The notes under the pieces were generated by a model, which had not been told where the DNA came from, made no database searches, and was given only the letters and a program-made list of their open reading frames with translations. Position numbers and translations under genes: made by a program. From NCBI GenBank assembly GCA_947467625.1, contig CANIJN010000027.1, positions 1 to 34,338 of the forward strand: 34,338 bases of DNA. The letters are read 5' to 3'. This DNA is from Opitutia bacterium (GTDB taxonomy: Bacteria; Verrucomicrobiota; Verrucomicrobiia; Opitutales; Opitutaceae). This document shows, piece by piece, positions 1 to 34,338 of this stretch (its first letter is position 1; every line of letters begins with the position of its first letter).

Positions 1-670
1 CGAGACCCTCGCCGTTCCAATGACTGTCGGTCGGCCAGTAAACCGTGCCTTTCCCCTTGGCCGCGAACAACGCGGGCCGCAAGTCGAGCACGGCGACAGG
101 TGATTGGTGAATGCGGAGATGGTCAATGATTTGATCCAGTTTACCCGGCTGCGCCTGCGCGCGTAAGAATGCCGGGAGCCGCTCCGGGTAAATCGTCGAC
201 TTGTTCGGCACCAGCACCACGAGATATTCGGCGCCGTGCTCACGCCACCAAGCTCGGCGACCCTCTACCGCTTGCTGCCAGTTAACTAATTCGGTCTCGT
301 TCATCCGATCGCGACCGAGCAAGTCGGGCACCGTCATCTCGCCAGTGTAAAACAACCAATCGTCCCGCCCGACGACCACGAGGCTTGACGGTTCCCCGAG
401 CCAGCGGTGACGCACCAGACCATACCATTGGACGATACGCGTTCTCGACGGGAAATGATCGCCCAGCCAGCTCTCAAAAGCGGTTGGCCATTTTTCTATT
501 TTTGTTTTTTTCCAGTCTGGCCAGGTCGCAAGCGGTCGCATTTCTCGGACATTCTTGAGCTCAGGCACGCGCAGCGCCGCGCTAAAGATGGGCACGCACA
601 GTAGCAGCACTAGCCCTACAAACGTTGCGAGATGCCAGCTGCGCGTGGCGTGTTCGTTCGGCGGATTCAC
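1..670 (-). CDS. AlgJ/AlgX-like SGNH O-acetyltransferase, partial
   Basis: I translated this by hand from the minus strand. The reading frame is open from a GTG at 670 to the window edge (223 codons), so the C-terminus is missing. The start lies two bases after the stop of the upstream MBOAT gene, which indicates one operon. Residues about 12-32 form a single hydrophobic segment (signal anchor or signal peptide). The sequence WLFYTGE near residue 110 and TDSHWN at residues 214-219 are typical of the AlgJ/AlgX/DHHW family. D215 and H217 would be the Asp and His of the Ser-His-Asp triad. In AlgX and AlgJ the nucleophilic Ser lies later in the protein, so here it falls outside the window. The family transfers acetyl groups to exported polysaccharide in the periplasm, receiving them from an MBOAT partner. 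The polysaccharide is unknown. No ATG lies nearby to compete with the GTG start. Confidence 0.8.
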   Translation of the reverse strand, partial: MNPPNEHATRSWHLATFVGLVLLLCVPIFSAALRVPELKNVREMRPLATWPDWKKTKIEKWPTAFESWLGDHFPSRTRIVQWYGLVRHRWLGEPSSLVVVGRDDWLFYTGEMTVPDLLGRDRMNETELVNWQQAVEGRRAWWREHGAEYLVVLVPNKSTIYPERLPAFLRAQAQPGKLDQIIDHLRIHQSPVAVLDLRPALFAAKGKGTVYWPTDSHWNGEGL

Positions 671-672
671 GG

Positions 673-2142
673 TTAAAACCGGTAATAAATAAACGGATTG
701 TGGGTGCCCGCGCCCATCGAAATCAGGCACAAAAACAACACGACTAAGGCGACGCAAACTTCGGTTGCCTCCAACGCTCGGTCGCCAACGAGCCATTGTT
801 CACAGCGTCGGCGCAGCATCGGCCAGAGCGGAGCACACAGTAACAATCCGGCGGCTCCTGCATACAACAGGCCTGTCGTGACCACATTGGCGGGGATCGC
901 CGCAAGACCACCGTTGGCCGTCAGCCCCGCCATGGAACGGAAATAACCCATCGTCTGCGCCCACGTATCACAGCGAAAAATGACCCAACTCAACAGCACG
1001 GCAACGATCGTGTAGCCATGGCCAGCCGGCCGCAGCCAGTTCGGCGTGCGTCCGGTGATTGGCTCGAGCACCCGCTCCGCCGCGAGGAAAAGTCCGTGAA
1101 ATAATCCCCACGCGACAAAGTTCCAGCTCGCTCCGTGCCAGAGTCCGCACAGCGCGAACACCGCCAGTAGATTCAGCGCGGTGCGCAGCGCACCGTGGCG
1201 GTTTCCGCCCAGTGGAATGTAGAGGTAGTCCCGGAAGAACCGCGACAGGGTCATGTGCCAACGCCGCCAAAAGTCGCGCATCGAACCAGCCGAATACGGG
1301 TAGTCGAAGTTCTCCGGAAACCGAAACCCAAACATTCGCCCGAGCCCCACCGCCATATCCGAGTAGCCGGAGAAATCAAAAAATATCTGGAGCGCATACG
1401 CGGTAACGCCGACCCATGCTGCGGCTGCCGTGCGCTCTGCCTCGGGTAGCAAAAAAATAGCATCAGCCAACACCGAGACCTGATTGGCGATCAGGACCTT
1501 TTTACCCAAACCTGCGATAAAGCGGCGCGCACCCTCCGCGAGATCCTCCCGCCCGACCCGTCGGCGCACGAATTGATCGGCGACTTCCGAATACCGCACG
1601 ATCGGACCGGCGACCAATTGCGGAAACAACGTCGAGTAACACAGAAAATCACGGAGGCTACGGCACGGCGCGATTTTTGCGCGCCACACGTCGACGACAT
1701 AGCTGATGCCGTGAAAAGTATAAAAACTGATGCCGAGTGGCAGCACGACCGCCACCCAGGTGATGTCGGCGCCGAACAGGTGGCCGAGTGCCGCGTTGCC
1801 ACGATTGGCGATTTCCACGGCGAGACCGCTGTATTTGAACCATGCGAGCAACACGAGATTCGCGGTGACCACTCCGATCAGTGCCGCGCGACGCCCTGCC
1901 CTCCCCGGCTCGCACCAGAATCCTCCCGCGTAGTTGAGCAAGCATGACGCGATCATTACCCCCACCAGATAGACCTCGCCCCAAGCGTAGAACACCACGC
2001 TGGCGAACAGCAGCCACGTATTCGCCCAACCCAGCACCTTGCCTTGGCCACGCTGCCGGTTGGCGAGCACCTGCAACGGCAGGCCTACAGCCAAGACCAG
2101 CGGTAGAAAGAAGAAGAGAAAGATAACGGAGGAGAAAACCAC
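673..2142 (-). CDS. MBOAT O-acyltransferase, AlgI-like
   Basis: This 489-residue multi-spanning membrane protein begins MVFSSVIFLFFFLPLVLA, the usual start of the AlgI/DltB MBOAT family. The proposed GTG start at 2142 gives that N-terminus, and a GAGGAG purine tract lies immediately upstream. FSGYSDMAVGLGRMFGF and FWRRWHMTLSRFFRDYLY are family hallmarks. LCGLWHGASWNF holds the conserved catalytic histidine, at about residue 336. Members move acyl, usually acetyl, groups from a cytoplasmic donor across the membrane to a periplasmic acceptor. The gene directly downstream encodes the AlgJ/AlgX-like partner, so the pair probably O-acetylates an exopolysaccharide or cell-surface glycan. I do not use the symbol algI because no alginate synthesis genes are visible. 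Confidence 0.93.
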   Translation of the reverse strand: MVFSSVIFLFFFLPLVLAVGLPLQVLANRQRGQGKVLGWANTWLLFASVVFYAWGEVYLVGVMIASCLLNYAGGFWCEPGRAGRRAALIGVVTANLVLLAWFKYSGLAVEIANRGNAALGHLFGADITWVAVVLPLGISFYTFHGISYVVDVWRAKIAPCRSLRDFLCYSTLFPQLVAGPIVRYSEVADQFVRRRVGREDLAEGARRFIAGLGKKVLIANQVSVLADAIFLLPEAERTAAAAWVGVTAYALQIFFDFSGYSDMAVGLGRMFGFRFPENFDYPYSAGSMRDFWRRWHMTLSRFFRDYLYIPLGGNRHGALRTALNLLAVFALCGLWHGASWNFVAWGLFHGLFLAAERVLEPITGRTPNWLRPAGHGYTIVAVLLSWVIFRCDTWAQTMGYFRSMAGLTANGGLAAIPANVVTTGLLYAGAAGLLLCAPLWPMLRRRCEQWLVGDRALEATEVCVALVVLFLCLISMGAGTHNPFIYYRF

Positions 2143-2251
2143 TCCTCACAACTTAACCGGATCGCCGAGTGTGTGAACAATCCAAATCTACCCAAACCAT
2201 CTGCCCGACCGTGCAGCGTGGTGGATGGGCTTCGGCTTCGTGCGGGAGTGT

Positions 2252-2308
2252 GAGCGTGCTGGAGCGACTCTGCTCGCGACGATGGGCGAACGCGTCGTGA
2301 GCACGCTC
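2252..2308. repeat. 9-bp inverted repeat in the gap between the MBOAT and receptor genes
   Basis: GAGCGTGCT at 2252-2260 is matched by AGCACGCTC at 2300-2308. The gap 2143-2394 separates two minus-strand genes and should hold the 3' end of the receptor transcript and the promoter of the MBOAT gene. There is no T-tract after the repeat on either strand, so it is not a canonical terminator. I see nothing else in the gap. Confidence 0.3.
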
Positions 2309-2394
2309 GCGACCACTTTCACGATCATCTTTTCCGTGAATGCTCGGGGCTGGCCCCTGCGATTTTTAATCCCGTGCGCAGGCGTTTTTATTCC

Positions 2395-5300
2395 TCAATA
2401 CGTCCACGTCGTCGTGCAGCGCAACTCGCGAGGGGCCACCAGATCGTAACGACCATAGGCGCGACCGCGACCGCCCGGCACAACATAGCCATCCGGCACA
2501 CTCGCGCCCGTCGCAATCCGCACGGGGAGAATGTCGGTGTGATCAAACACGTTGGACACATTGAGCTGAACGCGCACGCGGCCGGGCAGCCGCTGAAACG
2601 TCCGCGTGTAGGCGATCATCAGATCGTTCGCCACGATGGGCTCCCCGGTGATTTCATTCCCCTTGGAGTCCGCGCCGATGACGTTGGCAGAGCGCCAGCG
2701 CCAGCCGCCGCCGAGGGTGAATCCCTTCATGGGTCCTGCCCTGAAATCATACGCCGTGAACAGGCTGACCTTGTGCGGACGCAGTCCCCAGCGCTTCTCC
2801 TCGTCGTCGCGCTCCGCGTTCATCGTGTCCACGAGGTTGTAGATTTCCTGTGCGACTGAATTGCCGGTCGAGGTCGTCAGCGTCGATGCATTCGCCGGTG
2901 CGCGCAGTGCGCCCAGTTCGAGCCACTTGGCCACCGTCATACCCGGCTCGAACGCGTTCGGGTCAACCACGAAGCGACCGGTCGCATCCTGCCGCACGCC
3001 TTGCACGAAACGGTCGTCCGCCATTTTCAACCCATACCATTGCGCAACCTCCGCCCCGACATTCTTACGAATAAAATCCGTGTAAGAATAGTTCGCCACC
3101 AGCCGCCAGTTCCGCGTCAGGTTCGCCGTGATACGCGCCTCATATCCTTTGGATTGGGAATCCGACGACGCCGCCGTGACCGGCGGAGTATAGGCGCTGT
3201 AAATGGGCTGCCACTGGCTCGTAGAATACGCCAGCCCGTTGCCCACCAGCACGCCCGCAAATGCGTCCATCACGCGGGTGTTGCGAGCGGGTGCGCCGGC
3301 CAGACCGTTCGTCGTGATCCGCCCCTGTTCCGTGGACGAAAAATAGACCACCCTCGCGCTCACCTTCCCGTCGAGCACGTCGAAGCTCACGCCGTAGTCG
3401 GCGCCGATGCCTTTCGAGGCAGGCGCGAGTTCGCCCTTCGGAAAGGTCGTTCGCACAAACGACGGCACGCCTTGGTTACTGGAGCGATTCGCGACGAGCG
3501 ACATCCACTTGAACACGTGCAGGACGCCGCCCGCCGTGCCTGTGAAGCCGGTCGCGGTCGTGGTTTTGCTCTTGCTGCGATCGCGGTCCACGACGTCACC
3601 GATCACGGGATCGTTGTAGAATCCGAGTTCGATCACCTCGATTTTATCCTGCCGGTAGCCGAAAGTCGTCACCAGTCGGTCGGCCAGAAAATGACTCTGC
3701 ACCGCGCCGAGCCGCGTCGTCGATTGCTGCTCGCCACCGCTATTATTCGGTCCGGCGACTTCGTTGGCCCACGCCAACGCGTAGGACCGACCGTCGAAGT
3801 TGATCGTGGCTGGCAGCGAGCGCCAGTCGCCGACTCGATAGGTGGCCCAACTGCCCTCGGTGATGTAATTGCGCACGGTGATGCGGTTGTTGGCGTTGTT
3901 GGGCGTGGCGTTGTAAGGGCGACCCGCAAAGGCCAGCCATGAGTTTGCCCGCGCGTCGAACTGCTCCGTTTGCGAAACCAACGCCGCGAAACGATGACGG
4001 CCAACCCATTTGGATTGGGTGGTGAGCGAGTAGGAGGCGGCTAACCGCGTCTCGGCGACTTCGCCGACGTGGTCATCGCGCCGCCATTCGCCATCGAAGT
4101 AAAGCCGGCCCGCATAGGGATTCGCCGGGCCGCCGACCCCCAGTGTGCGGTTCGGATCGCCGCGCAACGTCGGGTCGGCCCCGACCATCAGCGTCACGCG
4201 CGCTCGCGAATATTGATAATTACGCCCGACGTTGAACGCTAGGTTCCGCGTGGCCTGCCAGTCGGCGGTAATCGTATAGTTACGCAGGGTCTGCTGGCGA
4301 AACATCCCCGGGCCCGCTGCGTTGACGTTGCCGGGGTAAATGCGCGGATCATACACCTTCAACGCACCTGACGTAACGCCGGGCGTTCCGTCAGGTGCGC
4401 GCACGGCAGCGTTGTTGTAGGTGCCGGAAAGCAAGGTCCCGCGGGCATCGAAAATTGTGCCATCATTTTCGATGAAAATCGCTTTGTGGTTATTGCCGGT
4501 CGCGGCGACGTCCCTTGCGGTGACGCCCAACGCCGACATCGCGGTGGTCGGGACTGCATTGTTGGGATCGAACGTCACCGCGCTGACACCCTTCGCGTTG
4601 CGATTGTCCAACCACGCGAGCGCCTGGTCCGTTTCCACCGTATTGCGAATCACCGCCGTAAGGTCGCGGCCAATTTCCCCCATGGCTGTCACGGTCAGCG
4701 AGCGAACGGGCCGAACTGTGAGCGACGAGAAAATGCGTTTCTTATCCTGGTAATCAAATGCGCGCCACCCACCATTCTCTTGCTGCAGACCGGCCACGGA
4801 CATCGCCAACCGGTCTTTCCGGAACACCCAGTTAGCGTCGACTTCGAGGCGATGCCGGTCGAACGAACCTGCGCTGGTGCGCACCAGGGCGCTGTCGCGC
4901 GCGGTGCTCGCAATTTTCGAGCTTTCGTTGATCAGTCCGCCCGGCGCGCCCACCCCAAACAAGATGCTGTTAGGGCCGCGGTTGTCTTCATACCGCCCGA
5001 CGCGATAAGCATCGGAAGGCGTGATGCTCGTGAAATAGTCCATCCCGACGCTGGCCGCCGCTCCACGGATCAAGACGAGCGGCGTCAGGCTCTGAGCGTT
5101 GACGACCGGATTCTGGCCGCTCCCCGCCTGGTTCTCGTTCGAGCTAATCTCGGCATTCATCGAATACTGCACGAGCTCGCGCACATCGGTGATCGCAAGG
5201 TCGTCGAGAAATTCCCGCGTAAACACCGAGACCGAGCTGGCCGTGTCGCGCAGCGAAGTATTCAGCCGACTGCCCGCGAGCGTATTCTCGGCTTGGTAAC

Positions 5301-5475
5301 CCACATCGCGACTCGTGTTCACGGTGAAGGGACTCAATTCAACGGCTGCAGTTGCCGCCGCCGCCGGTGTGGCGGGCGGGGTGGCTGGTGAGGTTTGGGC
5401 TGACAAGGACGCGACGACGGCGGCCAGGAAAAATCCAATAACGCGGACACGAGAACGGCAGATCAAGGGGGGCAT
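2395..5475 (-). CDS. TonB-dependent outer-membrane receptor (glycan cluster, minus strand)
   Basis: The protein is 1026 residues from the ATG at 5475. The frame could extend to a TTG at 5511, but the ATG directly precedes a good signal peptide (basic start, then VIGFFLAAVVASLSAQ). An Ala/Pro-rich linker leads to VELSPFTVN, then a plug domain (RDTASSVSVFTREFLDDLAITDV, and later LVLIRGAAAS and NSILFGVGAPGGLIN). A long beta-barrel follows, ending in an aromatic residue (TTTWTY). This family takes up large substrates across the outer membrane using TonB energy. The 'LSPF.V...GYQ.ENTLAGSRL' start is typical of the large receptor families of Opitutaceae, which lack a SusD partner. It is divergent from another receptor at 5632 and shares its regulatory gap. 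The substrate cannot be read from sequence; the neighbouring sulfatase and esterase suggest a glycan. Confidence 0.92.
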   Translation of the reverse strand: MPPLICRSRVRVIGFFLAAVVASLSAQTSPATPPATPAAAATAAVELSPFTVNTSRDVGYQAENTLAGSRLNTSLRDTASSVSVFTREFLDDLAITDVRELVQYSMNAEISSNENQAGSGQNPVVNAQSLTPLVLIRGAAASVGMDYFTSITPSDAYRVGRYEDNRGPNSILFGVGAPGGLINESSKIASTARDSALVRTSAGSFDRHRLEVDANWVFRKDRLAMSVAGLQQENGGWRAFDYQDKKRIFSSLTVRPVRSLTVTAMGEIGRDLTAVIRNTVETDQALAWLDNRNAKGVSAVTFDPNNAVPTTAMSALGVTARDVAATGNNHKAIFIENDGTIFDARGTLLSGTYNNAAVRAPDGTPGVTSGALKVYDPRIYPGNVNAAGPGMFRQQTLRNYTITADWQATRNLAFNVGRNYQYSRARVTLMVGADPTLRGDPNRTLGVGGPANPYAGRLYFDGEWRRDDHVGEVAETRLAASYSLTTQSKWVGRHRFAALVSQTEQFDARANSWLAFAGRPYNATPNNANNRITVRNYITEGSWATYRVGDWRSLPATINFDGRSYALAWANEVAGPNNSGGEQQSTTRLGAVQSHFLADRLVTTFGYRQDKIEVIELGFYNDPVIGDVVDRDRSKSKTTTATGFTGTAGGVLHVFKWMSLVANRSSNQGVPSFVRTTFPKGELAPASKGIGADYGVSFDVLDGKVSARVVYFSSTEQGRITTNGLAGAPARNTRVMDAFAGVLVGNGLAYSTSQWQPIYSAYTPPVTAASSDSQSKGYEARITANLTRNWRLVANYSYTDFIRKNVGAEVAQWYGLKMADDRFVQGVRQDATGRFVVDPNAFEPGMTVAKWLELGALRAPANASTLTTSTGNSVAQEIYNLVDTMNAERDDEEKRWGLRPHKVSLFTAYDFRAGPMKGFTLGGGWRWRSANVIGADSKGNEITGEPIVANDLMIAYTRTFQRLPGRVRVQLNVSNVFDHTDILPVRIATGASVPDGYVVPGGRGRAYGRYDLVAPRELRCTTTWTY

Positions 5476-5500
5476 TTCAGTTCGGGTGAGGGTTTCCCAG

Positions 5501-5523
5501 GTCGAATCCAAAGTGGATTCGAC
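5501..5523. promoter_or_regulatory. Perfect 9-bp dyad in the divergent receptor promoter region
   Basis: GTCGAATCC at 5501-5509 and its exact complement GGATTCGAC at 5515-5523 are separated by five bases (AAAGT). The site lies 26 bp upstream of the ATG of the minus-strand receptor, inside the 156-bp gap between two divergent receptor genes. Its size and position fit an operator for a dimeric regulator. No regulator gene is adjacent. An RNA hairpin in the leader is the alternative. Confidence 0.5.
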
Positions 5524-5559
5524 TGCGCCAAAAAAAGACTCATCCCCCGGCGAACGACA

Positions 5560-5581
5560 AGCGCAAGTTCACTCTTGCGCT
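5560..5581. promoter_or_regulatory. Second perfect dyad (8 bp arms) in the same divergent gap
   Basis: AGCGCAAG at 5560-5567 pairs exactly with CTTGCGCT at 5574-5581 across a six-base spacer. It lies about 50 bp upstream of the plus-strand receptor start. It differs in sequence from the dyad at 5501-5523, so the two could serve different regulators or opposite promoters. No T-tract follows, so a terminator is unlikely. Confidence 0.45.
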
Positions 5582-5631
5582 GCGGTCTCCCGCCCCCTTC
5601 GTGGATCGCTTCCCCACCCGCTCCAGCTTCT

Positions 5632-8600
5632 ATGCCTATGAACCCAAACCCCGCCCGACTGTGGTTGACCGCTTCGCTCGCGATCGCCCTCGCTCCATTC
5701 CTCGCCGCGCAACGAGCTCCCGCGAATGCGCCCGCAGCGCCGACCGGGGTCCAGAAAGACGAGCCCATCGTTCTCTCGCCTTTCGAGGTCGGACCCGAGT
5801 CCGTGCGCGGCTACCAGTCCACCGCCATTTTGCAGGGAGGCCGCGGCAAGATCGACCTCGCCGATGTCGCCGGGCAGGTGCAGGTCTTCACGAAGGATTT
5901 CCTCGATGACATCGGCGCGACGACGACCGACGAGGCGTTTCTTTTCTCCGCGACGACCCAGACCTACTTCGACAACGTCAACGGCAATGGCGATTCGCGT
6001 CCCGGTTCCCGCAATACCGCCGACGACTCGGGCAATTCTCGCGGCCTCGGCAACATCGATAAGACGCGTAATTATTTTCGCACCACCATCGAAGCCGACT
6101 CCTACAATACCGAGCGATTCTCACTGGTGAGCGGCGCCAATGCGGTTCAATTCGGTCTTGGTGGTTCCGCCGGCACCGCCGAAAGCACCTCTGCGCGCGC
6201 GAACCTCACGCGCAACAAACAAAAGCTCTCGCTCCGCGCCGACAGCTACGGCTCCGAACGCACCGTATTCGACATCAGCCAAGTGCTCGTTCCAAAAAAA
6301 CTCGCGCTACGTCTCGTGACGCTGCGCGAAAACAAAGAGTATTTCATCACTCCCGGCTACGACGACAGCCGCCGCGCTTTCATCACGACAACGTGGCAGC
6401 CGTTCAAGAACACCACGGTCCGCGTCGAGGGCGAATATCACCACCGCCGCGACGCCCGCCCCGCGACCACCATGGCGCGTGACAACGGCTACCTGGCGTG
6501 GCTCGCCTCCCAGCGCGCCGGCAATCCGCAGACCTATCGCAATTTCGCCGCCACGGCCGCGACCACCGGCCGGCCGGCGGCGCCGAGCTTCGCACTCAGC
6601 GACGGCACGACGCGCGCCTATGCCTTCAGTACAAAGTCGCAGCTCTTCGTTTTCCCGCAAAACGGCAGTCCGTCGTTCGTGAATTTCCAGGACGTGCGCA
6701 ACACCGTCTTCGTCAACATCGCCGACGGCGCCTCCACGTCCGGCAACACCCAGACGCTCATCGATCCGGGCCTCCCGTGGAACACGAACCCCGCGGGCTG
6801 GGGGCGCTACAATTTCCGCCGCAGCCGCAACGTCACCGCGACGATTGAGCAGCGCATTGCGCGCACAACGTTTGTCGAGCTCGGCTACTCCTTTGAGTCC
6901 TATCGCAATCAGACCACGCAACTCTTCGCCAATAACGCCTACGACATCCTCGTCGACATCAATGCCTTTCTGCCCGACGGCGTGACCGCTAATCCGCTCT
7001 ACGGCCGACCCTACCTCGAGTCCAATCGCTCCACCGGCCAGGGTAATTGGGCGGACTTCGCTGTCCATCAAGCACGCGCCGTCGGCACCCATGAGCAGGA
7101 CTTCACGAAGCACGCTGGCTGGACTCGCCACCTCGGCCTGCACCGCCTTGGCGTTTTCGCCAGCTACGAGGATTCCGTTACCTATACGCTCGCTCAGCTC
7201 CGCAATCTCATCATCGGCAAGCCCAGTTTCCTGTCTGCCGCTGCGCGCGATAATCCGCTCAGCATCGAGCGCGAGATCAACATGCGCCAATACCTCCCGG
7301 TGTTTGGCACCACAAGCGATCCGCGCGCCTACGGCCTCGCCGCCCCGACCGCGTACGGCGATTTGATGGAGACACTTTGGTTCACGACCGCCGCCGGCGA
7401 GCGCTTCGGCGTCACGTCGTTTGAGAATCCCGCCGGCGGCGTCGGCACCGCGCCCTCCGCTAATCATCTCCAGCGCGGTTCACTCGCAGGGAGCACCTCC
7501 AGCGTGTTTTTCAAGAACCATCTCGTGGCCAACATCGGCGTCCGCTACGACCGCGTGCGCAATTCCAACTTCGGCTCCTTTCAACCCATCCTCACCGAAG
7601 GACCGATCACCCCGCAAAATCCCCTCGGTACCGGCTATCGCGCCTACGCCGATTTTCGCGAGAAAGAACCCGCCTCTGTCTGGACGCCCTACCGCTCCGC
7701 CACCCGCTGGAATTACGGCTTCATCGTCCGGCCGCCGTGGCTCGAGCGCTGGGTCTCCTTCGGCTACGACTACTCGCGCAATGCCTCGCTCAATGAAGTC
7801 GCCGTCGTGCGCGACGTCAACGGCACCGTCGTCGAGCCCAACTACGGCGAGTCCCACGAATACTCTGTGCGCCTCCGCTTCCTCGACGACCGCCTCAATT
7901 TCAAGGTCAACTATTTCAATTCCCTCAATCGCAACACCACCCTCGCAGACTCCGGTCTCCGCCAGAATCTGATCAATTTCGAGCAGCAGCTCTCGCTCAA
8001 CGATCCGACCTACCCAATCAACCCGCTCTTTCTCCCGGCGCGCAACCCGCTCGCCGCCGATTTCCGTCTGCCCGGTGACCGGAGCAGCAAGGGCCTCGAA
8101 GTCGAAGTCACCTTCAACCCGACGCGCCACTGGCGGATCTTCATGAACGCCGGCCGCACTGACACCGAAATCGACGACCTCTCCACGCAACCGTGGTACG
8201 ACTACCTCGACGCCAAACTTGCGACCTGGCGCGCCTACCGCGGCGGCTGGGCCACCGCCGCCTACGACCCGACGCGCACCGTCGAGGCCGCCCACGCGCA
8301 ACTCATCCAGAGCCCGCTCGATGACATCCAAGCCAGCCTCGGCAACCCCGGCGGAAACTCCCAGACTTGGCGCTCCAACGCCGTCGTCACCCGCAGCTTC
8401 ACCGAGGGCCGCCTCAAGGGCGCAAGCACGTCTCTAAATTTTCGTTATCGCGCTCCGAGCGTGATCGGCTTCCCCAATAAAATCGACGCCAAGGGCAAGG
8501 TCCGCACGGACCGTGACAATCCGTATTACTCCGAGCGTTACATCCTCACCGGCCTGATGGCCAACTACCGCTTCCGCGGCTTCGCGAATTCGTCCTGCCG

Positions 8601-8736
8601 CGTGCAGCTCAACGTCAACAACGTCTTTAACACCGAGCGCGTCTTCGCCACCCGCACCTTCGCCAACGGCGTCCCCCGCAACTACGGCCGCCAAGCTGGC
8701 CGCGAGTTCCTCCTCTCTCTCGACATCGAACGCTGA
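5632..8736 (+). CDS. TonB-dependent outer-membrane receptor (glycan cluster, plus strand)
   Basis: The protein has about 1034 residues. ATGs at 5632 and 5638 are equally possible starts. The upstream extension to 5575 would put non-signal sequence before the signal peptide (RLWLTASLAIALAPFLAAQ), so I reject it. DEPIVLSPFEVGPESVRGYQ precedes the plug (DVAGQVQVFTKDFLDDIGATTTDEAFLF), and a long barrel follows, ending FLLSLDIER. The plug segment after GYQSTAILQ reads GGRGKIDLADVAG. The other receptor in this cluster has AGSRLNTSLRDTA there, so this is a distinct subtype. The next gene starts 11 bp downstream, so receptor and Tat-exported protein are probably co-transcribed and act on the same substrate. 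The substrate itself is unknown. Confidence 0.92.
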   Translation: MPMNPNPARLWLTASLAIALAPFLAAQRAPANAPAAPTGVQKDEPIVLSPFEVGPESVRGYQSTAILQGGRGKIDLADVAGQVQVFTKDFLDDIGATTTDEAFLFSATTQTYFDNVNGNGDSRPGSRNTADDSGNSRGLGNIDKTRNYFRTTIEADSYNTERFSLVSGANAVQFGLGGSAGTAESTSARANLTRNKQKLSLRADSYGSERTVFDISQVLVPKKLALRLVTLRENKEYFITPGYDDSRRAFITTTWQPFKNTTVRVEGEYHHRRDARPATTMARDNGYLAWLASQRAGNPQTYRNFAATAATTGRPAAPSFALSDGTTRAYAFSTKSQLFVFPQNGSPSFVNFQDVRNTVFVNIADGASTSGNTQTLIDPGLPWNTNPAGWGRYNFRRSRNVTATIEQRIARTTFVELGYSFESYRNQTTQLFANNAYDILVDINAFLPDGVTANPLYGRPYLESNRSTGQGNWADFAVHQARAVGTHEQDFTKHAGWTRHLGLHRLGVFASYEDSVTYTLAQLRNLIIGKPSFLSAAARDNPLSIEREINMRQYLPVFGTTSDPRAYGLAAPTAYGDLMETLWFTTAAGERFGVTSFENPAGGVGTAPSANHLQRGSLAGSTSSVFFKNHLVANIGVRYDRVRNSNFGSFQPILTEGPITPQNPLGTGYRAYADFREKEPASVWTPYRSATRWNYGFIVRPPWLERWVSFGYDYSRNASLNEVAVVRDVNGTVVEPNYGESHEYSVRLRFLDDRLNFKVNYFNSLNRNTTLADSGLRQNLINFEQQLSLNDPTYPINPLFLPARNPLAADFRLPGDRSSKGLEVEVTFNPTRHWRIFMNAGRTDTEIDDLSTQPWYDYLDAKLATWRAYRGGWATAAYDPTRTVEAAHAQLIQSPLDDIQASLGNPGGNSQTWRSNAVVTRSFTEGRLKGASTSLNFRYRAPSVIGFPNKIDAKGKVRTDRDNPYYSERYILTGLMANYRFRGFANSSCRVQLNVNNVFNTERVFATRTFANGVPRNYGRQAGREFLLSLDIER

Positions 8737-8747
8737 TTTTTCCTTCC

Positions 8748-10478
8748 ATGCATCGCCGCCACTTCCTCGCCTCCACCGCCACCCTCACGTCCCTCGCCGC
8801 GCTCGGCCCCCGCTCTTTCGCTGCCGAGGCGATTCCGGCGGCTTCCGAGGAGCTCCTCCGCGAATTCATCCGCGCCAACGACGCCGGCATCCCCGCGCTG
8901 CTCGCGAAACAAGAGCGCCGCAGCGGCCATCGTTGGCTCGGCGGCCAGGTCAACGAATACGGACTCCATACCGCGCAAAACACCTCCGGGTTTATCTCCG
9001 CCCTAGCGTGCGCTGCCTGCGCACCCGGCTCGAAATATTACAAGTCCACCGATCTCGTGGAGCCGCTGCGTCTCGCCTGCGCCTACATGCTCGCCGCGCA
9101 ACATCCTGAAGACGGCACCGTCGATTACTTCGCCACGAATTTCCACTCGCCGCCCGACATGGCCTTCATTTTGGAGGTTGTGTGCCCCGCTTGCGTTCTC
9201 CTGCGCGCGAGCCCCGTGCCCGCGCTCGCCGCACTGGCCGGCGAACTCGGGACATTCATCACGCGCGGAGCCACTGGCCTCGTGACCGGTGGTGTCCACA
9301 CACCCAACCACCGCTGGGTTGTGTGCGCCGCTCTCGCGTCCGCCAACGGCCTTTTCCCTAATGCGAGCTACGTCGCGCGCATCGACCAGTGGCTCGCCGA
9401 GACCGTCGATCTCGATCCCGACGGCCAATACACCGAAAAAAGCACCACCGTCTACTCGCCGATTGTGAACCGTGCGCTCATCACCGTCGCGCGGCACCTC
9501 CAGCGGCCCGCACTACTCGAGTCCGTGCGGCGCAATCTCGAAATGACCATCTTCTACGTGCACCCCGACGGCGAGGTCGTCACCGAGGCTTCGCGCCGCC
9601 AAGACCGTTATCAGCGCGGCAGCATGGCCCGCTACTACTACTCGTATCGTACCCTCGCGTTGCACGACAACAACGGCCGATTCGCCGCGATGTGCCGCCA
9701 AATCGAACGCACCGCCCGCGCCCAGATCGGCGAACTCGCCGCATTTCTAACCGAACCCGCACTCCTCCGCGCGCTCCCTGCCGACGCTCCGCTGCCCACC
9801 GACTACGCGAAACATTTTTCCTACTCCACGCTCGCGCGCATCCGCCGCGGCTCCGCGAGCGCGACGATTCTCGCCAACAACACCACGCTGTTTTCGTTCC
9901 GCAAAAACTCCGCCGCCCTCGAGGCCGTGCGTTTTGCGACCGCGTTTTTTGGCAAGGGCCAGTTCACGGCCGACACCCTCGAAGTCCGCGCCGGCAGCTA
10001 TATTCTCCGCCAGTCCCTCGAGGGTCCCTACTTCCAACCGCTTTCCGCCGCGCAGATCGCCCTTGGCGATCACACCAAAATGGCACCCAACGGCACGCTC
10101 GCCACTAATAGCAAGGCCATGCGCCAGCAGAGCAACGTCCAGCGGCTCGAAGCCAGCGTCGAAGTCACCGAAATCTCCGGGAAATTTACCCTCGTGATTT
10201 CCCTTACCGGCACGGCCGAGGTCCCCGTCTCCATCGAGCTCGCCTTCCGCCACGGCGGAAAACTCACCGGGGTCGAGCCCGTGCCCCGCGTCACCGACGC
10301 CTTTTTCCTCCGCAGCGGCACCGGCAACTACACCGTCGGCGACGATACCATCGCATTCGGCCCCGGCCGTGTCGAACACACGTACGAGCAAGTCCGTGGT
10401 GCGCTCCCGAAATGGGATGGCCAGAGCGTTTACCTCACCGGTCTGACTCCGTTTAAGACGACGCTCACGATTTCCTAG
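8748..10478 (+). CDS. Tat-exported protein of unknown family, possible glycan-active enzyme
   Basis: The 576-residue protein begins MHRRHFLASTATLTSLAALG with twin arginines, a Tat signal, so it is probably folded before export. The N-terminal two thirds look helical and rich in aromatic and polar motifs (GGVHTPNHRWVV, QYTEKSTTVYSPIVNRAL, FYVHPDGEVVTEASRRQDRYQRG). The last third looks like beta-strand-rich sequence. This overall plan, an alpha toroid followed by a beta-sandwich, resembles polysaccharide lyases and heparinase-like proteins, but I cannot assign a family. The conserved-looking His/Asn/Arg/Tyr clusters are candidate catalytic residues. It follows a TonB receptor by 11 bp and precedes a sulfatase, which supports a role in degrading a glycan. 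Confidence 0.8.
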   Translation: MHRRHFLASTATLTSLAALGPRSFAAEAIPAASEELLREFIRANDAGIPALLAKQERRSGHRWLGGQVNEYGLHTAQNTSGFISALACAACAPGSKYYKSTDLVEPLRLACAYMLAAQHPEDGTVDYFATNFHSPPDMAFILEVVCPACVLLRASPVPALAALAGELGTFITRGATGLVTGGVHTPNHRWVVCAALASANGLFPNASYVARIDQWLAETVDLDPDGQYTEKSTTVYSPIVNRALITVARHLQRPALLESVRRNLEMTIFYVHPDGEVVTEASRRQDRYQRGSMARYYYSYRTLALHDNNGRFAAMCRQIERTARAQIGELAAFLTEPALLRALPADAPLPTDYAKHFSYSTLARIRRGSASATILANNTTLFSFRKNSAALEAVRFATAFFGKGQFTADTLEVRAGSYILRQSLEGPYFQPLSAAQIALGDHTKMAPNGTLATNSKAMRQQSNVQRLEASVEVTEISGKFTLVISLTGTAEVPVSIELAFRHGGKLTGVEPVPRVTDAFFLRSGTGNYTVGDDTIAFGPGRVEHTYEQVRGALPKWDGQSVYLTGLTPFKTTLTIS

Positions 10479-10573
10479 TGCGCCCCTGCCTCGGAGCAAA
10501 TGGCCGCCGGAAATCGTGAATTTGGGCATCGGGGTTCTCGAAATGTGCAGCTACGTCATGAATGGTTTGTTTC

Positions 10574-10587
10574 CCGGAAATTTCCGG
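10574..10587. promoter_or_regulatory. Perfect 14-bp palindrome in the gap before the sulfatase gene
   Basis: CCGGAAATTTCCGG is its own complement. It sits in the roughly 270-bp gap between the Tat-exported protein and the sulfatase gene. It could be an operator for the sulfatase promoter. The rest of the gap (10479-10748) contains no ORF I would call and no clear terminator. Confidence 0.35.
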
Positions 10588-10748
10588 ATGCGCGATGCTC
10601 GCCGCCCAAATTAAAGATTTCCTGCGCGGCGCGTAACCGCCCCCCCTTTTCGCGCTGAACCATACGCTCGGCTCTGCCGCCGCCGAGCGCATTTTTTGCA
10701 AGCTGCCGGGAAATCCTCCTCCGCCCCAATGACCTCCCCACTCCTCCC

Positions 10749-12425
10749 ATGACCCTGTCACATTTTCCGCAAAAAATGCTCGAAACACAGTGTCACGTAA
10801 TACGTGACACTCCCTCTGAGAAAAAAGAGTTTTTCGGCAGACGAAATAACCGAGTTATCCTCGCGGTCATTGCGGGCCTTTTTATCGCGGTCGCCGCCCG
10901 GGCCGCGACTCCGCCGCCAAACATCGTCTACATCCTTGCCGACGACCTCGGCATCGGCGACGTCTCCTGCTACAATCCCCAGAGCGCTTGGCAAACCCCG
11001 CACCTCGACCGCCTCGCGCGTGGAGGCCTGCGTTTCACGGACGCCCACTCCGCTTCGTCCCTCTGTACGCCCGCCCGCTACGCGCTCCTCACCGGCCGCT
11101 ACGCATGGCGTGGACGTCTGAAACAGGGCGTGCTGCAAGGTTACCACCCACCGCTCATCGAGGCGCATCGCCCGACCGTCGCGAGCTTCCTCCGCGAACA
11201 CGGCTACACCACCGCCGTCTTCGGCAAATGGCACCTTGGCCTCGACTGGACGCGCACCGGCACTCAACTCGAAAACGTCGATTTCGCCCAACCCTTCGCC
11301 AACGGCCCACTGGCCTACGGCTTCGACCGCTTCTTCGGCATCAGCGCATCCCTCGACATGCCGCCCTACGTGTGGCTGGCCAACGACCGCGCCACCGCCG
11401 TGCCCACGGCCACCATCGCCGACAGCCCCGTCCCCAAACTGTGGCGCGGCGGCCCGATTGGACCCGATTTTAAGATGGAAGACGTGCAGCCCCGTCTCAT
11501 CGAAAAATCCCTCGCGTTCTTTGCCGAACGAGCCGCCGCCCGCGACGCCAAACCCTTCTTTCTCTACCTCCCACTCGCCGCGCCGCACACGCCGATTCTG
11601 CCGACGCGCGAGTTTGAGGGAAAAACGCACACCACGTCCTACGGAGACTTCGTCACCCAAGTGGACGCCGACGTCGGCCGCCTCCTCGCCGCCCTTGAAA
11701 AACACGGCTTCGCGAAAAACACTCTCATCATTTTTACGTCGGATAACGGCTTCGCCCCCGCCGCCAACGTCCCTGCCCACGCGAAATTCAATCACGATCC
11801 GAGCGCCGGCTATCGTGGATACAAATCCGATCTCTTCGAAGGTGGCCACCGCGTGCCGTTCATCGCGCATTGGCCCGCGATCATCAAAGCCGGCACGACG
11901 ACGCCCGCCCTCGTCGAGCAACTCGACCTCTTCGCCACCTGCGCTGAAATCCTTAACACCCAGATCGCCGCCACCGCCGCCGAAGACAGCATCAGTTTTC
12001 TCCCGCTGCTGCGCGGCGGCGGGGCAATGCCGAGTGGCCCGGGCGTCTCGCCCGTGGTTTCGACCGCCCGCACCGCGCTCATTTGTCACTCTGCCGAGGG
12101 TCGTTTCGCGATCCGCGAGGGCCGCTGGAAACTCCTCCTCTGGCCGGGTTCCGGCGGCTGGAGTTCCCCCACGCCGACCCCCAGCCAATGGCTCCAGGCA
12201 CCGCGTACAGATCTCGCCACCCTCCCGCCGTTCCAACTCTACGATCTCTCCGCCGATCCGGCCGAAACAACCAACGTCGCCAGCACGCATCCCGAAATCG
12301 TCCAACGCCTCGGCCGCCTTCTGCGCGCCGACATCGAGCGAGGCCGCAGCACCCCGGGCACCCCACAGCCTGCCAGTGTCGGCACGGACTGGCCGCAGAC
12401 TGCTTGGGTGACAAATTTCCCGTGA
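10749..12425 (+). CDS. Secreted sulfatase (arylsulfatase family, formylglycine type)
   Basis: The protein is 558 residues from the ATG at 10749, or 549 from the ATG at 10776; no in-frame ATG, GTG or TTG lies between 10776 and the signal sequence (VILAVIAGLFIAVAARA). Key motifs are NIVYILADDLG with the two metal-binding aspartates, LCTPARYALLTGRY with the C-x-P-x-R signature (Cys at residue 106 from the first ATG) that is converted to formylglycine, GKWHLGLD, TSDNGF and GYKSDLFEGGHRVPF. The enzyme should hydrolyse a sulfate ester in the periplasm or outside the cell, and a formylglycine-generating enzyme or anaerobic maturase must exist elsewhere in the genome. Together with the receptors upstream it suggests a sulfated glycan as substrate. 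A 23-bp palindrome overlaps the first codons, which may indicate control at the start of the gene. Confidence 0.93.
   Translation: MTLSHFPQKMLETQCHVIRDTPSEKKEFFGRRNNRVILAVIAGLFIAVAARAATPPPNIVYILADDLGIGDVSCYNPQSAWQTPHLDRLARGGLRFTDAHSASSLCTPARYALLTGRYAWRGRLKQGVLQGYHPPLIEAHRPTVASFLREHGYTTAVFGKWHLGLDWTRTGTQLENVDFAQPFANGPLAYGFDRFFGISASLDMPPYVWLANDRATAVPTATIADSPVPKLWRGGPIGPDFKMEDVQPRLIEKSLAFFAERAAARDAKPFFLYLPLAAPHTPILPTREFEGKTHTTSYGDFVTQVDADVGRLLAALEKHGFAKNTLIIFTSDNGFAPAANVPAHAKFNHDPSAGYRGYKSDLFEGGHRVPFIAHWPAIIKAGTTTPALVEQLDLFATCAEILNTQIAATAAEDSISFLPLLRGGGAMPSGPGVSPVVSTARTALICHSAEGRFAIREGRWKLLLWPGSGGWSSPTPTPSQWLQAPRTDLATLPPFQLYDLSADPAETTNVASTHPEIVQRLGRLLRADIERGRSTPGTPQPASVGTDWPQTAWVTNFP
10789..10811. 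promoter_or_regulatory. Perfect 23-bp palindrome overlapping the sulfatase start region
   Basis: The left arm AGTGTCACGTA (10789-10799) and its exact complement (10801-10811) flank a single central A. Eleven matched bases per arm is very unlikely by chance in a window of this size. It lies 13 bases inside the gene counted from the ATG at 10776. A bound dimeric regulator there would block transcription or early elongation. The protein sequence it encodes (about QCHVIRDT) precedes the signal peptide, so it is free to vary. No regulator gene lies beside it. Confidence 0.6.
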
Positions 12426-12623
12426 GCCTGCTCAATCACGGACGTCACTTCCCATGGTATCCCCTGCTCCGCACCCTCTACGCCAGTGGGCACAAACGCC
12501 CGATGGGCATGAACGAATCGAAAGAGCTACCTCATTTTCCGCTTCCGATAAATCTTCTGCACGGGCTGGCCGCTGTGCCCGCATGACCACGAGCGCACCA
12601 TTCGCTCCGCCTCATTTTTACAC

Positions 12624-14153
12624 ATGAAAACCCCGCTCCTCTGCTTTTTCGCCTCGCTCCTGCTAACGAGCCCGGTCCTCGCCCAGCGTCCGGTGTCGCT
12701 CTACCCGGATATCGTGCCGGTGCGCACGCCGGACGATCTGCGGAAAGTCGCCCTCCCGCATACCACCCTCTCGTCCGTGGTCGTCAACGAGGCCGAGGGC
12801 TCCGTCCGTATCACCGCCGTGGTGACGCACCCGCCCGCGACCGATCGCGTGACGGTCTGGGTCGCGCTCCCGTTGAAGAACTGGAACGGCCGTTTCATGG
12901 GCAACGGGGGTGGCGGCTTTAACGGCGGCAGCGCCAATAGCCTTCGCGGTCCGGTCGCCCAGGGTTTTGCCACCGCCGCGACCGACACCGGTCACGAGGG
13001 CGGCAGCGGTGCCTTCGCTCTCAGCGCCAGCGGTCGGCTCAACTGGCAGGAGATCCGCGATAACGCCTACCTCGGCATCCACGAGATGACCGTCGTCGGC
13101 AAGGCGCTCGCGACGGCGTTTTACGGCAAGGCGCCGCGCTACTCCTATTTTATCGGCAGCTCCACCGGCGGGCGCCAGGGCTTGATGGAGGCGCAGCGGT
13201 ATCCTGATGACTATGACGGCATTTTCTCCGGTTGCCCCGCGGTCAATTGGGCCCGCATGGTGCCGGGCAGTTTGTGGGCGCAGGCCGTGATGCAGGAGGC
13301 GAACCACTACGTTTCCAAAGCCAAGCTCGACGCTGCCACCACCGCCGCCGTCGCGGCGGGCGATGCCGCCGATGGCGTGACAGACGGCGTGATTGACGAT
13401 CCGATTCGTGCGACGTGGGATCCGCAGGTGCTGGTCGGAATGAGGGTCGGTGCCGAGACGTTTACCGCCGCCGATGCGGCGGTGCTGCGGCAGATTTGGG
13501 ACGGTGCGCGGTCGCGCGACGGCCAGCGTCTCTGGCATGGTTACACGCGCGGCACGAACCTCTTCGCCGTCGCGGGCACCGAGGGTACGCCGCTTGCCGG
13601 CAAGCCATTCAGTATCGCGTTCGAGTGGGTGAAATTTTTTCTCGCGCAGAACCCAACCTACGACAGCCGCACGTTGAAGCGCGACGAGTTCGAGTTGTTC
13701 TTCAGCCAGTCGGCTGAGCAGTTCGGTCCCGTCTTCAGTGCCGACGATCCCGACCTCACTCGCTTCCGCAATCGCGGCGGCAAGCTGATCGTTACGCACG
13801 GCCTCGCCGACCAGTTGATCCCGCCGCAAAGTACGATCGAGTATTATGAACGCGTGCAGCAGCGCATGGGTGGCGCGGAGAAGACAGCGGAGTTTGCCCG
13901 ACTGTTTCTCGTGCCTGGCGTCGATCACGGTTTCCGTGGCGCGGGGCCGACGCCGAGCGGCACGCAGGCCGCGCTCGTTCGCTGGGTCGAGGAGGGCAAG
14001 GCACCCGATCAGCTCCTCGGTCAGGTGAAGGACAACGACGGCAAGGTGCTGCGCACGCGCCCTCTTTTCCCCTATCCGCAGTTCGCCAAATACTCCGGGA
14101 CCGGCAACACCGACGACGCCGCCAACTTCGTCGCCGCCACACCGTCTCGGTAA
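12624..14153 (+). CDS. Tannase/feruloyl-esterase-family secreted hydrolase
   Basis: The 509-residue protein starts with a signal peptide (LLCFFASLLLTSPVLAQ). It has the layout of the tannase and feruloyl esterase alpha/beta hydrolase family: NWNGRFMGNGGGGFNG, FATAATDTGH, FIGSSTGGRQGL with the nucleophile S180 in GxSxGG, HGLADQLIPPQSTIEYYERV with D396, and PGVDHGF with H435. Family members cleave ester bonds to phenolic acids such as gallate or ferulate. The usual Cys before the Ser and the Cys after the His, which form a disulfide in the CS-D-HC motif, are both replaced here (S179 and G436). It is separated from the sulfatase by 198 bp in which I see no gene or clear site. It ends 15 bp from the convergent phoR gene. 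Confidence 0.9.
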   Translation: MKTPLLCFFASLLLTSPVLAQRPVSLYPDIVPVRTPDDLRKVALPHTTLSSVVVNEAEGSVRITAVVTHPPATDRVTVWVALPLKNWNGRFMGNGGGGFNGGSANSLRGPVAQGFATAATDTGHEGGSGAFALSASGRLNWQEIRDNAYLGIHEMTVVGKALATAFYGKAPRYSYFIGSSTGGRQGLMEAQRYPDDYDGIFSGCPAVNWARMVPGSLWAQAVMQEANHYVSKAKLDAATTAAVAAGDAADGVTDGVIDDPIRATWDPQVLVGMRVGAETFTAADAAVLRQIWDGARSRDGQRLWHGYTRGTNLFAVAGTEGTPLAGKPFSIAFEWVKFFLAQNPTYDSRTLKRDEFELFFSQSAEQFGPVFSADDPDLTRFRNRGGKLIVTHGLADQLIPPQSTIEYYERVQQRMGGAEKTAEFARLFLVPGVDHGFRGAGPTPSGTQAALVRWVEEGKAPDQLLGQVKDNDGKVLRTRPLFPYPQFAKYSGTGNTDDAANFVAATPSR

Positions 14154-14168
14154 GTTCAGGAAATATTC

Positions 14169-15443
14169 CTAATCCTCTTTCATCGCCGGCAGCGTCAGAA
14201 AAAACGTCGTGCCCGCACCCGGAGCGCTCTCGACCCGCACCTCGCCACCGTGGGCTTGCATCACATTTTTCACGATCGCCAGCCCGAGTCCTGTTCCTCC
14301 CTGCTCGCGCGAGCGCGCCTTGTCCACCCGGTAGAAACGCTCAAACACCCGTTCCTTCGCTTCCATCGGAATGCCCGGACCGTCGTCACGCACGGACAGT
14401 TCGATCCGGTCCCCAGCCAGCGCCCTGCCTGCGATCGTAACCCGCCCCTCGGGCCGCCCATACTTGATCGCGTTGTCGATCAGGTTTGAGAGCACCTGGC
14501 GCATACGATCGGGATCAGCGCGCGCGAACAGCCCCTCTGGCACCGTATTTTCCAAGGTCACGGCGCGGGCCCGGGCCACGATCCCAAAATCGTCGAGCGA
14601 ATCCTGGGCCGCCTGCCGCAGCGCGAGCGTCTGAAAATTCAGCGTGACTCGGCCGGAATCCAATCGGGCCAGCAATAACAAGTCATCGATCAGCAGCGTC
14701 AACCGATTCGCATGCTTGTCGATAATCTCGAGGAACCGCGTCGCGACCGCCGGATCGCCTTTCGCACCGTCAAGGAGGGTCTCAGCCGCGCTCTTGATCA
14801 AGGAGAGCGGTGTGCGCAACTCGTGGCTGACGTTTGCGACGAAATCCTGCCGCACGCCTTCCAGCTCTCTGATCCGCGTCACGTCGTGAAAAACAAGGAC
14901 CGCCCCGGCTGGCGCGCCGGCCGCATCTCGCAGCGCGACCGCACTGAGATGGAGCACGCGTGGCAACGGACCCTCTAGCCGTACTTCGTGTTCGACGACA
15001 GAACCTTCGCCACCCACCCGCGCAGCCAGCGCGGCGACTTCGTGGTGGCGAATAACTTCTAGCAGAGTCCCTCCGACCATCATGCGGGAAAACCCGAATA
15101 GCTCCTCTGCGGCCCGGTTGGCCAGCGCGATTCGGCCCCGAGCATCCACGACCACCAAACCTTCGATCATACTGTCCAGCATCGCTTCCAACCGCGCGGT
15201 GTGCGCGTGCAAGGCCTCCGCGTGAGTGCCGCGCAGCTCGGTCAAGTGGGCTTGATGACGCTGCTGCGTGGTGCGTAAACGCGTCCAAAGCCGCCAGGCG
15301 GCTACGGCGGCTGCGGCGAAAGCCGCCAAGAGAAAAAATTCGCGGATGCTCACGTGGAAAGTATCGGCAACGCAAAAACGCCCGGAGGTCAACGCGCCCA
15401 GCCTCAGGTCTTCAAGCGACGACCGCCCGGCGCGTAGTCCCAT
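14169..15443 (-). CDS. phoR: Phosphate-regulon sensor histidine kinase
   Basis: The 424-residue protein has one membrane segment near residues 33-50, a PAS domain at about 85-195 (MLDSMIEGLVVVDARGRIALANRAA) and a HisKA domain with H207 in FVANVSHELRTPLSL. The ATPase domain has NLIDNAIKYG, VRDDGPGIP and GGTGLGLAIVKNVMQAHGG. This is the PhoR layout. It would phosphorylate PhoB when phosphate is scarce and is controlled through PstSCAB and PhoU. It lies downstream of phoB, phoU and the pst genes on the same strand. The start is uncertain: the 15443 ATG has no obvious ribosome site, and a GTG just before the membrane segment (VSIREFFLL) would give a shorter protein. Confidence 0.92.
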   Translation of the reverse strand: MGLRAGRSSLEDLRLGALTSGRFCVADTFHVSIREFFLLAAFAAAAVAAWRLWTRLRTTQQRHQAHLTELRGTHAEALHAHTARLEAMLDSMIEGLVVVDARGRIALANRAAEELFGFSRMMVGGTLLEVIRHHEVAALAARVGGEGSVVEHEVRLEGPLPRVLHLSAVALRDAAGAPAGAVLVFHDVTRIRELEGVRQDFVANVSHELRTPLSLIKSAAETLLDGAKGDPAVATRFLEIIDKHANRLTLLIDDLLLLARLDSGRVTLNFQTLALRQAAQDSLDDFGIVARARAVTLENTVPEGLFARADPDRMRQVLSNLIDNAIKYGRPEGRVTIAGRALAGDRIELSVRDDGPGIPMEAKERVFERFYRVDKARSREQGGTGLGLAIVKNVMQAHGGEVRVESAPGAGTTFFLTLPAMKED

Positions 15444-15560
15444 TCGCGTTCAATCGTCGCCTTGTTTGCCTCGAGGCAGGAGGCTGCTTGCGGGCGATTG
15501 GCTGCCAGCTGTCTCCTAAAAAAAAACGGTGGACGTCTCATCTAGAACCCGCGCCGGCGC

Positions 15561-16247
15561 TCAGTCTTGAGCCAAAAACCGGTAGCCCACGCCGCGAATG
15601 GTTTCGAGGAACCGGGCCGTCTCGCCGAGCTTCTCGCGCAGGCGGCGCATGTGCGTGTCCACCGTCCGGCTCTCGATCGGATTGTCGTAACCCCACACAT
15701 CCTGCAATAAACGGTCCCGCGTCTGCACCCGCCCTCGGCGGCGGGCGAGGAGTTCGAGCAGTTTGAATTCCGTGGCGGTCAGCACGAGCGGTTGGCCCGA
15801 AATTGTCACCGCGTGGCGTGGCACATCGATTTCCAGTTCGTCGAAACGCAATTGAGCCACCGGCTCGTCCGAGGCCTTAACCCGGGCCAAGAGTTTCTTA
15901 ATGCGCAAAACCAATTCCCGCGGACTGAAGGGCTTGGTGACGTAGTCATCAGCGCCCAGTTCTAGCCCGATCACCCGATCCATCTCTGCCGCCTTTGCCG
16001 TCAACATAATGATCGGAATCATCGACGTCGCCAAATCGCGCCGGAGAATCTTGCACACCTCGAGGCCGTCCACTTCGGGCAACATGAGGTCGAGCACGAT
16101 GAGTGCTGGCCGCTCATCCCGTGCCACCGTGATGGCGCGCGCTCCGTCCTTGGCGAAAATCGGCAGGTAGCCGGCCTCCTTCAGTTTGAAGCCGAGCACT
16201 TCGAGTGCATCGGGTTCATCGTCAACGACCAGGATTTTCGGTTTCAT
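15561..16247 (-). CDS. phoB: Phosphate-regulon response regulator, OmpR/PhoB family
   Basis: The protein is 228 residues from the ATG at 16247 (MKPKILVVDDEPDALEVL), the normal start of a receiver domain; the frame stays open further upstream but that sequence belongs to the phoU overlap. The receiver has D9, D10 and the phosphorylation site D53 in IVLDLMLPEVDG, with the conserved Lys in DYVTKPFSPREL. The C-terminal winged helix reads LTATEFKLLELLARRRGRVQTRDRLLQDVWGY and VDTHMRRLREKL. It starts 26 bp inside the end of phoU, so the two are translated together. Its targets should be the 11-bp-phased repeats found upstream of the porin, the receptor and pstC. The 117-bp gap to phoR contains a nine-base A tract and a 12-bp palindrome but no gene. 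Confidence 0.94.
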   Translation of the reverse strand: MKPKILVVDDEPDALEVLGFKLKEAGYLPIFAKDGARAITVARDERPALIVLDLMLPEVDGLEVCKILRRDLATSMIPIIMLTAKAAEMDRVIGLELGADDYVTKPFSPRELVLRIKKLLARVKASDEPVAQLRFDELEIDVPRHAVTISGQPLVLTATEFKLLELLARRRGRVQTRDRLLQDVWGYDNPIESRTVDTHMRRLREKLGETARFLETIRGVGYRFLAQD

Positions 16248-16902
16248 AATTTTTCTGTCCGGAGTGCCGGATGTCTTTCGCTTCGTAAAGGTAGACGACT
16301 TCTTCGGCGATGCTCGTAGCGTGATCGGCAATACGTTCGATCGATTTTGAAATCACCATCAGATTGAGACAACGCGTGATCGTCGGAGGGCTCTCCACCA
16401 TAAAACTCGAAAGTTCGCGGTGGAGTTGCCGGTTGAGGTCATCAACTTCGTGGTCGCGAGGAATTACTGCCCGCGCCTTTTCCGGATCCCGGCTCACAAA
16501 CGCGGTGATCGCATCGCGCAACATTTCCAGCGACATGTGGGCCATCCGGGGCAGGTCAATATACGCTTTCAATTGCGGCTCGGAGCCCAGCACCACGGCA
16601 CGCCGCGCCATGGTGACCGCTTCGTCCCCGACCCGCTCAAGATTTCCCGAGATCTTCATCGCCACGGTAATCAGCCGGAGCTCGGTGGCGAGCGGAGCCT
16701 TGGCGAGCAAGTGGAGGGCTGTATCATCGATCTCGATTTCGAATTGGTCGAGGATGTTGTCGTCAGACTGCACTTGGAGGGCGAGCGCATCGTCCCGCTC
16801 GACGAGGGCACGCATCGCCCGGGCGACGGCTGATTCCGCATGGCTCGCCATCGCAAGGAGGCTCTCCTTGAGGTGGGTCATTTCTTGGCTGTAGTGGGTC
16901 AT
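16222..16902 (-). CDS. phoU: Phosphate transport regulator PhoU
   Basis: The protein is 226 residues from the ATG at 16902. The open frame extends to 16992, but that part overlaps the end of pstB and does not resemble PhoU. The start MTHYSQEMTHLKESLLAMASHAESAVARAMRAL is the usual first helix. ISGNLERVGDEAVTMARRAV and ISKSIERIADHATSIAEEVVY are the two E(R)xxDxxxN/T metal-cluster helices of the duplicated PhoU fold. PhoU links the Pst transporter to PhoR and keeps the regulon off when phosphate is plentiful. It sits in the standard pstSCAB-phoU order, with pstB ending 13 bp upstream and phoB overlapping its end. Confidence 0.95.
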   Translation of the reverse strand: MTHYSQEMTHLKESLLAMASHAESAVARAMRALVERDDALALQVQSDDNILDQFEIEIDDTALHLLAKAPLATELRLITVAMKISGNLERVGDEAVTMARRAVVLGSEPQLKAYIDLPRMAHMSLEMLRDAITAFVSRDPEKARAVIPRDHEVDDLNRQLHRELSSFMVESPPTITRCLNLMVISKSIERIADHATSIAEEVVYLYEAKDIRHSGQKNYETENPGR

Positions 16903-16915
16903 GCGGGTAAAGAAC

Positions 16916-17812
16916 TTAGCCGAAGCGACCGGAAACATACGCTTCGGTCTGGGCATTGGCAGGCTTGGTAAAGATGTCGCGGGTGTCGGCAAACTCGATG
17001 AGTTTACCGAGATAGAAAAATGCGGTTTTATCCGAGCAACGCGCCGCCTGCTGCATGTTGTGCGTCACGATGATGATCGTGAAGCGCGAGCGCAGCTCTT
17101 GGATCAGCTCCTCGACTTTGGCCGTCGCCACCGGATCGAGCGCGGAGCAGGGCTCGTCCATCAAGATCACTTCGGGCTCGACGGCGATGGCGCGGGCGAT
17201 GCACAGGCGTTGTTGTTGACCACCGGACAGTCCCAATCCGCTGGCCCCGAGACGATCCTTCACTTCGTCCCAGAGGGCGGCACCGCGCAGGGACTTCTCC
17301 ACGATCTCGTCGAGCTTCGCTGAGTCATTCATCCCCTGCAGCCGCAGACCAAAGGTGATGTTCTCGTAGATCGATTTGGGGAAGGGATTCGATTTCTGAA
17401 ACACCATGCCCACCCGCTTGCGCAGCTCGATCACATCGACGTCGGGCTGGTAGATGTCCACTCCATGGATCTTGATCGTGCCGCGAGCGACGCGCGTGCC
17501 GTCGATCAAGTCGTTCATCCGATTCAAGCACCGCAGGAGTGTGGATTTGCCGCAACCGGAAGGACCGATGAACGCGGTGACATTCTTTGCCTCGATCTTG
17601 AGGTTGATGTCGTGCAGCGCCTGCGACGTGTTGTAGAAAAAATCCAAGTGGGAAATATCCACGAGGGTTTTACCAATCGGCGCAGTCGAGGCACCGGGGC
17701 CGGCGGCCGATGGTACAAACGACGGCATGGGGCGAACGGAGGGTTTTTCCGCCGAGGACTTGGCGGGGGCGGAAGGAGGTGTGTCCATGAGAATGGGGGC
17801 GGCGATCACCAT
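16916..17812 (-). CDS. pstB: Phosphate ABC transporter ATP-binding protein
   Basis: The 298-residue protein has all ABC ATPase motifs: Walker [10 protein letters not shown] (83-91), Q-loop [18 protein letters not shown] typical of PstB, signature LSGGQQQR, Walker B VILMDEP and the switch His in [16 protein letters not shown]. The N-terminus carries about 45 extra low-complexity residues rich in Pro, Ala and Ser before the core starts at [13 protein letters not shown]; a second ATG at 17788 would shorten this only slightly. The ATG overlaps the pstA stop by seven bases, so translation is coupled. It powers phosphate import through PstC/PstA. Confidence 0.96.
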
Positions 17813-18849
17813 TTGTAGCGGCTGCGAAGCTTGTTGCGGAGAATGATCGAACTCGCGGCGATCAATGCCACGACCAAGAGGAAGACAAAGGCCGTGCCGT
17901 ATTGCACGCGCTCCGTGTATTCGTTCTGCGGAATCTTCGAGCTCACGACGTAAATATGATATGGCAGCGCCATCACGCCCTGAAGAAAGAAGTCGCCCGC
18001 TTTATCGACGTCCCACGGCAGCTTGTCGCGCACGACATACGCGGCGGTGAACATGATGGGCGCCGTTTCCCCCGCCACCCGCGCGATACCGAGGATCGAA
18101 GAGGTCAGAATTCCCGGCAGCGCATAGGGCACCACATTCAGTCGAATCGTCTGCCACTTCGTCGCCCCGAGTGCGAGGGACCCTTCGCGAAATCCCTTGG
18201 GCACCGCCTTCAGGGACTCTTCGCTGGCCGTGATCACCACCGGAAGCACCATAAACGCGAGCGTGAACCAGCCGGCGAGTAGCGAGACATGCCAGCCGAA
18301 AGATATCACGAACATGCCAAAACCAAAGAGGCCAAAAACGATCGAGGGCACCCCAGCCAAATTCAAAATAGCGAGCCTCACAAACCGGATAAACATACCG
18401 TCCCGCGCGTATTCGTTGAGGTAAATCGCCGCGCACACCCCGAGCACGAGTGCGATGGTCATCGAGCCTATCACCAACAGGACGGTCCCCACGATACAGG
18501 GGAAAATCCCGCCGGCCGAGTACACATAACTCTCGGACTTCACCTTGGCGGCCGCCGGATATTTTTCCTTGAAGGCGCGAAACTCACGGTCGCCCATCTC
18601 ATGTTTTTTTCCCTCGAATTCAAAAATGTAGAGCGATTCGGGCGCCTCCGTGAAAAAGGTCGTGTTAATAAACGGCGCCTCAGCCTTGAACACCGTGCCC
18701 GCGCCCTTGAAGAAGATCGTCCCGAACACGCCGAGACCGCACGCGAGCACGAGATAAGTCGCGGCACGAAACACCCAGAACGTCGCTCGTTCCGAGCGGC
18801 GGGCGGCGTTGGGTTGGCTCTGAAAAAGATGGGCGGCGGGCGCGCTCAT
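17806..18849 (-). CDS. pstA: Phosphate ABC transporter permease PstA
   Basis: The 347-residue membrane protein has six predicted spans and the permease coupling motif [46 protein letters not shown] is a PstA hallmark. It is about 50 residues longer than the E. coli protein. The extra length lies between the first and second spans (about residues 55-112: [24 protein letters not shown]... [11 protein letters not shown]) and should face the periplasm. It begins three bases after the pstC stop and overlaps pstB. Confidence 0.95.
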
Positions 18850-18852
18850 AGT

Positions 18853-20466
18853 TCAGCCGATGGAAATCCGATACTTGCGGACGATTTTTTGCGCCGCGTA
18901 GTTAATGATCAGCGAGAGGACGAACAGCACGAGACCCACCACGAAGAGTGCTCGATAGTGGATACTGCCCCGCACCACCTCACCCATTTCCTGGGCGATG
19001 ATACCTGTCATGGTGTGCACCGGTTGCGTCACCACCGAAAGGCCGTCCGTAAAATCAGGAATGGCGATCCGGTTGCCTGCACAGAGTAGCACCACCATGG
19101 TCTCGCCGACCACTCGTCCCAGACCCAAGAGCACGGCGGAAATAATGCCGGAAAGCGATGCGGGCACGATGATCCTCACGATGGTCTGCAAACGAGAGGC
19201 TCCCAGCGCAAATGACGCCTCTTTCAGAGCCCGCGGCACGTTGTTCAGGGCATCTTCGGCGAGCGTGAAAATCGTCGGCACCGCGATGAGCGCGAGCAGA
19301 CAGCCGGCGGTGAGAATGTTCAACCGCTCGCTGTAGGGGAAGCCCGGCACCCACGACAACCAAGAGAACTGCGAGAGTGCCCGGAGCGCCTGACCGAGGA
19401 CGGCGATCCCGAAAAACCCCAGTACCACCGAGGGAATCGCCGAGATAAATTCGATACAGGGCTTGATGACGCGTTGTTCCCGCAACGACGCGATTTGGTT
19501 GATGTAAATCGCTGCGCCCACGCCCAACGGCACAGCCAAGGTCAAGGCCACGATCGAGACCATCAGCGAGCCAATGAACAGCGGGATCACGCCATACCAA
19601 TCCTGCCAGAAACTCGCCGTGAGCCACTGCCGGCCAAACACAAATGACGAGACGGTCTTCCACGCGGGAATGGGCAGCGTGTAGTCCCACGTCTCCAAGC
19701 TGCGCTCGACGGACGGCAAACGTGCGAGGTAGTCGCGCGTCAATTGTTTCAGTCGCTCCATCCGCGCGACGAGTTCCGGCGTCGGCGGCACGGGCGCTCC
19801 TTCCAGACTCGCCGTCAAGGCTCGGCTAAACTCCCGATTGGCCTCCTTAAAAGCCGGCAGCGTCGCTAGCAGCGGTTTCAACTCCGCCGCAAAATCCGTT
19901 TCCTCGATTTTGACCGCGGCCGCCTCGGCGGTTTTACCTTCGGCCAGCAACTGCGCACGCTCTTCTTTTTTGTCTCCGGTAACAATGAACTTGGTTTTGA
20001 TCGCAGTCGCTTGCTCGGTAAGGTCCGACAATAGGCTTCGCACGGGATCGACTGTGCTGGAAAACGTGTCGGAAAATTTGTCAAAGTTCGCGAGCGCCGC
20101 GTTGGCCTCGTCGAGCGACAGCTTCCGTCCTTCGGTCAACGCAGTGAGCTGCCGCAGCCGCAAATCGGAAAGGTAGCGGGTGAGGGCGGTGTGATCGTCC
20201 ACCTCGGTGCGGATGAAATCCACATATTCCAGACCAGCCTGTCGGTAAACCTGCAGACTCTGACGGTTTTGGGCGAAAAAACCTAACCCTTCCTGCATCA
20301 GAAAAAAGGTGATGAGGGTCAGCACCACGATAGCCACGACCGCATTGCCCCCGAAAAAGGCCTTGATCGTATCATCCACCGTCAACCCAAGCAGACGCAG
20401 TCGCTTCTTTTGGATCGCGAATCCGGCGGGTGCGGCGGGAGCCGCTATGGTGGTTGGCTCGCTCAT
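18853..20466 (-). CDS. pstC: Phosphate ABC transporter permease PstC with extended periplasmic domain
   Basis: The protein is 537 residues from the ATG at 20466 (MSEPTTIAAP); the frame continues to 20550 but without features. The first span is near residues 40-60. The permease core begins near residue 300 with IPLFIGSLMVSIVALTLAVPLGVGAAIYI and carries the coupling motif RALKEASFALGASRLQTIVRIIVPASLSGI and GLGRVVGETMVVLLCAGN. Between them is a mostly helical, charged stretch of about 220 residues (TALTEGRKLSLDEANAALAN and similar). E. coli PstC (319 residues) has no such insert. It should be periplasmic, where PstS docks. A PhoB-like site lies about 50 bp upstream. Confidence 0.94.
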   Translation of the reverse strand: MSEPTTIAAPAAPAGFAIQKKRLRLLGLTVDDTIKAFFGGNAVVAIVVLTLITFFLMQEGLGFFAQNRQSLQVYRQAGLEYVDFIRTEVDDHTALTRYLSDLRLRQLTALTEGRKLSLDEANAALANFDKFSDTFSSTVDPVRSLLSDLTEQATAIKTKFIVTGDKKEERAQLLAEGKTAEAAAVKIEETDFAAELKPLLATLPAFKEANREFSRALTASLEGAPVPPTPELVARMERLKQLTRDYLARLPSVERSLETWDYTLPIPAWKTVSSFVFGRQWLTASFWQDWYGVIPLFIGSLMVSIVALTLAVPLGVGAAIYINQIASLREQRVIKPCIEFISAIPSVVLGFFGIAVLGQALRALSQFSWLSWVPGFPYSERLNILTAGCLLALIAVPTIFTLAEDALNNVPRALKEASFALGASRLQTIVRIIVPASLSGIISAVLLGLGRVVGETMVVLLCAGNRIAIPDFTDGLSVVTQPVHTMTGIIAQEMGEVVRGSIHYRALFVVGLVLFVLSLIINYAAQKIVRKYRISIG

Positions 20467-20507
20467 GCGTTCGCGTACGAAGACGCCGAGGGCGCCACGT
20501 TTCGTCA

Positions 20508-20536
20508 AGCGACGTGCTGTTACAATCCCGTGACGC
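20508..20536 (-). promoter_or_regulatory. Candidate Pho box upstream of pstC
   Basis: Read on the minus strand, GCGTCAC (20536-20530), TTGTAAC (20525-20519) and CGTCGCT (20514-20508) start exactly 11 bases apart. PhoB binds 7-bp repeats spaced by 4 bp in this way. The site ends about 41 bases before the pstC ATG and would give the pstCAB-phoU-phoBR genes their own phosphate-responsive promoter downstream of the pstS terminator. I see no convincing -10 element, so confidence is moderate. Confidence 0.5.
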
Positions 20537-20680
20537 CTGGGTAAGCTCAACTGCGCCCCGCCCGCCCCGCTTTTCTACACCCGGGCGCTCAACTACTTGC
20601 TCAGCGGCCTCGCAAGCATTGCCCCGTGCCACGCACCGTTCGACAGCCCCCGTCATTCACCCTCGGAAAGGCACGCAGGC

Positions 20681-20996
20681 GTGCCGATTGCCACACCGGC
20701 CCCCATCTTTTTTCCGATCACTCCCCCGCCACTGAATCGGCCTGTTTCCCGGCTCGCCTCCTCCTCGGGGCAGACGATCACTCCACCCGCAGAGCTCGCC
20801 GTCTAGCTGATCGAGCCGTTTTACGCCGTGCTCAGCACGCGGCTGGCCATGCTGACCCAGCAAATCTATGGCGATCGTCGAAGCCCGCACCGCGCTGCGG
20901 AAAGCGACCCGTGAAAAAATCGACACCAGCACCGCTGCCATCGCCCAAAAGATTCAGACAATGATTTGCCGGGTAGCCGCGAGCGCCAGCGAGTAG
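20681..20996 (+). pseudogene. Eroded small gene of unknown function
   Basis: A GTG at 20681 opens a frame reading PIATPAPIFFPITPPPLNRP and then TITPPAELAV, which is broken by TAG at 20804-20806. The same frame continues as LIEPFYAVLSTRLAMLTQQI. Near 20868 sensible coding shifts by one base into AIVEARTALRKATREKIDTS and AAIAQKIQTMI, ending at 20994-20996. The pieces look like one protein of about 95-100 residues damaged by one nonsense change and one single-base indel. It runs opposite to the pst genes, between the pstS terminator and pstC. I do not recognise the family. The rest of the 20551-21068 gap holds only the inverted repeat, the candidate Pho box and no gene I can support. Confidence 0.4.
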
Positions 20997-21029
20997 TAAA
21001 CCGGCCACCCGTTGGCGCTCGCGGCTACC
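20972..21029. repeat. 17-bp perfect inverted repeat, REP-like
   Basis: GGTAGCCGCGAGCGCCA at 20972-20988 is perfectly complementary to 21013-21029, with further pairing inside the 24-base loop. No T-tract follows on either strand, so it is not a simple terminator. It lies in the non-coding gap downstream of pstS and overlaps the end of the eroded gene. It resembles a repetitive extragenic palindrome, but only one copy is present in this window. Confidence 0.5.
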
Positions 21030-21068
21030 GAAAAGTCCAGAGTTCAAAGGACGTTGGTATCACCTGAC

Positions 21069-21099
21069 AAAAAAAAGCGCGCCGGAAATCCGGCGCGCT
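21069..21099 (-). terminator. Rho-independent terminator after pstS
   Basis: On the minus strand a 10-bp perfect GC-rich stem (AGCGCGCCGG at one side, its complement at the other) with a four-base loop is followed directly by eight T residues. It lies about 25 bases after the pstS stop. It should end the porin-pstS transcript and separate it from the pstC operon, so pstS can be made in excess over the membrane components. Confidence 0.9.
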
Positions 21100-21124
21100 G
21101 TGCACTCATCGTTAAAATCAAACC

Positions 21125-21934
21125 TCAGCGGATCGAGACAAAGCCGATCTTCTCGGCAATCTTCTGACCAGCGTCACTGAGGGTAAATTCGAGAAACTTT
21201 GCCGCCTCACCGGAGGCCTCACCGTTGGTGTAGTAGAACGTCGGCCGGGCGTAGGGATAAGACTTGTCCTGCACCGTTTTCTTCGTCGGGAGGATGCCGT
21301 CAATGGACACGACTTTGATTCCCTCGGCTTGAATATAGGCGAGCCCCACGTAACCGATGCCCGACGGATTCTTGGCCGTCTCGGCCGCGATCTGCTCATT
21401 GCCCGCCATCTTCTGTGAGGACGTGGCGTAGTCGCGTTTGTTCATCGCGAGATCCTTCCAGTCAGAGTAGGTGCCGGACGACGTGTTGCGCGTGTAGATG
21501 GAGATCTTGCCGGGCTTACCACCGACCGCGGACCAATCGGTGATGTCACCGGCGAAGATCTGCTCCACCTGTTTCTTCGACAGCTTAGCGATCGGGCTGT
21601 TGGCATTCACGACGACGGCCATGCCGTCGTAGGCGACGATGATGGGCTTCAGCGTAACTCCCTTGGCGCTCGCCGCTGACATTTCAGTGGGTTTCGCGCG
21701 GCGCGAGCTCATGCCGAGTTGGGCGGTGCCGTCGATCACGGCGGCAATGCCGGTCGTGGATCCTTCAGCGGCGATTTCAAAAGAAACGCCGGGGTGCTTC
21801 GCCTTGTATTCTTCAGCGAGCGTTGGGACGAGCTTGGCACCCAAGGTGTCGGACCCCTTGATGACGAGTTTGGTGTCGGCGCGGACGCCGGTGGCGGCGA
21901 TCGCCGCAACGAGGAGGAGGAGAGCTTTATTCAT
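21125..21934 (-). CDS. pstS: Periplasmic phosphate-binding protein
   Basis: The 269-residue protein has a signal peptide (MNKALLLLVAAIAATGVRA) and the typical phosphate contacts: KGSDTLG, EGSTTGIAAVIDG, MSSRRAKPTE and RNTSSGTYSDW. The C-terminal half contains PSGIGYVGLAY and PYARPTFYYTNG, usual for the shorter PstS type. It captures phosphate in the periplasm for PstC/PstA/PstB. It lies 30 bp downstream of the porin gene on the same strand and is followed by a strong terminator, so porin and PstS form a bicistronic unit driven from the Pho box near 23300. Confidence 0.96.
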   Translation of the reverse strand: MNKALLLLVAAIAATGVRADTKLVIKGSDTLGAKLVPTLAEEYKAKHPGVSFEIAAEGSTTGIAAVIDGTAQLGMSSRRAKPTEMSAASAKGVTLKPIIVAYDGMAVVVNANSPIAKLSKKQVEQIFAGDITDWSAVGGKPGKISIYTRNTSSGTYSDWKDLAMNKRDYATSSQKMAGNEQIAAETAKNPSGIGYVGLAYIQAEGIKVVSIDGILPTKKTVQDKSYPYARPTFYYTNGEASGEAAKFLEFTLSDAGQKIAEKIGFVSIR

Positions 21935-21964
21935 GGGAAACGGAATTGATTTTTTGGATCTGAC

Positions 21965-23236
21965 TTAGAACTGAAGCTGCATTTGGGAGCGGACGCCAAT
22001 GACCTTGGCTTCGGCTGGTGCGCCCGTGAGGGTTTCCTTGGTCTTGCCCGAGACGAGACCGAGTTGGAGCTTCAGGTCGTTGCCCCGGAGGTAATAGTTC
22101 CCACCGAAATACCACTCTTCGGATTTGTTCATCGTACCACCGTTCGGCGAGGAACGGATCACGTCGGAGAGCGTCACGCCACGACGGTCGGAGTTAAGCC
22201 CGGCATAGCGCACGACGAGTTCGATCGTGTCCGTCAGGAGGAGAGACGGCTGAAGATAGAAACCCGTGGGCGTGGCATCGGTCGTGGCATTGAATCCACG
22301 ATCAACTTTGGCCGTGAGATATTCGCCCATTAAGCTGAAGCGGCCCGCGGTGAGATTGGCGTAGAGCGAATGGATGCGGAGGTTGAAACCTTTGCCGAAG
22401 TTGGTCGTGCCCGAGCCGCCCTGGTCGGGCAGATAGCCCGTGCCGGCGCCCACGATCCACGTGCCGTTGTTGGCGAGTTTACCGGTGAAACCGAAATTGG
22501 CCCACAGCGCGGGACGATTGGTGGTGTTGTCACCGGTAGCCGAGGCCGCAGTGAAGCTCTCGCCGCGCTCTGGCGTGGTCACCGCGGCGCTGTAAACAAT
22601 GCCGTTGGTCTGGGAGAGTTCCTTCTTGCCGTCGAGGAAGGCGCCGATGCGGTAGCTCGCGGCACCGAGGCGGCGGCCGTTGTTAGACTCGACGAAGTAG
22701 CGCGTGACCGACGAGCGCTCGATCGAGCGGATATCGCCGCTGGAGCCGCGCTCTTCCGCCGCGAGGTTGACCTTGCGCAGGCCGAAATTAAACGCGAGGT
22801 CCGGGGTCGGCTTCCACTCGATGATCGCGTCATCGTAGCTGCCGCCGGCAAGATCGTAGGTCATCGTGGCGCCCCAATTGCCGCCGACGCCCGCCTTGAA
22901 CGTGATATACATGCGGCGGAGAAACGCGTGGTCGGTCGCGACCGGTCCGGCCGCCGTCGAGTTTTTGATGTCCGTGTCGAGGCTAGCGTATTGCACCTGC
23001 ATGCGCATGCCGACGCTGAGGCGATCGGTCGCTTTACCGCCGCCCACGGCCTTGGCTGGAATGGTGTTTTGATCCCGGACGAGATCAGCACGAAGATCTT
23101 CAGCCTCCTGATTGGTAAGAATACCCTTGCGGATGAGCGCATCAAGGAGAGGGCCGCTGTCCTGTGCGAGCACCGCTGAAGCGGACAAGAGCACGCCGCC
23201 GATTGCGGCGAGGTATTTAGATTTGAGTTTAGCCAT
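21965..23236 (-). CDS. OprO/OprP-like phosphate-selective porin
   Basis: The protein is 423 residues from the ATG at 23236. The frame extends to 23419, but that part covers the promoter region. It has a signal peptide (KYLAAIGGVLLSASAVLAQ), then a short helical segment (LLDALIRKGILTNQEAEDLRADL) common in porins of the O/P family, then a barrel with AFLRRMYITFKAGVGGNWGATMTYD and a C-terminus ending in Phe (SQMQLQF). These porins form outer-membrane trimers that pass phosphate or polyphosphate. Its place directly upstream of pstS and behind a Pho box supports a phosphate role; the exact selectivity is not visible from sequence. Confidence 0.88.
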   Translation of the reverse strand: MAKLKSKYLAAIGGVLLSASAVLAQDSGPLLDALIRKGILTNQEAEDLRADLVRDQNTIPAKAVGGGKATDRLSVGMRMQVQYASLDTDIKNSTAAGPVATDHAFLRRMYITFKAGVGGNWGATMTYDLAGGSYDDAIIEWKPTPDLAFNFGLRKVNLAAEERGSSGDIRSIERSSVTRYFVESNNGRRLGAASYRIGAFLDGKKELSQTNGIVYSAAVTTPERGESFTAASATGDNTTNRPALWANFGFTGKLANNGTWIVGAGTGYLPDQGGSGTTNFGKGFNLRIHSLYANLTAGRFSLMGEYLTAKVDRGFNATTDATPTGFYLQPSLLLTDTIELVVRYAGLNSDRRGVTLSDVIRSSPNGGTMNKSEEWYFGGNYYLRGNDLKLQLGLVSGKTKETLTGAPAEAKVIGVRSQMQLQF

Positions 23237-23275
23237 GGTAGGTTGCTTTACGTCGGAGGGTTTTGTGACGTGTTC

Positions 23276-23281
23276 ATCATA
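23276..23281 (-). promoter_or_regulatory. -10 element of the porin-pstS promoter
   Basis: On the minus strand TATGAT matches the bacterial -10 consensus at five of six positions. Ten bases separate it from the end of the Pho-box repeats at 23292, the spacing seen in E. coli PhoB-dependent promoters, where the Pho box replaces the -35 element. It lies 40 bp upstream of the porin ATG. Confidence 0.6.
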
Positions 23282-23291
23282 GGAGCCAATT

Positions 23292-23320
23292 GTTACGAAC
23301 AGATGGCGAAACGGTGACAA
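23292..23320 (-). promoter_or_regulatory. Candidate Pho box for porin-pstS
   Basis: On the minus strand the 7-mers TTGTCAC (23320-23314), TCGCCAT (23309-23303) and TCGTAAC (23298-23292) begin exactly 11 bases apart. The first is close to the PhoB half-site consensus and the others are degenerate. Position relative to the TATGAT at 23281-23276 is as expected for an activator that contacts RNA polymerase at the -35 region. Confidence 0.65.
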
Positions 23321-23379
23321 ATGCGCAAAGAGCGGCCCGTGCTTCGGTGGAAATTCCGCATCACCACGGAAACGAGCAG

Positions 23380-23419
23380 CCTTCACTGATTCGTCACTCA
23401 CCCGACGCCGTTTTGTCAC
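23380..23419 (+). promoter_or_regulatory. Candidate four-repeat Pho box for the receptor/phosphatase cluster
   Basis: Four 7-mers, CCTTCAC (23380), TCGTCAC (23391), CCGACGC (23402) and TTGTCAC (23413), start at exact 11-bp intervals with 4-bp spacers. Two are near-perfect PhoB half sites. The last ends 31 bases before the receptor ATG; a weak -10-like CATGTT lies at 23433-23438. It points away from the porin site at 23292-23320, so the gap is a divergent PhoB-controlled promoter region. Confidence 0.7.
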
Positions 23420-23450
23420 TCAAGCGTGGGAACATGTTAGTTTTACCACC

Positions 23451-26366
23451 ATGCACTTCAACGCACTCACCTGCACGCTCGCTCACTCAACAGCGCGACG
23501 GCTCCTCGCCGTAGCCGCTCTCGCCCTCCTCGCGGTGGCCCTGCTCTCGTCCACGGCTTTTTCACAAGCTGCTGCGGGTAGCATCACCGGCCGCGTCTCC
23601 GACGCCGTCACGGGCAAGTCGCTCCAAGGCGCCGTCGTCAAACTGCTCGGCACCACTGCCGTCGCCTATACCGACGCCGAGGGACGCTTCTCGTTGCCGG
23701 GCCTCGCGGCCGGCAGCTACCGGGTGGAAGTAGACTATGTCGGCCTCGACGCTTACACGACCAACGTCGCTGTTTCCGGCGGGCTGACCGCGATCGTGAA
23801 TGCCCTGTTGGAGAGCAAAGTGATGAAGATGGCGTCATTCACCGTCGCCGAGTCCGTGCGCGGCCAGGCTCTTGCGATCAACCAGCAGAAGACCGCCAGC
23901 GGCCTCGTGAACATCGTTTCCTAGGAAACCTTCAGCACCAATCTCGGAGGCAATATTGGTTTCACCCTCCAGCAGCTGCCCGGCCTCAGTGTCGACGAGG
24001 GCGAGGACGGCGAGCCATCCGGCGTCAACATCCGCGGTCTCGAAGCCAAATACAATTCGGTGCAGGTCGACGGTAACCGTATGCCGACCTCCGGCAACTC
24101 GCGCGCCTTCTCGATCGGCCAGCTCAACGCCGAGAGCGTGAGCAACATCGAGGTCATCAAGGCCGCCACGCCCGACCGCGACGGCGACGCCCTCGGCGGC
24201 ATCATCAACGTCGTCTCCCGCTCCGCCTTCCAGCGCGAAGGTCGTTCCGTCGAACTGAACCTCGGCGGCCTCTACTACGACATGCGCGAGAAATGGAACT
24301 ACAACGCCGCGCTCAACTACCTCGACATCTTTTCGGTGGGCGGCGGTCAGAAAAATCTCGGCGTCGGCCTCAATCTCGCTTGGTCCGAAAACTCCCGCGA
24401 CTACGACAACCTCGACAAGGACTACGCCTACCTCCGCCCCCAGAACGAGCCCGCCCTAGGCCTCACCGCGCCCCTTTACTTCCACACCAACGCGGCCCCG
24501 CAGACCAACTACCGCGAGACCAGCTCGCGCAGTGTGAACCTCGCGCTCGACTACCGACTCAGCCCAGCGACCTCCGTCTACCTGCGCCCGTTCTTCCGCC
24601 ACAACGACACCGACGCCGAGAAACCGCGCGCCCGCTACTACATCAACGCCAACCATAATTTCGCCGCCGCCACCGGCACTAAGACCATCGCCCAAGCCAC
24701 CTACAACACCGGCCGCAGCCTGCCCACCACGCTCAACGAAATGCGTTACCAAAACGACCTGAGCGAAACCGACAACGAGGTCTACGGCTCCTCTTTCGGC
24801 GGCCGCCACGAGATGGATAACACCACCGTGCTGTTCGATCTTTTCCTCTCCAATAACGAATCCAATCGCGACCGTTCCCTCGCCTACGTCATCCGCAACC
24901 AGGGTTTCAGTTTCGCGTACGATATGACCAACCGTTCGAACCCGATCTACACGATCCTCAATGGCAAGGATCCTTACGACGTCACCAGCATCAACCGCGG
25001 CGATCTCACGCTCAATCCCCGCGACGGCGCCGAAAAAGCGTCCAGCGCGAAAGTCGACGTCGAGCGCAAATTCTCCTCTGACCGGCTGACCGGTTCGTTC
25101 AAGGTCGGCGCCAAATTCCGCTCCAACGTCAAGGAGCAGGACCAAGCCTCGATCGTTTACCAGACCGGCACCAACGCGAGCGGCTTCCCCTACGCGAGCC
25201 TCCTGCAGCGCACCGACTACAAGACCTTCGGTTCTCTCCCGATCTACCAGTATCCCGATCTGAACAAGGTCGAGGCTCTGCTGCGCTCGAGCCCGAACCT
25301 CTTCGTGTCAGCCCCCGCCACCGTGTTGCTCAACGATGTGCTCAACGACTACCGCGCGCAGGAGGACGTCGCCGCCGCTTACGGCATGGGTACGTTCCGC
25401 TTCGGCCGTACGACGCTGATCACCGGCCTCCGTGCCGAGCAAAACACCTTCAAAGCGCGCACCTATCGCTACAACAGCAACGCCCCGGCCGCCCCCACCA
25501 CCGTCAACGCCAAGCGTGATTACACGATGTGGCTCCCGGGGCTCCACCTCCGCCACGAGTTGGGCAAGAACCTCATTCTCCGCGAAAGCTACAACCGCAG
25601 CTACAGCCGTCCCGACGTCAACAACCTCGTCGCTGGCCTCAACCTCGACACCAACACCGGCAATATCTCCGGCGGGAACCCGAACCTCGAACCTTCCACC
25701 TCGGACAACTACGACGTCCAGCTGGAATACTACACCCCGAAGGGCGGCCTCTACTCGGCCGGCGTCTTCTACAAAAAGCTCAAGGGGTTTTACTATTCGA
25801 CGACCCTGCGGTTCACCAACACCGACGCCAATGGCTACCCCATTCCCGATGCCAACGGCCCCCGCATTTACTCGTCCACCGATAACGCCCTCGGCGCGCT
25901 CAACTACGGCCTCGAGTTGATCGCCCGCCAGAAACTCCTCTTTTTGCCCAAGCCATTCGATGGCCTCGGGGTCTCCCTCTCCGCGACGATCACCAAGAGC
26001 GATGGAAAATATCCCGGACGCTTGAGCGAGAATCTCCCCACGTACGGTTTCAGCGATCGCATCTACAACGCCTCCGTCGAATACGCCGGCGGCGGGTTCC
26101 GCGGGCGTCTCGCCTACACCTACCGCTCCGATTTCCTCGAAGGCCTCGATGTCGACAACACCTTCGATGACTACTTCGGCGCCTACAAATCCCTCAACTG
26201 GGACTCCAGCTACCAAGTCATGAAAAACACGCGAGTGTTCTTCAACGTGAACAACCTTACCAACGAGCCCCAGATTTCCTACCAGGGCTACAAGCACCCC
26301 GACAATCCCGAGGACATCACCACCTACGGCTGGCGAGCGACCACCGGCGTCTCAATCCGATTCTGA
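23451..26366 (+). pseudogene. TonB-dependent receptor interrupted by an in-frame amber codon
   Basis: The frame opens at 23451 with a signal sequence (LLAVAALALLAVALLSSTAFSQ), a carboxypeptidase-regulatory-like domain (GSITGRVSDAVTGKSLQGAV ... YTDAEGRFSLPGLAAGSYRV) and the start of the plug (GQALAINQQKTASGLVNIVS). A TAG at 23922-23924 then stops it. In the same frame, without any indel, the plug resumes (ETFSTNLGGNIGFTLQQLPG, VNIRGLEAKYNSVQVDGNRM) and a full barrel follows to 26366, ending TTGVSIRF. The whole would be 971 residues plus the stop. Downstream ATGs such as 24060 lack a signal peptide and lie inside the plug, so restart would not give a working receptor. The change could be a recent null mutation, a sequencing error, or a read-through or suppressed codon. 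Confidence 0.85.
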
Positions 26367-26380
26367 TCCCGCTTCAGGCC

Positions 26381-26416
26381 GGGCCGGTCCTCGGGGACCG
26401 GCCCATTCTTTTGTTC
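26381..26416 (+). terminator. Rho-independent terminator after the amber-interrupted receptor
   Basis: GGGCCGGTCC (26381-26390) pairs perfectly with 26395-26404 across a TCGG loop and is followed by the T-rich ATTCTTTTGTT. It begins 15 bases after the receptor stop. It would reduce or stop transcription into the phosphatase gene that starts at 26447, so the downstream genes may be read by partial read-through or from their own promoter. Confidence 0.8.
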
Positions 26417-26446
26417 GCAGCTTCCATTGTCGCCACGTCCTTTGCC

Positions 26447-27763
26447 ATGCGCCACCGCCTTCGTGTTTCACTCGCCGCGTTTCTCCTCGTCACCTCGCTG
26501 CTGCCCGCTGCCACCACCATTTTGCGCGGTCCCTATCTCCAGCTCGCCACCCCGACGAGCATGGTCGTCCGCTGGCGCACCGACGCCACGGAGGGTTCCC
26601 ACGTCCGCTATGGGCTAGCGAAGGAAGCGCTCGCCTCCTCGGCCAACGCCTTCGGCATCTCCTCCGAGCACACCGTGCAGCTCTCCGGCCTGCAGCCGGG
26701 CACCCGCTACTTCTACTCGGTCGGCGGTGCCCGACAAGACACCGACGGCGACGGCAAGCCGCTCAAATCCCCCGTGTATTCCTTCGTCACACCGCCGCCC
26801 ACCGGGCCAGCCAGTCCGACGCGTGTTTGGGTGCTCGGCGATCCCGGCACCAAGGGCTCCGGCCAGCTCGCCGTGCGCGACGCCTACCACAAATTCAACG
26901 GAGAACGCGCCACCGATCTGTGGCTCATGCTCGGCGACAACGCCTACCCTGATGGCACCGACGCCGATTACCAAAAAGCGCTCTTCGAGGTCTATCCCGA
27001 GACGCTCCGCACCTCGCCCCTTTGGCCCGCTCTCGGCAATCACGATGGTCACAGCGCCAATTCCGTCACGCAGTCCGGCGTCTACTATGACATCTTCACG
27101 CTGCCCACGCGCGGCCAAGCCGGCGGCATCGCCTCGGGCACCGAGGCGTACTACTCGTTCGACTACGCGAACATTCACTTCGTGTGCCTCGACTCCGAGG
27201 ACTCGCCGCGCGCGGCCGACGGCGCCATGGCCCAGTGGCTCAAGGCCGATCTCGCGGCGACGACGCGCGACTGGATCATCGCGTTCTTCCATCATCCGAC
27301 CTACTCGAAGGGCACGCACGATTCCGACCGCGAGGGCCGCCTCGTCGATATGCGGCAAAATTTCCTCCCGATCCTCGAGGCCGGCGGCGTCGACGTGGTG
27401 CTCACGGGCCACTCGCACGTCTACGAGCGCTCCTTTTTCGTCGACGGCCACTACGGGAAGAGCGCGGACTTCGATCCTGCCCTCCACGTGAAACAGCCGG
27501 GCAACGGCCGTGCTGACGGCGATGGCGTTTATCGCAAACCCCGCGGTCGCGCCCCCCACGCCGGCGAAGTCTCCGTCGTCAGCGGCAGCGCCGGCTCCGC
27601 CGGCTCCAAGACCAAACCCCCGGCGCTCGACCACCGTGCGATGTGCGTCTCGTTCAACGAACTCGGCTCCGTCGTTCTCGATATCGACGGCCTCCGCTTA
27701 GACCTGACGTTCATCAACGAGCGCGCCGAGAAACGCGACTGGTTCGCCATCGAAAAGAAATAG
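26447..27763 (+). CDS. Secreted purple-acid-phosphatase-like metallophosphoesterase
   Basis: The protein is 438 residues from the ATG at 26447; a TTG at 26411 lies inside the terminator and is unlikely. A signal peptide (RVSLAAFLLVTSLLPAA) leads to a fibronectin-III-like N-terminal domain (LRGPYLQLATPTSMVVRWRT ... LSGLQPGTRYFYSVG). The catalytic domain has all five purple acid phosphatase blocks: GDPG (D132), GDNAY (D164, Y167), GNHD (N198, H199), FFHHP (H282, H283) and GHSH (H322, H324). The enzyme should release phosphate from phosphomonoesters outside the cytoplasm. It lies between two TonB receptors downstream of a Pho box, which supports a phosphate-starvation role. Confidence 0.92.
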   Translation: MRHRLRVSLAAFLLVTSLLPAATTILRGPYLQLATPTSMVVRWRTDATEGSHVRYGLAKEALASSANAFGISSEHTVQLSGLQPGTRYFYSVGGARQDTDGDGKPLKSPVYSFVTPPPTGPASPTRVWVLGDPGTKGSGQLAVRDAYHKFNGERATDLWLMLGDNAYPDGTDADYQKALFEVYPETLRTSPLWPALGNHDGHSANSVTQSGVYYDIFTLPTRGQAGGIASGTEAYYSFDYANIHFVCLDSEDSPRAADGAMAQWLKADLAATTRDWIIAFFHHPTYSKGTHDSDREGRLVDMRQNFLPILEAGGVDVVLTGHSHVYERSFFVDGHYGKSADFDPALHVKQPGNGRADGDGVYRKPRGRAPHAGEVSVVSGSAGSAGSKTKPPALDHRAMCVSFNELGSVVLDIDGLRLDLTFINERAEKRDWFAIEKK

Positions 27764-27790
27764 CTGCCACTGCACCAACACTCTACGCAT

Positions 27791-30577
27791 ATGAACCTCT
27801 CCCTCTTTCGCTACCTGCGCCTCGCCGGGCTAGCTGGCCTAATCGGTTTGCTCGCTCCGGCGCACGCCCAGTCCGTTGCGACGGCCTCCTTGCGGGGCGT
27901 TGTCCTCAACGACGCCACGGGTAATTTCGTCCAAGGCGCCCAACTCTCGCTCGTGGGCACCACGCGCACTGCCATCACTGACAGCCAAGGCAAATTCCTC
28001 TTTGGCGCCCTCGCAGCGGGCGACTACCGCCTGCGGGTCGACTCGGCCGGCACCGATGCGAAGGAGTTTCCCGTCACCGTGCTCGCGGGCGTGACTGCGC
28101 CGCTCACGCTGCGCCTCGCGTCCGAAATCATCGCCATGGAGAAACTCATGGTCACCGCGCAGGCCGAAGGGCAGTCGCAGGCGCTGAATTTCCAGAAGAA
28201 CTCCGAGAACATCCGCAAGGTCGCGTCTCTCGATGCGCTCGCCAATTCCCGCCTCGGCGAAGTCGGCGAAGTCCTCCAGTCGATGCCCGGCCTCTACCTC
28301 GAAATCAGCACCCACCAGCCCGTGCGCCCCAATATCCGCGGTCTCTCCTCGGAGTTTAACTCGATCACCTTCGACGGCGTGCGTATCGGCAACACCAACA
28401 ACGACCGGTCCGACGGCGTGAGTGGTTATCCGGCCGAGAGCCTCTCGCGCATCGAGCTCATGAAATCCGTGACGCCCGACATGGAGGGCGACGCGATCGG
28501 CGGCAGCATCAACCTCGTCTCCAAGCGCGCCTTCGATCTCTCCGAGCGTCTGTTCAAGTTCAACCTCGGCGGAGCCTACAACAACCAGCAGCAAAACTGG
28601 GATAAGCAGCTCAATATCGAATACGCCGACCGCTACGGTCCCGAAGGGCGCCTCGGCGTTTATCAGTCGATCAACCACTATCGTTCCGACCGCGGTTACC
28701 ACACCTCAAGCATCAGTTACACCGTCGATGCCGCGGATAATTTCAACATCGCCACCTACACCTTGCAGGACCGCATCGAGGACGATTCGTGGAAGCTCAA
28801 ATACACCGGCAGCGTCGATTACAAACTCAGCGACCGAACCGTTCTCTGGGTGCGCGGCATCTACAGCAACGACTCACGCTCGCTCGAGGATTACATCGCG
28901 GTCTACCGCCCCGGCACCCGCACCAACATCACGCCCGACTCCGCCAACTCCCGCAATGGCCGCGTCGACACCAGCCGCTCTTTCCGCGAACCCATTAGCG
29001 TCAGCGGCCAGATTGCCGGCGGCATGGAAAATAAGTTCGACCGCTGGACCCTCGACTCGAAGGTCAGCTACAACCGCGCGACCAACCAATACACGCAGAC
29101 CTTCACGCCCGTCTTCAGCCTCAACGGCGTCGATCTTTCCTACGACCGCACCGTGCGCGAATTCCCCCTCTTCCGCGTGGACAACGCGGTGAACCTCAAC
29201 GATCCGACGAAATACGTGCACACGAGCGTCGCACGCAATCAGCACCCTTCGCGCGATCAGGAATACACCTTCGATTTCAACGCCCGCCGCGAGCTCGACG
29301 AACTGCCTTTCAAGGCGAGCCTCAAGACCGGAGCGCGCGCCAAGCTCCGTAGCTGGGTCTTCGGCGGCGATCCCGCACTCGGCAACTGGACCTACACCGG
29401 CCCGCAGTCCGCCGCCGCCATGTCCGAGATCTATGTCAACGACCGCTTCTTCCATGAGGGCGGCAGCCGCGTCGTGTTCCCTGCCGTGCAACCCAACATC
29501 GCGAAATTCCTCGAGGCCTTCTACGCGCGGAATTCTGAATACACCCGCAACGACAACACCTCCGCTATCCTCATCGAATCCAACCGCAAGAGTTCCACGG
29601 AAGACATCTATGCGACGTATCTGATGGGGAGCGCGACCTTCGGCCGACTCAACGTCGTGACCGGCGCGCGCGCCGAGCGCACCGCCTACACCGGCAAAGC
29701 CCGCCAGCTCACCACGCCGCGCGGCATCCTCACGAAATCCACCATCGTGGAAAACTCCACGAGCTACACCAACGTGCTCCCCGGCGTGCACTTCAACTAC
29801 GGCCTCGCACCCAACGTCGTGCTGCGCCTCTCCGCCAATCGTACCGTCGCCCGTCCCAGTCCCGCGGCCATGCTCCCCACCCGCCGAATCGACGACGACG
29901 CGCGCACCATCACCGACGGTAATCCGGATCTGAAGGTCACCACGTCGGATAATTTCGACCTCAGCGCCGAATACTACCTGAAGCCCCTCGGCGTGATCTC
30001 CGTCGGTGCGTTTCGCAAATCCATCGCCGGGTTTTATTTTAGCACCGCTTCGACCGTGGTGGATGGCGAATACGCCGGCTATCGCCTCACGCGCCAAGAG
30101 ATGGGCAAAGGCGGCAAAGTCAGCGGCGTCGAAGTCGAGTGGCAACAGCGTCTCAGTTTCCTGCCAGGCGCGTTCAGCGGCCTCGGCTTCGGCACCAACT
30201 ATACTTGGCTCAGCTCCGAGGGAAAGTATCCCACGCGCCCCACCGATGCGCTTACGTTCATCGGCACCGCCAAGGTCACGGGAAACTTCAACGTCTCCTA
30301 CGTCCACCGCGGCCTCGACCTCCGACTCTTTTACAACACCCGGGGCGACTACCTCAGCTCGGTCGGCGCCCGCCGCACGCTGGACGTGTTCGAAAAAGAA
30401 CGCGCCACCCTCGATTTCTCCGCGAAATACCGATGGAGCAAACGCCTCTCCACCTACGCGAGCGCGAAGAACCTCACCGACGCGCCGAAAATTTCCTTCC
30501 AGGGCAATGCCTCGAATCCGAACGCCGTGCGCTACTACGATTTCTCCGTGAACTTCGGCGTCACGCTCGACCTGTGA
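27791..30577 (+). CDS. TonB-dependent receptor with carboxypeptidase-regulatory-like domain
   Basis: The 928-residue protein has a signal peptide (LRLAGLAGLIGLLAPAHAQ), a carboxypeptidase-regulatory-like domain (ASLRGVVLNDATGNFVQGAQ ... ITDSQGKFLFGALAAGDYRL) and a plug (EVGEVLQSMPGLYLEIS, PNIRGLSSEFNSITFDGVRI, SRIELMKSVTPDMEGDAIGG). A barrel follows, ending FSVNFGVTLDL. It shares this layout with the interrupted receptor at 23451, but the two are clearly diverged. It starts 27 bp after the phosphatase gene, and the next phosphoesterase starts within its stop codon (GTGA), so it is co-expressed with enzymes acting on phosphoesters. I infer that it takes up a phosphorylated compound or a phosphatase product; the ligand is unknown. 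Confidence 0.93.
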   Translation: MNLSLFRYLRLAGLAGLIGLLAPAHAQSVATASLRGVVLNDATGNFVQGAQLSLVGTTRTAITDSQGKFLFGALAAGDYRLRVDSAGTDAKEFPVTVLAGVTAPLTLRLASEIIAMEKLMVTAQAEGQSQALNFQKNSENIRKVASLDALANSRLGEVGEVLQSMPGLYLEISTHQPVRPNIRGLSSEFNSITFDGVRIGNTNNDRSDGVSGYPAESLSRIELMKSVTPDMEGDAIGGSINLVSKRAFDLSERLFKFNLGGAYNNQQQNWDKQLNIEYADRYGPEGRLGVYQSINHYRSDRGYHTSSISYTVDAADNFNIATYTLQDRIEDDSWKLKYTGSVDYKLSDRTVLWVRGIYSNDSRSLEDYIAVYRPGTRTNITPDSANSRNGRVDTSRSFREPISVSGQIAGGMENKFDRWTLDSKVSYNRATNQYTQTFTPVFSLNGVDLSYDRTVREFPLFRVDNAVNLNDPTKYVHTSVARNQHPSRDQEYTFDFNARRELDELPFKASLKTGARAKLRSWVFGGDPALGNWTYTGPQSAAAMSEIYVNDRFFHEGGSRVVFPAVQPNIAKFLEAFYARNSEYTRNDNTSAILIESNRKSSTEDIYATYLMGSATFGRLNVVTGARAERTAYTGKARQLTTPRGILTKSTIVENSTSYTNVLPGVHFNYGLAPNVVLRLSANRTVARPSPAAMLPTRRIDDDARTITDGNPDLKVTTSDNFDLSAEYYLKPLGVISVGAFRKSIAGFYFSTASTVVDGEYAGYRLTRQEMGKGGKVSGVEVEWQQRLSFLPGAFSGLGFGTNYTWLSSEGKYPTRPTDALTFIGTAKVTGNFNVSYVHRGLDLRLFYNTRGDYLSSVGARRTLDVFEKERATLDFSAKYRWSKRLSTYASAKNLTDAPKISFQGNASNPNAVRYYDFSVNFGVTLDL

Positions 30578-31650
30578 ATCACCTTCGCCTGACGTTCGCC
30601 CGCGCCCTGGTCGCCACCCTGTTCGCCCTCGGCGTTTCTCTCCGCGGCGCCTCACTCGATGTGCCGCCGCCCGGCGCCTTCACCATCGTCGTCATCCCCG
30701 ACACCCAGGGCTACCGCGGTCGCGCCACGAAGAGCACGCCCGAGAGCACCGCTCCGCTGACCAATCCTGTTTTCCAAAACCACACCCGCTGGATCGCGGA
30801 AAATATCCGCGCCCAAAACATCGTTTTCGTGAGTCACGTCGGCGACATTGTGGACATCGACAACGCAGAGCAGTGGCAGCTGGCGCGCGAGTGTCTCGAC
30901 CGCCTGCACGGTGTCGTGCCCTACGGCCTCGTCGTCGGTAATCACGACATGAAGAACAACGGCGACGCCACGCTCTTCCAGCGGTTCTTCCCCGCCGAGC
31001 GCTTCCGAGCTTTCCCATGGTATGGCGGTGCCTACACGCACGACCGACCCGACCAGCACGTCTCCGCCAACAATGCCAACAGCTACCAGCTTTTCACCGC
31101 GGCCGGGCTCGACTTCGTTCACCTCAACCTCGAGTGCAACGCCCCTGACGATGTGCTCGCGTGGGCCAGTCGCATTCTGACGAAATATGCTGCGCGCCGT
31201 GCCCTCGTCAGCACCCACATGGATCTGGGGCCGTTGAATAAGCCGACCGCTGACGACGGTTTTTTCAAAGACCCCAAGGGCCGCATGACTTGGGTCAAGG
31301 TCCACGGCAAACGCGGCAACAGCCCCGCGCAAATGTGGGAGAAACTCTACTCGAAGCACGCCAACCTAGCCTTCGTCTTCTCCGGCGACCAGAGCCGCAC
31401 CACCGCAATGCGCGTCGCCGCGCAGGGCAGCATGGGCAACTTCGTTCACTCACTGCTCTCCGACTACACCTCGTCGGGCCCACTGCGGCTCTATCGTTTC
31501 ATCCCGGCAGAAAACAAGGTCCGGGTCATTACGTTCGACACGACGAAGCGCCAGCTCGTCGAAAACACGGGCTACGTCGCCGACCCCGCCGAACACCAAT
31601 TCACCGTGGACTACGCCATGTCCGAACCCGCTTCCCGATCCATCCCATGA
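30574..31650 (+). CDS. Secreted calcineurin-like phosphoesterase with altered last metal motif
   Basis: The protein has 358 residues from a GTG at 30574, which overlaps the receptor stop as GTGA. The long upstream extension of this frame is antisense-like sequence within the receptor gene. A signal sequence (ALVATLFALGVSLRGA) precedes the metallophosphoesterase motifs: PDTQ (D43), GDIVD (D91), GNHD (N123, H124) and STHMD (H215). Where the family normally has GHxH there is GDQS (G271, D272, S274), so both histidines are absent. The GTGA and ATGA couplings on either side show that it is made together with a receptor and another phosphatase. It may still bind one metal, may use a different substrate, or may belong to a subfamily in which this motif is normally changed. 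Confidence 0.85.
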   Translation: MNHLRLTFARALVATLFALGVSLRGASLDVPPPGAFTIVVIPDTQGYRGRATKSTPESTAPLTNPVFQNHTRWIAENIRAQNIVFVSHVGDIVDIDNAEQWQLARECLDRLHGVVPYGLVVGNHDMKNNGDATLFQRFFPAERFRAFPWYGGAYTHDRPDQHVSANNANSYQLFTAAGLDFVHLNLECNAPDDVLAWASRILTKYAARRALVSTHMDLGPLNKPTADDGFFKDPKGRMTWVKVHGKRGNSPAQMWEKLYSKHANLAFVFSGDQSRTTAMRVAAQGSMGNFVHSLLSDYTSSGPLRLYRFIPAENKVRVITFDTTKRQLVENTGYVADPAEHQFTVDYAMSEPASRSIP

Positions 31651-33017
31651 AGCGCCTGCCCCACACGCTCCCGTTCCTCACGCTCCTCGCGCTGCCACTC
31701 TCGGCGCATGAAGGCCATCCGCACGTTCCGCCCGCACTCTACGCCGACAAACTCGCGTTCGCTCCGCGCCCCCTGCCCGACCGCATCGTCCTCACGTGGC
31801 GCGGCGATCCCGCGACGACGCAGGCCGTCACTTGGCGCACGGATACGACGATCACCAGGGCCGTCGCGGAGTTTGCCGTCGCCAACGAAGCGGGCCGCAC
31901 GCTCAAAGGCGAATCCGTGACCGCGCGCACCGAGCCGCTCACGACCGATCTCAGCGAGGCGCACTACCACTCCGCAGAGTTCACCGGACTCACACCCGAG
32001 ACGCTCTACGCCTACCGCGTGGGCGACGGTGTGAATTTCAGCGAGTGGTTCCACTTCCGCACGGCGAGTCGCGATGCGAAAAAATTTACGTTCGTCTATT
32101 TTGGCGACGCGCAGAACGACGTGCGCACGCATTGGTCGCGCGTCTTCCGCGAGGCGTTTCGTGAGGCTCCGCGCGCGGCCTTCACGCTCCATGCCGGCGA
32201 TCTCATCAACAACGCGCACCGGGACGGCCAGTGGGGCGAGTGGCACGGCGCGCCCGCGTGGGTCAACGCCACGATCCCTGTCGTGCCCACCCCCGGGAAC
32301 CACGAGTTTGCCAAGCTCAATGAGAAGGATGCTAAAGCGCCGCCCGCGCTCAGCGTGCAATGGCGGCCGCAGTTCACGTTGCCGGAGCACGGTCCCGCCG
32401 AGCTCGCCGAGACCTGCTACTGGTTCGACTATCAGGGCACGCGCATCATCTCGCTCGATTCGAACCGACTGCAAGAGGAGCAGGTCCCGTGGTTGCGCGC
32501 GGTATTGGCGAAAAACCCACAGCGGTGGACGGTCCTCACGTTTCACCATCCGATTTTCTCGCCGGCCAACGACCGCGACAACCCCAAGCTCCGTGCGCTC
32601 TGGAAGCCGCTCATCGACGAGTTCAAAGTCGATCTCGTGCTCACCGGTCACGACCACACCTACGCGCGCAGCGGCGATATGGCCGGTCGCGCCCGCGTCG
32701 GTGCCCTCAACGCCGCGAAGGGCTACAACCAGGTTTACGATCCCGCGATCGGCACCGTCTACGTCGTCTCGGTGAGCGGTCCAAAAATGTATGACCTGAT
32801 GTCCGACGCGTGGGCCGTGCGCACCGCCGAGGACACGCAGCTTTTCCAGATCATCACGGTGGACGGCGGCGAGCTGCGCTACGAAGCGCGTACCGCGACC
32901 AATCGCCTCTACGACGCCTTCACGCTTCGCAAGCGCACCGGTCGCGCGAATGAGCTCCTAGAAAACCTCCCGCTCGAGACGCGTCGCCCGCCGAAAGCTG
33001 CCGTCGGCAAAGAGTAA
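31647..33017 (+). CDS. Secreted purple-acid-phosphatase-like protein lacking the metal-ligand Tyr
   Basis: The protein is 456 residues from the ATG at 31647, which overlaps the preceding stop as ATGA. A signal peptide (LPFLTLLALPLSA) is followed by a His-rich stretch (HEGHPHVPP), a fibronectin-III-like domain (PDRIVLTWRGDPATTQAVTW ... FTGLTPETLYAYRVG) and a catalytic domain with GDAQ (D154), GDLIN (D185), GNHE (N218, H219), FHHP (H300, H301) and GHDH (H335, H337). In true purple acid phosphatases the second block is GDxxY, and the Tyr binds iron and gives the colour; here that position is N188. It is the third phosphatase of the cluster. No clear terminator follows; the 120-bp gap downstream has two small stem-loops without T-tracts. 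Confidence 0.9.
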   Translation: MKRLPHTLPFLTLLALPLSAHEGHPHVPPALYADKLAFAPRPLPDRIVLTWRGDPATTQAVTWRTDTTITRAVAEFAVANEAGRTLKGESVTARTEPLTTDLSEAHYHSAEFTGLTPETLYAYRVGDGVNFSEWFHFRTASRDAKKFTFVYFGDAQNDVRTHWSRVFREAFREAPRAAFTLHAGDLINNAHRDGQWGEWHGAPAWVNATIPVVPTPGNHEFAKLNEKDAKAPPALSVQWRPQFTLPEHGPAELAETCYWFDYQGTRIISLDSNRLQEEQVPWLRAVLAKNPQRWTVLTFHHPIFSPANDRDNPKLRALWKPLIDEFKVDLVLTGHDHTYARSGDMAGRARVGALNAAKGYNQVYDPAIGTVYVVSVSGPKMYDLMSDAWAVRTAEDTQLFQIITVDGGELRYEARTATNRLYDAFTLRKRTGRANELLENLPLETRRPPKAAVGKE

Positions 33018-33137
33018 CCGATCTCTGGCGGTGCACTGGTTCGGATGAGGCAGGAGCCTGTGTTACGGTCCGGTGACTTTCCTCATCCAGCCGTGACCAC
33101 GGCTTGACCCATCGTGCGGGCGCACCAAACGAAACCT

Positions 33138-34253
33138 ATGAGATTCGTCCGTCCGCTTTCGTCGCTCCTCGCAGCCGTCCTTCTGAGCGCGGTGCCGCCG
33201 GTCGCCGGTGCCAACGCCGGTGCGAGCGCCAGCGCTGGCATCGACACCGCCCGTGCGCTCGCCCACGCCGCCCCCGACGCAACCTTGCGAGAAGAATTGG
33301 TCCACGACGTGGCGACATTTTTCGCCCGCCGCGGGGATAGCGCCGGAGCGCGATCCGCTGCGGCCCAACTGCCTCCGGGCCGGCAAGCCCTAGTGCTGCT
33401 CGAACTCGCCGCTCATCTGCCCGACCCGCGCAGCAAAGATGCGGAGCAACTCGCCCTCGATGCCCAGACCGCCAAAGCCCTCACCACCGACTGGCGCAAG
33501 GCCCGCGTCGCCCGACTCCTTGCGGTGACCTACGCCCGTATCGGTAAGTTCGATGCGGCCGTTGCCCTCGCCCACACGGTGCCGGACACCGAGGAAAAAG
33601 CCTCGGCCTTGCAAGCGGTGGTCGCCGAACTCAACCGTGCCGGCGAAATCGCTAAGGCGCGGGAACTGGCCGGAACGATTGAAGAAAATCGCCGCTACGG
33701 CACGTATCGTCAGAAAGCCGCCGCGCTCGCGGACACCGCGCGTACCCTCCACGCGCGCGGCAATCCCGAGGAAGCGGCGACGTTGCTCGCCCAAGCCGAA
33801 CTGCTCCTGCCCAAAAAACCGGGCTGGAGCGACGGAGGTGCTTATCGTGACGTCGCCGTCGCCGCTTACCATTGCGGGCAAAAAGAGAAAGCCGTCGAGC
33901 TGCTCACCCGGGCCGAAGCGCTGGCCCAACAGATCGCGGGACCGTGGAAAGTGACTGAACTGACCCGCATCGCGGCGGCGTGGCGCGACTGTGCCGACGT
34001 CGCCCGCTCGGCCGCACGCCTTGCAGAGGCGGCCGTCTTCCTTAAAACGCTCCCGCCGCTGGAACGTGCGGAGGAAGCCCTCGCTCTTGCTGAAGGCTGG
34101 GCGCTCGCCGGTGAATCGTTCGAGGGGAAAGCCCAAGCCCGCGCGCTCGTGACGGCCGTGCTGGCCGAAGCGGATAGTGCTGGCAGGGCGGATACGTGGC
34201 GCAAACCGCGCGTGCGCGCGTTGCTCGCGTTGGCTGAGTTGAGTGGAAAATAG
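33138..34253 (+). CDS. Secreted TPR-like helical-repeat protein of unknown function
   Basis: The protein is 371 residues from the ATG at 33138; a GTG at 33114 would add eight residues before the signal peptide. After SLLAAVLLSAVPPVAGANA the sequence is almost wholly alpha-helical and Ala/Glu-rich. It shows repeating helix pairs such as KARVARLLAVTYARIGKFDA, ALQAVVAELNRAGEIAKARE, ALADTARTLHARGNPEEAAT and VAVAAYHCGQKEKAVELLTR. The spacing and Gly/Ala positions match tetratricopeptide-like repeats. Such proteins act as scaffolds. It follows the third phosphatase by 120 bp and may or may not belong to that cluster. No catalytic motif is visible. Confidence 0.8.
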   Translation: MRFVRPLSSLLAAVLLSAVPPVAGANAGASASAGIDTARALAHAAPDATLREELVHDVATFFARRGDSAGARSAAAQLPPGRQALVLLELAAHLPDPRSKDAEQLALDAQTAKALTTDWRKARVARLLAVTYARIGKFDAAVALAHTVPDTEEKASALQAVVAELNRAGEIAKARELAGTIEENRRYGTYRQKAAALADTARTLHARGNPEEAATLLAQAELLLPKKPGWSDGGAYRDVAVAAYHCGQKEKAVELLTRAEALAQQIAGPWKVTELTRIAAAWRDCADVARSAARLAEAAVFLKTLPPLERAEEALALAEGWALAGESFEGKAQARALVTAVLAEADSAGRADTWRKPRVRALLALAELSGK

Positions 34254-34285
34254 CGTCGAGGAATCGGGCAGCCCACCCCGAGCGG

Positions 34286-34338
34286 CTACGACAGTGCGTT
34301 CAGCTGGGCATTGGCCCCGGCCAAACGTTGCGCGAGGC
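34286..34338 (-). CDS. Possible C-terminal end of a convergent gene at the window edge
   Basis: On the minus strand the frame from the edge reads LAQRLAGANAQLNALS and ends with TAG at 34288-34286. Composition and a helix-like heptad pattern look like a real C-terminus, and it would converge on the preceding gene with a 32-bp gap. Only 16 codons are visible, so this could be chance. Confidence 0.3.
   Translation of the reverse strand, partial: LAQRLAGANAQLNALS

Follow-up and report, generated by a model that had tools for sequence, protein, structure and literature searches.

The window, i.e. the whole stretch of 34,338 nucleotides from an Opitutia bacterium that was analysed, contains five genes placed in one direction on the forward strand, the order and coordinates of which were checked. 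The run starts with a TonB-dependent receptor composed of CarboxypepD_reg, plug and barrel (TBDR1, 23451..26366, TIGR01782), followed by a purple acid phosphatase with Pur_ac_phosph_N and Metallophos domains (PAP1, 26447..27763), a second TonB-dependent receptor (TBDR2, 27791..30577, TIGR01782), a calcineurin-like phosphoesterase with a Metallophos domain (PE, 30574..31650) and a phosphatase of the purple acid phosphatase (PAP) fold, again with Pur_ac_phosph_N and Metallophos (PAP2, 31647..33017). The stop codon of TBDR2 is joined to the start of PE by a GTGA overlap (30574), and PE is joined to the start of PAP2 by an ATGA overlap (31647). The open reading frame of PAP1 extends in the 5' direction to a TTG at 26411.

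Divergently from the receptor run (23236-14169, reverse strand) lie the genes of a phosphate-selective porin O/P family protein (21965..23236, PF07396), the phosphate-binding protein PstS (21125..21934, PF12849), the phosphate ABC transporter PstC, PstA and PstB (16916..20550), PhoU (16222..16992, PF01895), the response regulator PhoB (15561..16331, PF00072 and PF00486) and a PhoR-type histidine kinase (14169..15443, PAS-HisKA-HATPase). Gene order, overlaps and this neighbourhood are all as given in a preliminary description of the locus. Domain assignments of the window proteins by Pfam and NCBIfam were in agreement, and neither Rfam nor tRNA scans gave a match in the window. A TPR-like protein with a signal-peptide-like N-terminus (33114..34253, forward strand) is encoded 3' of PAP2; a gene of this type holds the same position in G004 (77%) and L156 (92%) and is absent in G001, and its membership of the locus is uncertain.

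The 215-bp divergent intergene carries two Pho-box-like sites in opposite directions, one per side, as scored against a consensus of three tandem 11-bp YTGTCAY units with a maximum of 21. One of them (23391..23419, forward strand, TCGTCAC-CCGACGC-TTGTCAC, 17/21) lies 60 bp upstream of TBDR1, and the other (23292..23320, reverse strand, TTGTCAC-TCGCCAT-TCGTAAC, 17/21) points in the porin-pst direction. These are the only sites with a score of 17 on both strands of the window, 0.4 being expected by shuffling.

Hydrolases and receptors of the locus

PAP1 contains PF16656 and PF00149 together with the motifs that define purple acid phosphatases (GDxG, GDxxY, GNHD/E, xxxH and GHxH), present here as the complete set GDxG/GDxxY/GNHD/HH/GHxH, and it shares both the two-domain build and the full ligand motifs with plant-type enzymes (kidney bean 1kbp, wheat phytase 6git). 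Among solved sequences it is matched best by a wheat purple acid phytase (E 3e-20, low identity), with kidney bean PAP scoring lower. PAP2 can be aligned with PAPs, and the fold of its structure model is the same, but GDLIN is found where GDxxY is expected; the metal-binding tyrosine is missing throughout the PAP2 family, and PAP2 is therefore unlikely to be a purple enzyme of the classical kind. The model of PE (pLDDT 80) has a calcineurin-like fold, and its best matches (Z 19-21) include GpdQ (Z 19, 3.2 Å over 226 residues), Lmo2642 (Z 21), Rv0805 and small PAPs; this fold suggests that PE might act as a diesterase. Its metal motifs are altered, with DxQ for DxH and GDQS for GHxH, so that the DxH and GHxH ligands of GpdQ-like or class III phosphodiesterases are not present; given that several standard metal ligands are missing, PE could be weakly active or inactive. 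The three hydrolases thus differ in their metal motifs, as had been stated earlier, where a stepwise or multi-substrate breakdown was proposed from this. They had also been described as secreted, and their N-termini are indeed signal-peptide-like as judged by eye, but no lipobox cysteine was seen in them, likewise by eye, and a periplasmic placement is therefore more likely than one on the cell surface.

Both receptors pass the TIGR01782 cut-off (310 bits), with 445 bits for TBDR1 and 425 bits for TBDR2, and the identity between them is ~30%, in line with the divergence noted before, from which two ligands had been proposed. A PDB sequence search with TBDR2 gave no relative at E 0.001. Enzymes of the PAP family need Fe, Zn or Mn, and iron complexes are taken up by many TonB-dependent receptors, so that TBDR1 and TBDR2 might be thought to import iron or zinc complexes, either for the metallophosphatases or as nutrients limiting at low phosphate. 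Such a metal supply is very unlikely: the scores of both receptors with siderophore and haem receptor models are far below the cut-offs of those models, whereas that of TIGR01782 is far exceeded, and the same arrangement recurs with a phytase, which is a better fit to the uptake of organophosphates.

In this assembly TBDR1 is split at residue 158 by an in-frame TAG (23922-23924), which was overlooked in the preliminary description. The position is occupied by glutamate in 12/12 relatives, within NIVS-E-ETF or close variants, and the codon in G007 is GAG. Sequence of TBDR1 5' of the TAG is nearest to that of G008, a genome of the same genus (~82%, vs 72% to G007), and sequence 3' of it is nearest to G007 (90-93%, vs 68-75% to G008), the switch coinciding with the TAG codon. 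The TAG and the mosaic may reflect either recombination of the receptor or a chimera in the source metagenome-assembled genome (MAG). Reassignment of TAG is not supported, since PAP1 itself terminates with this codon. The presence of a stop exactly at the switch might also indicate that TBDR1 is dead and that the remaining genes are being lost in the source strain, but TBDR1 is otherwise open, as are all reading frames downstream of it, and in a MAG an assembly chimera or a base error can account for the TAG; decay of the locus is accordingly regarded as unlikely.

Conservation in relatives

The full five-gene order next to porin-pstS is present in G008, and parts of it were found in three congeneric relatives whose contigs end inside the cluster, namely pst-porin-TBDR1-PAP1-TBDR2 (G007), TBDR2-PE-PAP2 (G001) and PAP1-TBDR2 (G006). 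A TBDR1-PAP2 pair without the middle genes occurs in other Opitutaceae (G061, G030 (two), G028, G053, G036, G004, L160, L162 and L165), and TBDR1-TBDR2-PE-PAP2 in L164; polyphosphate kinase genes adjoin PAP2 in L162 and L164. Of 30 loci with a PAP2 of ~59% identity or more, 16 have a TonB-dependent receptor upstream of it in the same orientation, one of the 16 being from a Pseudomonadales MAG; in the Pseudomonadales MAG L171 the receptor is 59% identical to a TBDR1 and PAP2 is 60% identical. For 12 linked loci out of 28, the binomial probability is ~1e-11 at a rough 3% chance that any gene has a receptor as its neighbour upstream (about 105 TonB-dependent receptors). Chance clustering is rejected on the basis of the synteny and the 16/30 linkage, and the co-conservation of receptors with phosphatases, which the preliminary description had proposed to look for, is present in relatives, with the full set in G008.

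Roughly half of the PAP2 relatives lack an upstream TonB-dependent receptor, one of these relatives being inside a fucosidase cluster, and most of those from Planctomycetes stand alone. On the sequence available, TBDR1 relatives in G069, G003, G050 and contig C328 of G004 are not directly followed by a PAP, and in a scan of 387 genomes from the phylum only 10 had strong relatives of PAP2. In Pedobacter cryophilus (L229), the order is TonB-dependent receptor-PAP2-PAP1-beta-propeller phytase; the receptor is not specifically a TBDR1, and this cluster may therefore be a parallel assembly.

From gene content, TBDR1-PAP2, which stands alone in several genera, looks like the core unit, and PAP1, TBDR2 and PE like later insertions, probably made in the source lineage. 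The simplest, undated, history would be that TBDR2-PE was inserted into this core first and PAP1 after it. As a tentative extension, which we hold to be possible though short of probable, a transferable, SusD-free TBDR1-PAP2 cassette for the import and dephosphorylation of one class of organophosphates might have passed between Opitutaceae and also reached Pseudomonadales, the Pedobacter cluster having been assembled in parallel; strains would exchange receptor barrels at a fixed point, and the phosphatase would remain in place.

Pho-box-like sites across loci

The site on the porin-pst side is conserved in G008 (19/21). Across 15 regions upstream of TBDR1 the site is above shuffles with a combined p of 3e-9, the relatives not being independent; a three-unit site is not above shuffles at the TBDR1 loci G061, G053 and L165, each with a PAP downstream. 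None of the 37 other TonB-dependent receptors of the source genome reaches a score of 16, and the best of them score 15 (contigs C93, C60 and C105). The C93 receptor gene is followed after 15 bp by that of a beta-propeller phytase, the C60 receptor gene precedes those of a metallophosphoesterase and HAD hydrolases, and no phosphatase was seen beside the C105 receptor. Receptor genes adjoining phosphatases or phytase hence score highest in the genome (17, 15 and 15), with C105 tying at 15. The earlier statement that the locus lies behind a Pho box holds for the 17/21 site upstream of TBDR1 and its recurrence there in relatives, and, to judge from these sequence motifs, the receptor-phosphatase locus is very probably under the control of PhoB.

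The sites also bear on the possibility that the receptors serve carbon scavenging, importing oligosaccharides or phosphorylated glycans from which the phosphatases merely free sugar for use. TBDR1 and TBDR2 both belong to TIGR01782, and the cluster of receptors that includes MalA and NagA of Xanthomonas and Caulobacter (Tang et al. 2012, PMC3400609) has maltose, chitin and xylan, as well as phytate, among its substrates. Two close paralogues in the source genome (C55 and C100) do not adjoin phosphatases, and one relative of PAP2, as mentioned, sits among fucosidases. The cluster, however, encodes no CAZyme, pst-phoBR and the Pho-box-like sites adjoin it, and C55 and C100 are without such a site, so that carbon scavenging appears quite improbable. 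The same two paralogues led to rejection of the idea that the receptor clade by itself marks phosphorus use.

Proposed function and comparison with known systems

The locus is best explained, and in our opinion probably, as a PhoB-controlled system that imports and dephosphorylates organophosphates at low phosphate. PhoB from the adjacent phoBR would bind both intergenic boxes, as the sites and their conservation suggest, activating porin-pst in one direction and the receptor-phosphatase operon in the other. TBDR1 and TBDR2, judging by family and linkage, would use TonB energy to carry phosphorylated organic compounds through the outer membrane; in the periplasm PE may cleave diesters or trim substrates, which is the weakest step of the scheme and follows from its phosphodiesterase-like fold, and PAP1 and PAP2 would act as monoesterases releasing phosphate, which PstS would bind and PstCAB take up. 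Candidate substrates are inositol phosphates, glycerophosphodiesters, nucleotides and phosphorylated glycans. A dedicated system for organic phosphorus, as proposed in the preliminary description, is well supported by context, because phosphatases and receptors stay together in relatives, where TBDR1 is again preceded by a Pho-box-like site.

Similar systems, PUS I-IV, are known for Flavobacterium johnsoniae, in which TonB transporters, partly of SusCD type, lie beside phosphomono- and diesterases and are induced by phosphate depletion (Lidbury et al. 2020, PMC8115612). PUS I and II are based on SusCD pairs with PhoA or other diesterases, the plant-associated strains of that study being without Pst, PUS III has a TBDT/SusC-like porin, and in Fjoh_0542-0546 a CarbopepD_reg TonB-dependent transporter (TBDT) adjoins phoBR and an OprP-type porin (PMC8115612). 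The window shares with them the co-location of a TonB transporter with phosphomono- and diesterase genes and, with Fjoh_0542-0546, a receptor of similar domain make-up near phoBR and a porin. Unlike PUS I and II, it has no SusD, as there is no SusD-family match among the cluster proteins, and further differences are the use of PAP-type enzymes, the presence of two receptors within a single run, the complete pst operon and the host, a member of Verrucomicrobiota. The analogy to the polysaccharide utilisation loci of Bacteroidota, drawn earlier, is valid insofar as outer-membrane TonB receptors are combined with matching hydrolases; it does not extend to SusD or CAZymes, both absent here, or to the regulator, which is another one, and no lipoprotein-type surface hydrolases were seen.

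TBDT-phytase pairs, such as Fjoh_1367/1368, induced by low phosphate (PMC8115612), and that of Citromicrobium (Tang et al. 2012, PMC3400609), resemble the locus in that the receptor is directly beside a phosphate-releasing enzyme, although the enzyme of the window is not a phytase. Phytate or lower inositol phosphates might still be the specific substrate, which would be a special case of organophosphate use and not exclusive of it. The match of PAP1 to the wheat phytase, the link of the same PAPs to beta-propeller phytase in Pedobacter cryophilus and the Flavobacterium pair are in favour of this, but there is no phytase in the cluster, the sole PF02333 match of the source genome being on contig C93, and TBDR1 and TBDR2 are each only ~28% identical to the receptor there. 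With this separate receptor-phytase pair in the same genome, there is no need for the locus in the window to act on phytate; the case for phytate as the settled substrate is weakened, and this specificity seems doubtful.

In the open-access literature on Verrucomicrobiota and Opitutaceae with TonB and phosphatase, no description of such a locus was found. The principle of a phosphate-linked TonB receptor beside phosphatases is already known, since related systems were described by Lidbury et al. (2020) and Tang et al. (2012), while this build of parts seems to be undescribed. It extends the PUS idea beyond Bacteroidota and bears on the question of why certain bacteria maintain 100 TonB receptors or more: the locus and the pairs on C93 and C60 point to a small, Pho-box-marked subset of receptors that would serve phosphorus, not carbon or iron. 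For the Opitutus-like host, the freshwater origin of which is read from isolate names, these are concrete receptor-enzyme pairs that may take part in the turnover of organic phosphorus in lakes.

Sequence switch in TBDR1 and its surroundings

In the first TonB-dependent receptor gene of the cluster (TBDR1, 23451..26366, + strand), the sequence passes between 23850 and 24000 from G008-like to G007-like (two congeners) over about 100 bp, and this switch, which coincides with the in-frame TAG codon (23922-23924), reflects either receptor recombination or an assembly chimera. A single in-frame TAG is also present in other receptor genes, on contig C9 of the window's own genome and contig C10 of genome G050. 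In G007, a gene of a SulP-type transporter with a cyclic-nucleotide-binding-like tail is located between the porin gene and TBDR1 (locus L116, 8399-10603).

Further receptor loci of the genome

Contig C93 of the window's own genome carries a second phosphorus-type locus (L287, 7462-11373), in which a receptor of the TBDR1-type domain build is followed 15 bp on by a beta-propeller phytase, and a Pho-box-like site is present. A candidate third locus of this type is found on contig C60 (L113, 4702-11091), where a TonB-dependent receptor, a metallophosphoesterase, a HAD hydrolase, an MFS transporter and another HAD hydrolase are encoded in one run. In the window, divergent TonB-dependent receptor genes, together with those of a protein without a Pfam match, a sulfatase and a tannase/feruloyl esterase (2395-14153), probably represent another nutrient locus.

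Relatives of PAP2

Several relatives of PAP2, the PAP-fold phosphatase of the cluster (31647..33017, + strand), carry an insertion of about 90 residues C-terminal to the GNHE motif (L119 200-1810, L120 5613-7247, L136 7354-8967). Two of these three insertions showed weak PAS-like similarity (E 0.003-0.05, below the cut-off), which would be unexpected in an exported phosphatase. In genome G021 (L141), a GH95 gene is followed by a PAP2 relative flanked by two alpha-L-fucosidase genes, suggesting that this enzyme family is also in glycan-linked use.
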